DNA of 64,000 nt from Pseudobdellovibrionaceae bacterium (GTDB lineage Bacteria > Bdellovibrionota > Bdellovibrionia > Bdellovibrionales > UBA1609): positions 62,001 through 126,000 of the forward strand of contig CANEZP010000004.1 of NCBI GenBank assembly GCA_947444305.1, read 5' to 3'. Under the pieces are notes generated by a model. The model worked only from the letters and a program-made list of their open reading frames with translations, was not told the origin of the DNA and ran no database searches. Positions within the stretch are counted from its first letter, which is position 1. Each line of letters opens with the position of its first letter. Positions 1-64,000 of this stretch are shown piece by piece. A program made the position numbers and the translations under genes.

Positions 1-885
1 GAAGAAGCCGAGACGGAACCGGAAACGGGAACCGCGACGCCGTCTACGGGCACCGCGCCCGAAATTACGATCAAACCGCCGCCGAACTTGTCCGAGACCG
101 AGCTTCAAGAAGTGATGGATGATCCGAACGCGGCGATCGAAATCAGCGCGCCGATGCCGATGCCGCAGCCCGGCCGCGGTAAATACTCGATCCCCGGGAT
201 CGAAAAACTCCGCCCCGAAACCGGGTCGGGGGTCAAAGCGCAAGCCACCGGCTTTCATAACGGCGGAACGCTGCGCTCGGGCACCATCCTCAGCGCTTCG
301 GGTCCCGGCTTCATTTGCCGCGGGCGCGCTAACCGGAACTACGGCACCGACATGACGATCAAATTGCTCGAAGGCGCTTCGGCCGCGGTCGAGCGGGCGT
401 ACCCGAACAAATCACCGATCGTGATCGCCAATATTTCGAAACAAGGCGGCGGACGCTTGTGCAACGGCGGAAGCTGTCACGCGAGCCACCAAACCGGTCT
501 CGACGTCGACGTGGCCTTCCCCTCGGAGAAGCGCAATAACGACATGTGGTCGTTGTGCGGCGCGGGCCGTTGCGCAAACGGTTCGAAGATTTCGGATAAT
601 TTCGATGAAGGCCGCTTTTTTGTGTTCGTAAAAACGCTCGTCGGGGCGGAAAACAAACCCGTGATCGCGCTTTTCATCGACACCCAGATTAAACGGCACA
701 TGTGCCAATGGGCCCGCAACAACGGCGAGAACCTTTCGGATCCTAGCTCTCCCGCGTTTCGTGCGCTACAAGCCATGAAGCATTCGAGCGGTCACCACAA
801 TCACGTGCATGTCCGCTTCAAGTGCCCCGGTAACCGCGATTGTCGCGATGCCACCGTCAGTTTAGGACGCGGAACCGGCTGCTGA
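1..885 (+). CDS. mepA: Penicillin-insensitive murein endopeptidase, MepA/peptidase M74 type (5' partial)
   Basis: Zinc endopeptidase of the LAS group that cleaves D-Ala-DAP cross-links in peptidoglycan in the periplasm. The frame is open to the first base, so the true start and any signal peptide lie outside the window; numbering here counts from base 1. The zinc site is visible as HQTGLDVD (His163, Asp170) and HNHVHVRF (His268, His270). Cysteines in NGGSCH, LCGAGRC and KCPGNRDC suggest disulphides, as expected of an exported enzyme. The first 50 or so residues are a Glu/Thr/Pro-rich linker. Family assignment is secure; the exact cleaved bond is inferred from the family. It stands alone, and rpsN follows after 124 bases. 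Confidence 0.88.
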   Translation, partial: EEAETEPETGTATPSTGTAPEITIKPPPNLSETELQEVMDDPNAAIEISAPMPMPQPGRGKYSIPGIEKLRPETGSGVKAQATGFHNGGTLRSGTILSASGPGFICRGRANRNYGTDMTIKLLEGASAAVERAYPNKSPIVIANISKQGGGRLCNGGSCHASHQTGLDVDVAFPSEKRNNDMWSLCGAGRCANGSKISDNFDEGRFFVFVKTLVGAENKPVIALFIDTQIKRHMCQWARNNGENLSDPSSPAFRALQAMKHSSGHHNHVHVRFKCPGNRDCRDATVSLGRGTGC

Positions 886-1009
886 GCCGGTTGGCCCCCC
901 ATATTCCCGCTTGACGAGCCTCAAGGAAACCTTTAACTCTTTGTTTCGACGAGAGATTATATGTTGCGGGTCTCCATTTGATTGGCGACCCTAATGAGGA
1001 AACACCTGA

Positions 1010-1315
1010 ATGGCAAAATTAAGTTCAGTTCTTAAGAACAACCGCAAGAAAGCCTTGTCCGCTAAGTATGGCCGTTATCGCACGGAATTGCGCGACAAAG
1101 CCAACAATCCGAACGTGCCCGAAGATGATCGTATCGCGGCTCGTTTGAAACTGGCGAAATTGCCCCGCGATACTTCGCCCATCCGCACTACCGTTCGTTG
1201 TTCGGTCACCGGCCGCGCACGCGGTAACTTCCGCAAGTTCGGTCTCTCGCGTATGGTTTTCCGCTCCTTAGCGCACCGTGGACTCCTCCCGGGCGTCACT
1301 AAAGCGAGCTGGTAG
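1010..1315 (+). CDS. rpsN: 30S ribosomal protein S14, zinc-free long form
   Basis: Small-subunit ribosomal protein of the 30S head. At 101 residues it is the long (E. coli-like) form. It begins MAKLSSVLKNN and has the conserved block RCSVTGRARGNFRKFGLSR near residues 63-81. That block holds a single Cys instead of the CxxC pairs of the short zinc-binding form, so no zinc ribbon is expected. It lies by itself between unrelated genes rather than in the spc ribosomal cluster. Such placement is typical of relocated or zinc-independent duplicate copies, but the window cannot show whether another rpsN exists. The 124-base upstream gap (886-1009) contains a TTGACG at 911 but no convincing -10 element. 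Confidence 0.95.
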   Translation: MAKLSSVLKNNRKKALSAKYGRYRTELRDKANNPNVPEDDRIAARLKLAKLPRDTSPIRTTVRCSVTGRARGNFRKFGLSRMVFRSLAHRGLLPGVTKASW

Positions 1316-1343
1316 TCCGACTTTCCCTGCTTGGGGATTTTCC

Positions 1344-2756
1344 ATGAAAAATTTGAATTTCGCCCTGACGCTTTTCGTATGCGCGGCCCTTAGCGGGCTC
1401 AGCGCTTGCGTCAGTGGCTCAAAACGTCTTGCGCAGCTTGAATTAGCCGCAACCCAACCCTCCGAACTCGACACTTTATGCCGTGAAGGCCTCGGCGGCG
1501 CGTGCGCCCTCATGGGCAAAACGGTTGTTTTGGGCACGCCGCTCTCGATTCTTCAGGGCGTAACCTCGGCCACGCAAGCGCGCTTCACCGTCATGACTCC
1601 CAAAAAAGAAAAGCGCACGTATTACGCCCGCGGCTCACGGGGCAACGTGAAGCTTAACTTCGAGCGTACGCAAAGAGATTCCTCGCCGATGGCGGTCGAT
1701 CACGTTGATGCGTTCGATCTCGACGTAAAAGAATCCTACGAACTGATCGTGCTTGATGGTGACGGCCAGCTAAGTGACCGGCGTATTTTTCGCGCGCTCG
1801 ATACGGCCAACAAAAAACCGCGCTTCGCCATCGCGAGCTGCATGGATGACTCGCTCAAAGTCGAGCAGGTCGTTATGTGGAAGCAGTTGGTAAGTGATAA
1901 ACCCGATGTCCTTCTAATGATCGGCGATAACGTTTACGCGGATCGCATTCCGAACGGCTGGCAGGTCGCGAGCGCCGAACAGCTTTGGGATCGCTACGTC
2001 GATACCCGCGGATTGCTCGAGATCTTCAAGACGCCGCAGCTTATTCCGACGTTCGCAACGTGGGACGATCACGATTACGGGCGCAACGATTCGGATCGCA
2101 CTTACGCGCTAAAGGAAGAGTCCGCTAAGATCTTCCAAGCCTTCTTTGCGCAAACCAAACCCATCGGTGATTTCAGCCGCGGGCCGGGCGTGGCCTCGAT
2201 GTGGAACGCCTTCGGCGTGCGCTTCTTGTTGCTCGACGATCGCAGTTTTCGTTCACCTAATCGCGTCGACCTCGCGGACCAAACACATTTCGGGACTGAA
2301 CAAGAAGACTGGATCGTGTCGCAAATCAACGACGCGAAAATGCCGGTCTTTATGATCAGCGGGGATCAGTTCTTCGGGGGCTACAATCCATTCGAATCGT
2401 ACGAAGGCAACCATCCCAAAAGTTTTGCGGTCCAGGTCGCGCGTTGGAAAAAGGCGAAAGTGCCGCTGGTTTTCGTCAGCGGGGACAGGCACTTAACCGA
2501 AATTATTCAGGTACCGAAGCAGAGCATGGGCTACCAAACTTACGAGCTGACTTCGAGTCCGATGCACGCCAGCGTTTTTGCCGATGCCTTCCTGAAGGCG
2601 CCTAGTCCCAACAAAATGTTCGGCGTTGCGGGCAAGTACAATTACATGTTGGTCGAACTTAAAAGCGCGACCCCGAAGTCTTTGAGCTTCGACGTCAAAT
2701 CGCGGGGTCTGCACCTAACTACGTTTTTCGAGAAAAGTCTGACGGTGAAAAAATGA
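1344..2756 (+). CDS. PhoD-like phosphatase lipoprotein
   Basis: Metallophosphatase of the PhoD-like family, probably a phosphodiesterase or alkaline phosphatase facing the periplasm. The frame is open from 1278, overlapping rpsN. The ATG at 1344 is preferred because it starts a clean lipoprotein signal, MKNLNFALTLFVCAALSG, ending in a lipobox with Cys about residue 22. Metal-site motifs occur in PhoD order: MIGDNVYADR, TWDDHDYGRND, SGDQFF and SGDRHLTEI. Length (470 aa) fits the family. The stop overlaps the next start by 4 bases (ATGA). Substrate is not predictable. Confidence 0.82.
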   Translation: MKNLNFALTLFVCAALSGLSACVSGSKRLAQLELAATQPSELDTLCREGLGGACALMGKTVVLGTPLSILQGVTSATQARFTVMTPKKEKRTYYARGSRGNVKLNFERTQRDSSPMAVDHVDAFDLDVKESYELIVLDGDGQLSDRRIFRALDTANKKPRFAIASCMDDSLKVEQVVMWKQLVSDKPDVLLMIGDNVYADRIPNGWQVASAEQLWDRYVDTRGLLEIFKTPQLIPTFATWDDHDYGRNDSDRTYALKEESAKIFQAFFAQTKPIGDFSRGPGVASMWNAFGVRFLLLDDRSFRSPNRVDLADQTHFGTEQEDWIVSQINDAKMPVFMISGDQFFGGYNPFESYEGNHPKSFAVQVARWKKAKVPLVFVSGDRHLTEIIQVPKQSMGYQTYELTSSPMHASVFADAFLKAPSPNKMFGVAGKYNYMLVELKSATPKSLSFDVKSRGLHLTTFFEKSLTVKK

Positions 2757-3355
2757 TTGAAGTAATCTCGGGCACCGATCGCCCTGATTCGCACACCCTA
2801 AAAGTAGCGAACTACGTCATGGGCATTTACCGTGAACAGCACGAAGCCGTCGACTTGATCGATATCGCGAAGCTCGACATGAAAGACGTTGCCACGGGCG
2901 ATTACTACAAAGGCCCGCAGGGCACTTATAAAGAGGCCGAAGCGCGTGTCGCAAAGGCCGAAGGTCTGGTCATCGTGGTGCCCGAGTACAACGGTTCGTA
3001 TCCGGGTTCACTTAAATTGTTTATCGATTATTGGCGATACCCCGCCACCTTCGAACACCGCCCCGTGGCTTTCATCGGATTGGGCGCGCGGTGGGGCGGG
3101 TTGCGGCCGATCGAGCATCTGCAGCAGGTTTTCGGGTATCGTAACGCCTATTGTTTTCCGCAGCGTGTTTTCTTGTCGAATATCCGTAGCATATTCAAAG
3201 ACGGCAAAGTGGATGATCAACTCTTGCACGGCTTAATCGAAACGCAGGCGAAAGACTTTTTAAAATTCGTGAACGCACTTAAAGCCCAGGGCCTCGACGC
3301 CAATACGCGAATCGCGTTGGCCGCGGCGAATGCGGCCGCGGCGGCTAAAAAGTGA
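2753..3355 (+). CDS. NAD(P)H-dependent FMN reductase, flavodoxin fold
   Basis: Small cytoplasmic flavoprotein of the NADPH-dependent FMN reductase family, which passes electrons from NAD(P)H to FMN or quinone-like acceptors. It opens with EVISGTDRPDSHTLKVA, the phosphate-binding strand and loop, and has the diagnostic VVPEYNGSYPGSLKLFIDYW near residues 80-99, followed by FIGLGARWGGLRP. It is translationally coupled to the genes on both sides by 4-base overlaps (2753 and 3352). The C-terminus is Ala-rich. Physiological acceptor unknown. Confidence 0.8.
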   Translation: MIEVISGTDRPDSHTLKVANYVMGIYREQHEAVDLIDIAKLDMKDVATGDYYKGPQGTYKEAEARVAKAEGLVIVVPEYNGSYPGSLKLFIDYWRYPATFEHRPVAFIGLGARWGGLRPIEHLQQVFGYRNAYCFPQRVFLSNIRSIFKDGKVDDQLLHGLIETQAKDFLKFVNALKAQGLDANTRIALAAANAAAAAKK

Positions 3356-3945
3356 AATGGCTCGTGACGGCGTTCGCGCCGTTCGGCGGCGCGCGTACAA
3401 ATTCATCTCTCATATTATTGGAACAACTGCGTAAACAGAGCTGGAACGGGCGTATTCAGTTTCACGCGCCGGTGCCGGTCGAGTTCGCGGGCGCCTGGAA
3501 CAATATTCGTGAAGTCCTCGAAAATGATCGGGAACTCGACGGCTTACTCGCGCTGGGGCAAGCCGAATCACGTTCGCGCATCAGTCTAGAACGCGTGGGC
3601 TTAAATTGGACCGACGCACGCATCGCCGACAACGCCGGTTTTTTACCGGCCCAGGGGCCCATTCGCGCGGACGCCGCCAATATGCACATGAGCAACATCC
3701 CGTGGGAGAATCTGGCGTCTTCGACGTTGAGCGAACGCTCGTACTCGGCCGGCACTTACGTATGCAACGCCGTTTTGTACGAAGCGCTCGACTGGGCGCT
3801 GCCGCTCGGAAAGAAGGCTGGTTTCGTGCACATCCCCGTGCTTAGCTCACAAACGGACGCCCAGTTCGATAAGTACCCGAAGGTCGATGATCAAGCGGCA
3901 CTTGAAGAAGTCGGCCGTATATTGGAGTTTGTTTTAAATTTATGA
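3352..3945 (+). CDS. pcp: Pyroglutamyl-peptidase I (peptidase C15)
   Basis: Cysteine peptidase that removes N-terminal pyroglutamate from peptides in the cytoplasm. Family motifs are in order: TAFAPFGGARTNSS at the N-terminus, GQAESRSRISLERVGLN carrying the catalytic Glu, GTYVCNAVLYEAL carrying the catalytic Cys, and FVHIPV carrying the His. At 197 residues it is slightly shorter than the usual 210-215. It starts with GTG inside the stop of the preceding gene and overlaps mutT by 4 bases. Together these four genes (1344-4340) look like one transcript. Confidence 0.82.
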   Translation: MKWLVTAFAPFGGARTNSSLILLEQLRKQSWNGRIQFHAPVPVEFAGAWNNIREVLENDRELDGLLALGQAESRSRISLERVGLNWTDARIADNAGFLPAQGPIRADAANMHMSNIPWENLASSTLSERSYSAGTYVCNAVLYEALDWALPLGKKAGFVHIPVLSSQTDAQFDKYPKVDDQAALEEVGRILEFVLNL

Positions 3946-4340
3946 GCGCGTTGCAAGTGGCCTGCGGAATTATTGAAGACGAGTCGGGCCTGGTGCTGTT
4001 GGCCCAACGTCCCCCCGGTAAACCCTTAGCCGGCTTCTGGGAATTTCCGGGCGGGAAGATCGAACCCGGCGAAGACGCACCGGAGGCACTCGCGCGTGAA
4101 CTGCGCGAAGAACTGTCGCTCGAAGTTTCGATCGGGCGGTTTTTGGGGATTTTCAATTTCGCTTACGAATCGGGCGCCGTCGATCTGCATGTCTACGTGG
4201 TTAGGGCGAACAATCTTCCGAAGCGCAGCGAGCACGTAAGCGTCTTTAAATGGATCAATCCATCCAAGATTAACCCAAGGGATTTGGCCGCCGCCGACGT
4301 GCTGCCGTATCAGCAATACCTCGAGCAAATCCAGACCTAA
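3942..4340 (+). CDS. mutT: MutT-type Nudix hydrolase
   Basis: Nudix pyrophosphohydrolase, most like MutT (8-oxo-dGTP diphosphatase), which cleanses the nucleotide pool of oxidised dGTP. The complete Nudix box is seen as GGKIEPGEDAPEALARELRE followed by ELSLEV (about residues 38-63), preceded by the MutT-like GKPLAGFWEFPGGK. Length (132 aa) is typical of MutT. The 4-base overlap with pcp makes it the last gene of the run. The particular substrate is inferred from similarity. Confidence 0.82.
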   Translation: MSALQVACGIIEDESGLVLLAQRPPGKPLAGFWEFPGGKIEPGEDAPEALARELREELSLEVSIGRFLGIFNFAYESGAVDLHVYVVRANNLPKRSEHVSVFKWINPSKINPRDLAAADVLPYQQYLEQIQT

Positions 4341-4394
4341 GTCCGACGTACTCTTGCCCCAGATAAACCGATGAAGTGGAGTCGGGGGATCTCC

Positions 4395-4934
4395 ATGTCT
4401 GTACGTAAATTCGTTGCCGAAAAGTTGCTCTGGGAAACTCTTAAGCGGTGGAAGAAATCTTCGCCCGAGTTAGACCGTTTGACCTTCCTCAAAACGGTTC
4501 CGTTTTTTAACGAGCTATCGAACTGGCAATTGCACAAAGTCAGCGGCGTCGTTTTTGACCGCACTTACGAAGCGGGCGAGTTGATCTTTGAGCAAGGACA
4601 ACCAGGCGCCGCGCTGTTTTTGATCACCGAAGGGCAAGTTTCCGTCGAGATTTACAAGGATCACTTTACCGCGACGTTGGCCGTGCTCGAGCAGGGCGCG
4701 TTTTTCGGTGAGATGGCTTTGCTCGATGAATCGCCGCGCTCGGCCTCGGCCCGCAGCCTCGGAACGACGAGAACGCTGGCTCTTTACCGCAACGATTTGA
4801 CCCGTTTGATTCACACCGATCCCGAGACCGCGAGCCATATTTTTCGCGCGTTGGCCCGCATCGTGGGTGACCGTTTGCGCAGCACGAACGAACTCGTGCA
4901 AGGCGCTAATCTCGACGAAAAAATCTCCGCATGA
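4395..4934 (+). CDS. Cyclic nucleotide-binding domain protein
   Basis: A protein of about 179 residues that is mostly one cNMP-binding beta-roll: LTFLKTVPFFNELSNWQL, then AGELIFEQGQPGAALFLI and the phosphate-binding cassette FFGEMALLDESPRSASA. No HTH or enzymatic domain follows, so it may act as a ligand-sensing adaptor. An ATG also exists at 4371, but the one at 4395 has a GGGGGA element seven bases upstream. It overlaps the downstream PerM-type permease by 4 bases, which suggests that the two work together. Ligand (cAMP, cGMP or other) cannot be told from sequence. Confidence 0.75.
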   Translation: MSVRKFVAEKLLWETLKRWKKSSPELDRLTFLKTVPFFNELSNWQLHKVSGVVFDRTYEAGELIFEQGQPGAALFLITEGQVSVEIYKDHFTATLAVLEQGAFFGEMALLDESPRSASARSLGTTRTLALYRNDLTRLIHTDPETASHIFRALARIVGDRLRSTNELVQGANLDEKISA

Positions 4935-6229
4935 AACGGCGCGCGACCTTAGAAGAACAAGAAGCCGAACGTAAAGTCCGCCGCAGGATTTTTAAATCCG
5001 GCTTTTGGGTGCTGACTTTGCTGGCCGCCGTGTTTTTGCTTTGGAAGCTGAGCAGTTTATTGCTGCCGATGGTGGTCGGGGCCTTTATGGCTTACCTTTT
5101 TCGGCCCTTGAAGGATCGCTTCCAAATCCCTTGGCTGCATCATGAATTGCGTGTGCTGACTCTTTTTGCGGTCATCGGCTGCGCGCTTTTTATGACGGGC
5201 AATACCGTGCGCCGGCATATTCCCGACGAACGCGAGAAGCTTGAGCTCAAGGTCCGCATCAAATATAAAATGAACGAGAAGTTCCAAGAGCTCGTCGGAA
5301 CCAACGACAAGCAAAAGCGCGGCGGCGTGGTCGCGCAAGTTCTGATCAAAGAACTTGGTCCCATGATGGACAAAATCAACAAGTTCATCGACCTGCCCCC
5401 CGAAGAACAAGAACTGTTCATGAAATACCGCACGGGGCACGCCGGGCAACCGCCGATCGAAGACCGGTTCTTCGATTACTTTCAAGCCAATCAAACAACT
5501 TCTGTTTATACGGTGCAAGACCGCGAACCGGCCTCGGTTAGGCCCGAGCACGAATCGATGGCCAACGTAGGTCAGGGCGCAAACGTCGCCCAGTCCAGTC
5601 ACCACGAGGATTTTACTATCTGGATCATCGCGCCCTTGATCTTTATTTTTCTGGGCTTCGATAACGGGCAGATCCGCCGTTATATCATCGGCTTAGTGCC
5701 GAACCGTTATTTCGAGCTTTCACTGACCGTAATGGATGAACTCGACGACGCCATCGGCCGCTATTTGCGCGGCACGCTGATGGAGTGCGCTCTGGTCGGC
5801 GCGACGCTCGCGATCGGCTTTATCCTGGTGGGAATTCCGGTGTCGATCGCCATCGCGATCGGCGTGGTGTCGGGCTTAGTAAATGCCATTCCGTTTTTAG
5901 GAACGGTGATCGGTTTGATCATCGGCTTAGCCTACGCGCTCGTTGCCGAAAACGTGACGCCTTTAATTCCGGGTTTGAATCCGAACGACCTGACCGTTTA
6001 CGTGTGCATCTTGGTTTTCATCGCGCACATGCTGGACAACGCGATCTACGCGCCCATCGTGCTCGGCAAAGCGGTTAATCTTCATCCCTTAGTGGTGGCG
6101 TTGGCCATCGTGAGCGGCTCGTTGCTGGGCGGGGCGTGGGGCATGCTGTTTGCGATCCCGACGGTGGTCGTGGTCAAAACCGCGGTCGAGACCTTGTTCA
6201 AAGAACTCAAAGATTACCGTATCATCTAG
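4931..6229 (+). CDS. AI-2E/PerM family membrane transporter
   Basis: Inner-membrane protein of the AI-2E transporter (PerM, formerly UPF0118) family. There is a hydrophobic pair near residues 20-80, a hydrophilic insert of about 130 residues with a His/Gln-rich end, and a C-terminal bundle with the family signature: DDAIGRYLRGTLMECALVGA, then GLVNAIPFLGTVIGLIIGL and DNAIYAPIVLGKAVNLHP. Some family members move small molecules or ions; substrate is unknown here. The start overlaps the cNMP-binding gene (ATGA). The stop lies 2 bases from the stop of the convergent gene at 6232. Confidence 0.78.
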   Translation: MKRRATLEEQEAERKVRRRIFKSGFWVLTLLAAVFLLWKLSSLLLPMVVGAFMAYLFRPLKDRFQIPWLHHELRVLTLFAVIGCALFMTGNTVRRHIPDEREKLELKVRIKYKMNEKFQELVGTNDKQKRGGVVAQVLIKELGPMMDKINKFIDLPPEEQELFMKYRTGHAGQPPIEDRFFDYFQANQTTSVYTVQDREPASVRPEHESMANVGQGANVAQSSHHEDFTIWIIAPLIFIFLGFDNGQIRRYIIGLVPNRYFELSLTVMDELDDAIGRYLRGTLMECALVGATLAIGFILVGIPVSIAIAIGVVSGLVNAIPFLGTVIGLIIGLAYALVAENVTPLIPGLNPNDLTVYVCILVFIAHMLDNAIYAPIVLGKAVNLHPLVVALAIVSGSLLGGAWGMLFAIPTVVVVKTAVETLFKELKDYRII

Positions 6230-6231
6230 GG

Positions 6232-7419
6232 CTATTCCGAATACAAAGCTTGAATCGCCTTGATGTCATAATCGGTGAGCGACGGTTCGCGTTTTTCATC
6301 GTAGGACATGATCGACGGATAGTTCGCGTCGAATTTGTGATGCAGGCCTAAGAAATGCCCGATTTCATGCAACGTCGTCATGCCGATTTCTTTGCGTAGC
6401 CCGGGCCGGTTGAGCGCCTCGGGGCCCAAGACCGACATCTTCAATCCCATTTTATCGAAAGCTTCTTGGTACTCGTCCATGTTGAACAGCACGTCGCCGT
6501 CGAGTAATTCCTCGCGCCCTTCGCCGGATAAAATCATCGTCTGCGCCGGCACGCCGCCGTCGCCCGCGATCTCGATCCAACCCGAAGTAAAGACGAGGGT
6601 CTGCGTATTGAGATCCGAATAAGGCGGGCACTTCGCACGCGATTGAGTTCTGAATTGAAGACGCCCGGCCAGTACGCGCGACCATTCGGCAACCTGGTTC
6701 TGCACGATGTTCGTCAAAATCGGTGAAACCTCGCCGCAAATCAGCAGCGTCCGTGAAGTCTTCCGGCTCCACGCGACTTTTACGCCTTTTCCGAAAAAGT
6801 ATTCGTAAACGGTATTGCCCATGCGTTCGCGCGCGGGCTTAGCCCTTAAAAAAGTTAAACCATGGAGGTAGCGGCGGCCCGGTGTTTTATCCTGTACCAG
6901 AATCGTGAACGCACTCAGATCCGGGCGCACGCTGGTGTGAATGACCTTCGCCGCGCTCTGGGCAACGATGATCTCTTGCCCCTTCAAACGGAAGCGCTCG
7001 ATCACCCAGCCGTTAGCCGAGCGAAGGAATATGAAGCGGGCGGGTTGGCCGGAGTAAATTCCGTCGAGGGTCCAACGACTTCCGTCGGTTTGCGATTGTA
7101 GCGGATAAGCGAAGCTCGTTTGCTTCGCTTCACCGGGAGTTTGCTCTTTAATCACGGCGGCGACATCGACGTTGGCGGATTCTTCTTCGAAACCCGAGAT
7201 GTCGAACTGCCACGATGCCGAAGCTTCCGAAATCCCGGCCGGCAGCGCACGCGGACCGTTCATGGCGGTGTCTTTAACGAAGATATCAGGGTCGCCCTTG
7301 ATTCGTTTTACCGAGGCCCCAGAGTTGGCCTTCGAGCCTTTGCCCATGCCGGGGCAGGCCGCGAGACCGAGGGAAAATAAGGAAAGCAAAGTAAGCCGGA
7401 TCGTTAACTGAAAGTTCAT
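6232..7419 (-). CDS. Lipoprotein with metzincin-type metalloprotease domain
   Basis: Exported lipoprotein of 395 residues. The signal sequence ends in a lipobox (GLAAC, Cys about residue 22). The C-terminus carries a metzincin zinc site, LHEIGHFLGLHHKF (HExxHxxGxxH), followed by the Met-turn SIMSYDEK and a matrixin-like end, TDYDIKAIQALYSE. The middle 200 residues are not recognised. It probably degrades proteins at the envelope; the family resembles secreted matrixin-like proteases. Promoter and leader fall in 7420-7666. Confidence 0.75.
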   Translation of the reverse strand: MNFQLTIRLTLLSLFSLGLAACPGMGKGSKANSGASVKRIKGDPDIFVKDTAMNGPRALPAGISEASASWQFDISGFEEESANVDVAAVIKEQTPGEAKQTSFAYPLQSQTDGSRWTLDGIYSGQPARFIFLRSANGWVIERFRLKGQEIIVAQSAAKVIHTSVRPDLSAFTILVQDKTPGRRYLHGLTFLRAKPARERMGNTVYEYFFGKGVKVAWSRKTSRTLLICGEVSPILTNIVQNQVAEWSRVLAGRLQFRTQSRAKCPPYSDLNTQTLVFTSGWIEIAGDGGVPAQTMILSGEGREELLDGDVLFNMDEYQEAFDKMGLKMSVLGPEALNRPGLRKEIGMTTLHEIGHFLGLHHKFDANYPSIMSYDEKREPSLTDYDIKAIQALYSE

Positions 7420-7666
7420 GGATCATTGAGAGTTCAATTGCCGCGCCGGAATAGGCCTCCGCAGCGCCAATTTAACCGGTTTCCGGGGGCTTAATCCGGG
7501 CCCGGGCGCAATTTGGGTGCGCCAGGAACCAAGGCTTAGACAGGCAAATTCTGCCTAAACCAAAGTCCTGGTGTAACATAATATAACTTATAGGATAAAA
7601 TGTGCGGGGCCAACAATACCCTGATTTTACCGCTATTTGGGTCGAAATCATTGGTTAAATAAAGAC
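7420..7666 (-). other. 247-base leader/intergenic region with a paired structure
   Basis: No gene is seen here. Read on the minus strand it is the upstream region of the metalloprotease lipoprotein. An outer inverted repeat, CCAGGA (7522-7527) with TCCTGG (7566-7571), encloses an inner hairpin AGGCA-AATTC-TGCCT (7542-7556). It matches no riboswitch class that I recognise. The AT-rich stretch 7573-7604 holds several TATAAT-like words and could contain the promoter. Confidence 0.3.
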
Positions 7667-8260
7667 CTAGACCTTCGACGGCCCGTCTTTCTTGTTGATG
7701 GCCACGAAATACGTTTCGAAACTGCCTTTTCTTACCGCTTCCGGCTTGATCCTTTTCGTTTGCGCAAATCTGCGGCCCAAATCTTTGATTAATTTTTCGA
7801 CATCCGGCCCTTCGAATATCTTCATGACCAAATGCCCGCCGGCGCTCAAATATTCGTCCGAAACTTTGACCACTTGTTCACACAAATCGAAGCTTCTGGC
7901 TTGATCCGTATTGCGAATTCCCGTGGTGTTCGGCGCCATGTCGCTCAACAAGCAATTTATGTTTCGTCCCTCTAAGATTTTCGGGTCAAATTCGAAGGCA
8001 TTCATCACGTAGAATTTCGCGTTCGGTAATTTTACCGAAATTTCCTTGAGATCTAGGCCGACGATTTTACCCTGGGGGCCGATTTCTTTGCTCGCGATTT
8101 GCGACCACGCGCCCGGCGCCGCGCCCATGTCCAAAACGAAATCGCCTTTGCGCATGAGCTTAAACTTCTTTTGCAATTCCTCGAGTTTGTACGCCGAACG
8201 CGCAACGAAACCTTCGGATTTTGCTTTGTGAAAAAATCGGTCTTTAGGTTCAAACGCCAT
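7667..8260 (-). CDS. rlmE: 23S rRNA 2'-O-methyltransferase RlmE (FtsJ)
   Basis: SAM-dependent methyltransferase expected to methylate the ribose of U2552 in the A-loop of 23S rRNA. It has the RrmJ/FtsJ pattern: RSAYKLEELQKKF with the first catalytic Lys, the SAM loop VLDMGAAPGAWSQIA, LLSDMAPNTTG with the catalytic Asp, GGHLVMKIFEGPD with the second Lys, and RKGSFETYFVA with the Glu (K-D-K-E tetrad complete). Length (197 aa) is near the usual 200-210. Its first codons overlap the end of the ybaN-like gene by 11 bases, so they are probably cotranscribed. Confidence 0.9.
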   Translation of the reverse strand: MAFEPKDRFFHKAKSEGFVARSAYKLEELQKKFKLMRKGDFVLDMGAAPGAWSQIASKEIGPQGKIVGLDLKEISVKLPNAKFYVMNAFEFDPKILEGRNINCLLSDMAPNTTGIRNTDQARSFDLCEQVVKVSDEYLSAGGHLVMKIFEGPDVEKLIKDLGRRFAQTKRIKPEAVRKGSFETYFVAINKKDGPSKV

Positions 8261-8621
8261 CGGTCACTCCGGGCGGACGATTCGGCCGCGATAAAATAAA
8301 AATCATTACGCAAACGCATGTCCCCGCGGTCACGACTTTGATCCAGGGGGAAAGCGTACGGAAAAAGATCACGTACATTACACTTAAAGTGATGCAGGTT
8401 ACCGACATGGCTTTCGCCCTAGGCCGAATCACCCCGTGCCTGCGCCAACTGACCAGCGGCGGGCCGAAGGTCGGGTGCTCCATTAGCCAGCGATGCAATT
8501 CGGGTGATCCCCTCTCAAAACAAAACGCCGCGAGCAAAAGAAAGGGCACCGTCGGCAAGATCGGCAACACAACGCCGATCGCCCCGATTAAAACAAATGT
8601 CCATCCCAAGATCGCCCACAT
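8250..8621 (-). CDS. YbaN-like inner membrane protein (DUF454)
   Basis: Small inner-membrane protein of the DUF454/YbaN family, function unknown. It has the family start MWAILGWTFVLIGAIGVVLP, followed by LPTVPFLLLAAFCFERGSP, HRWLMEHPTFGPPL and a second hydrophobic hairpin. The frame runs up to 8792, but the extra residues are polar, unlike the family, and would overlap the divergent PilZ gene. ATG 8621 gives a YbaN-like N-terminus (123 aa). It ends inside the start of rlmE. Confidence 0.72.
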   Translation of the reverse strand: MWAILGWTFVLIGAIGVVLPILPTVPFLLLAAFCFERGSPELHRWLMEHPTFGPPLVSWRRHGVIRPRAKAMSVTCITLSVMYVIFFRTLSPWIKVVTAGTCVCVMIFILSRPNRPPGVTDGV

Positions 8622-8723
8622 GGGAGCGGAATCTAAGCGAGGCCTAGCTCTAAGTCTATAAACATCCACAAGTATAAATGATCTCTCACTTTTTTCCGAT
8701 GTAGTAACGGGGGAATATTCCGC

Positions 8724-9383
8724 ATGCAGAAGCCTTGGAGCCTTTATAATAAAGAAGACAAACTCAGGGTCGATGATCTGACCTCTGAGCAAGTCCGCAT
8801 CGTGTTGTTAGCGACCGCTTCGAAGCGGATGAGCCACTGGTACGCCTGTCAAGAAGGCGACGTACATTGGCAACCCGTCGATGCCATTCCTGAATTTTAC
8901 GAGGACGTTCGTCAAATCAAGGGCAAACCCGGTGACGACGACGACCGCGACAAAGAAGTCAGCGTCGACGAACCTTCGATCAAATTATCTGCACCCGCGG
9001 CCGCCGAAGCTCCGCCGGTAACGAAGGCCGTTCAACGCCGTCCTTTGTTCGAAGAGGCGCCCGCGGAAGCGACGTCACCGACGTTGCAAGTCGACAACGC
9101 GCGCACGAAAGAACGCCGCACCGCCCGCCGCTATCCCCGCCGTTTAGGATTTCGGATCGTGCTCGATGATCAAACCTTCAATTGCGAAACGGTCGACATT
9201 TCGATGGCCGGATTATCGCTCGAAGCGGATCTACCGGCCTGGGTTCCGCGAACCTTCGCCGCCGAGCTTTCGATGAATAAATATTCGATTAAAATTATGT
9301 GCACCAAAGTTGGTGACCGGAAATTAAAGCTTAAGGATTCCTCATCGTGGGACGTTATCCGGGCTTGGATCGTGAACTGGTAA
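8724..9383 (+). CDS. PilZ domain protein with GYF_2-like N-terminal domain
   Basis: Predicted c-di-GMP receptor. Residues 1-60 (MQKPWSLYNKEDKL to WQPVDAIPEF) resemble the GYF_2 module that often precedes PilZ in deltaproteobacteria and Bdellovibrio relatives. A low-complexity linker rich in Asp, Ala and Pro follows. The PilZ domain shows the Arg-rich binding segment RRTARRYPRR and the partner motif VDISMAGLSLE. SD-like GGGGGAA precedes the ATG. Another PilZ gene follows after 3 bases and then a cNMP-binding membrane protein, so this looks like a nucleotide second-messenger operon (8724-12157). Confidence 0.78.
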   Translation: MQKPWSLYNKEDKLRVDDLTSEQVRIVLLATASKRMSHWYACQEGDVHWQPVDAIPEFYEDVRQIKGKPGDDDDRDKEVSVDEPSIKLSAPAAAEAPPVTKAVQRRPLFEEAPAEATSPTLQVDNARTKERRTARRYPRRLGFRIVLDDQTFNCETVDISMAGLSLEADLPAWVPRTFAAELSMNKYSIKIMCTKVGDRKLKLKDSSSWDVIRAWIVNW

Positions 9384-9386
9384 GGA

Positions 9387-10100
9387 ATGTTCTGGCGTAA
9401 AGCGAAATCCTCATTCAAAAAACCTTTCGCGGTCGCCGAGCTCGCCGGCAAACTCGGCGTCGAGCGCCGTTACGCCGTCCGTATCCGATATCCCCAGATG
9501 GACTCCCCGATTTTACCGGCGGTTTACTACGGTACGCAGAAGTTGCAGATGTTCGACATTAGCGAAGGCGGCTGCTGCTTACTCGATCAATCCGAAGTTC
9601 TGGGACCTTCCATCGGCCAAGATGTTCACCTCGTCATGCATTGGCCGGGTGGCCGCAACAGCGTGCACGCGCGCATCGTTAGCCGCGTGGATGACAAGCG
9701 ACACATACAATTTTTAAATCTCCCGCAAGCGCGCGCGACGCAATTACAAACCGCGATCGCGTTTGGCACCAAAGCGCAATCGATGCGCTCAACGCTCGAG
9801 ACCGTCGATCGTGGGCCCGCGTTGGCCGCGCGTGAAGTTTGGTCTTCGGTTCACGGCCACAGCGTGGTCATCGAAGATCACATCCACCGCCTGGCCCAGA
9901 TCCTGATCGGTGATGCGCAGTACACCTTATACAAACGCGCCTGGCCCGTGAAAAACGTTTCGACCCCGCTCACCGTCGAGGAACTCGGCGGACTGATCGT
10001 TTTCCTATGCAATATCCCGCAAGCTAGCGAACTTCTTTGCGCTTTGATCGCGCACGTCGAGTTAATGAGCCCGAGTGATTACGAGGGGGCCGGCGAGTGA
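9387..10100 (+). CDS. PilZ domain protein
   Basis: Second predicted c-di-GMP-binding protein of the operon. The PilZ core lies near residues 28-115: ERRYAVRIRYP supplies the RxxxR element and FDISEGGCCLL the D/N-x-S-x-x-G element, and a beta-strand ending in HARIVSRVDDKRHIQF follows. The C-terminal 110 residues are helical and unrecognised. The ATG at 9387 has AAGGA only one base upstream, which is tight. The gene ends by overlapping the GTG start of the next gene (GTGA at 10097). Confidence 0.72.
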   Translation: MFWRKAKSSFKKPFAVAELAGKLGVERRYAVRIRYPQMDSPILPAVYYGTQKLQMFDISEGGCCLLDQSEVLGPSIGQDVHLVMHWPGGRNSVHARIVSRVDDKRHIQFLNLPQARATQLQTAIAFGTKAQSMRSTLETVDRGPALAAREVWSSVHGHSVVIEDHIHRLAQILIGDAQYTLYKRAWPVKNVSTPLTVEELGGLIVFLCNIPQASELLCALIAHVELMSPSDYEGAGE

Positions 10101-12157
10101 CTTCGAATCTCGAAAGTTTCAAGCCGAAGCTCCGCGCCGGCCGCGTGGTCCCGCAAGGATCGCGCATCATTTTCGAGACGGATAACCCGTACAACCAAGT
10201 CGTGTTGCCGATGGTCCTGGCCGATTTCGTGCTTCTTTGCAGCGGGCAATTTAGCGTGCGCGAAATCGTCGAGAAGATTTATAAAAAACAACGAGCGGTG
10301 CCGTTCAAATCCATTTTAATGGCGATTCACGTGCTTCATCAGGGTGGTTTTTTTGAGAACGGCGAAGATCTTGTTTTAAGTTCCGACCTCCGCTCATGGA
10401 TGGAGACAAAGAAGAATCGCTGGAATATCTCGTGGCGTTTCGGCCAACGAATCGTTTCCGAGAAACGCTCGCCCACGACATATTACGCCGCCACTTTGGT
10501 CACGCTGATCGCCTCGCTCTTTGGCTTGCAGCTTTTCCCCGCGTCGCCGCTCGGTTTGATCGAAAATTGGATCTACGAATTAGATAAATTTGAGGCGATC
10601 GGGCGCCTGTTGCTCGCAAGTTCGATCATTCTCTCGGTTAAGTACGTTCTGCGAGGCTGGCAATTGCTGCTGTTGACCGGCAAAGCTTATAACGTTTCCT
10701 TACGGTTAAGTTTCTGCGGTCTTTATCTTCACGTCGGCAACGAGGCGAACGATCTTTTCGAGAATCGTTTGTACACGACGATGTTCTACGTCAGTCAAAT
10801 CCTGATGCCGTGGGCTTTTACGTTCGCGGCTTCTTTCTTCGTAAGCAGCGGCACCCTTGAATTGCTCTTGCCGGTCACCATTGCGCTCACGTTCTGGGAC
10901 ACGAACCCGTTCGTCAAAAGCGACGGCTTGCGCTTAATTCAATCTTTGATGTTGTCGAACGATCGCGACGTGGCGTCTTGGCATTTCGAAAGCAATCAGT
11001 TAATCGATTCGATTAGCCCCGAACAACGCCGGCAGGATCTCGATTTTGCCCGCATCTGCGCCATCTGGGGCGCGGTCTGGCTCTTGGTCTCGTTCACGAT
11101 TTTGCACGAGAGCGCGATCCATTTCGGACCCTCCGTCCTTAGAAAAATCACGTCTTTATCCCCCGCTTCGATCATCCCCGCTTTAGGTTTGATATTCTGG
11201 CTCGCGGCTTTATTTATGGTGGTGCAAGCCCTGATCGAAACCGTGGCCGCGACTTTGGTGCGCCCGTATTCGCGAAAGTTAACCGATCGTCTGCGGCGCC
11301 TACGCAAACACGGGCGCAACGAATGGGACGCCGGCGCGGTCCACACGAAGATCGAAGGTTTGCCGCTGTTCTCGCATTTTCACGAGAAACAATTGTCGAT
11401 GATCATCGCCAACTCGGAAGTCGTCGAGCACCCGCCCGGCATCACCATCATCCGGCAAGGTGATCCTTCTCGTGAACTTTTCGTTTTACTCGATGGTGAA
11501 ATTGAAGTGTTTCGTTCGGGCCGCCACGGCGGTGACGAATGGGTTACGGAGCTCGTCGCGGTCTCGGTTTTCGGTGAAGCCGCGCTTGTTGATGAACTGC
11601 CGCGCACCGCGCGCGTCGTAAGCAAAAGCAGAGCTTTCGTCTTGCGCGTACCCGTCCAAATCCTACGTCAAGCCGCCGAAGAAGCGAAATCGATCCGCTA
11701 CCTCGAAGACTTCCGCAATGCCATCTTGGTGAATCAGTTTTTTGCTTCGAGCCCGGTGTTCAGAAGCCTTAGCCCCGAATCAATTGATTTTTTATCCCGC
11801 CGTGGAAGCCTCGAATACTTTGACCGCGGCCAAACCGTATTTTCCCAAGGCGATATCGGCGACAGTCTTTACCTCATTCTGCGCGGCTCGGTGAACGTAG
11901 CCGTTCACCAAACGTCGATCAAAGATTTAAGCCAGGGCAACTTCTTCGGCGAGATTTCATTAATCGCGAATATTCCCCGCACGGCCTCGATCTTAGCCCT
12001 TGAACCGAGCGTACTTTTTAAGATCTCGGCCGACTCATTTTGGGAAGTCCTGGTCCAGCATATCGACCTCGGCGTATTCATCGAAACCGTCAGCGAAAGC
12101 CGCCTGCGCGAAGACCTTGAGATTGCGCCCTTGATGAAGACCGGCTCCGATTCGTAA
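10097..12157 (+). CDS. Membrane protein: PqqD-like start, M50-like core without HExxH, two cNMP-binding domains
   Basis: A 686-residue inner-membrane protein. Residues 1-95 look like the PqqD-like N-terminus seen on peptide-export M50 proteins. Several membrane segments follow. Where M50 site-2 proteases have HExxH, the sequence reads YVLRGWQLLLLTGKAYN, with no His or Glu pair. The second M50 motif is kept in form, as NPFVKSDG (about residue 270; NPxxxxDG). The C-terminal half has two cNMP-binding folds, GDPSRELFVLLDGEIEV...FGEAALVDE and GDIGDSLYLILRGSVNV...FFGEISLIAN. A ligand-gated, non-proteolytic membrane scaffold or sensor is inferred. It is coupled to the PilZ genes. Confidence 0.62.
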   Translation: MTSNLESFKPKLRAGRVVPQGSRIIFETDNPYNQVVLPMVLADFVLLCSGQFSVREIVEKIYKKQRAVPFKSILMAIHVLHQGGFFENGEDLVLSSDLRSWMETKKNRWNISWRFGQRIVSEKRSPTTYYAATLVTLIASLFGLQLFPASPLGLIENWIYELDKFEAIGRLLLASSIILSVKYVLRGWQLLLLTGKAYNVSLRLSFCGLYLHVGNEANDLFENRLYTTMFYVSQILMPWAFTFAASFFVSSGTLELLLPVTIALTFWDTNPFVKSDGLRLIQSLMLSNDRDVASWHFESNQLIDSISPEQRRQDLDFARICAIWGAVWLLVSFTILHESAIHFGPSVLRKITSLSPASIIPALGLIFWLAALFMVVQALIETVAATLVRPYSRKLTDRLRRLRKHGRNEWDAGAVHTKIEGLPLFSHFHEKQLSMIIANSEVVEHPPGITIIRQGDPSRELFVLLDGEIEVFRSGRHGGDEWVTELVAVSVFGEAALVDELPRTARVVSKSRAFVLRVPVQILRQAAEEAKSIRYLEDFRNAILVNQFFASSPVFRSLSPESIDFLSRRGSLEYFDRGQTVFSQGDIGDSLYLILRGSVNVAVHQTSIKDLSQGNFFGEISLIANIPRTASILALEPSVLFKISADSFWEVLVQHIDLGVFIETVSESRLREDLEIAPLMKTGSDS

Positions 12158-12264
12158 TGAGACGGGCCGTCCGGAAAACATACGGATTCCAGACTTTTAA
12201 AGCCTTCGCGTGATAGCCTAAACAAGGTCCCAGATGCCCGATTCCATTCAAGGAGCGCCCTTTG

Positions 12265-13875
12265 ATGCGATCTGTTCGCCGCTACGTGATTCCTTTGATT
12301 TCGCTTCTCGCGGTTCCTTTCGTTTACAATTCTTGTCAGGGTGGTCTGCTCGGCGGCAAAGGCTATAAAGCGGCCGGCGCCGCGCTCGCGCAATGCAAGG
12401 CCGGTATGGAAAACGGCGTGCCTAGGAAAATGGAATTCAACGATGCCGTTCCGCCCGGTGCCTTCGCCAACAAAAAAGTTATGCTGCGTGAAGATCAAGA
12501 CAACAGCGGCACGCAATCGAAAGCGAGCGGCCCCGTTCTGGTCGCGGCCGGCAAAAGCTTAGGGATCATTCTAAATAACAGCTGCTTACAAGAAAGCTCG
12601 GGGCAGTTTGATTCGACCGTAATTACGAAGGCCGCTTTGGCTTCGGGCGGCGTTATTCCCGGGTTAGACCGCCAGGCTTACGAATGGACTCTTGATCGCG
12701 ACTATACCGATAGCGAGATCGAAGTCATGGCCGCGGCCGAGGTTTGCGTCGAAGGCATTTCGTGGAACCGTGAATATAAAATCCAAGCGGTATTCAACGA
12801 CGCGGCGATGGCCAGCCAAACGCACTTGACCGCAATCCGCGCTAAAGAATCTTACGACTCGTTCTACAATGCGGGCGGCGGCATGGCCTTAACGGGCTCG
12901 CTCGCGAACGCGACGGTTGTCGCGGTCGTCGATACGGGCGTTGATTGGAATCATCCGGATTTAAAAAACAATATGTGGGCGCACACGAACGGCGTGGGAA
13001 TCGATATCACCACCGTCAATACGGCGAACGTCGATTATAACCCGATGGATGTCTCCGGCATCGGCCACGGCACGCACGTCTCGGGCGTGATCGGCGCCGT
13101 AAGCAATAACGGCATCGGCATCGTGGGCACCATGCCCTACCGCGCGCGCATCATGGCGATCAAACTCTTTAAGCGTGAAGCGAACGGCGAGCTCTCGACC
13201 ACTTCGCAATTCTTTTACAACGCGGTCAAGTTCGCCTACATGAACGGCGCGAGCGTAATTAACTTGAGTCTCGGTGCGGTCGGCGCCGGTGCCTCAACCG
13301 ATTCTTTAGCGATGGCCGCGGTCACCGAGGCCGTTCAGCACGGCAGCTTCGTGACGGTGGTGATCGGTAACGCCGACGGCGGTGGCAACGGACAAGTGGT
13401 CGACGGCACCACCTTCTCGTCGATCCCCGGTCAATACGCAACGATGGACGGCGTGATCGGAGTCGGCTCTTTCGACGCGCTCACCGGAAATAAAAGTTAT
13501 TTCAGTCATTACAGCACAACGTTCGTGGAAATGGGCGGACCCGGCGCCGAGCAAGGCGCGACGGGAATTTACTCGACGCTGCCGACCTCGCTTAATTCCT
13601 ACGGCCGCCTCGCCGGCACCTCGCAGGCCGCGCCCGTCGTTTCGGCCGCCGCCGCCATGACTTACGGAATTATCAAGGAAGCTTACGGCACGCCGCCCAC
13701 GCCCGCCGAAGTTGAACGCTTACTCAAGGCCTCGGCCATCAAAAGCCAAGCCCTGGCGCCTTACTTCAAAGACGGCAACCGCATTGATCTCGTCACGTTG
13801 GTGCAAAAAATTAATAACGAATATCCCAACACGCGGTCGACCAGTACGGCGAGCATCATCAATCCCTGCTTCTAA
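12265..13875 (+). CDS. Exported subtilisin-like serine protease (S8)
   Basis: Subtilase of 536 residues. The catalytic triad is complete: VVAVVDTGVDWNHPDL (Asp), GHGTHVSGVIGA (His) and LAGTSQAAPVVSAAAA (Ser). The N-terminus MRSVRRYVIPLISLLAVPF is a signal sequence; a Cys follows in YNSCQGG, so it may be a lipoprotein, though the lipobox is not canonical. The 150 residues before the triad region are probably a propeptide or extra domain. A TTG lies just before the ATG; ATG 12265 is chosen, with AAGGAG about 11 bases upstream. It overlaps the stop of the convergent gene at 13872 by 4 bases. Confidence 0.85.
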   Translation: MRSVRRYVIPLISLLAVPFVYNSCQGGLLGGKGYKAAGAALAQCKAGMENGVPRKMEFNDAVPPGAFANKKVMLREDQDNSGTQSKASGPVLVAAGKSLGIILNNSCLQESSGQFDSTVITKAALASGGVIPGLDRQAYEWTLDRDYTDSEIEVMAAAEVCVEGISWNREYKIQAVFNDAAMASQTHLTAIRAKESYDSFYNAGGGMALTGSLANATVVAVVDTGVDWNHPDLKNNMWAHTNGVGIDITTVNTANVDYNPMDVSGIGHGTHVSGVIGAVSNNGIGIVGTMPYRARIMAIKLFKREANGELSTTSQFFYNAVKFAYMNGASVINLSLGAVGAGASTDSLAMAAVTEAVQHGSFVTVVIGNADGGGNGQVVDGTTFSSIPGQYATMDGVIGVGSFDALTGNKSYFSHYSTTFVEMGGPGAEQGATGIYSTLPTSLNSYGRLAGTSQAAPVVSAAAAMTYGIIKEAYGTPPTPAEVERLLKASAIKSQALAPYFKDGNRIDLVTLVQKINNEYPNTRSTSTASIINPCF

Positions 13876-14189
13876 CGCCGGGCCTCGAGTCCGTCGCCGC
13901 GGATAAGGTGCACTTCCGAAACCGCGGCCCCGCATCGAACAAGCTCGTCATAAATCCAAGCGCAGATATTCGCGGTCGACGGATCGCCGATCACGCCGGC
14001 ATCTATCCCCAGTAAACGATGATCGATTTGTTTAAGCACCGCCGCCAAGATTTTCTCGGCCCCCGCGGGCCCGTCGCCCCTAAATTTCGCGAAGACCTGA
14101 TAGTTGAAGCCCCGCCCGTAAGCGCCGGGATCGCTTCCGCTTTTTTGTCCGACGGCAATGTGTTTACTGTAGATTATTTCGACCGGCAT
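13872..14189 (-). CDS. PTPS/QueD-like protein lacking the zinc-binding histidines
   Basis: A 105-residue protein resembling 6-pyruvoyl-tetrahydropterin synthase/QueD, which is usually 120 residues or more. The C-terminal half is PTPS-like: LKQIDHRLLGIDA, DPSTANICAWIYDEL (compare N-P-T-x-E-N) and VSEVHLIRGDGLEARR with the Glu that binds the pterin. The zinc site is absent: the HGHNY motif is replaced by GRGFNY, and the first His segment and the catalytic Cys are missing. It is therefore unlikely to be a standard queuosine-pathway enzyme. It may be a paralogue with a changed role. No pre-Q0 genes lie nearby. Confidence 0.5.
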   Translation of the reverse strand: MPVEIIYSKHIAVGQKSGSDPGAYGRGFNYQVFAKFRGDGPAGAEKILAAVLKQIDHRLLGIDAGVIGDPSTANICAWIYDELVRCGAAVSEVHLIRGDGLEARR

Positions 14190-14237
14190 GGCGCTTGGCT
14201 ATCACGAGGTTTGACTGAGGTCCAGAGGTGCTCCACA

Positions 14238-15173
14238 ATGCGAAACATGCTCCATTTATTTTTATGCCTAAGCCTGATCTCTATATCCACGTTTGCGTTC
14301 GCCGACGAACCGGGCGCCGCCTCCGGTTCCGCACCCGCCTCCGCGGCCGTAATTCCCGTATCGCCCGCGTCTACGAAACCGCTGCCTATTCAGGAACTTT
14401 GTTTTGAACACCTCAAAGCGATGCCGGGCACGGTCAGCGATGCCGACGTAAAAGCCGCGTGCGCCAACGTAAAACAGCTTGAGGGCTGCGTAAGCCACGA
14501 CGGTACGCCCATCTACCATTTCGAAAAAATCGGGACCGATAAAAATCCGAAGAAGATTTTTGCCAAGGCCCTGATCCACGGCGACGAAGGCTTAAGCGGC
14601 AACGTCGCGCGCGCGTGGATGCTTCGCTTGCAAAAGATCGATCCGCGTAACACTTGGCGCGTGATGCCCGTAACGAATCCCGACGGCTGGAAGCTTAAGA
14701 CCCGCACCAATGCCCGCGGCGTTGATTTAAACCGTAATTTTCCCACCAAAGATTGGGCCGACAACGCGCAAAAATACTGGGTCAAAAATATGAAGTCGGA
14801 TCCCCGCCGCAACCCGGGGCCGGATGGCGCGAGTGAAATTGAGACCCGCTGTTTGATCAAACACTTTGACGAATTTAAACCGGACTTCTTGATCTCCGTG
14901 CACATTCCGCTGGGTGTTCTCGACTTCGACGGACCGAAGGTAAAGCCGCCGCCGAAGTTTTCGCCGCTGCCGTGGCAAGCGCTGGGTAATTTTCCGGGCA
15001 GTCTCGGCCGCTACATGTGGGCCGATCGTAAGGTCCCGGTGCTTACGATAGAACTTAAAGGCAACGAAGACATAAAAAAACTTGAAGCGTTCGACAAGCT
15101 CCAAGACATTTCGGGCACGGTCGCGATCCAGGCCGATCAGCTCAATAAAAAAGATAAAATCAAAGCGCAATAA
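14238..15173 (+). CDS. Exported M14 zinc carboxypeptidase, MpaA-like
   Basis: M14-family carboxypeptidase/amidase, closest in motifs to murein tripeptide amidase MpaA, but with a signal peptide (MRNMLHLFLCLSLISIST to FAFA, cleavage near residue 22). Zinc motif ALIHGDEG (HxxE), then TNPDGWKLKTRTNARGVDLN and NFP, the third ligand in LISVHIPLG and the catalytic Glu in VLTIELKG. A periplasmic role on DAP-containing muropeptides is inferred. The frame extends back to 14019, but the ATG at 14238 gives the signal peptide. The last 14 bases overlap the convergent apt gene. Confidence 0.78.
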   Translation: MRNMLHLFLCLSLISISTFAFADEPGAASGSAPASAAVIPVSPASTKPLPIQELCFEHLKAMPGTVSDADVKAACANVKQLEGCVSHDGTPIYHFEKIGTDKNPKKIFAKALIHGDEGLSGNVARAWMLRLQKIDPRNTWRVMPVTNPDGWKLKTRTNARGVDLNRNFPTKDWADNAQKYWVKNMKSDPRRNPGPDGASEIETRCLIKHFDEFKPDFLISVHIPLGVLDFDGPKVKPPPKFSPLPWQALGNFPGSLGRYMWADRKVPVLTIELKGNEDIKKLEAFDKLQDISGTVAIQADQLNKKDKIKAQ

Positions 15174-15711
15174 GCGAAGCGACGGGCGCGCGCAACTTCG
15201 CGCGGCCTTTTAAAAATCCGAGCTCCATTAAAAGCGCGAATCCGCTGACCGAAGCACCGCTCTGCGAACACAAAATCTCGGCCGCTTGCGCCGTTCCGCC
15301 CGTGGCGAGAATGTCGTCTACGATGCAAACTTGATCCCCGGCGCTTAAGGCACCGTCGTGCATTTGCAAAGTGTCTTTTCCGTATTCAAGCGCATAGGAG
15401 TGGCTAATTGTTTTACGCGGAAGTTTGCCGGGCTTTCGGATTAAAACCATGCCCAGCCCGAGTTTCATCGCCACGGCGGAACCGAGGATAAAACCCCGGC
15501 TTTCGATCGCCGCGAGTTTGGTCGTGCCGTTGGGCACGAGCGCCGCGAGATGCGAAGCCAGTGAATCAAACGCAAACGGGTCTTCGAGTAATGGCGTAAT
15601 GTCTTTGAACTAGATGCCCGGCTTCGGAAAATCCGGGACGTCTAAGATCTTCGTTTCAAGTTCGGCCACGGTAAAGCGCTCAGCCCCCCGCGCGCCTAAC
15701 TCTACGGTCAA
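15160..15711 (-). pseudogene. apt: Adenine phosphoribosyltransferase with an in-frame TAG
   Basis: Reading the minus strand from TTG 15711 gives a full-length APRT of about 183 codons, interrupted only by TAG at 15612-15610. Upstream of it stands ILDVPDFPKPGI; directly after it FKDITPLLEDPFAF, then AAIESRGFILG, the PRPP site VCIVDDILATGGTAQAA and the family C-terminus. The stop therefore falls inside the invariant PGIxFKDITPLL block, at the variable x position. No other damage is visible. The TTG overlaps the TGA of the upstream lipoprotein (TTGA), which supports it as the start. An internal GTG at 15537 would lack the first third of the enzyme. Possibilities: young nonsense mutation, suppressed amber codon, or sequence error. 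Confidence 0.8.
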
Positions 15712-16166
15712 TCGAAGCTCCACTTTTTGAAGCCCTTAGCTTCCGCGGCTTTCAAATACTTCGCGGAAATTTCGTAGACATTGGCCTGACCCGTGATCGA
15801 CCCGCAAACCTGGATGTGCATCAAACCATCGGGCTTTTTCGCACTCGAAAGAATGGCGATCCCGTTGAGCTCTTTCGCCATCGTCTCGAGCGGAATGGCT
15901 TTCCCCATCCCGCACTGAAGGCTGCCGTCGTACTTATAAACGAAGGTGCGGTCCGTACTTTTTGTCACGTTGCTCGAATTATCCCCCGCTTCAACCGGCG
16001 TTGCGGCACCGGGCGCCTCCGACTTACGCCGGCAATGCCCTTGCGTACACGCCACAAACGCCAACCCAACAACCAAAGACACAACCAACCGCACGAATTT
16101 CGCAAAGCCGACCGCGCTCGGCCGACTCAATATCAGGAGGCCGGCCGCTCCCGGCCGACTCGACAT
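15708..16166 (-). CDS. Small lipoprotein of unknown function
   Basis: About 152 residues. An N-terminal region with a repeated SRPxAxG element (MSSRPGAAGLLILSRPSAVG) leads to a hydrophobic stretch and lipobox (VGLAFVACTQG). The mature part has a Ser/Thr linker and a C-terminal domain with two Cys (LQCGMG, IQVCGS) that might form a disulphide. I do not recognise the family. ATG 16166 shares its A with the bamB stop (TGATG); the frame is open to another ATG at 16184. Its TGA overlaps the TTG start of apt. Confidence 0.6.
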   Translation of the reverse strand: MSSRPGAAGLLILSRPSAVGFAKFVRLVVSLVVGLAFVACTQGHCRRKSEAPGAATPVEAGDNSSNVTKSTDRTFVYKYDGSLQCGMGKAIPLETMAKELNGIAILSSAKKPDGLMHIQVCGSITGQANVYEISAKYLKAAEAKGFKKWSFD

Positions 16167-17317
16167 CAATCTTCCCATGGCCAATCCCTCACGTGTTTTC
16201 GCCAGCTCACTTTGAGCGCATACAGATTCGCATCGTGCGACATGAAATAAACTTCGCCCTTCTTGGGCTCGACCGTTGCGCGTGAAGTGACGCCGCGACC
16301 GGGGGCAAATTCACCGAGCAATTCGCCGTTCCTCGTGTCGAGAAAGCGGAGCGCCCCCGACATTTCACCGACGATGACGACATTCTTAAACAAGACCGGC
16401 GCGGTGCCGATACCGCGGGGATTCTCTTTGCTCCACAAAATTTTGCCCGAAGCTTTGTCAACCGACATCGTTTTACCCGAAGTCGACGAGAAATAAAGAT
16501 TGTTGCCGGCGATTTGCACCTGCTCGTAGCCACCGTCGTCGATCGTCCAAACGATGCGGCCGTCGGCTAAATTGAGGGCGTAAAGCGAGCCGTCGTAGCT
16601 CGAGGCGTAGACCATCGTACCATCGATGACCGGCGTGGCGTCTACGTCGCGAAACCGTTTGTTGCGATTCAAGTTCGCTTCCCAAACAACGGTGCCCGAA
16701 GTTTTATTCAATGCGACCAAGGCGCCGTCGGAAAATCCGATAAGAACCAAGTCCCCCGCCAGTGCGGGTTGCGAACCGCCGCGTACCGACAGATTGCTGG
16801 CTTCACGGCGATTATAGAGCCACAAAAGTTTGCCGGTTTTCGCGTCAAGGGCGTGGGCGACGTTGTTGCCGCCGAGCACGTAAACGATTCCGTTTTTAAC
16901 GAGCGGCTCGGCCAGGCCTTCGGCTTTGAGCGGATAAGTCCAAAGCATCGCGCCGTTTTCGGGTTGGAGAGCATAAAGTTGGCCGTCACCGCCGCCGAAG
17001 TACAAAACGCCCTCGGCCAGTTCGGCGCCGCCTTCGACGCCGTCTTTAACGTCGAAGCGCCAAACTTGGCTAGCCGTCCTTCGGTCGTAAGCCGAGATTC
17101 CGTCGATCGAATTTGCGGCAAAGATCATGTTGTCCGTCACCACGGGTGCGAAGCGGTGGATACGGCGGCCCTGAAGGTATTCGCGCTGAAGGGTTGAACG
17201 GGTCCAACGTTTTTCGACCACAAATTTATTAGGCGCGCGCTTGAGCGACGAACAAGCACCGAGCGCCAACGGCAATCCAAGAAACAGGGTAATTCGAGCG
17301 ATCAATTTCATCTTCAT
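16166..17317 (-). CDS. bamB: Outer membrane assembly lipoprotein BamB
   Basis: Lipoprotein subunit of the BAM complex that inserts beta-barrel proteins into the outer membrane. It has a signal with lipobox LALGACSS (Cys about residue 22) and an eight-bladed PQQ-type propeller seen as repeated blade motifs such as ISAYDRRTASQVWRFDV, LYALQPENGAMLWTYPL, AHALDAKTGKLLWLYN and LYALNLADGRIVWTIDD. Length 383 fits. The gene directly upstream is yfgM, the same neighbour as in E. coli, with a 4-base overlap; this strengthens the call. Confidence 0.88.
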   Translation of the reverse strand: MKMKLIARITLFLGLPLALGACSSLKRAPNKFVVEKRWTRSTLQREYLQGRRIHRFAPVVTDNMIFAANSIDGISAYDRRTASQVWRFDVKDGVEGGAELAEGVLYFGGGDGQLYALQPENGAMLWTYPLKAEGLAEPLVKNGIVYVLGGNNVAHALDAKTGKLLWLYNRREASNLSVRGGSQPALAGDLVLIGFSDGALVALNKTSGTVVWEANLNRNKRFRDVDATPVIDGTMVYASSYDGSLYALNLADGRIVWTIDDGGYEQVQIAGNNLYFSSTSGKTMSVDKASGKILWSKENPRGIGTAPVLFKNVVIVGEMSGALRFLDTRNGELLGEFAPGRGVTSRATVEPKKGEVYFMSHDANLYALKVSWRKHVRDWPWED

Positions 17318-18111
17318 CCTTGTTGCGGCTTAAGATCGAGCAAGCGTAGGTACTGCGAAGCGGTGTTTGAAGCTTCGGTGCCTTTGAATTCACGGTCGAC
17401 CTTTTCGTAGGTCTCGCGCGCTTTGTTTAAATCACCCTTCATTTCGTGAGCGACGCCGGTCTTAAGCCACGCTTCGGGGTGAAAGGACTTGAGATCTTTG
17501 CTGTCTAAAATTTCTTTGTATTCTTTGATGGCGTCTTCGGCCTTCTGATTTTCGAGGTAAGCGAGACCGCGGTGCATGTGCCAGAAACCGGCGAGCAGGT
17601 CGCTATCGGAAGGTTTGTACTTCGGCGCTTCGAGCACCTGCAAAGCCGCGGGATATTGCTTTTGCTGGACTAGGAAGTTAGCCAAATTAAGTGCCGACAC
17701 CATCGCCGCTTTGGTGTGCGCATGCGCGCGGATAGCCTCGGTCAACTTGGCCACGGTGGCCGAATATTCTTTTTCGTAATCGGCGGGTTTGTCGACGTCG
17801 GCAACCTTGATGGTTTTATCTTTGCCGATGGCCATGTCTTGCATTTTTTTGGCGCGCGACTCGCGAAGTTTGGTGTCGGTATCGCGCAGTTCAACCTCTG
17901 GCTTGAACAAGGCTTCGGCCGCCTTACGCTCTTGCGAGGCCGAATAATAACCGTACGCCGTGTAGCCTAGGGCGACGACCGCGGCGAGCGATACAACCGC
18001 TAAAATAGCCTTCGCGTTGCGCTCGATCCAGTGGAACATCTTTTCCGAAAATGTCATGAACATGTCGGGACCTTGGATGTCTTGCTTGGTCAATTTTTCT
18101 TTCGAACTCAC
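17314..18111 (-). CDS. yfgM: YfgM-like TPR membrane protein
   Basis: Inner-membrane protein with one N-terminal anchor (AILAVVSLAAVVALGYTAYG, about residues 35-54) and a periplasmic TPR-like domain of helix pairs, including AALQVLEAPKYKPSDSD, AYLENQKAEDAIKEYKEI and MKGDLNKARETYEKV. YfgM in E. coli associates with the SecYEG translocon and periplasmic chaperones. Coupling to bamB by overlap suggests a shared role in delivering outer-membrane proteins. At 265 residues it is longer than E. coli YfgM (206), with a Lys/Asp-rich insert near residues 75-110. Confidence 0.75.
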   Translation of the reverse strand: MSSKEKLTKQDIQGPDMFMTFSEKMFHWIERNAKAILAVVSLAAVVALGYTAYGYYSASQERKAAEALFKPEVELRDTDTKLRESRAKKMQDMAIGKDKTIKVADVDKPADYEKEYSATVAKLTEAIRAHAHTKAAMVSALNLANFLVQQKQYPAALQVLEAPKYKPSDSDLLAGFWHMHRGLAYLENQKAEDAIKEYKEILDSKDLKSFHPEAWLKTGVAHEMKGDLNKARETYEKVDREFKGTEASNTASQYLRLLDLKPQQG

Positions 18112-18144
18112 TGCTGATCTCCTCTGTCGTTTTCTTTCGGCGAT

Positions 18145-19266
18145 TTATTTCTGGCGATTGGTCATTTCTTTTAATGTCGAGAACGGTCGGGCCATGCGGC
18201 CGTGGTGATGCTGGCGCAAATTCGCGATGGACTTGATGCGCACTTCGGCTAGACGGTCGGCCGCCAGGTGAGTGGCGATTTTTTGTTCGCGCGAAATCCG
18301 GTAGACCTGCAGCAAATTGTCGTAGACCTGCGCCGTTTTCTCAAACGCACGCTCGCGCGAGTAGCCTTCGAGCTCAACGAACACGTTCATTAAGCCGCCG
18401 GCGTTGATCACGTAATCGGGGGCGTACAAAATGCCGAGCTCAAGGAGCGCGTCGCCGTGGCGGTGTTCGGCCAATTGATTGTTCGCACCACCGGCCACGA
18501 TCTTACAGCGCAATTCGCTGATCGTTTGGTCATTGATCACCGCGCCCATCGCGCACGGCGCGAGCACGTCGCACTCGCTGGTGATGACCTTGTCGGGGTC
18601 GATCACGGCCGTCCCGTATTTTTCGGAGATTTTTTGCACGCGTTCTTTGTCGATGTCGGCGACCGATACGCGGGCCCCCTCTTTGGTCAGGTAATCCACC
18701 AAATGCGAGCCGACGTTGCCGAGGCCTTGCACCGAGATACGGACGTCTTTGAGCGAGTCACTTTTAAATTTCTCTTTGACCGAAGCCTTGATCCCCATCA
18801 GTACGCCGTGCGCGGTGAACGGCGAAGGATCGCCCGAGCCACCGAAGGATTGCGGAATACCGGTCACGTAAGGCGTTTCCATGAAGATGTAGGCCATGTC
18901 GTGAACCGTCGTGCCGACGTCTTCGGCCGTGATGTATTTGCCGTTCAACGAATTGACGTAAGCGCCGAAGGTTCGAAACAGCGCTTCGGTCTTATCTTTT
19001 TTGGGATCGCCGATGATGACGGCTTTACCGCCGCCCAAATTTAAACCCGCGGCCGAAGCCTTGTAAGTCATGCCTTTACTCAAACGCAAAACGTCTTTCA
19101 GCGCGTCTTCTTCGTTTGCGTAATTCCACATCCGCGTGCCGCCGAGCGCGGGCCCGAGCGTCGTGTTGTGGACGGCGATAATGGCTTTGAGTCCGCAATC
19201 TTTATCATAGCAAAAAACGACCTGTTCATGATCGCCATGCTTTTCGATCATTTCAAACGTAAGCAA
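18145..19266 (-). CDS. Leucine (branched-chain amino acid) dehydrogenase
   Basis: NAD-dependent oxidative deaminase of the Leu/Phe/Val dehydrogenase group, converting leucine to 4-methyl-2-oxopentanoate plus ammonia. Motifs: HEQVVFCYDKDCGLKAIIA, TTLGPALGGTRMW, GLNLGGGKAVIIGDP with the catalytic Lys, and the nucleotide fold VQGLGNVGSHLVDYL. The frame reaches GTG 19281, but TTG 19266 has an ideal GGGGGAGG five bases upstream and gives an N-terminus like known leucine dehydrogenases. yfgM starts 33 bases after its stop. It could supply branched 2-oxo acids for fatty acid primers. Confidence 0.82.
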   Translation of the reverse strand: MLTFEMIEKHGDHEQVVFCYDKDCGLKAIIAVHNTTLGPALGGTRMWNYANEEDALKDVLRLSKGMTYKASAAGLNLGGGKAVIIGDPKKDKTEALFRTFGAYVNSLNGKYITAEDVGTTVHDMAYIFMETPYVTGIPQSFGGSGDPSPFTAHGVLMGIKASVKEKFKSDSLKDVRISVQGLGNVGSHLVDYLTKEGARVSVADIDKERVQKISEKYGTAVIDPDKVITSECDVLAPCAMGAVINDQTISELRCKIVAGGANNQLAEHRHGDALLELGILYAPDYVINAGGLMNVFVELEGYSRERAFEKTAQVYDNLLQVYRISREQKIATHLAADRLAEVRIKSIANLRQHHHGRMARPFSTLKEMTNRQK

Positions 19267-19378
19267 AACAGCCTCCCCCACGAGGGGATATAGGTGGATT
19301 TTTGTGCTTACGAAGAATAGGAGTTTAAAGGATCAGAGCCAAGCATTTTCGTGCGCGTGTTCGAGACATGGCCCGCGG

Positions 19379-22300
19379 CTATTGACGCAACAAATAATAT
19401 TGTTTCTCGCCGAACAGAGCGAATCGCGCAGCGCCGGTGCCAGATTGGTTCAGCGTGGTGAGGCCATTCAGGCTTCCCGCGCTCACCACCAGTGTTGCCC
19501 TGGCGCTTCCGCCATAAACATACGCGTTTCCGGAATTGCAATTGGCATTCGCGAAGGTGATCCAAGTTTCGGCCGCATTACCTTGATAAAGATAATAGAA
19601 ACCGCTCCCTAATCCATACTGAGCGGGAATTATGCCGCGCATCCCGCCCGTGAAAGGTGTCGGTAAAAAGGCACCGGTCGTCGATAGAGCGGCATTGGAG
19701 GTACCGCCGCAAACCGGCGTTCCCGCGGACTCGAACGCAAATGCCGATTTGTTCGCGGAGACCGGATCGGTAACGACGAATAGAGGAGCGCTTTCATCGG
19801 CTCCGAGACCTAGGCAGGTCACTTGGCTTCCGCTCACGGGGTCGGCGTGTATGAGGGTGGTGCCGAGCGAACTCATGACGGGATTAACAGGTATTGCTTT
19901 AAACGAGGACAAATTCCCAATGCCCACCGCATAGATTTTAGAAGCGCACTCGGCGAAACCGATATTGCCGATGAAACCCTGGGGGCCGAGCGACAGTGAG
20001 TCTGTCACACCAAGGGCCGTCCCGGACCAAGTGGTCCCGGTCAGCGCCGGAAAGTTTCCAATGACCACTTCGAAGCTGATGGTGTGTTGCGCTTGGATGA
20101 TTGGTCGCGGATTTAAACCGCCACTTACGGTAACGTCGCTGATATCCTCGGGCGAAACGGTTTCCACCGGTGCCCAATTTACGGATAAAGAGTCGCCCGA
20201 ACCATTCAATGACCCGAAAAGATATTGGGCCTGCGCTCCACGGCCGATCGCCACGAACACGTTTCGTCCGTTCGATCGGTTCACCAAGAAGACTTTAGAA
20301 AAATCCACGCCGGCCGCGACGTTGCCGGCCACCGGAAGACCGAGAAGCTTCAACGATTGACCCGCAAAATTGCCACTGTTCGCGGGTACATAGCCAAGAC
20401 TCAAGGTTGTGCCGTCGGAGATCACCATGAGCGGCGAACCACCGTCTATCTCCTGGGCGCTGGAGGCAAGGACATTAAAATTGCTCGTCACGCCGAGCGC
20501 GGCCGATCCGGTTTTTATTCCCGGCAAAGGTTCGCTCACCGTAAGGGCGCGCAGTGGGCCACCACTTGGCGTGAGCGCCGTCGTAAACGTGAGGTGATCA
20601 TTCAGCAAAGGCAGCGCCGTCGTAAACCAATTCAATATATTGCCGGCCGACCAACTCACCCCGTCCCCCGCCACGCCGGCGGAAGCCGTATTGGTGATCC
20701 GTCCATCGGAATTGAGATGCAGGGCCTGCGCGTCGAAGGTGACGCCGGCACCAAGCAGAGCAAGTTCATAGAACAAACCGTGATAGCCAACCGATACAAT
20801 ATCGGTCGCGACCGCGGCTAGCCCGTAACTTACCGGCAAAGTCGAATGCCCGATCGTCACGGAAGGTTGTTGCACGCGAACCATCGACGTCAGTACTCCC
20901 GCATCGGCCGTGCGAAATCTTAAATCTAAATCGGTCATTGTGCAGTCGCCCGACACGCCGTCCTTCGGATCAACGATGATGCTCAAAAAATCGGCGGGAT
21001 TCCGCTTAATATCCTTTGCGCTGAAACAATTGGTGGGCACCATCGAGGTTGTCGATACGCCCATGTAATCAAAAGGAGCGTAGACGGGACCACCCGTGGA
21101 GCAGCCGCTCCACCGCAATTTGAAACTTACCGTTTGGTCCGTTCCGTTTATCGAAAAAATATTATTCAGCAAATCGCCGGCCGGGATCGCGGTCGAACCG
21201 CCGACTTCGGGAACGATGTTACCCGGTGACGGGCAAGCCGTGGCGCCGACCAACATCAAAGAATCGGACTCGAAAGAATCGGGCAATCCGGGATCGTGCC
21301 CAACCGGCAAACTAACGCGGAACTTAACCGAAGTGTCCGCGTTCGCGTCACTCATCGAGGGATGAAGACTCCGGAAGGCAGAGTTCAAAGAGACCGCGAG
21401 GAAGCTACCGGCGTGCGTTCCGAAAGAATAATCGGCGACGGAGAGCGTGGCCCATGAGCCCGAGCCGTTGAATTCCGCTTCGACCGAGGTCACGTCACTC
21501 GCTTTGATGAAACGACCGTTCGCCTGCACGATCAATTTATGTTCGCCGTTGGTCGCGTGGGATTTCAATAAACGCACCCCCGCGTGCAAACCCGGACCGT
21601 AGACCTCACTCGCGTTGGGCGTCGTGCCGACGAGTTTGAACATCGGGGCGGCCATGGCTCCACCCTCGAGCGCGATACCGGCGTTGGTGAATTTTCCGGC
21701 GACCATCGGACAAACGATGACATCGTAATCGCCGAGCGAAGTGCCGGGCTCAAGCGGCGCGGTCAGTTCACTTAACGGCGCGGGAACTTCGCCGCCGAAT
21801 TGTTTAAAACCAAATTCTTGTAAACGGGCGCACTCTAACCCATCGCCCATATCACGCAAGTCGACGTAATTTGCGCCGACGATTCGCCGTCGCGCCATCA
21901 CGCGCGCCGAGCTTACGCCTTGCGCATTGGCCGCGCCGGGAAGGTATTCCCAATCGAGCGTGAGGTTTGCGCCGTTGACCGAACCGTTAAGGAAAGAGTC
22001 GTAAGTTCCCATCGTCATTGCCTTGAACGGCCCGCGCATGCCGGCTAATCCGTCGTGCCCGTTGTTCAGATTGCGATGGCGAAATATCAAATGGTCGCTA
22101 AAATCGGTCGCGCTATTCAAACACACATTGCCGGTCGAGGCCGCGTTAAATCCGGCGCCGCCCGCTTCGGGCCAAGCGTATTTAGTCGCGGTCGAGCTGG
22201 CCGTGCTTGCACTTCCGTTCCACAGGAATGGAAATGCGCCGTTGCTTCCGGATTGAAATGCGCCGCTAACGGTGATGTTCGAATTGTTCTCGAAGCACGC

Positions 22301-23104
22301 CGTTTGCGCCGTCGCCGCCGGCCCGAAAAAGCCGATGAAAAATTTCTGCGCACGTTCGCTTTCAAAAACCGGCATACCATTTTCAAATTGCCGGCGTTCG
22401 TACTCAGGGATATCGACTTTTAAGATACGCGTGTTGGCGGCGTCATTCAGAATAGGCGAACCGAGATGCAAGTCTTTCAGGTCGGTGAGAACTTCTCCGT
22501 TCAACACGTAATCGAAACGCGCGTTTCCATCCAGAACGAACGCGTTGAACCAGCCGTTAAACATGTATTGCGACATGATAAGCATGCTAGGTTTGCCGCC
22601 CGGTGGTTTGAACCGGGCTTCTAGGTTGCCCGTCGGACCGGTGGGCACGGCCCCGCCCTGATTCAGATAGCGCCCGTAGATGTGACCTTCGGTCGTAGCC
22701 GTACCGATCGAGACCGGTTCGAGCACAACTTCGACATTGCCCGCGGTTAAAGTTTTGGTGAGGTCGGCGTATTTAAAATCAAGTCCGCCGCCGTCAGCTT
22801 CGTAAACCGTAAGCACTTGAATCAAGCGGTTTGAACCGGAGGGAATTTCAAGTTTGAAAGAGGACGGAATCGCGCAATCGGCTTGGCCGCAACTTTCCCG
22901 GTCCCAATGCAGGTAAGCCGGCTTGCTGATCCCGCTCCCCGTCACGTTGATGATGACCGTGCTTAAGTCCGAAGACAAAGCATCTAAGCTTTCGGAAGAG
23001 AAACTAAGTTGAACGGCCGAGTCGTTCTTTACGGCGCGGGTACAACCCGAAAGACCGAGCAGAACAATGAAAATTGAAAACGTGATATTCCACAAACGCA
23101 CCAC
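19379..23104 (-). CDS. Giant lipoprotein, 1241 residues, function unknown
   Basis: Exported protein with a lipoprotein signal (MVRLWNITFSIFIVLLG, then LSGC, Cys about residue 21). The mature part is rich in Gly, Ser, Thr, Asn and Val and poor in Lys, with many short beta-strand-like stretches; this suggests a surface beta-solenoid or Ig-like/propeller chain. Scattered Cys (for example ESCGQADC, AECASK, ANCNSG) could form disulphides. I recognise no catalytic motif or family. It begins with GTG GTG; GGGGG four bases upstream of the first supports it. It stands alone between leucine dehydrogenase and 23191. Confidence 0.7.
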   Translation of the reverse strand: MVRLWNITFSIFIVLLGLSGCTRAVKNDSAVQLSFSSESLDALSSDLSTVIINVTGSGISKPAYLHWDRESCGQADCAIPSSFKLEIPSGSNRLIQVLTVYEADGGGLDFKYADLTKTLTAGNVEVVLEPVSIGTATTEGHIYGRYLNQGGAVPTGPTGNLEARFKPPGGKPSMLIMSQYMFNGWFNAFVLDGNARFDYVLNGEVLTDLKDLHLGSPILNDAANTRILKVDIPEYERRQFENGMPVFESERAQKFFIGFFGPAATAQTACFENNSNITVSGAFQSGSNGAFPFLWNGSASTASSTATKYAWPEAGGAGFNAASTGNVCLNSATDFSDHLIFRHRNLNNGHDGLAGMRGPFKAMTMGTYDSFLNGSVNGANLTLDWEYLPGAANAQGVSSARVMARRRIVGANYVDLRDMGDGLECARLQEFGFKQFGGEVPAPLSELTAPLEPGTSLGDYDVIVCPMVAGKFTNAGIALEGGAMAAPMFKLVGTTPNASEVYGPGLHAGVRLLKSHATNGEHKLIVQANGRFIKASDVTSVEAEFNGSGSWATLSVADYSFGTHAGSFLAVSLNSAFRSLHPSMSDANADTSVKFRVSLPVGHDPGLPDSFESDSLMLVGATACPSPGNIVPEVGGSTAIPAGDLLNNIFSINGTDQTVSFKLRWSGCSTGGPVYAPFDYMGVSTTSMVPTNCFSAKDIKRNPADFLSIIVDPKDGVSGDCTMTDLDLRFRTADAGVLTSMVRVQQPSVTIGHSTLPVSYGLAAVATDIVSVGYHGLFYELALLGAGVTFDAQALHLNSDGRITNTASAGVAGDGVSWSAGNILNWFTTALPLLNDHLTFTTALTPSGGPLRALTVSEPLPGIKTGSAALGVTSNFNVLASSAQEIDGGSPLMVISDGTTLSLGYVPANSGNFAGQSLKLLGLPVAGNVAAGVDFSKVFLVNRSNGRNVFVAIGRGAQAQYLFGSLNGSGDSLSVNWAPVETVSPEDISDVTVSGGLNPRPIIQAQHTISFEVVIGNFPALTGTTWSGTALGVTDSLSLGPQGFIGNIGFAECASKIYAVGIGNLSSFKAIPVNPVMSSLGTTLIHADPVSGSQVTCLGLGADESAPLFVVTDPVSANKSAFAFESAGTPVCGGTSNAALSTTGAFLPTPFTGGMRGIIPAQYGLGSGFYYLYQGNAAETWITFANANCNSGNAYVYGGSARATLVVSAGSLNGLTTLNQSGTGAARFALFGEKQYYLLRQ

Positions 23105-23190
23105 TAACCCCCACGAAGGTTGACCTCTATTTATCGGTATTTTCGGGGGAAATTATGAATGGGTCCCGCTTTGAAACGGTCGCTTTGAGA

Positions 23191-23877
23191 CTAGGCCGCT
23201 TTCGTTCCAACAACGGAACGATCGGCGTAGGCCCGACCGCGCCAAAGGCGCTGCACGAAGAGCTGCTCATCGTCCGGCGGCGGCTGGATTTTATCGCGCA
23301 TGCATATAATGAAATCAACGGGCACGTTGTTGAGGATCACGCCGGGTTGCAAAACTTCGAAACCGATCGGCTGGACCGAAGCCGAAACCTTTAAGTCCAC
23401 CCGGGCCGGCGCAAAAATCGCCTGCGCGTCGGTGTGTTCCGTAAAGATTTTCTGCCCAAGGGATGCCATAAGGCGCGGAAAATTAATGCCGGTTTTAGAT
23501 TTACGGAAGTCAGGATTCGCGAAGATGGATTCCATACTCATCATCTTTTCTAAGCCACGCTCGCGGCACGCGCCGACGAATTCATTATTGAAATTCGTTT
23601 TCACGTACGAATGCTGCAGGACCGCCTCGGTTCTGAAATCGAAAAGCGTATAGAGGTGGATCGCCACCAAATGCTCGCGGTAAGTGATCACGGGTATAAA
23701 GTCTTGGCGGAAGAAGTCATCGGCGTTCACCGTTTTCTCCGCCTGAATATCACGAAAAACTTTGGTCCAATTGTCGTACCAGAATTTGAACGCCTGATCA
23801 TACAAGGGCAGATATTGTTTAGCACAAAAGCGTGCGGGCAAGATCGTGTACTTGAATTCGGAGGCATTAAATTCCAT
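23191..23877 (-). CDS. Unrecognised protein with weak GNAT/acyltransferase-like pattern
   Basis: A 228-residue soluble protein. The sequence pattern hints at a GNAT fold of the N-acyl amino acid synthase kind: an N-terminal helical region, VITYREHLVAIHLYTLFDF as central strands, SMESIFANPDFRKS where GNATs have the post-strand-4 loop, and PIGFEVLQPGVILNNVPVD as the last strand pair. There is no decisive motif, so the assignment is tentative. It is divergent from 24022, which is also unrecognised; the 144-base gap between them may be a shared control region. Confidence 0.45.
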   Translation of the reverse strand: MEFNASEFKYTILPARFCAKQYLPLYDQAFKFWYDNWTKVFRDIQAEKTVNADDFFRQDFIPVITYREHLVAIHLYTLFDFRTEAVLQHSYVKTNFNNEFVGACRERGLEKMMSMESIFANPDFRKSKTGINFPRLMASLGQKIFTEHTDAQAIFAPARVDLKVSASVQPIGFEVLQPGVILNNVPVDFIICMRDKIQPPPDDEQLFVQRLWRGRAYADRSVVGTKAA

Positions 23878-24021
23878 AGCTTTTACTCGGAGAAGCGAAG
23901 TTTAAACTTAAATAGTTGAGTCTGGACGATCGGTCCCCGGCCCGGCTTTAAGTCTTTGATTTGGTCTTTTGTTTGCAGTATCTGATTCAATAAAGATTCG
24001 CTAATCAAAGGACCCGGACCC

Positions 24022-24723
24022 GTGCGCAGTAACCCAAAAGACGTAAAAAAACAGCTGATCGACGATTTATACTCAATAGAGGCCCAAATCGTGCGCAAAG
24101 CCCTAGCCTACCGCTGCCACGTGAAGAGTGCCCCGGCTAACCTGCTCAATCATTTGACCGCCCTTTCGGTGACAAATCTGAGCTCAATTCAAGAGAGTTT
24201 AGCCCATCTTTCGCTAACTTTTGACCTAGCCGCCCAGGGCGACGTGAACCCTTGGGACGATCTCAAATTCCTTAAGTTAAGCATGCGAAGCCTTAATTTA
24301 ACCTACGCCTCCGATTTCTCGAACCTCATCGGTGACGAGGATATCGTCGAAGGCTACGACATGAACCGCCGGCAGATCTTTCGTAACTTGCGGTTTATGG
24401 AGATCACCAATTACTCGCTTATTCAGCTCTTGTCGCACGACTGGCCCATGCTTTTTCACCGGGCGAAGGAAGTGAACGATATTTTGATGAAGCAGGCCGA
24501 ACAAGATCTCTGGACCGGCAACGTCACGATCAAAAGCGTCGCTCCCCGCCACGTCACGCGCGAGCTACTTTGCACCCCCGCCCAGGCCTGCGAAGTCTTT
24601 CACAAATACTTTGTCCCGCTCTATTCAGGTCCGAATCGTCCCGGCGGCGTGCTCTCGGTATGCGAAGGCAAAACGCTTGATATCGAAGTCTCCGTCGATC
24701 CCGACCGCGTCGCTTTTTTATAA
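24022..24723 (+). CDS. Conserved-looking hypothetical protein
   Basis: A 233-residue soluble protein starting with GTG, with AAAGG 12 bases upstream. It is helical in the first two thirds (IEAQIVRKALAYRCHV, LNHLTALSVTNLSSIQESL), with a mixed C-terminal part ending TLDIEVSVDPDRVAFL. There is no signal peptide, membrane segment or known motif. Codon use resembles the neighbours. It is divergently paired with 23191 and convergent with the desaturase. I do not know its function. Confidence 0.55.
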   Translation: MRSNPKDVKKQLIDDLYSIEAQIVRKALAYRCHVKSAPANLLNHLTALSVTNLSSIQESLAHLSLTFDLAAQGDVNPWDDLKFLKLSMRSLNLTYASDFSNLIGDEDIVEGYDMNRRQIFRNLRFMEITNYSLIQLLSHDWPMLFHRAKEVNDILMKQAEQDLWTGNVTIKSVAPRHVTRELLCTPAQACEVFHKYFVPLYSGPNRPGGVLSVCEGKTLDIEVSVDPDRVAFL

Positions 24724-24781
24724 GCGCACGCTTCAGATTATCTTGCCTACTCTATATATTACTTAAGCGACGTGATCTTAC

Positions 24782-25747
24782 TTAAGCGACCTTACGGGTC
24801 GCTTTCCGTTCGTGAAACGGCTCGGCCAATTCAATTGCCGGTGGAAACGTCTGCCGCATGATCGTCTCGATGGGTTTCGCGCGATTCTTCAATATCCATT
24901 CGTTCGCTTCGCACCTGTTCAGCAACAACCCCGCGCCATCGACCTCGGTATGAAGCGCGTCGAGACTGTACCAAGGATGCGCCGGAAATAGGTGATGCTC
25001 GGTGTGAAGATTGAAATTCAACAAAACCGAGTGCGCAAACCACTTCGGATAAAAGCAGGATCTGGTGAAGCGCGCTTGATCGGTCGCGGGAAACCTCGCG
25101 TCGCCCTCGAACTGCGGCATGCCCAAATGATGGGGGAAATTGATGATTTCGACCATGTATAAATAGATGAGCAAACCGGCCGTTACCGCCACGGGTCCTA
25201 GCGCGAGGATCGAAAGCCCAAGGCTGAGCACGCTCATCGCCACGAAGAAAAGCTCGGACTTAGACTTCGTCGCTTTCCAAAACACGATGTGCTGCATGAA
25301 GGCGAGCACCGGCACCCAATTCTTCCACGACCAAATCACGAGCGCGCTCGTGCGGTAGCCGTCGCGTTTGAATTGCAAGAGGATGCGCGAACTCGGATCT
25401 TTTTCGACGTTGCCCGTCCATTGATGGTGGCGGAGGTGAACATCTTGCCAGCTGCGAAACGGCAAGAAACAAAAGATGCCGTAAACCGAACCAACCGCAT
25501 TGTTCCAGCGGCGCGACGTGGCCAGCGCCGAATGGACTCCCTCGTGCATCATGCCGAACGAACGGAAGTAAAAAGCGGCTAGACCACACGCGATCAAGAG
25601 GCTTACGAAAAAACCGCCGTCGAGTGCGCGGATCCCGAGCAGCGCGGTCCAGAGGATCAGATCCCCGGCCACGTGCCGAACGGTCACCTGATTTCTAATC
25701 ACGCGAGGTACGCGGCGCAAAATCTCGTGGTGGAGGGGGTTTTTCAC
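24782..25747 (-). CDS. Membrane fatty acid desaturase
   Basis: Integral-membrane di-iron desaturase acting on acyl chains. All three histidine boxes are present: MHEGVHSALA (HExxH-like), HLRHHQWTG (HxxHH) and LHTEHHLFPAHPW (HxxHH), plus NFPHHLG. Hydrophobic hairpins separate them. The frame starts at GTG 25747, where the SD-like AAGGGGA is too close; a slightly later GTG or Val codon is possible. Two 17-bp direct repeats lie just upstream. The C-terminal codons contain an 8-bp hairpin (24784-24804) that might also stop transcripts from 24022. Confidence 0.85.
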   Translation of the reverse strand: MKNPLHHEILRRVPRVIRNQVTVRHVAGDLILWTALLGIRALDGGFFVSLLIACGLAAFYFRSFGMMHEGVHSALATSRRWNNAVGSVYGIFCFLPFRSWQDVHLRHHQWTGNVEKDPSSRILLQFKRDGYRTSALVIWSWKNWVPVLAFMQHIVFWKATKSKSELFFVAMSVLSLGLSILALGPVAVTAGLLIYLYMVEIINFPHHLGMPQFEGDARFPATDQARFTRSCFYPKWFAHSVLLNFNLHTEHHLFPAHPWYSLDALHTEVDGAGLLLNRCEANEWILKNRAKPIETIMRQTFPPAIELAEPFHERKATRKVA

Positions 25748-25759
25748 TCCCCTTTATCG

Positions 25760-25820
25760 GCCGGCAGGCTTGCGGACCTAAACCAGATCTTCTCTAGTCC
25801 GCCGCCGGCAGGCTTTCGGA
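25760..25820. repeat. Two 17-bp direct repeats upstream of the desaturase
   Basis: GCCGGCAGGCTTGCGGA (25760-25776) and GCCGGCAGGCTTTCGGA (25804-25820) differ at one base and start 44 bp apart, about four helical turns. They occupy the 13-73 bases upstream of the desaturase start, in the gap after the HTH gene. They may be tandem binding sites of a lipid-responsive regulator; that role is inference. Confidence 0.5.
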
Positions 25821-25863
25821 AAACTTCGAACCCGCTTGAAACTGGCTCCGGACAATCTCCGAA

Positions 25864-26367
25864 CTACCTGAAAAGCATCCAAGACAGGACGAACATCATC
25901 AGGATCAGGCCCGCCGTCAGCAAAGCGGAGACGAGCTGTTGACGTTTGAGGTCGCGTTTCACGCTTTGAATCTGTTCAACGAGCTGGCTTTCCTTTTGCG
26001 CGTCGAAAGCCTGATTGTTCACCTTAAAGCGAACGTTCATCATGGCGGCGAGATCCGGTTGCGTAAGCATTTTCTGATTGAGGGCCAAAAACCACTCTAA
26101 AGAGCGGTAAATATGCGGTGGAACCCGGGATTCGTCCTTCATCCAGCGTGTCCAGGCCGAGGGATCGACCAACAAAAGCTGACACATTTTACGCCTCGAA
26201 AACCCTAGTTTTTCGCGGATATTTTCGAGTCCCCCATGCTGATCGCGAAAAATCTTGGTCTCGGCGGCATATCGCATTCGGAGGGCCGATTTGGGTGGGG
26301 GAACATCATTCAAAAATTCCAGAGCCCTTTTTCCTAGGCTATTGTCTTGTCCGGGATCCACTGTCAT
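25864..26367 (-). CDS. HTH-like protein with C-terminal membrane anchor
   Basis: A 167-residue protein. The middle, GLENIREKLGFSRRKMCQLL followed by VDPSAWTRWMKDES, has the spacing of an XRE-type helix-turn-helix. A linker with coiled-coil character (QKESQLVEQIQSVKRDLKRQ) leads to one C-terminal membrane helix, VSALLTAGLILMMFVLSWML, ending in FR. This architecture suggests a tail-anchored, membrane-tethered DNA-binding protein. ATG 26367 is preferred over 26382 because GAGG sits five bases upstream. Three dyads directly upstream suggest autoregulation. No named family recognised. Confidence 0.6.
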   Translation of the reverse strand: MTVDPGQDNSLGKRALEFLNDVPPPKSALRMRYAAETKIFRDQHGGLENIREKLGFSRRKMCQLLLVDPSAWTRWMKDESRVPPHIYRSLEWFLALNQKMLTQPDLAAMMNVRFKVNNQAFDAQKESQLVEQIQSVKRDLKRQQLVSALLTAGLILMMFVLSWMLFR

Positions 26368-26381
26368 ACGCACCTCATGCA

Positions 26382-26436
26382 TTGTATTTCACAATTTATA
26401 ATTGTGTTTTTCAATAGAACTAGTTGTGAAACACAA
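26382..26436. promoter_or_regulatory. Three operator-like dyads, TTGTG-N3-CACAA type
   Basis: Three 13-bp sites: TTGTATTTCACAA (26382-26394), TTGTGTTTTTCAA (26402-26414) and TTGTGAAACACAA (26424-26436). The last is a perfect dyad with 5-bp arms; the others are one-arm variants. Starts are 20 and 22 bp apart, so they lie on one face of the helix. They occupy the region 15-70 bases upstream of the HTH gene start, the place for an autoregulatory operator. Confidence 0.6.
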
Positions 26437-26690
26437 TTCCTAGACCCACGAGGTAATGGGCCACGCTTATGTATCAATAGCCAATAAATAGCCACCTACC
26501 CGCCACCTACCGCATTTCAAATTCGACTTCGTATTATAACTATAAGTCACACCATTAAGTGCTTGATTTATATAGGATATGGATGGACGATTGAGTCTGT
26601 ATTCGCGCTGAATCTAAGAAAACCTTCGCTGATTTGGTGCGTCTAATTAGATTTTATATACTTATTTTTCACACGCGAGATTGATGCAGC
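26437..26690. other. AT-rich gap before the recombinase, with a tandem repeat
   Basis: 254 bases without a gene. GCCACCTACC occurs twice in tandem (26491-26500 and 26502-26511) with an 11-bp period, about one helical turn. Several TATA-like words follow (for example around 26535 and 26569), but I cannot single out a promoter. No inverted repeats suitable for a DNA inversion switch were seen. Confidence 0.35.
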
Positions 26691-27227
26691 ATGTCAAGTT
26701 CGAAACGTTACGCACTGAATAAAAACAAGTATTTGCTCGAGGCCGAAGTCGATCGGCTCAACCATATTTTGGATTCGTTCCAACTTAAGGACGCAAGAAA
26801 TTGCACGCTGCTTTGGATGCTTTTGCACTGCGGAGCCCGGGCGCAGGAAGTTTTGAATCTCAGGCCCGAAGACCTCAACGTTTACGAACAGTCGATATTT
26901 ATCAGGGGTTTGAAGGGCAGCAACGACCGGGAAATTCCGCTCCCCACCTGGCTTTTTCAAAAGCTTGAAGCGCAGGCGATGCGGACCAAGGGCGAGGCGC
27001 CGATTTTTCCAATCACGTACAATCGGCTTCGCCAAATATGGACGCTCTACCGGCCGGTGCATAAAAAGTTGCACGCCCTTCGCCACACGTTCGCGATCCG
27101 GCTCTTCAAAAAAACGAAAGATTTACGGCTTATTCAGGTGGCCCTCGGGCACCGAAATATCACCAACACGATGATCTACGCGGACTACATCTACAGTCAG
27201 GAAGAATTACGCAAACTGATTCTCTAA
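26691..27227 (+). CDS. Tyrosine recombinase, catalytic domain only
   Basis: A 178-residue site-specific recombinase/integrase. The active site is complete: Arg in HCGARAQEVLNL, Lys in IRGLKGSNDREIPL, HxxR in LHALRHTFAIRL, His in ALGHRNITNTMIYADY with the nucleophilic Tyr at its end. There is no room for the N-terminal core-binding domain of phage integrases; size is like FimB/FimE. Possible roles are DNA inversion, or resolution or mobility of a small element. No phage genes or attachment sites are seen around it. A/T content is high on both sides. Confidence 0.82.
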   Translation: MSSSKRYALNKNKYLLEAEVDRLNHILDSFQLKDARNCTLLWMLLHCGARAQEVLNLRPEDLNVYEQSIFIRGLKGSNDREIPLPTWLFQKLEAQAMRTKGEAPIFPITYNRLRQIWTLYRPVHKKLHALRHTFAIRLFKKTKDLRLIQVALGHRNITNTMIYADYIYSQEELRKLIL

Positions 27228-27518
27228 GAGGCAGATCCTTATAATTTCGATAACAACTGGTTATAATATGGAACCACGCCGACTAAACTAGATATTTTCT
27301 ATAGGGCATTGGCTATGAGGCCTCAAAACTCTATAGATTGGCTCTGCCGCCAAGGAAGTTTGAATATCCCTATCTTTATTTCATTGCTTTAAAGATATTA
27401 CGGTTCCTTATTTCAGATAATGAATTTTTTCATACTTGCGGCAGTTCAAGATTCTTTGGCTCAACCGGCCCGACCTCGTTCACCATAGGATTTCATTTTA
27501 ACGTGTGGGGGGGTTCAC

Positions 27519-30500
27519 ATGTCCAAGGGGTGGCGTTTTCTAGCGCTCGTAGTTTTGATGATGTCTATGCCGCAGGCCTTTGCGGATAGTGCGGTGTCGG
27601 TCGTGTCTTTTCCTCGGCCCGAGGGCTTCATTAGCATCGACGATATCCAACGGATGTCGGAAGAAGAGGCCGGCAAAGTCCGCGACGATATGAACGCGGC
27701 GATCGTAGGTCTAAGAAAGGTCACCCGCCGCTCGGACAATGTGCGCATTCCGGTTGAGCGTATCGTCGAGGTGTCCCGCTACCAAACTCAAGAAGCGATG
27801 CAGGCTTTGATCATCCTCTTCAAAGAGGAGATGAAAAAGTTTAACGGCAAACCGCCGGCGACGGTCATCGTCTTTTTAACTACGCTGCAAGCGATCGGCG
27901 CGATGGGCAGCTCATCGCCCCACCGGCTACACGAAGCTTTGCTCGCGATGCTCAATGAGTTTGAAGGAAGGGTCGTGAAGACCGTTCTCGAAGGCGAAAT
28001 GGGCCATACGATCAACAAACTGAAATCCGTGATTGCGAAACGCCAACAAACGCTCGTCAATTTGAACGATCTTTTGCACGCGATCGAGCAAGCCAATAAC
28101 GGACCCGAAGTGGTGTTAGAGCGCGCCGAAAAAATTCTGACCGCGGGCTTGGTCGGCCAGCCGGAAGTAACGCAAGCGTTGTTGGACATGGAATGGAGAA
28201 GCGCCCTTTACGGCAAATCGCGATCGCTGCCCGACGCGATCTATTTACTGGGCTTGCCCGGAACCGGTAAGGACACGGCGGCCGAAGTTTTCGCCGACGC
28301 GCTCAACGGCGAAAAGAACAAACACAAAACCCACATGTACCGACTGCCGCTGATGAAACACCGCGCGGATCTTTGGCAGGTACTCGGCTCGTCGACCGGT
28401 TACGTCGGTTCCGAAAATTTGCCGCCCTTCCTGCAGTTCTTGGTTCACCACTCGGGCGGAAAATATAAGCTCGAAGAATTCAAAGACGGCAGCAAGACCT
28501 TAACCCGCATCATCGACAATCCGGATTGGAAGGGTGAATTGCTGCCCGGGTACACGGCGCCCAACCGCGGAATCGTTTTCGTGAACGAATTCCACAACTG
28601 GTCCAAACAGCTCAAAGATGATTTCCTAAAACAGGCGCTGGAAAAAGGCGTATTCACGATCAACAACCCGCAAGGGGGCTTGAGCGAGATTTACGTTCCG
28701 ATCCGCTTCGTGATCGCTTCGAACGAAGGGATTCGTTTAACGACTTCGCGCGAAGCGAACGGTCAACGCCAGGGCAAGCCGCTGACTTACGAACAGATGG
28801 TCAGCAAGTGGGAGCAGATCCACGAGAATAAACGCGCCCTCAAGGCCGAGATCTTGGCCAGCAACGGTTCGCCGAACCAAGCCGTCGTCGGTGAATCGGC
28901 GCCCGGCATCTCCGAAGAACTGCTGAACCGTATCCCCGAACGCTTCATCATGCTGATGCGTCCGCTTTCGCCCGAGCATTTGCAACAGATCGCGACCGGC
29001 TACCTCGAAAAGCTGCGTGAACGCCTGAACGATTCGCCCCTGCTCGGTAAAGTGGAACTCACCTGGACCAACGAACTCGTCGTGGCTTTGCAAGAATACG
29101 ACTACATCGCCGAAGAAAACGCACGGCCGGTGCTCGGCCGTTTGATGAGCTTGGTTGAAGAGCCGCTGCTCGACGCCGTTCGCGGCAGCAAGGTCGAACA
29201 GAACCAGAACATCCAGCTCGACATTCAAGTGAATCCCGATAATTCGCGCAGCCTCGTGATTAGCTCGGGCGACGACCGGGTCGTGAAGCAACTGATCCGC
29301 ACGACGACCAAGGATATCGCCAACCCGCCGATTAGCGATGAGCGCATCGACGAGATGTCGGGTCTTGAAGAACATTTAAAAACGAATGTCTTCGGCATCG
29401 ACGATGTGCTCGAAAGATTGAGCGAGCGCATCTTGAGCATCGAGAACGAAGCCACCGGCGCGAGCGCGCGGCCTGTCAACGCGATCATGCTCAATGGTTT
29501 GAGCTCGACCGGTAAAACCGAAACGGCTAAGCAACTCGCAAAGTACGTCCGTAAGGGCGACGATGAACTCGTCACCTTTGACTTCAGTCAGATTCAAACG
29601 CTGCACGACTTCAAGGTGAAGATCCTGGGCTTAAAAGACGGTCTGGGTAATCCCGTGCCTTCCGAATTCATGAAGTACTACGACCGCTCGAACGGCCGCT
29701 TCATCGTGGCCTTCGACGAACTCGCCAACGTCCGCGATATGGATTTACTGAAAGCGCTTTACGACTTCTTCCGGGAGCCGGTCGTATCGACGTTCTCCGA
29801 CGGAAAGCCGCGCGCTATGGGCGGCGTAACCGTCATCATCACCGGCAACCCCGGCCAGGAAATGTACGCGCAAGTGCCGCGCACGCCGCCGATGGAAGTG
29901 CAAATGCTCGCGTGGGCCGAGATCGCCAAGAAACTGAACAACGATCCCGAAATGCAACGGAGCGTGCTCGAAAAGTTTTATCCCGAGCCGTTCATCACGC
30001 GCATCGGTCGTAACAACATCTTCTTCACGCCGCCCCATTCGTACAAATCTTTACGCCAGCTCTCGCAGTTGAAATTGGGCCAGGCGCTTAAACGCATGGC
30101 TTCCGAAGATAGCCGCCGCGGCTGGAAGGTCGTATTCCCTTCGGCCGATGAGTATTCGAAATTCATCAATATGATCATCGATGAAGGTTTCTCGCTGCGC
30201 TACCAAGGTGCTTCGATCGAGTCGTTCGTCCGGGATGATGTCGAAGAAAAGGTTAAGTATTTATTGCTTAAGAATAAAGTGCCCTCGGGTTCAACCGCCG
30301 TCTTGAAGTATCGCTCGCAGACTTCGAACGAGTCCGAGGATACGCCCGGCCACGTTTACTATGACGTGTACGTCGACGGTCAAGATAAGCCCCTCGAATT
30401 GAAGATCCGCCGCCCGCACGTCGATCGCCCCTTGGATAAAGACGAAACGAATGATTTGCTCACCGCCTTTCACGAAGCCGGTCACAGCATCATCCGTAAC

Positions 30501-31346
30501 GCGCTCTTTAATAAGGTGTTCAAATCGACGATGATCTCGGTCATCCCGGGCATTTCGTTCATCGGCGATAAGTTCATTTACTATGCCGGCGTCGCGAAAT
30601 CCGAACAGCAACGGGAAGCGTACTCGAGCCGCGACTACATGGTTCGCCACATCGCGATTCTCCTCGGCGGCGAAACCGCCGAACGTTTGGTTTCGCGCGG
30701 CAGCCGAAGCTCGGCCGGGAAATCGAACGATGTTGAACGTGCCACGAAAACCGCGCGCGATGCGATCATCAAATATGGTTTGTCGGAAACTTGGGGCCTA
30801 CGCGCCGTTCCCGCCGGCACTAAAATGGAAGATTACATCGCGAGTCTTCCCGACCGCGAAAAGGTTTTGTTGAACCAAGAGGTCGACAAGCTTTTGAACG
30901 AAGGCCGAAAGCTCGCCGAACAAGTTTTGGAAGCGAACTTCAAAGACACGTTCATCCCGCTCGCCATCGACTTAGCCGAGCGCGGGGTGCTCGACGAAGA
31001 AGGGCTCGACGCTTTCTACGCCGAACGGACGCTCGTGGACCCTACGGTGATCTCGGCTTACCAGCGCACGATGAATCACGCGCGTACGGTCGGTCGCAAA
31101 TGGCGGAACCTCGGTCGTACGCCCTCGGGCGAAGTGCAACTCGACGCGAGCATCCCGCTCCCGAGATTTCACGCGGATCTGAAAGCCATCGCGGAAAAAG
31201 CGAAGGCTGATCAATACGCCGAAGTCCCGTTGCCCGCGAACGCTCCGATCGGTACCAACGCCGCCGCGAGCGCCGCGGAGAACGCAAAAGAGGCCGGCCA
31301 ATCGCCGGCGCAGCCCGCTTGCGCTGAATTCTTAAAAGCTAGTTAG
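27519..31346 (+). CDS. Exported double AAA+ ATPase fused to an FtsH-type M41 protease
   Basis: 1275 residues. It has a Sec signal (MSKGWRFLALVVLMMSM, PQAFA, cleavage near residue 22). Two Clp-like AAA+ modules follow: module 1 has Walker A GLPGTGKD (Lys251) and Walker B VFVNE (Asn356-Glu357, Asn in place of the usual Asp); module 2 has GLSSTGKT (Lys666) and VAFDE (Asp733-Glu734). The C-terminal third is a peptidase M41 domain: AFHEAGHSII (His985, Glu986, His989) and SNDVERATKTAR with the third zinc ligand Asp1071. FtsH normally has one AAA domain of another clade and a membrane anchor. There is a single Cys (near the C-terminus). GGGGGGG precedes ATG. The 291-base gap upstream (27228-27518) is AT-rich and shows no gene. 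Confidence 0.8.
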   Translation: MSKGWRFLALVVLMMSMPQAFADSAVSVVSFPRPEGFISIDDIQRMSEEEAGKVRDDMNAAIVGLRKVTRRSDNVRIPVERIVEVSRYQTQEAMQALIILFKEEMKKFNGKPPATVIVFLTTLQAIGAMGSSSPHRLHEALLAMLNEFEGRVVKTVLEGEMGHTINKLKSVIAKRQQTLVNLNDLLHAIEQANNGPEVVLERAEKILTAGLVGQPEVTQALLDMEWRSALYGKSRSLPDAIYLLGLPGTGKDTAAEVFADALNGEKNKHKTHMYRLPLMKHRADLWQVLGSSTGYVGSENLPPFLQFLVHHSGGKYKLEEFKDGSKTLTRIIDNPDWKGELLPGYTAPNRGIVFVNEFHNWSKQLKDDFLKQALEKGVFTINNPQGGLSEIYVPIRFVIASNEGIRLTTSREANGQRQGKPLTYEQMVSKWEQIHENKRALKAEILASNGSPNQAVVGESAPGISEELLNRIPERFIMLMRPLSPEHLQQIATGYLEKLRERLNDSPLLGKVELTWTNELVVALQEYDYIAEENARPVLGRLMSLVEEPLLDAVRGSKVEQNQNIQLDIQVNPDNSRSLVISSGDDRVVKQLIRTTTKDIANPPISDERIDEMSGLEEHLKTNVFGIDDVLERLSERILSIENEATGASARPVNAIMLNGLSSTGKTETAKQLAKYVRKGDDELVTFDFSQIQTLHDFKVKILGLKDGLGNPVPSEFMKYYDRSNGRFIVAFDELANVRDMDLLKALYDFFREPVVSTFSDGKPRAMGGVTVIITGNPGQEMYAQVPRTPPMEVQMLAWAEIAKKLNNDPEMQRSVLEKFYPEPFITRIGRNNIFFTPPHSYKSLRQLSQLKLGQALKRMASEDSRRGWKVVFPSADEYSKFINMIIDEGFSLRYQGASIESFVRDDVEEKVKYLLLKNKVPSGSTAVLKYRSQTSNESEDTPGHVYYDVYVDGQDKPLELKIRRPHVDRPLDKDETNDLLTAFHEAGHSIIRNALFNKVFKSTMISVIPGISFIGDKFIYYAGVAKSEQQREAYSSRDYMVRHIAILLGGETAERLVSRGSRSSAGKSNDVERATKTARDAIIKYGLSETWGLRAVPAGTKMEDYIASLPDREKVLLNQEVDKLLNEGRKLAEQVLEANFKDTFIPLAIDLAERGVLDEEGLDAFYAERTLVDPTVISAYQRTMNHARTVGRKWRNLGRTPSGEVQLDASIPLPRFHADLKAIAEKAKADQYAEVPLPANAPIGTNAAASAAENAKEAGQSPAQPACAEFLKAS

Positions 31347-31360
31347 TGTGAATGTCCTAC

Positions 31361-31380
31361 GCGCGCCGGCTACGGCGCGC
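31361..31380. terminator. GC-rich hairpin between convergent genes
   Basis: GCGCGCCG-GCTA-CGGCGCGC forms a perfect 8-bp stem with a 4-base loop, 14 bases after the stop at 31346 and 16 bases before the stop of the opposite-strand gene at 31397. No U-tract follows on either strand, so it may act as a bidirectional pause or mRNA end stabiliser rather than a classical intrinsic terminator. Confidence 0.45.
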
Positions 31381-31396
31381 GCTCAGCCGCACTGCC

Positions 31397-34300
31397 TTAA
31401 TGGCAGGTCACGGTCCCGCCGGTGATTTCTTTACAGATCTCGTCCAAATACAAATTAAAAAGATGCAATGTCCGCTGTTCCATCAACCGTTCGATGCCGT
31501 AGGGTTTCGTCACGAGTTGGCTGACCGACGACCGTCTCCAGTAATCGCCTAACGCGGAATCGGAAAGTTCTTGTTGTTCAAGGTGCGCCAGCGCTTCTTC
31601 GCGCATCTCGAGCGTCCGTTGCACGATCACGGTCATGTATTTATGAAGCGTCTCGCGGTCGAGGTCCTGGTGCATATTCACGTGACGGTGCAAGACTTGG
31701 CGAACCGCTTCGAACTCGGGGTAGAGCAAGCGGTTGACGTAGCCTTTCTCCCAAAGATCACGTGGGCGATGAAGATGCTTAGCCTTGTTGAATTCGCTGT
31801 GCGGGTAATCGCGTTCGGCCTGCATCTCGGCTTCGACGGCGCGGCGCTCGCCGTAAACGATCATATCTTGTTGCCATACGTGGGCGACGGCGGCCTTCGC
31901 GGCGGCCTCACGGTCTAAACCGGCTTCGAGTTGCAGATGGTAATTTTCGAGCCAGATTTTGAAATGTTCCATTTCGTGCGCGAGCGCCGCGATGGCGCGG
32001 TCACGCAACAGATCTATACCGATGACGGGTATCAAATACGATTTCGAGGTCGGATCAAGATTGACCCAGAAGTAAGGCGACTCGAAGCCCCAGCCGGCAA
32101 ATACCTTTCTATCGGTCCCGGTGAGAATGCGGTTCTTCATCAAACGCACTTGCCCGCCGTTCTCCTTCACGAAGTCGATCATATTTTGCAGAACCGGATC
32201 TTGGACCGCGACGATCTCGGCCATCTCGTATTTTTCCCGGCGCTCGGTCAACTTTTCCCAGTAATAAGCGACGACCGGTTCCTCGAGTTTGCGATACGAA
32301 ATCTTATGATTGAGTTCGTGATATCGGTGACTTGTCGGATCTTGCCGCCGGCGGCCGAGGTGATCCCACCAGTCGCGGTCTTCGTTCATGACCTCACGAA
32401 GCGCCGTGGCCAGCGCGCCGTTCGTGCCGCGCAAAGAATCGAAGGCCGATTCGATCACGCGCGAGAGCATCAGCAAACTCTTGAGTTCATTCTCCGGATT
32501 TTGCGAAAAATCTCGCAGCCGCGAAGGCAGCGCGGCGGTGTCGCCCGGGAGCAAGTGCAGCAGCCCGCGCAGATCAAAGGATAAGTGCAGCGCCCTTTCT
32601 TTCAGTGACGTAAGATCTTCAGGGAACAAACCGATGTCGGCCGCGGTATCGACCGCTTTCCAAAGATCTTTTAAACCCGTCAACGCGGCGATGCCGTTTT
32701 CGACTTCCGAAGCGATCATGCGCGAATGGGGATAGGGGCGTTCGCCCGCGCTGTCGAGCCAATCGCGCAAACCTTTGAACCGGCCGATCTTATTCTCGAG
32801 CACCACGCCGATTCCGTACCCACCACCGCGTGAGGTGTTACTGAATAGCCCCCCAGGGGGCGCCGTACGCAGCAAGATAGAGTTCGGGCCGGCATTGACG
32901 GAGCCGTCGGGCTTCATCATCACGAACAGGCGAAGATCGATCGCAACGTCAACGGTGTTCGTCTCGTTCGCCATTGGGAGGGTGGCGATCGGGCTGACGT
33001 ATTGAATTTCGTAATCGCCGGGATTCTGTTTCACTTGCTGAAGCAACGCCGCCTTGGCGCCGGCATCCAGGTTGCGCAAAAAGAAAATTCCTGCGCCGCC
33101 GGAATTAGCGGGAGCTTTCACGACGAAGTCGTCGGGGTTTTTAAATAGAGGTTTTAACTTGTCGGGTTTAAGACTCGCCACCGGACTGGCCACTCCGCCG
33201 CGTACGGAACCTTTCGCGAGGTACTGGCTCACGATACGGAACAAGCGTTTGTCGTCGACCAAGCGCCCGCCGATATTGCTTACGTAGAGCTTACGGCTTT
33301 TTACGGCGCGCGCAATACTTCCTCGCGCGGCCGTCGGCCGCGCAGGGTCCGCGCCGATTTTATCCCACACATCTTCGAGCAAAGGCTCGCCGTGTTTGCC
33401 GCGTTCGACGCCGTCGATCGCGCCGTCCGGCCCGTAGGTCCAACGGTAAATTGCGCCCGGGCGAAGACGAAGACCCGTTTTATTCGCGAGGGCCGACAAA
33501 TCGGCGTACTGCGGGCTGATTAGCGGAATCTTCTCGTCCGTACTCTGCAGGAAAAACGATTCTTCCATGCGGTTGTATATGCCGGTGACGACCGGATCCT
33601 CACCGCCGCCGGCCGTGCGTAAACGAATACTTCCCCCGGCGTCTTCGTAAAGATCGCTGCTTTTGACGAGCGGCATGCCCGTATGCTTCGCGATCGCCGC
33701 GACGTCGGGGTGCGCGCCGTTGTAAATACCCGGACTGATCACGACCGAAATGCCTTCGCTCTTCGTCCACTCACGCGCGCTGAGTTCGATCGCCTCGCGT
33801 AAAAGAGTAAAAGTGTTGTCGCGCGGCAGGTAAGGCTTCAGCACGCGGCTTACGTCGCGGTCGGCTTCCAGCAGCGAATCCAACATCTCCTTATTATTGG
33901 CGAGCCCACTCGGCGTACCTAAGTTCATTTCAAAAAATACGTTTTGCGGTTTCGCAGGATCGACGATGGCACCGTCAAAACCACTGACCGCTAAAAAAGG
34001 ATATGCGGCCATCTCGCCCGAAATCATCGCCGGTTCCATGTAGATCGATTCGCGCAAAACTTTGAGCACGATCGCCGCTTCTTTTTCAGGCAACTGCGAG
34101 AGACCTAAAGATTCGGCCGTCCAGTTTTTTTGCGAATACGCTTTTTGCAAAAGCTCGCGCAACGACTTCAAGACCGGCCCCGTTGATTTGACCATACGAT
34201 CAAAATCTTTTTTCAGAACGGGCGCGACGTGCCCGTTTACCGGAACGGCGACGAACTTGTCGTAGAAACCTGTTTCCGGATTACGAACTTGAAAAGACAT

Positions 34301-34594
34301 TTCCTTGCGTGCGTGATCTTCGGTCAATCCGTCATCGACAATTTTTTGATAGTGGGGCGCGCGTTGCTTATAGATTGTGCTGAGTTCATGCAAGGCTTGA
34401 TGACGCTCTGAGTTTTCAAAAACGGAATCGAAACTAATCGTGGTGAGCGTCTTGAGAATTTCTTCACAAAGTTTTTCGCTCTCCGCATCGGTCATCGCAA
34501 AGGTCGCCGGCGTAAGCGCCGCAACTGCAACGATAAGGAACGCTATTTTCAAAAATCTTAAGACTCTCTCATAATTCAGACTAATGTTTTCCAT
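31397..34594 (-). CDS. Exported circularly permuted ATP-grasp protein with C-terminal HExxH domain
   Basis: 1065 residues with a signal peptide (hydrophobic IAFLIVAVAALTPATFA, cleavage about residue 33). Residues 180-620 match the circularly permuted ATP-grasp ligase pattern: FFEMNLGTPSGLANN, VVISPGIYNGAHPDVAAI with MPLVKSSDLYED, GGRLVDDKRLFRIVSQYL, FVVKAPANSGGAGIFFLR (ATP-binding Lys) and VDVAIDLRLFVM. Near the C-terminus AALAHEMEHFKIW (His873, Glu874, His877) is a zinc-peptidase motif, with ERRAVEAE as a possible third-ligand segment. Such ATP-grasp enzymes form amide bonds, so ligase and peptidase activity may be combined. Convergent with the AAA+-M41 gene and divergent from 34724. Only 3 Cys. 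Confidence 0.68.
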   Translation of the reverse strand: MENISLNYERVLRFLKIAFLIVAVAALTPATFAMTDAESEKLCEEILKTLTTISFDSVFENSERHQALHELSTIYKQRAPHYQKIVDDGLTEDHARKEMSFQVRNPETGFYDKFVAVPVNGHVAPVLKKDFDRMVKSTGPVLKSLRELLQKAYSQKNWTAESLGLSQLPEKEAAIVLKVLRESIYMEPAMISGEMAAYPFLAVSGFDGAIVDPAKPQNVFFEMNLGTPSGLANNKEMLDSLLEADRDVSRVLKPYLPRDNTFTLLREAIELSAREWTKSEGISVVISPGIYNGAHPDVAAIAKHTGMPLVKSSDLYEDAGGSIRLRTAGGGEDPVVTGIYNRMEESFFLQSTDEKIPLISPQYADLSALANKTGLRLRPGAIYRWTYGPDGAIDGVERGKHGEPLLEDVWDKIGADPARPTAARGSIARAVKSRKLYVSNIGGRLVDDKRLFRIVSQYLAKGSVRGGVASPVASLKPDKLKPLFKNPDDFVVKAPANSGGAGIFFLRNLDAGAKAALLQQVKQNPGDYEIQYVSPIATLPMANETNTVDVAIDLRLFVMMKPDGSVNAGPNSILLRTAPPGGLFSNTSRGGGYGIGVVLENKIGRFKGLRDWLDSAGERPYPHSRMIASEVENGIAALTGLKDLWKAVDTAADIGLFPEDLTSLKERALHLSFDLRGLLHLLPGDTAALPSRLRDFSQNPENELKSLLMLSRVIESAFDSLRGTNGALATALREVMNEDRDWWDHLGRRRQDPTSHRYHELNHKISYRKLEEPVVAYYWEKLTERREKYEMAEIVAVQDPVLQNMIDFVKENGGQVRLMKNRILTGTDRKVFAGWGFESPYFWVNLDPTSKSYLIPVIGIDLLRDRAIAALAHEMEHFKIWLENYHLQLEAGLDREAAAKAAVAHVWQQDMIVYGERRAVEAEMQAERDYPHSEFNKAKHLHRPRDLWEKGYVNRLLYPEFEAVRQVLHRHVNMHQDLDRETLHKYMTVIVQRTLEMREEALAHLEQQELSDSALGDYWRRSSVSQLVTKPYGIERLMEQRTLHLFNLYLDEICKEITGGTVTCH

Positions 34595-34723
34595 AACCCC
34601 TCAACTCTCCCACTCGCCCCGATGGGAACTTCGATCGAAACTTTTTTGTTTTCGCAGATTGACTGAATTCGATTCAAACTAATACGGTTGCTGCACATTT
34701 CGATTTCTGGGGGGCTAGGGTCA
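34595..34723. promoter_or_regulatory. Divergent promoter region with two palindromes
   Basis: 129 bases shared by two divergent genes of the cluster. On the plus strand TTGACT (34659-34664) and TAATAC (34680-34685) could be a -35/-10 pair with a short 15-base spacer. That spacer largely consists of a dyad, TGAAT-TCG-ATTCA (34664-34676). A second palindrome, TTCGATCGAA, is at 34630-34639. Regulator unknown; promoter call is tentative. Confidence 0.35.
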
Positions 34724-37700
34724 ATGGAATTAATTGCATTTGCGTATGCATTTGTACGAAACGCTAAGATATCGGGCACAGTTGCCGCATTTTCACTCTT
34801 ATTTCAGCTTATTCAGGCCGGCGACGTCGCCTACGCCAGGGAAACCAAGCATCCCGACGATAAAATCTTACGTGCGCAGCTCTTCAGCACTAAATTTTTA
34901 AATTTCGCGAATTCGCAGCGAGACGCGCATAAAAATCCATTGCCGGCGAACGTTTACTATAGCTCGGAGATCATGACCGACGTGATCGCCCAGGACATCA
35001 TCGATCATAACTTCTCACGTCCGCTGTTTCGTGACGACCTGGCCGATCAAGCCTTAGACGTCCTGATCCGCGAAAAGGGCAAATATCCCATTCTCATCGG
35101 TGAACCCGGCGCCGGAAAAACGGCCACGACCGAATTGATGGTCTACAAAATCTTAGCGCGCGATTATCCCGAGACAAGCGCCTACCGTCAGGCGTTCTAC
35201 GACGCCGTCGTGTTACGCGTGAGCGCGCGCCTCTTCATCCCCGGCGGAACCGATCTCAATTCCTACATGAACACCGTTCAGTTCATTTCCAAAAGCCTGA
35301 ACCGCAAAATCATAGTGCAAATGTTCGAAAGCCAATTTCTTAACGATTACAACGTCGGCGTCTTACGCGAATTGGCCGACAAACGCGACGGTGGCGTTCC
35401 CGTCGTTCTCGAAACCGACTCGAAATCTTACGGCAATACCATCAAAAATCACCCTAGCTTTAACTCCATCTCGCGCGCCATCATGGTGCCGCAAACCTCG
35501 ACCGCCGAGACGAGAGCGATTATCAAAGAGCAACTCCTTCCCCGCTTAAATGCAGAGCTGGATGTCACGCTCGACGACGATATTCTCGAGACCATTCTCG
35601 ACCTAGCAAAAGATTACGGCCGCGACTCGGCCGATCCACGCCGCAGCCTTTACCTGACGGAAGAATTTGCGATCGATTGGAACCGCCGCGGCGCGACCGG
35701 CACACAGCCCACGCGTTTCGACCTCTATAAATTCGTCGCGCGCGAAGCCCGCTTCCCGGTCATTCCGCAAAACGAAAAAGAATTTTCCGAGTACATGGAA
35801 AGTCTCCGTGAGCGCGTAAAGAAACGTGTCGTCGCGCAAGATACCATCGTCGACGGCTTGATCGATCAATTTCGCACGGCGCTCACTTCGCGGATCCGGC
35901 AACACTCAGTCGCGATGATCATGGGCCCCACCGGCGTAGGTAAAACTTTGTCGGCCGAGGTTCTCGCCGAAGAATTCTACGGCGACCGTGACCGCGTGCT
36001 CGAACTGGACATGACGCAATTCGGGGATGCGACCGGCTTAAATACTTTATTCGGCGCTTCGAACGGATACATTTCGTCGGATAAAGAAAAAGGCGTCGTG
36101 TGCGAATTTCTCGACGGGCCCGGTAAGGGCGGCGGCGTTTTAATCTTGAACGAAATTGAAGAAGCGCACGGCGAGGTCTTCACCCGCTTCATGGAATTGT
36201 TCGACAAAGGTGTAGTTCGTTGCGGTGACGGCCGGTTACGGCACCTCGGTCGCTCACTCATCGTGATGACTTCGAATAAAAATACCGACCGCATCTTGTC
36301 GTACGACGCCATTCGTGGGATGAGCACGCAGGAGCTCGACCGCAGGCTTTCGCAGATCACCCAGGATCAGCTCAAAAAAGCATTCAGCGAAAAAGCATCG
36401 TACACTCAGAGCGATTCGAAGGTCGTGAAGTCGGCCGTACTCGAAAGGGTCGATCAATTTTATTTCGCTTCACCGTTGCTTCAGGAAAATGCGGTCGCGG
36501 TTTCAAATCTTGAGATTAATAAGTTCGTCGGCGCGTATAACCGCCAAAGCAAAAGCGTACTCGAGGTTGACCCGTCGTTTGGTTTTGTTTTGACTAGCGC
36601 ATTCTACAACGAATCTCTCGGCGCGAGGCAAATCCGTACCGCCGTTCAGCAATCCATCTCGAACTCGGTTCAAGACTTCAAAAAGCAATTTGGTTACGAT
36701 TCAAGCCGGTTGGTCATATCCGCTAAGCTTCACCCGTCACGCAAAACATCTTCGTTCATTACCGTCACGGACCCCGACACCGGGCAGGAAATCACGAATG
36801 ATGGCCCGCGCGTGCCCGTGGTCAACAAAATGCTCGACCCCGAATTCCGCCAGCGCCTGGTGGACTTTGAGGCAAACCTTAAAACCGAAGTTTTCGGGCA
36901 AGACGAGACGATCGCCGCCATGGCGTCGGCCATCAAAGCGCGCTTTTTGCGCGGCGGTAAAGGCGACGTCGTCGCCGGTTTTCTCATCGGCGCCACGGGC
37001 GCGGGAAAATCGCAACTCGGAAAATCTTCGTCAAAGGCTCTCTACGGCCGTGCGGAAGCCTTCGTGCTCATCGAGATGGGCAAAGTTCAAAATGCATTGG
37101 ATATGTACAACATCTTCTCGCCGCCCAAGGGCATCATCGGCTCGGACGCACCGGGCCTGGTCGAGCAATTCTTAATTCAATACCCCGATGGCGGAACGCT
37201 GATCTTCGACGAAATGAGCAACGCCGGCGGCGGCAATCCCGAAATCAAAGCCGCGATCGCCAAGCAATTCTATACGATGATCGAAGAAGGCATTTACCGT
37301 AATCCCGCGGGCAAAGTTTATGACCTGAGTAACCATCTCCTCATCATGACCGGCAATGACGGAGAGGAAATCTTTAAGGGTTTAAGCAGTGACTCATTGC
37401 TGGAGCAACAATACCAAGAAGCCACTAAAAATCCGGAGCTGGTTAAAGAACTGCTACGCAAAGCCGGCTTTACCGATGCGTTCCTCGGCCGCCTAAGCTT
37501 CGCGCAATTGATGCGCCCCACGCTCGGTGACATCAAGATCATGATCGCACGTAAGATGCTGAACCAGTGGCGCAAGGAAGTTGAAGCGCAACAACCGTTC
37601 GATATCCAGTACGATGAAGACTTCGTAAAACAAATCGGCCATCTTATGTACTCACCAAAATCGGGCGCTCGCTCGATCAGCCACTTCATCTCGTCAACCA

Positions 37701-38662
37701 TGGGTAAGGCCGTGGCGAACGAAGCACTAAAGTTCAACTGGGAAGAGCTTTTAGAAAAAGGACAGCGGGGGCAAATCACCTTGAGCTTGGCCGTCGACAA
37801 AGTCGACACGCCTTTCTACGCAGGCAAAGAGCCTTACAAAAACAAAGCCGAGATTTACGTCACAGCCTCGCACAACGGCCAAATCGTAAGCGCCGCCACG
37901 GTTGACTTCTCCGGCTCCGCCAACTTCGTGCCGCAAGTCCACCGCGAGATCGCCGAGGCCACCGCTTATCACGAGATGGGTCACTTGGTTGCGGCCTTCA
38001 CCGAAATCACCGGCAAGAAGGTCATCAAGCTCACGATCGTGCCGGAAAAAATCGGGCCCGATCTCAACGCTCTCGGTTACGCGCAACATAAGAAAGTGCC
38101 GTCGAAGGTCGAGCCGAACCGCGATTACCTGCTCGCGAATTTGGCGGGCTTACTCGCCGGCTCAGAAACCGAAATTCTTTTCGGCAAAGCACGCACCACC
38201 GGGCGCAGCAACGACGTTGAGAGAATCGGAAATCTCGCGCGCTCAATCATCCTCGAAAATCACCTCGTGCCCGAGCTCGATGCCGCGCACGCCTACGTCG
38301 GCAAGGACGGCTCCATCGTCGGCAACCTTCCACCGGGCTTACGCAAGACTTTCGATAGCTACGTCGCGGCCGCCATCGCCGATGCGCGGAAGTTAGCGCA
38401 AAAGACGATCAAAGAAAATTGGCACGTCATCGTCGCGGGCGCGGAACTCTTGCTCGAGCACCACAACCTTTCTGAGAAAACGATTGAACGGCTACTCGAG
38501 CGCGGTGAAAGCATGAAAAAGTCTCCGACGCTTAAGCAAAGGGCGTTAGCGCTCGTTGGTTACTCGGACAAAGTTCCGTTCGTCATGGACACCACGGGTA
38601 TTTTTCGCACGCCCGAAGAAGAAAAAGCCGATTGCGAGAAGGACCTGAGCCGTGAGCAATAA
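34724..38662 (+). CDS. Exported triple AAA+ ATPase fused to an FtsH-type M41 protease
   Basis: 1312 residues from ATG 34724 (the frame is open to 34688, but this ATG follows a G-rich SD). N-terminal signal with hydrophobic ISGTVAAFSLLFQLI and an AYA cleavage site near residue 39. Three AAA+ modules: ClpB-D1-like GEPGAGKT (Lys132) with a degenerate Walker B (IIVQMFES), ClpB-D2-like GPTGVGKT (Lys407) with LILNE (Asn476-Glu477), and GATGAGKS (Lys762) with LIFDE (Asp829-Glu830). Then M41: AYHEMGHLVA (His1083, Glu1084, His1087) and RSNDVERIGNLAR (Asp1164). It is a longer paralogue of the 27519 product. It overlaps the next gene by 11 bases. Three Cys only. Confidence 0.8.
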   Translation: MELIAFAYAFVRNAKISGTVAAFSLLFQLIQAGDVAYARETKHPDDKILRAQLFSTKFLNFANSQRDAHKNPLPANVYYSSEIMTDVIAQDIIDHNFSRPLFRDDLADQALDVLIREKGKYPILIGEPGAGKTATTELMVYKILARDYPETSAYRQAFYDAVVLRVSARLFIPGGTDLNSYMNTVQFISKSLNRKIIVQMFESQFLNDYNVGVLRELADKRDGGVPVVLETDSKSYGNTIKNHPSFNSISRAIMVPQTSTAETRAIIKEQLLPRLNAELDVTLDDDILETILDLAKDYGRDSADPRRSLYLTEEFAIDWNRRGATGTQPTRFDLYKFVAREARFPVIPQNEKEFSEYMESLRERVKKRVVAQDTIVDGLIDQFRTALTSRIRQHSVAMIMGPTGVGKTLSAEVLAEEFYGDRDRVLELDMTQFGDATGLNTLFGASNGYISSDKEKGVVCEFLDGPGKGGGVLILNEIEEAHGEVFTRFMELFDKGVVRCGDGRLRHLGRSLIVMTSNKNTDRILSYDAIRGMSTQELDRRLSQITQDQLKKAFSEKASYTQSDSKVVKSAVLERVDQFYFASPLLQENAVAVSNLEINKFVGAYNRQSKSVLEVDPSFGFVLTSAFYNESLGARQIRTAVQQSISNSVQDFKKQFGYDSSRLVISAKLHPSRKTSSFITVTDPDTGQEITNDGPRVPVVNKMLDPEFRQRLVDFEANLKTEVFGQDETIAAMASAIKARFLRGGKGDVVAGFLIGATGAGKSQLGKSSSKALYGRAEAFVLIEMGKVQNALDMYNIFSPPKGIIGSDAPGLVEQFLIQYPDGGTLIFDEMSNAGGGNPEIKAAIAKQFYTMIEEGIYRNPAGKVYDLSNHLLIMTGNDGEEIFKGLSSDSLLEQQYQEATKNPELVKELLRKAGFTDAFLGRLSFAQLMRPTLGDIKIMIARKMLNQWRKEVEAQQPFDIQYDEDFVKQIGHLMYSPKSGARSISHFISSTMGKAVANEALKFNWEELLEKGQRGQITLSLAVDKVDTPFYAGKEPYKNKAEIYVTASHNGQIVSAATVDFSGSANFVPQVHREIAEATAYHEMGHLVAAFTEITGKKVIKLTIVPEKIGPDLNALGYAQHKKVPSKVEPNRDYLLANLAGLLAGSETEILFGKARTTGRSNDVERIGNLARSIILENHLVPELDAAHAYVGKDGSIVGNLPPGLRKTFDSYVAAAIADARKLAQKTIKENWHVIVAGAELLLEHHNLSEKTIERLLERGESMKKSPTLKQRALALVGYSDKVPFVMDTTGIFRTPEEEKADCEKDLSREQ

Positions 38663-39866
38663 ATTAATTGCGCTCACCCTCGTGTTCTCCGGGCTTCAAG
38701 CGGCCGCCCTTAATGCCGGGAAACCGCCCTTCGTGCCGCCGCCGATCGAGGGTATTTTCGGTTCCGAATTCACGGTTACCTACGACGGTAAAGTGTCTGA
38801 GGAAAAGCGCGTCGAATTAGTGAATCACCTGCGCAAGCATTTGATCGCGGATCAGCCCGAAGGCGCCAAGTTTAAAGAACTTGTCCTCGGCTCCTCAACC
38901 AGCACGTCGAATGAAAAATTCGAATCGCCCAACAAATGGTGGCTGCAGGTAACTAAAAACCCCGGCGTAATCGAGTTTAAGAAAAAACCGATGACCATCA
39001 AAGAGACCAAGCGCTTCAAATCCGATATCCAGGATGCAATCTTCGCAAGCAGCGCGGCCGTAGGTCTTTTCCCCTGGGATTACCTCGGGGGCGGGCACCT
39101 GAATATGGACACCAATATCTTCGGCAATAACGTTCGCTTAGCCCGGAACTTCGTCGTTGATTTTTGGAACCATAATGAGCTCGCAATGGGCATCCTCAAC
39201 TACGACACCAATAACGCCATGCCGTTCCAGCACTTCACCTACGATGTCCAACGAAGATTGATGGCCGTCATTCATCGTGCGGACATGGGCGGATTTACGA
39301 ATACGATGAGCGGCGTGCAGGATTTTTTTTCGGCGCTGGATTATATCCAAAACAACGCGGCCAATGTGTTCGGTACCCAAGCCAAGGGTAAACATCACGA
39401 TCTTAACTTCAGTCACCGCGGTCGTGTCGAGATAAGGTGCGTACGTCCCCAACCGAACATGGACGTGTGGGTGAACCAGATTGAGTTGATCGAAGGGCGT
39501 ATCAACAATTACCTACGTTTGATCGAAGAGCCGATCCCGTACAAGATGCGCGTCCCCATTACCTCCGTCTTGAACATCGCCGAAGGTGACCCCACGGGCC
39601 ATCGTTACGTCCCGCCGATCAATCCGCAACTCGCGTTACGTAACTTCCACCAGTACGTCACAGAGTCGCATTTGGATTGGCGCGATCATCGCGGTTACGT
39701 CTGGCCGCCGTGGGCGCGCGGCAACGTGCACGTCACCGATTTAGAGCGAGGGAGTGAACTCGAGAAATTCGAAAAAACGGAATTCTTTATTGTGCGTGAC
39801 CGTATGGCTAAACTTCGCAATCGTGCGCGCACTTACTCGAAGTGCAACGCCGAACTGGTCAACTAG
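38652..39866 (+). CDS. Exported amidoligase-like protein, paralogue 1
   Basis: 404 residues, GTG start with AGAAGGA eight bases upstream, overlapping the AAA+-M41 gene by 11 bases. Signal peptide LIALTLVFSGLQAAALNA. It is a close paralogue of the next gene. Shared blocks: FGSEFTVTYDG, KSDIQDAIFASSAAVGLF, YLGGGHLNMDTNIFG, RNFVVDFWNHNELAMGILNY, RVEIRCVRPQPNMDVW and NQIELIEGRINN. The G-x-E-F-T, GGGH and E-x-R-x-x-R-P elements in this order resemble carboxylate-amine ligases of the glutamine-synthetase/GCS fold. That is pattern-based, not proven. Two Cys. Confidence 0.5.
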   Translation: MSNKLIALTLVFSGLQAAALNAGKPPFVPPPIEGIFGSEFTVTYDGKVSEEKRVELVNHLRKHLIADQPEGAKFKELVLGSSTSTSNEKFESPNKWWLQVTKNPGVIEFKKKPMTIKETKRFKSDIQDAIFASSAAVGLFPWDYLGGGHLNMDTNIFGNNVRLARNFVVDFWNHNELAMGILNYDTNNAMPFQHFTYDVQRRLMAVIHRADMGGFTNTMSGVQDFFSALDYIQNNAANVFGTQAKGKHHDLNFSHRGRVEIRCVRPQPNMDVWVNQIELIEGRINNYLRLIEEPIPYKMRVPITSVLNIAEGDPTGHRYVPPINPQLALRNFHQYVTESHLDWRDHRGYVWPPWARGNVHVTDLERGSELEKFEKTEFFIVRDRMAKLRNRARTYSKCNAELVN

Positions 39867-39875
39867 GTGGTTTAA

Positions 39876-40991
39876 GTGGGCGGCCTGCGGCTCGTTCTTA
39901 TTTTAGCGGGCTTGCTCTTGGGCGCGAACTTACGTGCGGCGGAAGGCCGCTTCGGGCCCGAATTCACCTTTACGTTCGACGGAATGGTCCCCGCCGAAAA
40001 GAAGCAAGAATTCTTCCGTCATCTTCGTTATCACCTGATTAAGTTCCAGCCCGAAGCCGCCCGCTTTCAAATCGAGATTGATTTAGCCGAAACCGGCACC
40101 TCCACTTTTACTTCGCCCAACGGTTGGTCCTTCAAGGTCACCGAAGATCCGGGCGTGCTTGAAGTCACCATGGATCCCATGACGGTGGCTGAATTTAGAA
40201 AGTTCAAATCCGATATCCAAGACGCGGTCTTCGCGAGCGCGGCGGCGGTTGGACTTTACCCATGGGATTTCCTCGGCGGTGGCCACATCAACGTCGACAT
40301 CGGTATCTTCGGCGGCAGCCTCCTCCTCGCCCGCAATTTCGTCGTCGACTTCTGGAGCCATAACGAGCTCGCGATGGGCATTTTTAATTACGATCCACTC
40401 AACGCCGTTTCCCTATCGCTTTACCGGTTTGAGCACATCGAAAAAATCCGTGAAGTGATCGCGCGCTCGGACGCAGGGGAATACGGCGAAGGGACGCAGG
40501 CTATCGAACGATTCTTCGCAGCCTTAAACAAAGTGCTCCGCGCGGGAACGAGCTACTTCGGTGACGGCAAGAAAGAAAAAGCGACGGACCTTAACTTCGG
40601 GCACGTTGGCCGGATCGAAGTCCGCTCGGTTCGACCACAAAAAAATATGGACGTCTGGCTAAACCAGATCGAGTTAATCGATGCGCGAATCAATAATCAC
40701 CTCGCACCGATGACCGAACCGCTCCTGCTCAAGTTTGAAGTGCCGCCGCAATTTCCGCTTAACTTTAATCGTGGTCCGTTGAGTCACCTGCTCTCTCCGC
40801 CCGTGCAACCGAAGCGTGCGCTGCGCGCGTTTCACCGCTACATTCTGGAAAGCAAACTCGACTGGAAACATCACACCGACTACACTTGGCCCGCCTGGAA
40901 AATGACCCACCTAGCTGAATTTGAATGCGAGAAAGTTTTGGAGACTCAGAAGCGCACCGCATTAACTCCATTAACAAATTTTCAGCATTAG
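39876..40991 (+). CDS. Exported amidoligase-like protein, paralogue 2
   Basis: 371 residues, GTG start with AGGTGG six bases upstream and 10 bases after the preceding stop. Signal peptide LRLVLILAGLLLGANLRA. Same blocks as paralogue 1: FGPEFTFTFDG, KSDIQDAVFASAAAVGLY, FLGGGHINVDIGIFG, RNFVVDFWSHNELAMGIFNY, RIEVRSVRPQKNMDVW and NQIELIDARINN; the ends diverge. This points to an old tandem duplication with both copies kept under constraint. Possible function: amide-bond formation on proteins, peptides or muropeptides, as in amidoligases. One Cys. It closes the transcription unit that starts at 34724. Confidence 0.5.
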   Translation: MGGLRLVLILAGLLLGANLRAAEGRFGPEFTFTFDGMVPAEKKQEFFRHLRYHLIKFQPEAARFQIEIDLAETGTSTFTSPNGWSFKVTEDPGVLEVTMDPMTVAEFRKFKSDIQDAVFASAAAVGLYPWDFLGGGHINVDIGIFGGSLLLARNFVVDFWSHNELAMGIFNYDPLNAVSLSLYRFEHIEKIREVIARSDAGEYGEGTQAIERFFAALNKVLRAGTSYFGDGKKEKATDLNFGHVGRIEVRSVRPQKNMDVWLNQIELIDARINNHLAPMTEPLLLKFEVPPQFPLNFNRGPLSHLLSPPVQPKRALRAFHRYILESKLDWKHHTDYTWPAWKMTHLAEFECEKVLETQKRTALTPLTNFQH

Positions 40992-41436
40992 CCGCATTGC
41001 ATCTTTGAAAACAAAGCCCGCAAATTACTGAACATTTTATCACAAAGTTTTTGACTCACGTTATAAACGTTCTGGACTGCGTCAGGTCGGTTGCAATCCG
41101 GAACTACTTGAGAACTTTTTGTTACTTCTTTCGGCAATTTTGTCGGTTAAATAATTATTATATACGTGTAAATAAGTATTTTTCCCGTGAAAACAGAACA
41201 ATTATTTGCCCACCGTGAGCTGTCCCTCCATTTATAGGTTCGTTCACAAATGCTTATACAAAATTCGAATTTCGATCCGCCGATGCCTCTCGCGCGCGGC
41301 CGGTTTATTGACTTTAAACTTCCCTTCGCCCAAATCCCTAACTTCAACGAATACAAATTCATCAGGCGCCGCCGGCGGTGGCGTTTGAAGTTGGCAAAAG
41401 GGTTTTAAATTTTTTTAAAAGGGGAAGGGGAAAGAT
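40992..41436. other. 445-base intergenic region between the two operons of the cluster
   Basis: No convincing gene. A dyad ACGTT-ATA-AACGT lies at 41058-41070 just after TTGACT (41051). A very AT-rich stretch at 41146-41185 may hold the promoter of the downstream operon. GAAT-ACAA-ATTC (41349-41360) is similar to the dyad in the divergent promoter at 34664. The end carries a strong purine-rich SD (about 41416-41433) before ATG 41437. Confidence 0.35.
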
Positions 41437-44016
41437 ATGTCGAATTCTGGCATTTCTATGTCTGTAGCGCGCCTTGCATTGGCGTTCGTTTTTTTAACCA
41501 ACGCAACAACCGCATTTGGGGTGCCGGCAAAACGGACTCCCCGTGCAGGCAAAGCGGCCGCTACCGGCGCAACCGCTGCCACCGATATGGTTTGCTTACA
41601 GGAACTGATTCTTTCCGAAGAACCGGAAACTTCCGGCCTCGACTACTCGATGGATGTCTTCAAGGTAGAAGAACTTTTCTACCCGGGCGAGAAAAATTTG
41701 GCTTACCGCTACCCGAGCATCGTGATGTCGGCCGCGCAAGTTTCTAAGCGTTTGATCTACCGAAATTACGGAAATTTCACTACGCCTTACATCGAAGTGC
41801 CCGAGCCCACTTACCGTCATAAAAAAGTTAGAATTTACGGTCTATTCGCGGCAGGCTCCCCGACGACCAACGGCCGGATGATCGTGGATCAATACGAAGC
41901 CACGGAAGAAGTCGTCAACTTCGTCGATGCGAAAGCCGAAGGCCAAAAAATCGGGAACATCAAGGTTTTGCAAGCCGGTCCCGGTACCGGTAAGACCGAA
42001 ATGGGTTACGCACTCGATAGCGCGGCGATCAATCTCGCGGCGACGGATCCGAACTACGCCGAAATTAGCTTTCGCTGGAAAGCTCCGATCGCGGAAATCC
42101 CCTACCTCCGCCGCGCGGTCAGCGTTGATAAGTCTTCCGGAAAAATCACGCTGATCAACCAACCGATTCCGAACGACAGCATTCTCGGGCTTTTCCCGAA
42201 GAAGATGTACGAGAAAATCGTAGCTCAGGCCGCCGGCAAAGTTGAAGCCGAATTAAATATTCCGCCCTTACCCGTCCCCCACCTCGATCCGCGCAATAAA
42301 CAAATCCTTCAAGCCGTAACCGAACATTTCATGCGCGAAAAAGGCATCACCGACGGCAATACGATTACCGAACGTCAATACCTCGAAATGCTCGAGCACT
42401 ACGTAGAGCTTTACCGCCGCACGCCCGATTCGGTAAACGATTCGCGCATCATCCGTTACGCCGGCGAAAACCCCAACTTCGGCAAAATCTTTGCGGAGGA
42501 AAAATTGCTCACCGGTTCGATCTACGGCTCGACGCCGCTCGGCTGGGATTACGGTCAGGTCGCTCGCGCCAACCGCGGCGTTGTGTTTTGGGATGAGCTC
42601 TACCGCCAGTCCGAAGAATTCATCAATACCGGCCTCGATATCTCGCAGAACAACGTACTCAGCTACGGCGGTTCGCCCGGCTTCACGATGGATGCGCTTC
42701 ACATCGGCGCAACCAACGATGAATCGGTGGATAAAATCATTAAGAACAGCTCGACCGGCGTCGGCGCGAGTTTAGATCGCGCGGATATCATTCCGATGCG
42801 TCAGCCGATTCACCCGATGCAGGCCGCGAAAATTGCGTTGTTACTGATGATGGGTGACAACAAATTGTGGGTCAAAGACCTGAACCCGCAAGGTTCAACC
42901 GAAGGCGAGTGGCGCATCGGTCACCTGAACGAAGTCATCACGCTGCCGAACGAACGCGGCGTGATCACCGGACCCGACAACCGGCTCGCCGTCAAAATCA
43001 GCCCCGGAGGTCCCGATCACCGCAGCGCCGTCGTCATGGCTCCGCGTACGCTCATCCTGATGGGATTGATCGCGGCGGGAACCCGCATCGAGACGGATAC
43101 GAAAAAACTGAAAGAGCACACCAAAGACAGCTCGATCGCTTCGCTCAATCAACAGTATTTCGTTGATCCCGAAAAACGGATGCAGATTATCCTCGGCATG
43201 CTCTCGGTCGACGCACCGATCAAAGCCGAATTGACCCGCCTGCGTGACGTGCTTCAAGAGGGACGCGAGGGGATCTCGGCGCGCGATACCGAAAAATGGT
43301 TACGCGTCGTTATGGATCAGGCCAAACGTAAATATCCTAACGAACCTACCGCGACGCCGGCCATCGTGCTCGAACGTCTCAATTGGGCAATGAATAAAAA
43401 GAAACTTATTCCTAAAGGCAGCCAGGATAAAAGCACGTGGTGGAATATCGCTCGCCTTATGCAGCACAAATTTCTTGTTCGCTTCTTGCTTGATGATTTG
43501 CGCGCCATCGAAACCGGTGACCCTGATCGCGTACGCAAGCTTTACGATGACGTTGCCCGCGACATCGTTCGTTTAAGTTCGCAAGTTCGCGACAGCGCAC
43601 GCGAAACGGATTCCGAAGCCTCGGTCGGAGATATCGTGCCGATCGATTGGAAGCGTTACGACGAAATCCGCAAAATCTTCGCGGACCAAAACAACGGCCA
43701 GGTGCTCGAACCGGTCGGCGCGTCCAACGAACATCTCAAAGCGGACGCCATGAAAGAAGTTTGGCAGCCCCTTTACCAAGCGGTTGAAGCTTACATCATC
43801 GAGAAAGAGCTCAGCACGAGCTTAAGCAGCGGGGTTGAGGATTACTTTGTGGGTGATAAAGAAGTGAGCCCGGAAGCCGCCAACGCCGGCATGAAGGCCG
43901 AGAGCATCATGGCGCGATTCGGTTACAACCGTCCCGCGATCATGGACTTGTACAAGATCATTAAAGATTTCCGGCGTGACCAAGCGATTCGTCAACGTCA
44001 ACAGACCGTACGATAG
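41437..44016 (+). CDS. Exported PrkA (YeaG)-like AAA+ protein
   Basis: 859 residues with a signal peptide (RLALAFVFLTNATTAFG, cleavage near residue 28). The AAA+ module has Walker A AGPGTGKTEM (Lys186) and Walker B VVFWDE (Asp386-Glu387). The region ARANRGVVFWDELYRQ, then NNVLSYGGSPGF and IGATNDES, corresponds to the PrkA/YeaG segment around A-N-x-G-x-x-E-F-x-E, Q-E-G-N-Y and H-S-N-E-S. The C-terminal 350 residues match the helical part of PrkA only loosely, so kinase activity is not assured. Cytoplasmic PrkA proteins lack signal peptides. It precedes the giant AAA+ gene by 18 bases. One Cys. Confidence 0.68.
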   Translation: MSNSGISMSVARLALAFVFLTNATTAFGVPAKRTPRAGKAAATGATAATDMVCLQELILSEEPETSGLDYSMDVFKVEELFYPGEKNLAYRYPSIVMSAAQVSKRLIYRNYGNFTTPYIEVPEPTYRHKKVRIYGLFAAGSPTTNGRMIVDQYEATEEVVNFVDAKAEGQKIGNIKVLQAGPGTGKTEMGYALDSAAINLAATDPNYAEISFRWKAPIAEIPYLRRAVSVDKSSGKITLINQPIPNDSILGLFPKKMYEKIVAQAAGKVEAELNIPPLPVPHLDPRNKQILQAVTEHFMREKGITDGNTITERQYLEMLEHYVELYRRTPDSVNDSRIIRYAGENPNFGKIFAEEKLLTGSIYGSTPLGWDYGQVARANRGVVFWDELYRQSEEFINTGLDISQNNVLSYGGSPGFTMDALHIGATNDESVDKIIKNSSTGVGASLDRADIIPMRQPIHPMQAAKIALLLMMGDNKLWVKDLNPQGSTEGEWRIGHLNEVITLPNERGVITGPDNRLAVKISPGGPDHRSAVVMAPRTLILMGLIAAGTRIETDTKKLKEHTKDSSIASLNQQYFVDPEKRMQIILGMLSVDAPIKAELTRLRDVLQEGREGISARDTEKWLRVVMDQAKRKYPNEPTATPAIVLERLNWAMNKKKLIPKGSQDKSTWWNIARLMQHKFLVRFLLDDLRAIETGDPDRVRKLYDDVARDIVRLSSQVRDSARETDSEASVGDIVPIDWKRYDEIRKIFADQNNGQVLEPVGASNEHLKADAMKEVWQPLYQAVEAYIIEKELSTSLSSGVEDYFVGDKEVSPEAANAGMKAESIMARFGYNRPAIMDLYKIIKDFRRDQAIRQRQQTVR

Positions 44017-44034
44017 TTTTTAAAGGGGAGTGGC

Positions 44035-47000
44035 ATGAAGTTAGTTTTTGCGCGTGGGCTGGTCATCTCCTTAGGGCTCGCGGTTCAAATGGTGGGTGCC
44101 GGTGCAAATGCCGGCACCGTGGTTACCTCGATTTTCGATTCCCAAGCGACCTTCGAAGTCGTGACGGAAAAGGAAGCCGAAGGCGCGCTCGAACCCGGTA
44201 TCTACGGCCTGTCGAAGACGACCGACGTTTCGACGCCGCTCGTTCTCGGGCAAGTCCTCGGCGTATCGAAATCTTTTAACGGGATTCAAAAGCAACTCTC
44301 CACGGGAATGGAAACCGGGCGCAACGAAAGCTTGGCCGTTATCGACGGTCGGCTTGTTCTTTTCACCCGCAACTCGCGCCCGAACGAGCCAAGCACCGTC
44401 GTGCAAATCGGCGGCCCGAAGGGCATTAGCCCCATTGATCCGTTGACGAAGATGCAGTTCGAACTCTCGCCGATTCAAAGTCTGGCGGATCTCTACGTCA
44501 TCGATAAACCCGTGAATACGAAACAAAGCTTGGTCTTGGTTTCGCAACGGCAAGCGAGCCCGATGGGTGACGGCGTGACCTTCGCTTTCATTACCGACGG
44601 CCCCGCCCAACGCGGAAAAAGTTCGTTACTGAAACTTGCGGGCACGCCCTTGATGATCAACCACGACTTCCTAGACGCGATGAAGCTGGGTCAATTGCTC
44701 GGCACGCGCGACTACCACGTTCAGAACCCGCCCCAAACCGTTTACTCGCACATCGTACTTAATGCCCTCGGACATCCCCGCTACAACGATACGCCGACCA
44801 AAGCCAAATGGCGCAGCGACTTGCTCGCCAAAATCCGGACCCTTCCCATGAGCGCCGACAAAGAAAAGATGGTGCGCCAAACGAAGTGGGTACCCAATGC
44901 CTTGCCCGTCTTGGATGTACTGACCGGCCTCCCGGTCCTGCCCGCCTACCCGATCCAAATCCTTTCCCAAGATAGCCCGGTCGCCATCATTCAGCGTGAG
45001 GATCCGGTCCGAGACGTCGATCACGTCTACCTTTACCAATCGAACACTTCCGAGGTGAATAACGCCGAAGCCACTTTCGGGAAAGCGGCCGCCCGGACTG
45101 ACGGTATCGCGGGCCGCGTGAACCTATCGGTCGATAACCGAAGAACGCCTTTGATCTTCCACGCCTCGGTCAACAGCGAATGGCGACCGGCACCGGAATT
45201 AACGATTCAGAATTTCGAAAGTTTTGGCCCGAACGAAGACCTGCGCGTTCCATCGTTACTCGCAAAAATCAACAACCAGTTTCACCTTACTTTCAAAAGT
45301 GAATCGGGCCTCGTCGCGACCTTCAATATCGAAAAACTGACGGGCATCGAGTTGGGGAGCGTTACGCGCCTGCACTACGTGCATTATTTAATGCCCGAAA
45401 AAGGACCGCAGTTCCCCGAACACACGCTCGTCCTTTCCTACGTTCGTGATCGTGCTTCGCGAACCGTCGCCCTCACCTTCCGCAGTGACGGCATCAATTT
45501 TATCCCCGGACGCGTCGTCTCGATGGATAAACGCTTTCAAAAAGCGGAGCAGATTGAAAAGCGTATTCTCGCTTACAAACAAGGTTTGTTTTACGATGCG
45601 CAATCCGGTGACCGCGAGGTCGCGAACCTTTACGGCAATCGCGAAAAGGTAACGGGCATCGCGCGCAGCCCTTATTTCGATATCACCAACAAGGCCCAAC
45701 TCTTTTTGCGCGCCAAAGAGAAGATCGAGCTCATCAAGGGCTTAACCTGGTACTCGTTCGAACAGTTCCCGACGCTCACCAACGACGCGACCGGCGTTTA
45801 CCAACTGAACCCCGACCGCACGGACCGGAAAGGCTCGGTCAGACTGGTAGCTTCCGGCCAGATGCTGCACCGGGTGGCCGATCTGCAAAAAGATACCGGC
45901 GACAACGCTCGGCTAAGACCGTTAGCCCAACTCCCCGTCGCGCCGCTGACCGAAGATGATCTCAATCTAGATTCCGACAAAGAGGTTCTCGGCGGCTACA
46001 AGGTTCTCGTCTACGCCTCAGAATCCATGAAGAACGCGACCCAAAACTCCTACATCATCGCGCTCGATCAGGACAAGATCCCGGTCTCGAGCACCAACAT
46101 TCAAGTTCAAGCGCCCTTTTCGCAATTCGTGGAAGTAAACATTATCCGCCACCGGCGCGGCTTGAAAAATAACTTCACCGCGATGTTCTTCTTCCGTAAC
46201 AAAGGAAAAGAGAAGAACACCGGCGGGGTTTACGTCGCGAACTTCAATGTTCGCCGCACGGCAGGTGAGAATTACGCGACCGCCCCCTTTCTCGTGACGG
46301 CGGGTTCCAGCGGTTGGATCACGCGTGATGAAATTGATCCCGGCTTGATCAAGTCCCGGGTTGTCTTCGACGCCAACGGCGCACCGATCTGGTTCGAAAA
46401 TCCGCACTTAGATAAAACCGACGAAGATTTCACCGTGGTGCGGCTGGATATGGCGAACCAGGGCCGCAGCACGCTCGAGCAGCTCACCGCCGACGTTAAT
46501 TTCAACGAGACGGTCGCCGACTCCGAGCTTCAGAAGAGCACGCTTTCCGACTGGGCGATTTATTTTCCGGATAAAATCGCGAAGCGCCGCCCCGACCTGA
46601 AACTTTCGATGGAGACCAAAAAGGAAACCAAGAAAGAGACCGAAGCCCGCGAGAAGAAATTCGCCGAAACCGAAGCCACCTTCCCGAACCTCTATCAATA
46701 CCTCGACCAAATGGTTGAAGAGAGCACGAAACCACGCGCCACCGTCCTCCTAGTAGAAAAGGATATGAAAGCGCAGTTTTTGGAAGGGATGTTCGATCGT
46801 TTTGCCAGAAATCGCGGCGGACAGTTCGCGTTTACAAACGACGGTTTTAATTTTTTCATGCTCCAACAGGAATCGACGCCGGTCAAATACCGCCAAGAGA
46901 TGGTCAACGTCGTTCGTAAGTCGGGCAAAAAACTTCTGTTCGTGGACGGTAAGGATCTCATAAGCGCTCAACAAGCCTCCGACGCCGACGGTGAAGAAGA

Positions 47001-50000
47001 AACGAAAGAAGACGAAGCCGCAAAAAAAGAGGAACAGGAAGCGGACGACAAAGAAGAAGAGGCCGAGAAAAATGGTCAGGTCGTTAAAGCTTTCTCGGAA
47101 GAAGACCCCGAAAAAGCCGGCCGCAAACCACCGGAAAGATTCACCGCGCCCTTGATTCGCATGCTCGCCGCGGAAGGCAACGACAAACACGTTACTTCCG
47201 TCGATCAGGTAGCCGATCTCCCGCACCGTTTGCCGATGGTAGTGGTCATGACGCCTTACGAATGGCGCCGACTACACGAAGAGAACACCGAAGACGCACG
47301 CGCTTACCTCGATAAACGTTTCCGCGTGGACGCAAGATTTTTAACTTCGGGCTGGGCCGTCTGGTCACCGCGCTCTTCACGGGCTAAACCGGAAATCAAA
47401 CAGATCGCCGGTGCGGGCGTATCGCTCGACGCGGTTCGCGTGTTCGACCAACTCAATACCGTCCTGATGGACGCCGTAAATCCCGAGAAAAAACCTAAAC
47501 ACCAAATTTTAATTTATCCCGACGAACTCGGGCCGCTCATGGAAAAATTAATCTTGGGCCGGTGGGCCTCCGAATCCGCGGCGATGAACACGCCTTGGAA
47601 TCACCGCAATTCAAATCTGGCCTTACTCCGCTTACCCAAACCTAAAGACGGCGCAAAAATCACTCAGCAAAGCGTCTTTGAAAACTACGGCGGCTTAAAG
47701 GAGATTCGTAAATCGAAGAAGCCGGTTGTCCTCGCCCAGATTAGCGATATCAATCAAATCGGCCGCCCCGAGTCCGAATCGGGTTCTTCAACCTTTATGT
47801 TGCGCGATCCAAGCGCGGGCGCGACGGCCGGCGATTTAAAAGTCAGTAACGGTGAAGACGCCGAGGTCGACAGCGGCACGAAGAGCAAGAACCCACCGCA
47901 CCTGCTATGGATGATGGCGACCGAGGGCTCGAAAATTCAGCCCACGCTCAGTAAAGATTGGTCCGTCCGTGACGACGCACCCGCCGAGACATCGACGATC
48001 ATTTACGGCACCGAGGGTGAGTTCAGCCGCCTCAAAGGAGAGGTTGGATTTGAATCGCGCTTCGGCAGCCTAATCGACGCATTCGAAGTCATCCATCTGC
48101 AAGAGCCGCCGGTAGAGTTACGCCGTCAGCTCGTGCGTGAGATTTTCTCACGCCATCAATTACGCAATCTCGATCTCACTTTTAAGGTCGGCGATTCGGC
48201 CCCAAGATCTGAACCGAATGATCTTGTCTCGATCTTAATCTCACGCATCGAGCAGCAAGCCTCGGTCGCCAACCAAGATCCGACGACGGCCTTTATTCGC
48301 GTTTATTCACTCATTCAGTCGTTCGTGAGTGAAGATCCAACCTTGCGCGAGACCCGCGTGGTGGATAAAGCCGCGGTCGAGCGGCTGCTGACCTTCGTGT
48401 TTCCCACCGGCCTGAAGCCCGCGAGCCTGCCGCCGACCCATCCGATCAACATCGTCAAGGACACGACAAAAGCGGCATTGAGTTGGCAAAAAACGGGATA
48501 CCGCGGTTACGCGGATCTCAAACGGCAAATCCTCGAACAATACTTCTCGCAAACGGAATCGGTACAGGATCCGGGGCGCCCCGTGCGTTTCTCGACCATC
48601 CTTTTCGGCCCGACTTCGACCGGTAAGTCGTACTTGCTGCAAACTTTGTTCGACATGCTCAAACTGCGTCCGCTCGATGCGCATAACCCGAGCTTCCGCG
48701 AAGTCGATTACTACTTCATCAAGGTTCACGAGCTGACCGACGCCGACGGCCACATGTCGGTTGAAAAGACCCTCCTCCGCGCGGAGCAATTGCTGTGCAA
48801 CAATCCGCAAGCGCACATCGTTTTCGATGATTTGCACAAGGCGGAAAGTTCAAAAATGCTTCGACGAATCATCGCGTGGATGTCGGCGATCTTTGACGTC
48901 GGCACGAAAGGCATGATTTCGTTCCGCTGCAACGAAAGCGAACGTCGTGAAGTGCCCGTCATGAACATGGGTCTGCACATCACCGTCAACCCGACCAGCG
49001 ATCAGAAGATGCGCGAGCGTGTGCGCGGCAAAGATTACCTCGAGACCGAGATCTTAGCGGGTTTATCTAAAGACGATTTTATTCTTGAGAGTTCGTTCCT
49101 CGCCCGCGTGACCGCGAAGTTCAACATGGAGAAATTCCCGGCCGGTGCGAAATTCGCCACGCTGATCAACGACGCGCGTAAGGCCAGCCAATCTGAATTC
49201 ATCTCGAAGGAGGCTTTGGTCATGGTTTCGCCGCTCGCGGTGCAAAAACTGGTCGACCGCTTCGGCGACGCCAACGCACGTGAGTTTTCGTCGAACGCGA
49301 CCGTGGCGTTGATGCAGATCAGTCACGATTTACCTAAGTCGCCGGTCTACATCGTTGATCTTAAAAATACCTGGAAGAGAAAGCTGCTCGATAAAGATAT
49401 CGGCGGATTTGATCCCACCGGCGGTGCCTTTTCGGCCATTCCGATGGGCGGCGCCGAAGTGAATCGCGACACGGTTAAGAAAGCGATCCAGGAGATCGTG
49501 ACCTTCCGGGCCGTTGACGGCAACAACGCCGGCTCCATGCTCGACTTTGTTTCGTTCATCGTCGACGGCTTCCGAATCCACGCGTACCAAACGATGCTCG
49601 ACGGTCTCATGGACGACGAACAGCTCAACGGAACGCGCGCTTCGCAACAGCATTTTATCGGCGAAATGTTGCTTGCGACCTACGATTCGCTGGTCGAGTG
49701 GGGAACGATACCGCTCAATAATTTGAGCTTGCACCCGCGTGACCTTGGGTGGACGAGCGAAGGAAAGATCCCGGAATTCCTAGAAGCCTTAAATGAACGC
49801 AGCGAGAAGCAGGATTCCGATCGCAAATTCTTCCGCTACGGTTTCACCGCGCGCGGGGCTTCGGCCGCAAGCGACGCGATGGACTCGATCGAAGAATTAG
49901 ACAAGCGTACGCTCGATGTCTTGAGCGAAACTTCGCACGAACTGCGCGAGGTTATGCTGGATCTGATGAAGGCCTACTTCCGGGTGCAAAGCGTTCAGCA

Positions 50001-50574
50001 TCTGCCCAAGACGGGCGACTGGTTCACCGCCCTGCCCGATCTCGAGAAAAAAGGCACGGCCGAAGAACCTGGCCTTTCGCAGTTGCGCGAGAACCTTTAC
50101 CAAGCCGGTCAGCGCATGACCGCGATCTACGGCAAGTTTACGGGACGCCTTTTTGACCCGGAGCTACTCGATCACAAGATCTCGAACGACCGCGTTCGCG
50201 AACCTTTGGTGAAGATGAGCAGCTATGATCAGGCCCGCTTATTCTTGCAAGCCTTGGACAAAGCCGTCGTCTCGTTACCGTGGGGTAAGATGTCGCACTT
50301 CGCGTGGGCCAACATGAAGGAAGCCACGCAAGACAGCAACCTCGGTCACCTTCCCCGGTTCCAACAATTGTTGTTTAAGAGCGAATTCTCGCCCTACGGA
50401 ACGGTCACCCCGGATTCTATATTCCAGTCCGTTTCGGGTAACCCGCTGTACAAGAATCTGACCGCGCGCGAACGTAAAGTACGCCGCGAGAACTTCGATC
50501 GCGATTGCGACCGGCTTTTACTCTCCGATGACAACATCATTCCCCTCCCCCCACGTGAAGGTGAAGCTCGATGA
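44035..50574 (+). CDS. Exported 2179-residue protein with C-terminal AAA+ module
   Basis: Signal peptide MKLVFARGLVISLGLAVQ to GANA. Residues 30-850 are beta-rich and propeller-like with no known motif. A charged segment follows (about 983-1015, Glu/Asp/Lys runs such as EEETKEDEAAKKEEQEADDK). Residues 1020-1480 look like a degenerate AAA domain with no Walker A. The C-terminal AAA+ has Walker A GPTSTGKSYL (Lys1531) and Walker B HIVFDD (Asp1598-Asp1599; Asp in place of the usual Glu). ATG overlaps the following gene (ATGA at 50571), so the SpoVR-DUF444 fusion is translated with it. Three Cys in 2179 residues. No homologue recognised for the N-terminal half. Confidence 0.68.
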   Translation: MKLVFARGLVISLGLAVQMVGAGANAGTVVTSIFDSQATFEVVTEKEAEGALEPGIYGLSKTTDVSTPLVLGQVLGVSKSFNGIQKQLSTGMETGRNESLAVIDGRLVLFTRNSRPNEPSTVVQIGGPKGISPIDPLTKMQFELSPIQSLADLYVIDKPVNTKQSLVLVSQRQASPMGDGVTFAFITDGPAQRGKSSLLKLAGTPLMINHDFLDAMKLGQLLGTRDYHVQNPPQTVYSHIVLNALGHPRYNDTPTKAKWRSDLLAKIRTLPMSADKEKMVRQTKWVPNALPVLDVLTGLPVLPAYPIQILSQDSPVAIIQREDPVRDVDHVYLYQSNTSEVNNAEATFGKAAARTDGIAGRVNLSVDNRRTPLIFHASVNSEWRPAPELTIQNFESFGPNEDLRVPSLLAKINNQFHLTFKSESGLVATFNIEKLTGIELGSVTRLHYVHYLMPEKGPQFPEHTLVLSYVRDRASRTVALTFRSDGINFIPGRVVSMDKRFQKAEQIEKRILAYKQGLFYDAQSGDREVANLYGNREKVTGIARSPYFDITNKAQLFLRAKEKIELIKGLTWYSFEQFPTLTNDATGVYQLNPDRTDRKGSVRLVASGQMLHRVADLQKDTGDNARLRPLAQLPVAPLTEDDLNLDSDKEVLGGYKVLVYASESMKNATQNSYIIALDQDKIPVSSTNIQVQAPFSQFVEVNIIRHRRGLKNNFTAMFFFRNKGKEKNTGGVYVANFNVRRTAGENYATAPFLVTAGSSGWITRDEIDPGLIKSRVVFDANGAPIWFENPHLDKTDEDFTVVRLDMANQGRSTLEQLTADVNFNETVADSELQKSTLSDWAIYFPDKIAKRRPDLKLSMETKKETKKETEAREKKFAETEATFPNLYQYLDQMVEESTKPRATVLLVEKDMKAQFLEGMFDRFARNRGGQFAFTNDGFNFFMLQQESTPVKYRQEMVNVVRKSGKKLLFVDGKDLISAQQASDADGEEETKEDEAAKKEEQEADDKEEEAEKNGQVVKAFSEEDPEKAGRKPPERFTAPLIRMLAAEGNDKHVTSVDQVADLPHRLPMVVVMTPYEWRRLHEENTEDARAYLDKRFRVDARFLTSGWAVWSPRSSRAKPEIKQIAGAGVSLDAVRVFDQLNTVLMDAVNPEKKPKHQILIYPDELGPLMEKLILGRWASESAAMNTPWNHRNSNLALLRLPKPKDGAKITQQSVFENYGGLKEIRKSKKPVVLAQISDINQIGRPESESGSSTFMLRDPSAGATAGDLKVSNGEDAEVDSGTKSKNPPHLLWMMATEGSKIQPTLSKDWSVRDDAPAETSTIIYGTEGEFSRLKGEVGFESRFGSLIDAFEVIHLQEPPVELRRQLVREIFSRHQLRNLDLTFKVGDSAPRSEPNDLVSILISRIEQQASVANQDPTTAFIRVYSLIQSFVSEDPTLRETRVVDKAAVERLLTFVFPTGLKPASLPPTHPINIVKDTTKAALSWQKTGYRGYADLKRQILEQYFSQTESVQDPGRPVRFSTILFGPTSTGKSYLLQTLFDMLKLRPLDAHNPSFREVDYYFIKVHELTDADGHMSVEKTLLRAEQLLCNNPQAHIVFDDLHKAESSKMLRRIIAWMSAIFDVGTKGMISFRCNESERREVPVMNMGLHITVNPTSDQKMRERVRGKDYLETEILAGLSKDDFILESSFLARVTAKFNMEKFPAGAKFATLINDARKASQSEFISKEALVMVSPLAVQKLVDRFGDANAREFSSNATVALMQISHDLPKSPVYIVDLKNTWKRKLLDKDIGGFDPTGGAFSAIPMGGAEVNRDTVKKAIQEIVTFRAVDGNNAGSMLDFVSFIVDGFRIHAYQTMLDGLMDDEQLNGTRASQQHFIGEMLLATYDSLVEWGTIPLNNLSLHPRDLGWTSEGKIPEFLEALNERSEKQDSDRKFFRYGFTARGASAASDAMDSIEELDKRTLDVLSETSHELREVMLDLMKAYFRVQSVQHLPKTGDWFTALPDLEKKGTAEEPGLSQLRENLYQAGQRMTAIYGKFTGRLFDPELLDHKISNDRVREPLVKMSSYDQARLFLQALDKAVVSLPWGKMSHFAWANMKEATQDSNLGHLPRFQQLLFKSEFSPYGTVTPDSIFQSVSGNPLYKNLTARERKVRRENFDRDCDRLLLSDDNIIPLPPREGEAR

Positions 50575-53500
50575 TAAACTTGCAAAGACTTGTTTTCGCA
50601 TTCGTTCTTGTCTTATTGCCGCCCGCAATTTCGTTTGCGGCCGACGACGACAAGCTTGATCCAAAGATCGTGGCGCAACCCGAAGTCGAGGTCGATTTCG
50701 ATCAGCTCTTCGGTAAGCAGCGGATCACCGCCTGCGAGATGGATTTAAAATCCGGAAAAACCACGCTCATCTCGAGCGGACGCGATGAAGACACCTTGCC
50801 CAAGTACATCGAGTACGTGCACAGCCTTACCAAAAAAGGCGGGATGATGCATAAGCTGGGGATGGAACTTCCGCCCCACGTATTTTTGTTTATTCCGGGT
50901 CAACTCGCCGGCGTTTTGTCGGCGATGAACATGGTCCCCATGGGTCACCACCACGACGGCGCGCGCGTGGCGCAGGGGCAATCGGTCGCGAGCGGTATCC
51001 TCGAGTTGGTGTTCCCGGGTGGACAACACTCTTTTTATCGCGACGATATGAACGCGTATCAACAGCTGAGCATCATCAACCACGCCTACTTGGGGCACGC
51101 ATGGTTCGCCGTGCACAGTAAGTATTCGGCGGTTCGTACGGCCGAAGCGATTAGCGATTCGTACAAGCTCTACGAAATGATGGAGCGTGCGTACCTCGAG
51201 CACGACCCGGTAGAAGTTGCGGAATGGTACTCCTTCCTTCTCGCGCTCGAATGGGATCAAGATACGATCAAAGGCGTCGAAGAGTCGCCCGAGATGTTTC
51301 GCAAGTTCACGGACGCGAACCGGCTCAAAGAAAACAAGCAACGCTTGTTCCAAGTTCCCCGCACCCGTAACACGATGGCTTACCTCATTTCTGATTTGCC
51401 GAACGATTTGCCGAAGTGGAAACTCGACATGGCCCGCCAGTTCGAGCGACTTCGCCGCTACATTCCCGGCGCGATCAACACGAAAAATATGAACGAGGGC
51501 TGGTCGGTCTTGATGCAAGAGATCGGGCAGGCGCACGCCGACGTCGGCCGTGATTTTCCGCACCATATGGAATATTGCTGCTTGCTGAAGGGCATCGGTA
51601 CGGCCAGCGGCAATCTCGGTCGCGATCTGACGAACCCGTACTACATCGGGTACGAAGCCTGGAAAATCGTACGTGAAAATTTCCACGTCCGTCCCGACAT
51701 GTTCAACAAGACCCTGATCGAGAAAGATAAAGCCTTCATCGCTTGGGCGACTAAAGAGCTCATCAACAAGATGGATGATCGCGACTTCTTCGCCTACGCG
51801 CTTTCGGACAAATGGATTCTACGTAAGAATTTAACTTTGACCCGCAACTTAGGGCTCTGGGATCCGCTCGAACGCCCGGTCAACGGTGATCCCAATCAGT
51901 TCAAACCTCCCGGCAAAGTCGAAAACGTCAGCAAAGATCCTGCGCAGATTCGCCGGGCGCTGATTCGTCACAAAGAAGATTCGTTACTGCAGATCCCGAC
52001 CGCGGCGGTTCGCCCCATGCGCGAGCGCGGCGGGGTTTTTGAACTCGAGATGATCGACGGCTTGGGAAAATTCCAGCCGCTCAAGACACGCTCGATGGTC
52101 GCGAAACTTTGGACCATGAGCCGCATGCTGCAAAAACCCGTGGCCATGGAATCAACTTACATCACTAAAAAAGTTGAAACGGTTTGGGAAGGCGGCTGGG
52201 ACTATTGGCTCGGCCAGTGGGTCGACAGGCTGTACCAACGCCGAACGGAAGCTCCCGAATTCTTGCGCATTCACACGACGGTCTACCCCGAAGGCCGCGT
52301 GGAAACGCGCAAAGTCTATCGTAATAAGATCACCGGTCCGGCTTCGGTCGAAGATCCCGACAAATATAATATTGCACCGCCGGCGGCACGGCAGTTCGAA
52401 GCCTTCCCCGACGCCACGGAACGCTTTCAAGGTTTCCTCGACGAATTCTTGGTGGATTGGCACGCCGATTACGATCTAGACGAAGCGATCGCTCGCGTTC
52501 CGCGCTTGGGTCAAAATGATCTTCTTAAGTTTTGGACGACGACCAGCTCAATGGGCGACGGCAACATAACTTCGAGTGATAACATTTCGACCGAAGTTTT
52601 CGATCACAGCCCGACCGTTCCGCGCGCGCTGCACGAATATCACAAAAAAGTGAGTTCGCGTCTCGCGCCCGCGCTTAAAAAAGCGCTCTTCGGTCGCGGA
52701 CGGCCCACGGTACGCAACGGTAACCTGCGCATCCGCGTGCTGCCCGAAATTCCGGCGTTCCAGTACAACACCACGCTCGACGGTAAAAAGCTTTGGAAGA
52801 ATCCCTCGTCCTTCAGCCCGAAGGGTCCGATGGATTGGCTAGCGAAACAACCGATGATCGCGACGCAAGACGTGCGCGGCCCGTTGATCAACGACCTCAT
52901 GCAAGCCGGTAAGGTTCCGAGCGCCGTGTTTGAAGAAGTGAACCGCACACTCTCGGAATCCCATATTTCCCCGGCTAATTTCATAAGCCTTCTGCAAAGG
53001 ATTTCGCCGCCGAAGAAGGCGATCACGACCGCGGCCGCCGACGGCACGCTCGACGACGAAGAGCTGGATATCGACGGCAATCCGTCGCCCGAAGGCGACA
53101 TCAACTGGGGCCCCGGCAAGCCGCCACAGGGTGAAGGCAAACCCGACCAAGACGGCGAACCCGCCGAACCGCGCCCGGGCGAAGATCCCGCCGACGGTCA
53201 CGGCGGCGATCCGAACGATCCCGATTTCGTCGACATCCCGCCCGGCATTTGGGGACGCATACTCTCCGAAGAAATTGAGCTGCCGAACACGCGCCCGCTC
53301 GATGACGACGACAATCGCCGCACGAAAGTTTTGGGCAAAAAAGCCCGCCGTAAAGCCGGCACCGCGCGACCCGAATTGATTTCGCGCGAAGCGTTTAAGC
53401 TCGGTATCTCGGACTTACAGAATGAATCCGAGTTCGACCACCCGGACGACATGCTCGACGCTTTGACCGAAGATCCGCAAGGTACCCACGCACGTGGTTT

Positions 53501-54104
53501 CCGCTTGCTGCGCGAACAAGACTGGTGGGTCAAGGGCACGCGCTATAAACCAAATCCGGATATTAAAGCCGTGATGTACATCGTCGTGGATTTATCGGGC
53601 AGCATGAGCCAGTGGTTCAATACCGTAAAAAAGATGAGCGTGGACTTACGCGCGCTCCTCCAAGCGAAGTACCCGAGCGTTGAAATCCGTTACGTGCCCT
53701 TCGACGGCGACGCCCACGTTCTCGAAAACGTCGATGACCTGCTACGTATTCAACTCGCGGGCGGCACAAGCTACGGCAAAGCCTTCGGCGCGACCCACAA
53801 GCACATGGACGCGAACTTCCCTTACTCCGAGTGGGATCGCTACGTCGTGGTGCAAGGGGACTTGATCGATTTCCCGAGCGAACCGGATCTCGACAACTTC
53901 AAGAAGATGCACGAACGTGCGCAGTACACCGGCGTCTTGCACACGGGCGGTTGGGACTTCGGGGGCGAGGAAAGCTACTCGGGAATGTTTCAACAGAAGA
54001 AGATCGACGATCCGTTCTTCGGTTACGAGAAGATCGCGAGTCCCGGGGACTACGCACCTATCATTTACCGCGATTTGTTTAAGAATCCGCCTAAGGAACA
54101 GTAA
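50571..54104 (+). CDS. Exported SpoVR (YcgB)-DUF444 (YeaH) fusion
   Basis: 1177 residues with a signal peptide (LVFAFVLVLLPPAISFA, cleavage about 23). Residues 60-430 match SpoVR/YcgB: LSIINHAYLGHAWFAVH (VMAHACYGHNSFF in YcgB), then KNMNEGWSVLM (the MNEGWATFW signature) and TNPYYIGYEAWKIV (NPYALGF). A Pro/Gly/Asp-rich linker lies around 845-890. The C-terminal 200 residues match YeaH: WWVKGTRYKPNPDIKAVMYI, then VVDLSGSMSQ with an intact MIDAS (Asp1007, Ser1009, Ser1011) and AGGTSYGKAFG. In E. coli YeaG, YeaH and YcgB are separate cytoplasmic proteins. Here two are fused and exported beside a PrkA-like protein. Three Cys. Confidence 0.75.
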   Translation: MINLQRLVFAFVLVLLPPAISFAADDDKLDPKIVAQPEVEVDFDQLFGKQRITACEMDLKSGKTTLISSGRDEDTLPKYIEYVHSLTKKGGMMHKLGMELPPHVFLFIPGQLAGVLSAMNMVPMGHHHDGARVAQGQSVASGILELVFPGGQHSFYRDDMNAYQQLSIINHAYLGHAWFAVHSKYSAVRTAEAISDSYKLYEMMERAYLEHDPVEVAEWYSFLLALEWDQDTIKGVEESPEMFRKFTDANRLKENKQRLFQVPRTRNTMAYLISDLPNDLPKWKLDMARQFERLRRYIPGAINTKNMNEGWSVLMQEIGQAHADVGRDFPHHMEYCCLLKGIGTASGNLGRDLTNPYYIGYEAWKIVRENFHVRPDMFNKTLIEKDKAFIAWATKELINKMDDRDFFAYALSDKWILRKNLTLTRNLGLWDPLERPVNGDPNQFKPPGKVENVSKDPAQIRRALIRHKEDSLLQIPTAAVRPMRERGGVFELEMIDGLGKFQPLKTRSMVAKLWTMSRMLQKPVAMESTYITKKVETVWEGGWDYWLGQWVDRLYQRRTEAPEFLRIHTTVYPEGRVETRKVYRNKITGPASVEDPDKYNIAPPAARQFEAFPDATERFQGFLDEFLVDWHADYDLDEAIARVPRLGQNDLLKFWTTTSSMGDGNITSSDNISTEVFDHSPTVPRALHEYHKKVSSRLAPALKKALFGRGRPTVRNGNLRIRVLPEIPAFQYNTTLDGKKLWKNPSSFSPKGPMDWLAKQPMIATQDVRGPLINDLMQAGKVPSAVFEEVNRTLSESHISPANFISLLQRISPPKKAITTAAADGTLDDEELDIDGNPSPEGDINWGPGKPPQGEGKPDQDGEPAEPRPGEDPADGHGGDPNDPDFVDIPPGIWGRILSEEIELPNTRPLDDDDNRRTKVLGKKARRKAGTARPELISREAFKLGISDLQNESEFDHPDDMLDALTEDPQGTHARGFRLLREQDWWVKGTRYKPNPDIKAVMYIVVDLSGSMSQWFNTVKKMSVDLRALLQAKYPSVEIRYVPFDGDAHVLENVDDLLRIQLAGGTSYGKAFGATHKHMDANFPYSEWDRYVVVQGDLIDFPSEPDLDNFKKMHERAQYTGVLHTGGWDFGGEESYSGMFQQKKIDDPFFGYEKIASPGDYAPIIYRDLFKNPPKEQ

Positions 54105-54132
54105 GCTCAGGCTCACGGCTTAAGCGAAAGGC

Positions 54133-54164
54133 AAAAAAAGCCGGCGGGTGGGGTCCTGCCGGCT
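54133..54164 (-). terminator. Intrinsic terminator for the small secreted protein gene
   Basis: On the minus strand AGCCGGC (54164-54158) pairs with GCCGGCT (54145-54139), a 7-bp GC-rich stem with a 12-base loop, followed at once by seven T. It lies 70 bases beyond the stop at 54235. In the plus direction the same hairpin follows the SpoVR-DUF444 stop but lacks a T-tract. Confidence 0.75.
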
Positions 54165-54234
54165 CGAGTGGGGTCATCCATAGGGGGTATGGGGGTCTAT
54201 GGAATCTTTTAAATATAAATCAGGGACAACTTAA

Positions 54235-54561
54235 TTAGTTAGCGATCACCGTGTAAGGGGTGGCCGCGCCGATGCTGTCGAATCGGCGGTCAACGACGGG
54301 AGCGCTTTCGCCCCAGCCGACTTCTACATCCACGAAATCGATAACCTTCGCGCGCTCGGCTTCCGAGTCACCGTTCAATACGGCTTGCGAGGCTTGCTTA
54401 TCGATGTCTTTGTGTAACGTCGTGCGGGTGTTGTTGTTGTCGTTGATCATCTTGTTGAAGTCGATGCGGGTTGACGTCTTTAAGTCGGAAGCGCCCGCGA
54501 AGGCGGAAGAACCGATCAAAGTGAGAACCAACAAACTTGCGATCTTCATCTGTGCTTTCAT
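54235..54561 (-). CDS. Small secreted protein, function unknown
   Basis: 108 residues from ATG 54561 (AGGG seven bases upstream; the frame is open to 54585). Clear Sec signal, IASLLVLTLIGSSAFA. The mature 85-residue protein is polar and Asn/Asp/Thr-rich (FNKMINDNNNTRTTLHKD), helical at first, and ends APVVDRRFDSIGAATPYTVI with a final AN. It has no Cys and no known domain. It ends with its own strong terminator and lies next to the exported AAA+ cluster on the opposite strand, so a functional link is possible but not shown. The 270 bases upstream (54562-54831) contain no gene. Confidence 0.65.
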   Translation of the reverse strand: MKAQMKIASLLVLTLIGSSAFAGASDLKTSTRIDFNKMINDNNNTRTTLHKDIDKQASQAVLNGDSEAERAKVIDFVDVEVGWGESAPVVDRRFDSIGAATPYTVIAN

Positions 54562-54831
54562 AAACAAACCCTGTCCTTCGTTCAAATGCTTACTAACCTA
54601 CTTAGCAACGGGGGTGCCAGCACGGCCGAGGGGTTTATGAGACTTGGGCCAAAAAGCTGTCGACGATCTTTACACCGCCATCGCCACCTTCGGCACATGT
54701 ACAACGGTTAGACAGCGCTTGTTCATCTATCGCCGCTAACCTATAGGTTTATGGATCATTTCATCGCTGAGTGCGAGATGCGAAACGCCGCTCAAACCGT
54801 AGGCGGTTGCCTCAAAATGAGATTTATTTGC

Positions 54832-55674
54832 TCAAGGCCAATAGAGCAGGCCCAGCGCCACTTCGCCACCCATGATCATGGGTGTCTGATTGAAGAATCC
54901 TAATACACGCAGCTCCGCGAAGGCCGAAAGCGAGCGCACCATATCGAACTGTCCGCCCACGATCAATTGGCCGCCGACGTAAGTGGGCATATCTTCGGTC
55001 GCGACCGCGAGTTTGTTGCCGCCTAATATTAAGTTCGATTCAATCGTCCGGCTGACCTCGGCGCCTAAACCGAAATAAAAATTTGGCTTCGTCAGCGGTG
55101 TCCAAACCTTTTGGAGCGTGAAGGAAAGCATCGAGTGTTCAAGCGTCAGTTCGCGCGGCGCCGCGCCCGGCACGTCGGTCATCGCGGTGCTTGCGTAATC
55201 CGTTAAGCGGTAAGCAAAAATCAAACGCCAGAAATCCGTCGCGCCGTACTGGGCCATCAGAAACGGCGAGAAACTTCCGCTCGTAAAATCTTTCGTGGAG
55301 TACTGAACCTGATCATCGGTTTCAAATTCTTTACCCGAATGCATGAGGTACGAATACATTCCGCCGCCGCCGAACGCGAACTCCCCGCGCGAACTTAAAA
55401 CTTCGGGGCTGTCGAGATCGGCGGTGTAAACGTAGCCGACCTTCCAAGTCCCGCCCCGCTTCACCTGAACCCGGGCAAAGCGCGCACCGCGCTGGCGAAC
55501 GGCGATCTTTTCGCCTTCGGTGGTCATCACCAGCAGCGAAGCCCCCTCTTTCGGGGCCGCGTACACCGGAATCGATTTTGGCATATTGAGCCATTCGATC
55601 TCGGCCGCAACGGCGCCGGCGTCGAGCGCGATTGTGAGAATCAACGGCAAAATAATGGAGAATAGACATCGCAT
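54832..55674 (-). CDS. Exported SH3-like protein with putative outer-membrane beta-barrel
   Basis: 280 residues from ATG 55674 (the frame is open to 55833, which would overlap the divergent yceD). Signal peptide LFSIILPLILTIALDAGAVAA. A bacterial SH3-like domain follows (IPVYAAPKEGASLLVMTTEG, then VRQRGARFARVQVKRGGTWK), about residues 30-90. The remainder has alternating strands with aromatic ends (FSPFLMAQYGATDFWRLIFA, FYFGLGAEVSRTIE) and ends GLLYWP, like a small outer-membrane barrel. Possibly binds cell wall; no ligand can be named. Confidence 0.6.
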   Translation of the reverse strand: MRCLFSIILPLILTIALDAGAVAAEIEWLNMPKSIPVYAAPKEGASLLVMTTEGEKIAVRQRGARFARVQVKRGGTWKVGYVYTADLDSPEVLSSRGEFAFGGGGMYSYLMHSGKEFETDDQVQYSTKDFTSGSFSPFLMAQYGATDFWRLIFAYRLTDYASTAMTDVPGAAPRELTLEHSMLSFTLQKVWTPLTKPNFYFGLGAEVSRTIESNLILGGNKLAVATEDMPTYVGGQLIVGGQFDMVRSLSAFAELRVLGFFNQTPMIMGGEVALGLLYWP

Positions 55675-55765
55675 GCGTTCCACTAGTTTATGGACAAACC
55701 CTCCCGGCGACACGTTTGATTTGCCCCCCTTGACTGCATCGCGCCATAGATCTAGATTCGGCTCC

Positions 55766-56341
55766 ATGAAAAACCGCGCGAACCCGACCGAAATTGTACT
55801 GAAGGACCTCCCCCTAGACGGCCGGGACTTCACTTACGTCCGTGAAACCGGCGAATTAAACGAAGCCCTGAAAGATTTGATTCACGACAACGATTACCAG
55901 GTCAAATTCCGCCTGACCCCCGTCGGCAACGCGTACAGCCTCAAAGGTGAGATGACGACGCAGATGGACCTCCAGTGTTCGAAATGCGCAAGCGATCTGA
56001 AATTCCCGGTCGCCGCGAAATTAAACGAGCTGATCGTGGTTGAAGAGCCGGTCGGCAAAGGCGACCAATTTAGCCGCGCCAATCACGCTCACGAACTCCA
56101 GGACAGTGGGCCCGATTACCTCATGCTCGAAAATGAAGGCTTTAAAGTCACCGATTACATTCACGAAGTGGTCGCCTTGGCCGAGCCGATTCAGCCCACT
56201 TGCCCGCCGGAAAATGCCGCCGAATGCGCCACCGCTCTACAGAATATCGAGCGCGATTGGTTGAGCGTCGGCGAAGGTGCCGGCAAGACAATCAAAGCGA
56301 ACCCTTTTCAAGTCCTTGAAAAAATGAAATTAAAGGGTTGA
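55766..56341 (+). CDS. yceD: YceD/DUF177 family protein
   Basis: 191-residue cytoplasmic protein of the DUF177 (YceD) family, nearly always found directly upstream of rpmF, as here; in other bacteria it is tied to 23S rRNA/ribosome accumulation. It has the central MDLQCSKCASDLKFPV with the CxxC pair, and NAAECA further on. The frame is open to 55520, but ATG 55766 avoids overlap with the divergent gene and starts a typical N-terminus (MKNRANPTEIVLKDLP). Confidence 0.8.
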   Translation: MKNRANPTEIVLKDLPLDGRDFTYVRETGELNEALKDLIHDNDYQVKFRLTPVGNAYSLKGEMTTQMDLQCSKCASDLKFPVAAKLNELIVVEEPVGKGDQFSRANHAHELQDSGPDYLMLENEGFKVTDYIHEVVALAEPIQPTCPPENAAECATALQNIERDWLSVGEGAGKTIKANPFQVLEKMKLKG

Positions 56342-56396
56342 TTTCGCTAACTTAATGAATAAAACTGCCGCTCTTTAAACGACTTAACATTAGAAG

Positions 56397-56417
56397 AACT
56401 CAAACTTGAGTTTTTCC
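56397..56417 (+). terminator. Weak terminator-like hairpin after yceD
   Basis: AACTCAAACTTGAGTT (56397-56412) is an inverted repeat with an AT-rich stem, followed by three more T. It could partly uncouple yceD from rpmF. Weak on its own. Confidence 0.3.
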
Positions 56418-56426
56418 CTAACATAA

Positions 56427-56450
56427 AGAGATCCCAAGCGTGGGATCTCT
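56427..56450 (+). promoter_or_regulatory. Perfect 10-bp hairpin in the rpmF leader
   Basis: AGAGATCCCA-AGCG-TGGGATCTCT forms a perfect 10-bp stem with a 4-base loop, ending 16 bases before the rpmF ATG and with no T-tract after it. It may be an RNase III-like processing site or a translational control element for L32. It does not look like a terminator. Confidence 0.5.
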
Positions 56451-56466
56451 CCATATCAGGTGACCT

Positions 56467-56646
56467 ATGCCAACTCCCAAGAAGAAAACTTCGCGTTCAC
56501 GCCGTAACATGCGCCGTTCACATGACTTCCTGAATCCCGCGGGCTCACAAGTTTGCCCGAATTGCGGCGCCATCGCAAAACCGCACCACATGTGCATCTC
56601 CTGCGGCCACTACAAAGGCCGGGAAGTTGTAACGGCTCAAGCTTAA
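56467..56646 (+). CDS. rpmF: 50S ribosomal protein L32
   Basis: 59-residue ribosomal protein too short to stand out in ORF lists. It begins MPTPKKKTSRSRRNMRRSHD and has the zinc-ribbon cysteines of the C+ form: VCPNCG and MCISCG (two CxxC pairs). It has the usual neighbours: yceD upstream and fatty acid synthesis genes downstream. plsX, which normally separates rpmF from fabH, is absent; fabH starts 20 bases after this stop. Confidence 0.95.
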   Translation: MPTPKKKTSRSRRNMRRSHDFLNPAGSQVCPNCGAIAKPHHMCISCGHYKGREVVTAQA

Positions 56647-56666
56647 GCTAGGCAAAGGCCATAGCT

Positions 56667-57659
56667 ATGACACAGTTCCGATCACGTATCGCGGGCACGG
56701 GTTCCTTCCTGCCCGAAAAGATTCTTACGAACGCGGACCTCGAGAAAATCGTTGAGACCAACGATCAATGGATCGTCGAGCGTACGGGAATAAAAAGCCG
56801 CCATATCGCCGCCGACGGCGTGAACACCAGTGACCTCGCGCTCGAAGCCGCCAAACGTGCTTTAGAAGTCGCGCAATTGACCCCCAAAGATTTAGACATG
56901 ATTTTGGTGGCGACCGTTTCGGGCGACCAACCGATGCCCAACACCGCCTGCATCTTGCAGCATAAGCTTGGCGCGGGCCAGTGCATGGCCGTCGACATTT
57001 CGGCCGCCTGTACGGGTTTTGTTTACGGGCTCACCATCGCCGATCAATTTATCCGCACCGGCACTTACAAAAATATCCTGGTCGTCGGGGCCGAAGTTCT
57101 TCATCGCTACATCAACTACAAAGACCGCGGAACCTGCATCCTTTTTGGCGACGGCGCCGGGGCCGCGATCATCACGCGCGCCAAAGAAGACGAAGATTCG
57201 AAAGTCTACAGCACGCATCTTCACGCCGACGGTTCGATCTCGGATTTGTTCGTGTTGCCCGCCGGCGGCTCGGCCATACCGTTTTCGGCGCGGGTTCTTG
57301 AAGAAGGCCTGCACTACGTACAGATGAAGGGTCGCGAGATTTTCAAACACGCCGTACGTACGATGTCGCACGCGTGTGATGAAGCGTTAACCCACAACAA
57401 CATGACGCCCGATCAAGTGTCGTGGGTGATTCCGCACCAAGCTAATTTGCGCATTATTGAGGCGGTTGCGAAACACTTTAAAATCCCGATGGACAAAGTC
57501 GTAGTCGAGATTGAAGATACCGCAAACACCTCCGCCGCTACGGTGATCATCGCTTTGGACCGCGCCATTCGCGACGGCCGTATTCAGCGCGGACAAAATT
57601 TATTGCTGACCGCATTCGGCGCGGGGATCACGAGTGGTTCGGTCTTATTAAGGTATTAA
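56667..57659 (+). CDS. fabH: 3-oxoacyl-ACP synthase III (KAS III)
   Basis: Starts type II fatty acid synthesis by condensing an acyl-CoA primer with malonyl-ACP. The catalytic triad is visible: Cys in DISAACTGFVYG (about residue 113), His in SWVIPHQANLRI and Asn in DTANTSAATV. Length 330 is typical. Leucine dehydrogenase elsewhere in the window could provide branched primers, but primer choice cannot be read from sequence. First gene of fabHDG-acpP-fabF. Confidence 0.95.
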   Translation: MTQFRSRIAGTGSFLPEKILTNADLEKIVETNDQWIVERTGIKSRHIAADGVNTSDLALEAAKRALEVAQLTPKDLDMILVATVSGDQPMPNTACILQHKLGAGQCMAVDISAACTGFVYGLTIADQFIRTGTYKNILVVGAEVLHRYINYKDRGTCILFGDGAGAAIITRAKEDEDSKVYSTHLHADGSISDLFVLPAGGSAIPFSARVLEEGLHYVQMKGREIFKHAVRTMSHACDEALTHNNMTPDQVSWVIPHQANLRIIEAVAKHFKIPMDKVVVEIEDTANTSAATVIIALDRAIRDGRIQRGQNLLLTAFGAGITSGSVLLRY

Positions 57660-57683
57660 ACCTTAAATTGAGGTACTCATCCT

Positions 57684-58655
57684 ATGTGGACGTCGTTGTT
57701 TCCGGGTCAAGGTTCGCAAAGCCCGGGCATGGGCAAGTTTTTAACGACCGAATTTTCCGTAGCTAAACAAACTTTTGAAGAAGCCTCCGACGCCATTCAT
57801 CTCGACATGCGAAAATTATGTTTCGACTCGGCCGAGTCCGATCTTGCGCTGACCGAAAATACGCAACCGGCGTTGCTGCTCGTCTCAACGGCCACGCACC
57901 GGGTCCTCGAAAAGGAATTCGACTTCGTACCCGTCAATGCCGCCGGGCACTCCGTCGGTGAATACGCGGCCGTGGTCGCCGCCCATGCCTTAAATTTTAG
58001 CGACGCGATGAGGGCCGTGCGTCAGCGCGGGCTCGCCATGCAAGCGGCGGTGCCCGTCGGGCAGGGCGGAATGAGCGCCGTCATGGGTCTCGAGCCTCAA
58101 CAAGTTTTTGAACTCTGCGCCTGGGCCGAAAAACAAACCGGCGACGGCCCCGTACAACCCGCGAACATCAATGCCCCGGGACAAATCGTGATCAGCGGTA
58201 AAAAGACGGTGCTCGATTGGCTCGCGGTCAACTTCAAGCCCGAAACGCTCGGCATAACCGGCCGGGTAAAGTTCATCGCGCTTAAAGTCTCGGCCCCGTT
58301 TCACTGCTCGATGATGAAACCCGCCGAAGAAAAAATGGCGGAAGTCTTAAGCGAAATGAAATTTTCGAATGCACGCTTCCCGGTCATTCAAAACGTCACC
58401 GCGCAACCGGAAACCAACGCGAATGAACTACGCGCCAATCTCATCAAACAAATTTCCGCGCCCGTCCGCTGGATCGAGTGCGTTGAAAAGGTAATCGGCC
58501 TGGGCGCAACCCGGGCGGTTGAAGCCGGTTGCGGTCGCGTGCTCGCGGGCTTGGTTAAAAAGATCAATCCCGAAAAACTCCCGGTCCTCAATCTGAATTC
58601 ACTCGATGACATCAAAACTTTCGAAACGGCTTACAAAAATCAGGAGGGGCTATGA
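57684..58655 (+). CDS. fabD: Malonyl-CoA:ACP transacylase
   Basis: Transfers malonyl from CoA to ACP. N-terminal LFPGQGSQSPGMGK, nucleophile elbow AAGHSVGEYAA (Ser about residue 92), oxyanion and substrate loop GMSAVMGLE, and the catalytic His in VSAPFHCSMM. Length 323 is slightly above the usual 310. It overlaps fabG by 4 bases. Confidence 0.93.
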   Translation: MWTSLFPGQGSQSPGMGKFLTTEFSVAKQTFEEASDAIHLDMRKLCFDSAESDLALTENTQPALLLVSTATHRVLEKEFDFVPVNAAGHSVGEYAAVVAAHALNFSDAMRAVRQRGLAMQAAVPVGQGGMSAVMGLEPQQVFELCAWAEKQTGDGPVQPANINAPGQIVISGKKTVLDWLAVNFKPETLGITGRVKFIALKVSAPFHCSMMKPAEEKMAEVLSEMKFSNARFPVIQNVTAQPETNANELRANLIKQISAPVRWIECVEKVIGLGATRAVEAGCGRVLAGLVKKINPEKLPVLNLNSLDDIKTFETAYKNQEGL

Positions 58656-59389
58656 ATCTTAAAGGCAAACGCATCGTCGTCACGGGAAGCAGCCGCGGAA
58701 TCGGCGCCGGCCTCGCCAAAGCTTTAGCGGGTTACGGCGCGCGCGTCGCGGTCACATTCTCATCCAACGCCGCTTCGGCCGAAAAAGTCATGGCGGAGTT
58801 GCCCGGCGACGGCCACATGCTCATCAACCTCAACGTTGCCTCCGGTGAATCGGTTGAAAAAGCTTTCGACGAAATCCTAGAAAAATTCGGCGGGCTCGAC
58901 GGCTTGGTCAACAATGCGGGCATCACTAAAGATCAGTTGCTCATGCGCATGAAAGATGAAGATTTTGATTCGGTCATTGCGACAAACTTGCGCGGTGCTT
59001 ATCTTTGCACGAAAGCCGTTATGCGCCCGATGATGAAAGCGCGTGCGGGCTCGATCGTTAACGTTTCGAGCGTCGTCGGCCAAATGGGCAATCCCGGTCA
59101 AAGCAACTATTCGGCTTCGAAAGCCGGGCTCGAAGGGTTCACGCGCTCCGTGGCGTTAGAAATTGCTTCCCGAAACATCCGCGTAAATGCGGTCGCGCCG
59201 GGTTTTATCGTTACCGATATGACCGAAGCCCTCGATGCCAAACAAAAGGAGACGATTCAGTCGAAGATCCCGCTCCAACGTCTAGGCAGCGTGGACGATA
59301 TCGCGCAATCCGTCGCCTTTCTGCTTAGTGACGCATCGCTCTACATCACCGGTCAGGTTCTGCAGGTCAACGGCGGGCTTTACATGTGA
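58652..59389 (+). CDS. fabG: 3-oxoacyl-ACP reductase
   Basis: NADPH-dependent short-chain dehydrogenase, second step of elongation. Cofactor loop TGSSRGIGAGLAKAL, NNAGITKDQLLMRMKDEDF, the catalytic Ser in VNVSSVVGQMGNPGQ and YSASKAG (Tyr-x-x-x-Lys), and the C-terminus YITGQVLQVNGGLYM. ATGA overlap with fabD, preceded by AGGAGGGG. Confidence 0.93.
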   Translation: MNLKGKRIVVTGSSRGIGAGLAKALAGYGARVAVTFSSNAASAEKVMAELPGDGHMLINLNVASGESVEKAFDEILEKFGGLDGLVNNAGITKDQLLMRMKDEDFDSVIATNLRGAYLCTKAVMRPMMKARAGSIVNVSSVVGQMGNPGQSNYSASKAGLEGFTRSVALEIASRNIRVNAVAPGFIVTDMTEALDAKQKETIQSKIPLQRLGSVDDIAQSVAFLLSDASLYITGQVLQVNGGLYM

Positions 59390-59513
59390 GGATCAAAGAC
59401 GGCGTCACCGGGCGCAACATGCGTTAAGGTGGCGGGATCACTGTACATCGATCACTTTTCTGGGATATAACGTCCGTTCGATTGAAATTTAAAAACTTCC
59501 ATAAGGAGAAGGT

Positions 59514-59750
59514 ATGTCTCTGCAACCCAAGGTCTTAAAGATTATTGAAGAACAACTCGGTGTAGATCCGGAACGCGTTAAGCCCGAATCTTCATTCATC
59601 GACGACCTCGGCGCCGACAGCTTGGACATCGTCGAGCTCGTCATGGCGATGGAAGAGGAATTCGAAATTGAAATTCCCGATGAAGACGCCGAAAAATTGC
59701 GTACCGTCTCAGACGTTATGAAATACTTGGGCACCAAGGGTAAAGTCTAA
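59514..59750 (+). CDS. acpP: Acyl carrier protein
   Basis: 78-residue acidic carrier of fatty acid synthesis. The phosphopantetheine Ser is in [20 protein letters not shown] (about residue 38), with the usual helix order and [20 protein letters not shown] strong SD (AAGGAGAAGG) precedes ATG, and a terminator follows at 59773; together these allow its high and separate expression. Confidence 0.97.
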
Positions 59751-59772
59751 ACAAGATTTTGTTAGTGAACTG

Positions 59773-59795
59773 CCCGTGATTGATTCGCGGGTTTT
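59773..59795 (+). terminator. Intrinsic terminator/attenuator between acpP and fabF
   Basis: CCCGTGA (59773-59779) pairs with TTCGCGG-G (59785-59791, one G-T pair) around loop TTGAT, followed by TTTT. A partial terminator here would keep acpP mRNA more abundant than fabF mRNA. Confidence 0.6.
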
Positions 59796-59860
59796 CCAAT
59801 GGTTCTGCCGGCGGATTTTCTTCAGGACCACGGCCATAGACCCAGTCACGGAGGATTTTT

Positions 59861-61132
59861 GTGAGCAAAAACATCTTTACCCGTCCCACTGAGCCAGAAC
59901 GCCGCGTGGTCGTCACCGGCATCGGCCTCATCACTCCCCTCGGCATGACGTTAGATGAAAGCTGGAACGGCCTCATCAACGGTAAATCCGGAATTGCACC
60001 CATCACCCTCTTCGATGCGGCCGCCTACGACGCGCGCTTTGCCGGTGAAGTAAAAGGGTTTGATCCCGATCAATTCGTTCCTAAAAAAGAACAAAAGAAA
60101 ATGGATCGCTTCATCCAGTTCGCGCTCGCCGCGACGAAGATGGCGATGCAAGACGCTTCGATCACCGAGATGAGTGACGAGCAAAAAGACCGCGTCGGCA
60201 CGATCATCGGCGTCGGCATGGGCGGCTTGCCCTACATCGAAAAACAATACGACATTTTGAAAGAGCGCGGGCCCGGCCGGGTTTCGCCGTTCTTCATTCC
60301 CTCGGTCATCACGAACTTGGCTTCGGGTCAGATCAGCATGACGTACGGGCTCAAAGGTCCGAACTACGCGGTCACCTCGGCTTGCGCTTCGGGCGGTCAC
60401 GCGATTAGCGAATCGGCCGACTTCATTCGCCAAGGCAAATGCGACATCATGATCGCGGGCGGCTCGGAAGCCGTCGTCACCCCGATGGCGATGGCGGGTT
60501 TCGCTTCGATGCGCGCGCTCAGTACGCGTAACGACAATCCCCAAGCGGCTTCACGTCCGTGGGATCGTGACCGCGACGGCTTCGTGTTGAGCGAAGGCTG
60601 CGCGATTCTCGTGCTCGAAGATTACGAACACGCGGCCCAGCGTGGCGCGCGTATTTATTGCGAGGTCGCCGGCTACGGGACTTCGAGCGACGCCTATCAC
60701 ATGACCTCACCCTCGCCGGGCGGCCGCGGTGCCGCCGCCGCGATGACCGCGTGTTTACAAGACGCGAAAGTGAATCCGGAACAAATCGATTACATCAACG
60801 CGCACGGCACGAGCACGCCCGCCGGTGATGAACTTGAGACGGAAGCGGTTAAAAAAGTTTTCGGCGACCACGCGAAAAAACTTTGGGTTTCGTCGACCAA
60901 GTCGATGACGGGCCACACGCTAGGTGCCGCCGGCGCGATCGAAAGTGCGATCTGCATCAAAGCGCTGACCACCGGCATCGTTCCGCCCACGATCAACCTC
61001 GACAATCCGAGTCCCGATTGCGATTTAGACTACGTGCCCAAGACCGCGCGCGAGAAGAAGATGAACTACGTGTTGAACAACACCTTCGGTTTCGGCGGCA
61101 CGAACTGCAGCGTTCTTTTTGGCAAGATATAG
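59861..61132 (+). CDS. fabF: 3-oxoacyl-ACP synthase II (KAS II)
   Basis: Elongating condensing enzyme. Cys in VTSACASGGHAISE, His in INAHGTSTPAGDELETEA and His in KSMTGHTLGAAGAIES form the Cys-His-His site; the C-terminus NNTFGFGGTNCSVLF is typical. The start is GTG 59861, after AGGAGGA. At 423 residues the N-terminus is about 10 residues longer than E. coli FabF. Confidence 0.95.
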   Translation: MSKNIFTRPTEPERRVVVTGIGLITPLGMTLDESWNGLINGKSGIAPITLFDAAAYDARFAGEVKGFDPDQFVPKKEQKKMDRFIQFALAATKMAMQDASITEMSDEQKDRVGTIIGVGMGGLPYIEKQYDILKERGPGRVSPFFIPSVITNLASGQISMTYGLKGPNYAVTSACASGGHAISESADFIRQGKCDIMIAGGSEAVVTPMAMAGFASMRALSTRNDNPQAASRPWDRDRDGFVLSEGCAILVLEDYEHAAQRGARIYCEVAGYGTSSDAYHMTSPSPGGRGAAAAMTACLQDAKVNPEQIDYINAHGTSTPAGDELETEAVKKVFGDHAKKLWVSSTKSMTGHTLGAAGAIESAICIKALTTGIVPPTINLDNPSPDCDLDYVPKTAREKKMNYVLNNTFGFGGTNCSVLFGKI

Positions 61133-61147
61133 GGTATTAAGGGGCCT

Positions 61148-61606
61148 ATGATTTCCGAATCCAGCCCCGAAAAAGAGTACAAGACCATCTTCATCGCGAG
61201 CGATCACGCCGGCTTAGAGATGAAACTTCATCTGATCGGCCGCTCGCCGTTTCTCCCCTGGAAAGATTTAGGCACATTCTCCGCCGACTCGGTCGATTAT
61301 CCCGATTTTGCCGAAAAACTTAGCCTCGAAATGAAGGACCGCCTCGACGACTCGATGGGCGTACTGATTTGCGGCAGCGGTCAGGGCATGGCCATTCGCG
61401 CCAATCGTTTCCCCTGGATCCGCGCGGCCCTCTGTTGGAGCGCCGAAATTGCCGAACTTTCCCGCCAGCATAACGATGCGAACGTGCTCTGTTTAGCGGG
61501 CCGGCATACGCCACTCTCTTTGGCCGAAAAAATCCTCCACTTATTTTTACACACGCCCTTCGAAGGTGGCCGGCACCAGAAGCGCGTCGAAAAATTAAAC
61601 CGGTAA
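61148..61606 (+). CDS. rpiB: Ribose-5-phosphate isomerase B
   Basis: Interconverts ribose 5-phosphate and ribulose 5-phosphate. FIASDHAGLEMK at the start, SVDYPDFAEKLS, VLICGSGQGMAIRANR with the catalytic Cys, RAALCW, and RQHNDANVLCLAGR with the phosphate/proton-transfer His. Between fabF and glyA, an arrangement that fits a link to glycine/serine and nucleotide metabolism. The stop lies in a 13-bp tandem duplication, ATTAAACCGGTAA twice (61594-61619). Confidence 0.9.
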   Translation: MISESSPEKEYKTIFIASDHAGLEMKLHLIGRSPFLPWKDLGTFSADSVDYPDFAEKLSLEMKDRLDDSMGVLICGSGQGMAIRANRFPWIRAALCWSAEIAELSRQHNDANVLCLAGRHTPLSLAEKILHLFLHTPFEGGRHQKRVEKLNR

Positions 61607-61650
61607 ATTAAACCGGTAAATGAATTTTGTAGATTCGAAAGGAATTTGAA

Positions 61651-62886
61651 ATGTACCTAGAAAAACAAGATCCCGAAATCGCGAAGAGCCTTGCCCTCGA
61701 AACCGAGCGCCAAGAATACGGGCTCGAGATGATCGCTTCCGAAAACTACGCCTCGAAAGCCGTAATGGAGGCCCAGGGCACGGTCCTGACGAATAAATAC
61801 GCCGAAGGCTACCCCGGCAAACGCTATTACGGCGGCTGCGAATTCGTGGATCAGATCGAACAACTGGCCATCGACCGCGTAAAGAAGTTGTTCGGCAGTG
61901 AACACGCAAACGTGCAACCTCACTCGGGTTCGCAAGCGAATATGGCCGTTTACCTGGCGGCGCTTAAGGCCGGCGACACCATCTTAGGTATGGACTTGGC
62001 CCACGGCGGGCACTTGACCCACGGTTCCCCCGTCAACTTCAGCGGGATTTTGTTCAAGGCAGAAGCCTACGGCCTCGATCCCAAAACCGGCCGTTTAAAT
62101 TACGACATGATTCGCGACATCGCGAAAAAGACTAAACCTAAATTATTGATCGCCGGTTACAGTGCGTATCCGCGAGCACTTGATTTCTCGTTGTTCCGCC
62201 AAATCGCGGACGAAGTCGGCGCGGCGCTTTTGGTCGACATGGCGCACTTCGCCGGTCTCGTTGCGGGTGGCGAACATACAAGCCCGGTGGGCATCGCCGA
62301 CTACGTCACGTCGACCACTCACAAAACTTTGCGCGGCCCGCGCGGCGGAATCATTTTGTGCAGCAACGAACGCGCGAAAGCTCTGAACTCCAAGATCTTC
62401 CCCGGCATCCAAGGTGGCCCGCTAGAACACGTAATCGCCGCCAAAGCCGTGGCGTTCGGCGAAGCCTTGAAGCCCGAGTTCAAAACGTACACCAAACAAG
62501 TCGTCGCGAACTCGAAAGCCTTAGCCAAAGCGATGCTCGAGCAAGGTTTCGACTTGGTCACGGGCGGCACCGACAATCACTTGATCTTGGTCGATCTTTC
62601 TAGCCGTGAGATCACCGGCAAAGACGCCGAGCTCGCCCTCGACCACGCGGGCATCACGGTAAACAAAAACACCGTACCAAACGAGAAGCGCTCGCCTTTC
62701 GTCACGAGCGGTGTCCGCATCGGCACGCCGGCGCTCACCACGCGCGGTATGAAAGAAGAGGAAATGAAAGTGATCGCCGGCTGGATCAGCGAAGTCTTGC
62801 AAGACCACACTAACGAGACCTTGATCAAAAAGATCAAAGGCCAGGCGCGGGAGCTGTGCTTGCGGTTTCCCATCTATCGCCAATAA
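61651..62886 (+). CDS. glyA: Serine hydroxymethyltransferase
   Basis: PLP enzyme converting serine and tetrahydrofolate to glycine and methylene-THF. N-terminal [49 protein letters not shown], and the PLP Lys in [15 protein letters not shown]. Length 411 is typical. AAAGGAA precedes ATG. Confidence 0.97.
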
Positions 62887-62896
62887 AATAGAGGGA

Positions 62897-63511
62897 ATGG
62901 AAAAATCAATTCGCGCAAACTTCTCTAAGGCCGCCGCACTTTGCGCGGCCTTAATATTTTTCACCGCTTGCGGAACTTACCGCAGCGGCAACAAGGGTTT
63001 CCAAACTCCGAGCGCGGGCTACAAAACGCCCAGTGATTACGCGCCCAAGCCCGACGGCGGCTACTACATGTCCGAAAAAATTCCGCGTGGCGGAAATTAC
63101 GTTCCGAAAGGTGACTTCAAACTTTTCTGGCCGGTTAAGTCGGTTAAATTGAACCGTGGGTATCGCCCGGGCAATGACCGCAATCACCAAGGCGTTGACC
63201 TCGGCGGCCCGAAGGGCGCGCCTATCTTGGCGGCGCACGAAGGTGTGGTCGTGTACACGGGCCGTGATTTTCGCGGCTACGGAAATATGGTTTTGATCGA
63301 GTACAACAATGAGTGGGCCACTTTGTACGGACACTTAAACGAAATCGTCGTCGACGAAGGCCGCATCGTAAAACCCGGCGATCCGATCGGCTCGATGGGC
63401 CGCACGGGCCGCGCTTCGGGAGTTCACTTACATTTTGAACTCATCCGCGAGAAAAATCCGGTCGACCCATTACCGTACCTCACCCGATCCAGCCACATGG
63501 CGTCTCGCTAA
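62897..63511 (+). CDS. M23 (LytM-type) peptidase lipoprotein
   Basis: Envelope protein with a lipoprotein-like signal (AALCAALIFFTACGTY, Cys about residue 26). After a Gly/Pro/Tyr-rich linker the LytM domain has complete zinc motifs: NHQGVDLGGPKGAPI (HxxxD), the catalytic His in TLYGHLNE, and GVHLHFELI (HxH). It probably cuts peptidoglycan cross-bridges or, like NlpD, activates amidases, but NlpD-like proteins usually lack the metal ligands and this one has them. It starts 11 bases after glyA. Confidence 0.85.
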   Translation: MEKSIRANFSKAAALCAALIFFTACGTYRSGNKGFQTPSAGYKTPSDYAPKPDGGYYMSEKIPRGGNYVPKGDFKLFWPVKSVKLNRGYRPGNDRNHQGVDLGGPKGAPILAAHEGVVVYTGRDFRGYGNMVLIEYNNEWATLYGHLNEIVVDEGRIVKPGDPIGSMGRTGRASGVHLHFELIREKNPVDPLPYLTRSSHMASR

Positions 63512-64000
63512 ATCACGCACCATTCGAAATCGCGAGCGCGATCGAGAACCTCCCAAAAAATTGCAGCCTCGCCAACGGCCGTACTTGGCCACACTTGGCG
63601 GGATCAACGCTTGCCGAGACACCGCATTTCACGAAGGCGTCGAAATGAACAAATTTGGTTCGTTCGCGAATGTGAGCTATATGACAAAAAGCCTATTGCT
63701 TGCCGGGCATGATTTGTTCATCTCGACGCCTTTCCAAAATACGCCACGCAACCCAATCAAAGAGCCGCTCTCCAAGCTTTCTCTTGAATACTACTTCTGT
63801 TGAACAAGACTTCTCTCGGAGACACTCCTCTCAAATAAATTTTTCTCAAATGAGGTTTCACCCCCCCACGCGCCCGCATAACGCGGACTTTGTCGAGATA
63901 CGACGGAGCTAGAGACCGCAAATCGCAGAGGCGTCGAAATGAGCAAATTGAGCTCGAGGAGGAATAGGTTTCTTCTCAAATAGTGCAGCTTTGCGGACGA
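63512..64000. other. Noncoding tail of the window with repeats
   Basis: 489 bases with no believable gene; the short ORFs here lack SD, motifs or normal composition. Three copies of a 20-bp element are listed separately. A small hairpin ATCGCG-AG-CGCGAT (63531-63544) follows the M23 gene without a T-tract. There is CT-rich sequence around 63790-63850. Confidence 0.5.
63636..63949. repeat. 20-bp intergenic repeat, three copies
   Basis: GGCGTCGAAATGAACAAATT (63636-63655); its reverse complement with two changes at 63711-63730 (GATTTGTTCATCTCGACGCC); and GGCGTCGAAATGAGCAAATT (63930-63949) with one change. The first two form an inverted pair 55 bases apart. The first and third also share the preceding GAGAC..CCGC. 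No such element was noticed elsewhere in the window. Confidence 0.6.

Follow-up and report, generated by a model that had tools for sequence, protein, structure and literature searches.

The window—the whole 64,000-nucleotide stretch of DNA analysed here, lying on contig C4 of a 4.17 Mb genome—encodes a protein (protein A) in which two AAA+ modules of the Clp/Hsp100 D2 type are joined on a single chain to an FtsH-type M41 zinc protease. This architecture, the intact motor and protease residues, a conserved signal-like N-terminus and a conserved C-terminal cysteine motif are established by sequence. We interpret A as an exported, single-chain ATP-dependent protease, acting most likely in the cytoplasm of prey or in opened prey, a reading that could as well prove wrong as right, with the hexamer, threading, activity and site of action all inferred. 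Export together with a shared terminal Cys motif makes A notable. The features of A are as follows.

27519..31346, + strand: protein A (1275 aa), comprising signal peptide, AAA module D1, AAA module D2, M41 protease and terminal Cys
27519..27584, + strand: signal peptide (residues 1-22), predicted cleavage AFA/DS (heuristic)
28116..29288, + strand: D1, Clp-D2 type, with Walker A 245-253, pore loop GYVG 294-297, Arg finger 471 and sensor-2 R536
28584..28589, + strand: D1 Walker B Asn-Glu (N356 E357), in 17/18 orthologues
29316..30308, + strand: D2, Clp-D2 type, with Walker A 660-668, Walker B E734, sensor-1 N777 and Arg finger R828
30447..31007, + strand: peptidase M41 domain (Pfam PF01434, 1.3e-17)
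30471..30485, + strand: HEAGH zinc and catalytic motif (985-989), in 18/18 orthologues
30726..30731, + strand: N1070-D1071, third zinc ligand motif, in 18/18 orthologues
31320..31334, + strand: terminal Cys motif CAEFL

The gene is one unbroken frame, placed by the first-pass annotation at these same coordinates. Orthologues are likewise single open reading frames, of ~1250-1460 aa, in most other genomes that hold A; a few are broken up or truncated at contig ends. The fusion is therefore no assembly error, and we rejected an artefactual origin.

Pfam searches of A returned Peptidase_M41 at residues 977-1163 and AAA_2 at 652-829, both above cut-off, as well as ClpB_D2-small at 483-566. Across 18 orthologues, M41 was found in all, AAA_2 in 15 and ClpB_D2-small in 12; the Torsin model matched seven. 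Of the NCBIfam models, FtsH matched over the M41 part only and ClpV, ClpB and ClpA over the AAA part; A scored 69.5 bits against the FtsH equivalog TIGR01241 (cut-off 600 bits), 55.7 of 1232 bits against full-length ClpB and 43.2 of 993 against ClpA, far under the cut-offs. A profile built from the alignment of the 18 orthologues, which also underlies the residue assignments given here, found its best PDB matches in the D2 modules of ClpB and Hsp104 (3e-30), its matches to FtsH chains being confined to the protease domain. A tree of 48 AAA modules placed both modules of A inside the Clp-D2 clade (98/92), with A-D2 sister to the third module of a paralogue, C (92/89), and the genome's own FtsH apart on a long branch. 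Profile search and tree thus show the AAA modules of A to be of Clp/Hsp100 D2 type and not of the FtsH clade, and they exclude A as an ordinary FtsH. The first-pass annotation had read two Clp-like modules ahead of an M41 domain, had proposed HMM domain calls and a AAA clade phylogeny as checks and had named FtsH-clade AAA modules or a missing M41 match as refutations; both claims held, M41 with a clear match and all its zinc ligands.

The alignment gives the Walker A motifs as GLPGTGKDT in D1 and GLSSTGKTE in D2. Walker A, the catalytic Glu, sensor 1, the arginine fingers and the zinc site (H985, E986 and H989 of HExxH, kept in 18/18) are conserved among orthologues, which points to an ATP-driven protease maintained by selection although exported. 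The Asn-Glu Walker B of D1, already remarked on in the first-pass annotation as NE in place of DE, is a conserved feature; the single exception, in genome G044, is degenerate and has lost its D1 residues. Most of the C-type proteins that were checked have the same Asn-Glu in their second AAA module (one has Asp-Glu), and the Asn could weaken hydrolysis in D1. The Walker B motif of D2 reads DE, with EE in a few orthologues, and A carries QG in D2 in place of the usual sensor-2 Arg.

By a heuristic based on hydrophobicity, charge and an A-x-A site, the N-terminus of A, MSKGWRFLALVVLMMSMPQAFA/DS, fits a signal peptide. At equal settings, 16 of the 18 orthologues with an intact N-terminus scored, against 36% of other nearby open reading frames of ≥200 aa (p ~1e-5), and the two without a score (G044 and G136) have a hydrophobic N-terminal stretch by eye. 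The earlier proposal that a signal peptide replaces the membrane anchor of FtsH is supported to this extent; topology remains an inference. Since the literature holds the periplasm to be free of ATP (PMC4907695) and ATP is thought absent outside the cytoplasm, an exported ATP-driven protein is surprising, and the retention of its ATPase residues suggests that A should meet ATP after export.

The first-pass annotation overlooked this ATP problem, the terminal Cys motif, the paralogue C and six exported neighbours. The surrounding cluster consists of the following genes.

26691..27227, + strand: tyrosine recombinase beside the cluster (PF00589, 1.5e-21), a relative of which flanks A in genome G137
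31397..34594, - strand: B, exported circularly permuted ATP-grasp protein (PF14403, 7e-19; relatives exported) with a C-terminal HExxH and a Cys motif near the mature N-terminus (LCEEIL)
34688..38662, + strand: C, paralogous AAA-AAA-AAA-M41 protein, 1324 aa, with a signal-like N-terminus and C-terminal CEKDL
38652..39866, + strand: D, exported, ~50% identical to E, overlapping the end of C, with C-terminal CNAEL
39876..40991, + strand: E, exported, with invariant G-x-E, E, H, D and E-x-R; possibly amidoligase-like (weak)
41437..44016, + strand: F, PrkA-like AAA protein (PF06798, 0.0052, below cut-off) with a signal-like N-terminus
44035..50574, + strand: G, exported giant of 2179 aa with a Walker A/B module and C-terminal CDRLL
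50571..54104, + strand: H, exported SpoVR-DUF444 fusion (DUF444 1.8e-13, SpoVR 2.3e-7, both over cut-off)

Paralogue C starts 3.3 kb downstream of A. Its first module is sister to Clp D1 (100/99), so that C can be described as Clp (D1 plus D2) with a further D2-like module and M41, and A as two D2-like modules with M41. Most C-type paralogues share the domain order, export signal and Cys motif; they occur in ~20 of the 141 genomes of the order, the remaining matches being ordinary Clp or shorter relatives. The genome of A also has a separate, ordinary FtsH (236 bits, 667 aa). A third exported AAA-M41 protein lies in this same genome, G000 (C17:2599-4623, - strand; locus L008): it has 675 aa and one AAA module, lacks HExxH and ends in CLADL.

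Signal peptides were scored by the heuristic in B, D, E, G and H and recognised by eye as signal-like N-termini in F and C, most of whose relatives score; B and D to H, or their relatives, also carry Cys motifs. The genes for C, D and E are closely packed and those for G and H overlap. The HExxH segment of B reads ALAHEMEHF. For E, searches of PDB and Pfam found nothing; comparison with Amidoligase_2 by hhalign gave a weak match (probability 49.5, E 1.7e-4), and none of 22 family members had a Pfam match. The F-G-H unit (window positions 41437-54104) is conserved and often adjacent in the order: F has relatives in 16 of the 141 genomes, and relatives of F, G or H occur in 14-17 each, adjacent in several. 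We regard F and H as an exported counterpart of the PrkA-type operon of Bdellovibrio, represented in B. bacteriovorus by the PrkA-DUF444-SpoVR operon bd0228-0231 (PMC5430801), with the reservations that export rests on the heuristic and that the PrkA likeness of F is weak.

The only Cys of A, C1268, lies eight residues from the end in a column conserved at ≥90%. Counted as C-x-x-[LFYIVMAW]-[LFYMI] (approximately C-x-x-[LFY]-[LFY]), the motif is C-terminal, within the last 18 residues, in four families (A 19/21, C 19/23, E 16/22, G 9/13) and closely follows the signal peptide in three (F 11/15, H 8/12, B 7/10). Within these families, internal windows have it at 0-3% (0.12% per window in A), and it was absent from the cytoplasmic controls (0/5 Clp, 0/5 amidoligase proteins). 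A looser form, C-x-x-x-L, appears in several proteins of the window (CEKDL, CNAEL, CLQEL, CEMDL). These rates are merely descriptive, because the related sequences counted are those from which the pattern was derived. A first pattern, used on proteins other than those of the A/C family, gave no excess among proteins with signal peptides; a second gave some excess at both ends, A proteins being included in the count. With the third and loosest, the motif was in excess at the N-terminus, both in the genome itself (10 against 2.5 expected) and in relatives (8 against 1.9), but own-genome proteins without a signal peptide also had 26 against 14.6. As the excess depends on the pattern and extends to proteins without signal peptides, the motif is strong only in the families named. 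The idea that it marks all exported proteins was rejected: beyond these families the evidence is weak and pattern-dependent. Sorting, anchoring or disulphide formation each remain possible roles, and the open-access literature that we searched, which left out most subscription journals, contained no description of such a motif.

Several further occurrences were recorded. The motif sits at one end of many exported proteins of unrelated families (window positions 27519-54104 and many other loci, among them L199, L204, L207, L222, L242 and L069:15585-18896). At L010:3275-6653, three successive exported proteins have SCLxDL just past the signal peptide. At L067:13284-16454 and L069:15585-18896 (G001 and G029), exported proteins with an FGE-sulfatase domain lie directly downstream of C-type proteases and carry the motif close to their mature N-termini. 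A 1929-aa protein of G000 (C1:216005-221791, - strand; L166/L167) has a signal-like N-terminus and a single Cys close to its other end (TCNDLL); part of it resembles PARP/ART, at a Pfam value of 0.059 that misses the cut-off.

Among the 141 genomes of the order we count ~25 true orthologues of A (29 matches, four of them C-type), so about a fifth of genomes carry the gene; one more, also full-length, comes from a genome of the same class but not of the order (G272), and elsewhere in the phylum there are a few weaker matches that resemble C. A mostly stands alone in other genomes. Here, A and B to H lie between the tyrosine recombinase and fatty-acid genes; G137 has similar flanks around A without the rest of the cluster, G117 has F, G, H and A in a row, and G063 has the same flanks without A. 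These differing contents between shared flanks give the site the look of a variable locus. An HTH gene and the recombinase (window positions 25864-27227) adjoin the cluster here, as they do A in G137, and may mark a variable insertion locus. A and F-G-H occur together in eight genomes against 2.8 expected (p 0.002), or in six against 2.0 without the genus of the window (p 0.006); this was one of six family pairs tried, without correction for relatedness and with two weak matches left out. E does not co-occur with A, C or F-G-H. Searches of plasmids and phages for close copies of A returned only pieces of Clp/TssH or FtsH, none covering 80% of the query, PADLOC gave only general Clp-type AAA matches, and a Clp-M41 fusion was not found in the open-access literature, with most subscription journals outside the search.

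In the mechanism that we propose, A would be exported by Sec and become active where ATP is available. Its two modules would stack as hexameric rings, gripping proteins through the GYVG-type pore loop of D1, unfolding them and feeding them to a ring of M41 domains on the same chain, and prey protein would be degraded as food or in attack; A would be one of a larger group of exported proteins tagged with Cys, several of which use nucleotides. The first-pass annotation had already called A a self-contained unfoldase-protease and had suggested predicting the hexamer to see whether the pore leads to the M41 site. The former is a sound inference that has not been shown; AlphaFold models of A and E, built on 2-3 sequences, reached pLDDT values of only 38 and 42 and are too poor to use, so hexamer and pore, including the path to M41, remain inferred.

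Prey is the favoured site because ATP is thought absent from the periplasm, the ATPase residues are kept and Bdellovibrio-type bacteria live on other cells. Against this stand the lack of any identified outer-membrane or prey-entry route and of expression or localisation data; that this MAG lineage is predatory is itself an assumption from its relation to Bdellovibrionales. For the motor, the Asn in Walker B of D1 and the loss of the D1 residues in G044 are further points against the preferred reading. The choice of the prey cytoplasm over its main rival, the producer's periplasm, is thus one of inference.

That rival, which remains possible, makes A a periplasmic quality-control protease of the producer, running on very little ATP or on imported ATP, or acting chiefly by nucleotide binding, as a counterpart of torsin in the ER and of human CLPB. 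The Torsin matches in 7/18 orthologues, the activity of human CLPB in the mitochondrial intermembrane space (PMC9934407) and the Asn-Glu Walker B of D1 speak for it; the conserved hydrolysis residues of D2, the conserved Arg fingers and the absence of a known ATP supply in the bacterial periplasm (PMC4907695) speak against it. Less likely is a membrane-anchored, cytoplasmic housekeeping protease with an uncleaved N-terminal anchor and a motor facing the cytoplasm. FtsH is itself anchored in this way and the cytoplasm has ATP; however, the single hydrophobic stretch, preceded by positive charge and followed by A-x-A, would place the rest of the chain outside, a normal FtsH is already present, the gene occurs in only about a fifth of the order and the Cys motif is common to other exported proteins. 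Least credible is a single exported tag-and-degrade machine in which B and D/E modify, A and C degrade and F-G-H regulate. In its favour are the packing of C, D and E, the overlap of G with H, the signal-like N-termini throughout, the weak Amidoligase_2 match of E and the co-occurrence of A with F-G-H (adjacent in G117); against it, A is mostly alone elsewhere, E co-occurs with none of A, C and F-G-H, and the fold of E is unproven.

To return to the preferred reading, ATP-dependent proteases are regarded as machines of the cytoplasm, the matrix or membranes, and A is conserved and exported with its motor residues intact, which raises the question of its ATP source and suggests a part in the digestion or injection of prey by predatory bacteria. 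A bolder and more tentative extension is that Bdellovibrio-type bacteria export whole ATP-dependent machines (A, C and the PrkA-like, giant AAA and ATP-grasp proteins) into other cells, and that the terminal Cys motif, at whichever end of the mature chain it stands, labels these and further exported proteins for sorting or anchoring. Were it a sorting signal, the arsenal that an entire bacterial group exports could be catalogued by means of it.

Among known systems, A resembles FtsH in having an M41 domain with HEXXH and a third Asp ligand, and in carrying AAA motor and protease on one chain; FtsH, in contrast, is membrane-anchored and its single AAA module is of the classical kind, where A has two Clp-D2-type modules and a predicted signal peptide. 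With ClpB/Hsp104 and ClpA/ClpC it shares D2-type modules, a GYVG-type pore loop and an expected two-ring layout, and C adds a Clp-D1-like first module. Clp motors are cytoplasmic and, unlike A, are not known to have a fused protease. Torsin and human CLPB (SKD3) are, like A, ClpB-D2-type AAA proteins and act beyond the cytosol, as is inferred for A, but they lack a protease domain and reside in the eukaryotic ER lumen or intermembrane space (PMC4320221, PMC9934407). Among the neighbours, F (weakly PrkA-like) and H (SpoVR and DUF444) recall the PrkA-DUF444-SpoVR operon (yeaG/yeaH/ycgB), from which F-G-H differs in its predicted export, in the fusion of SpoVR to DUF444 and in the giant AAA protein G lying in between. 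The pairing found in A shows that an M41 chamber can be joined to Clp-type motors.
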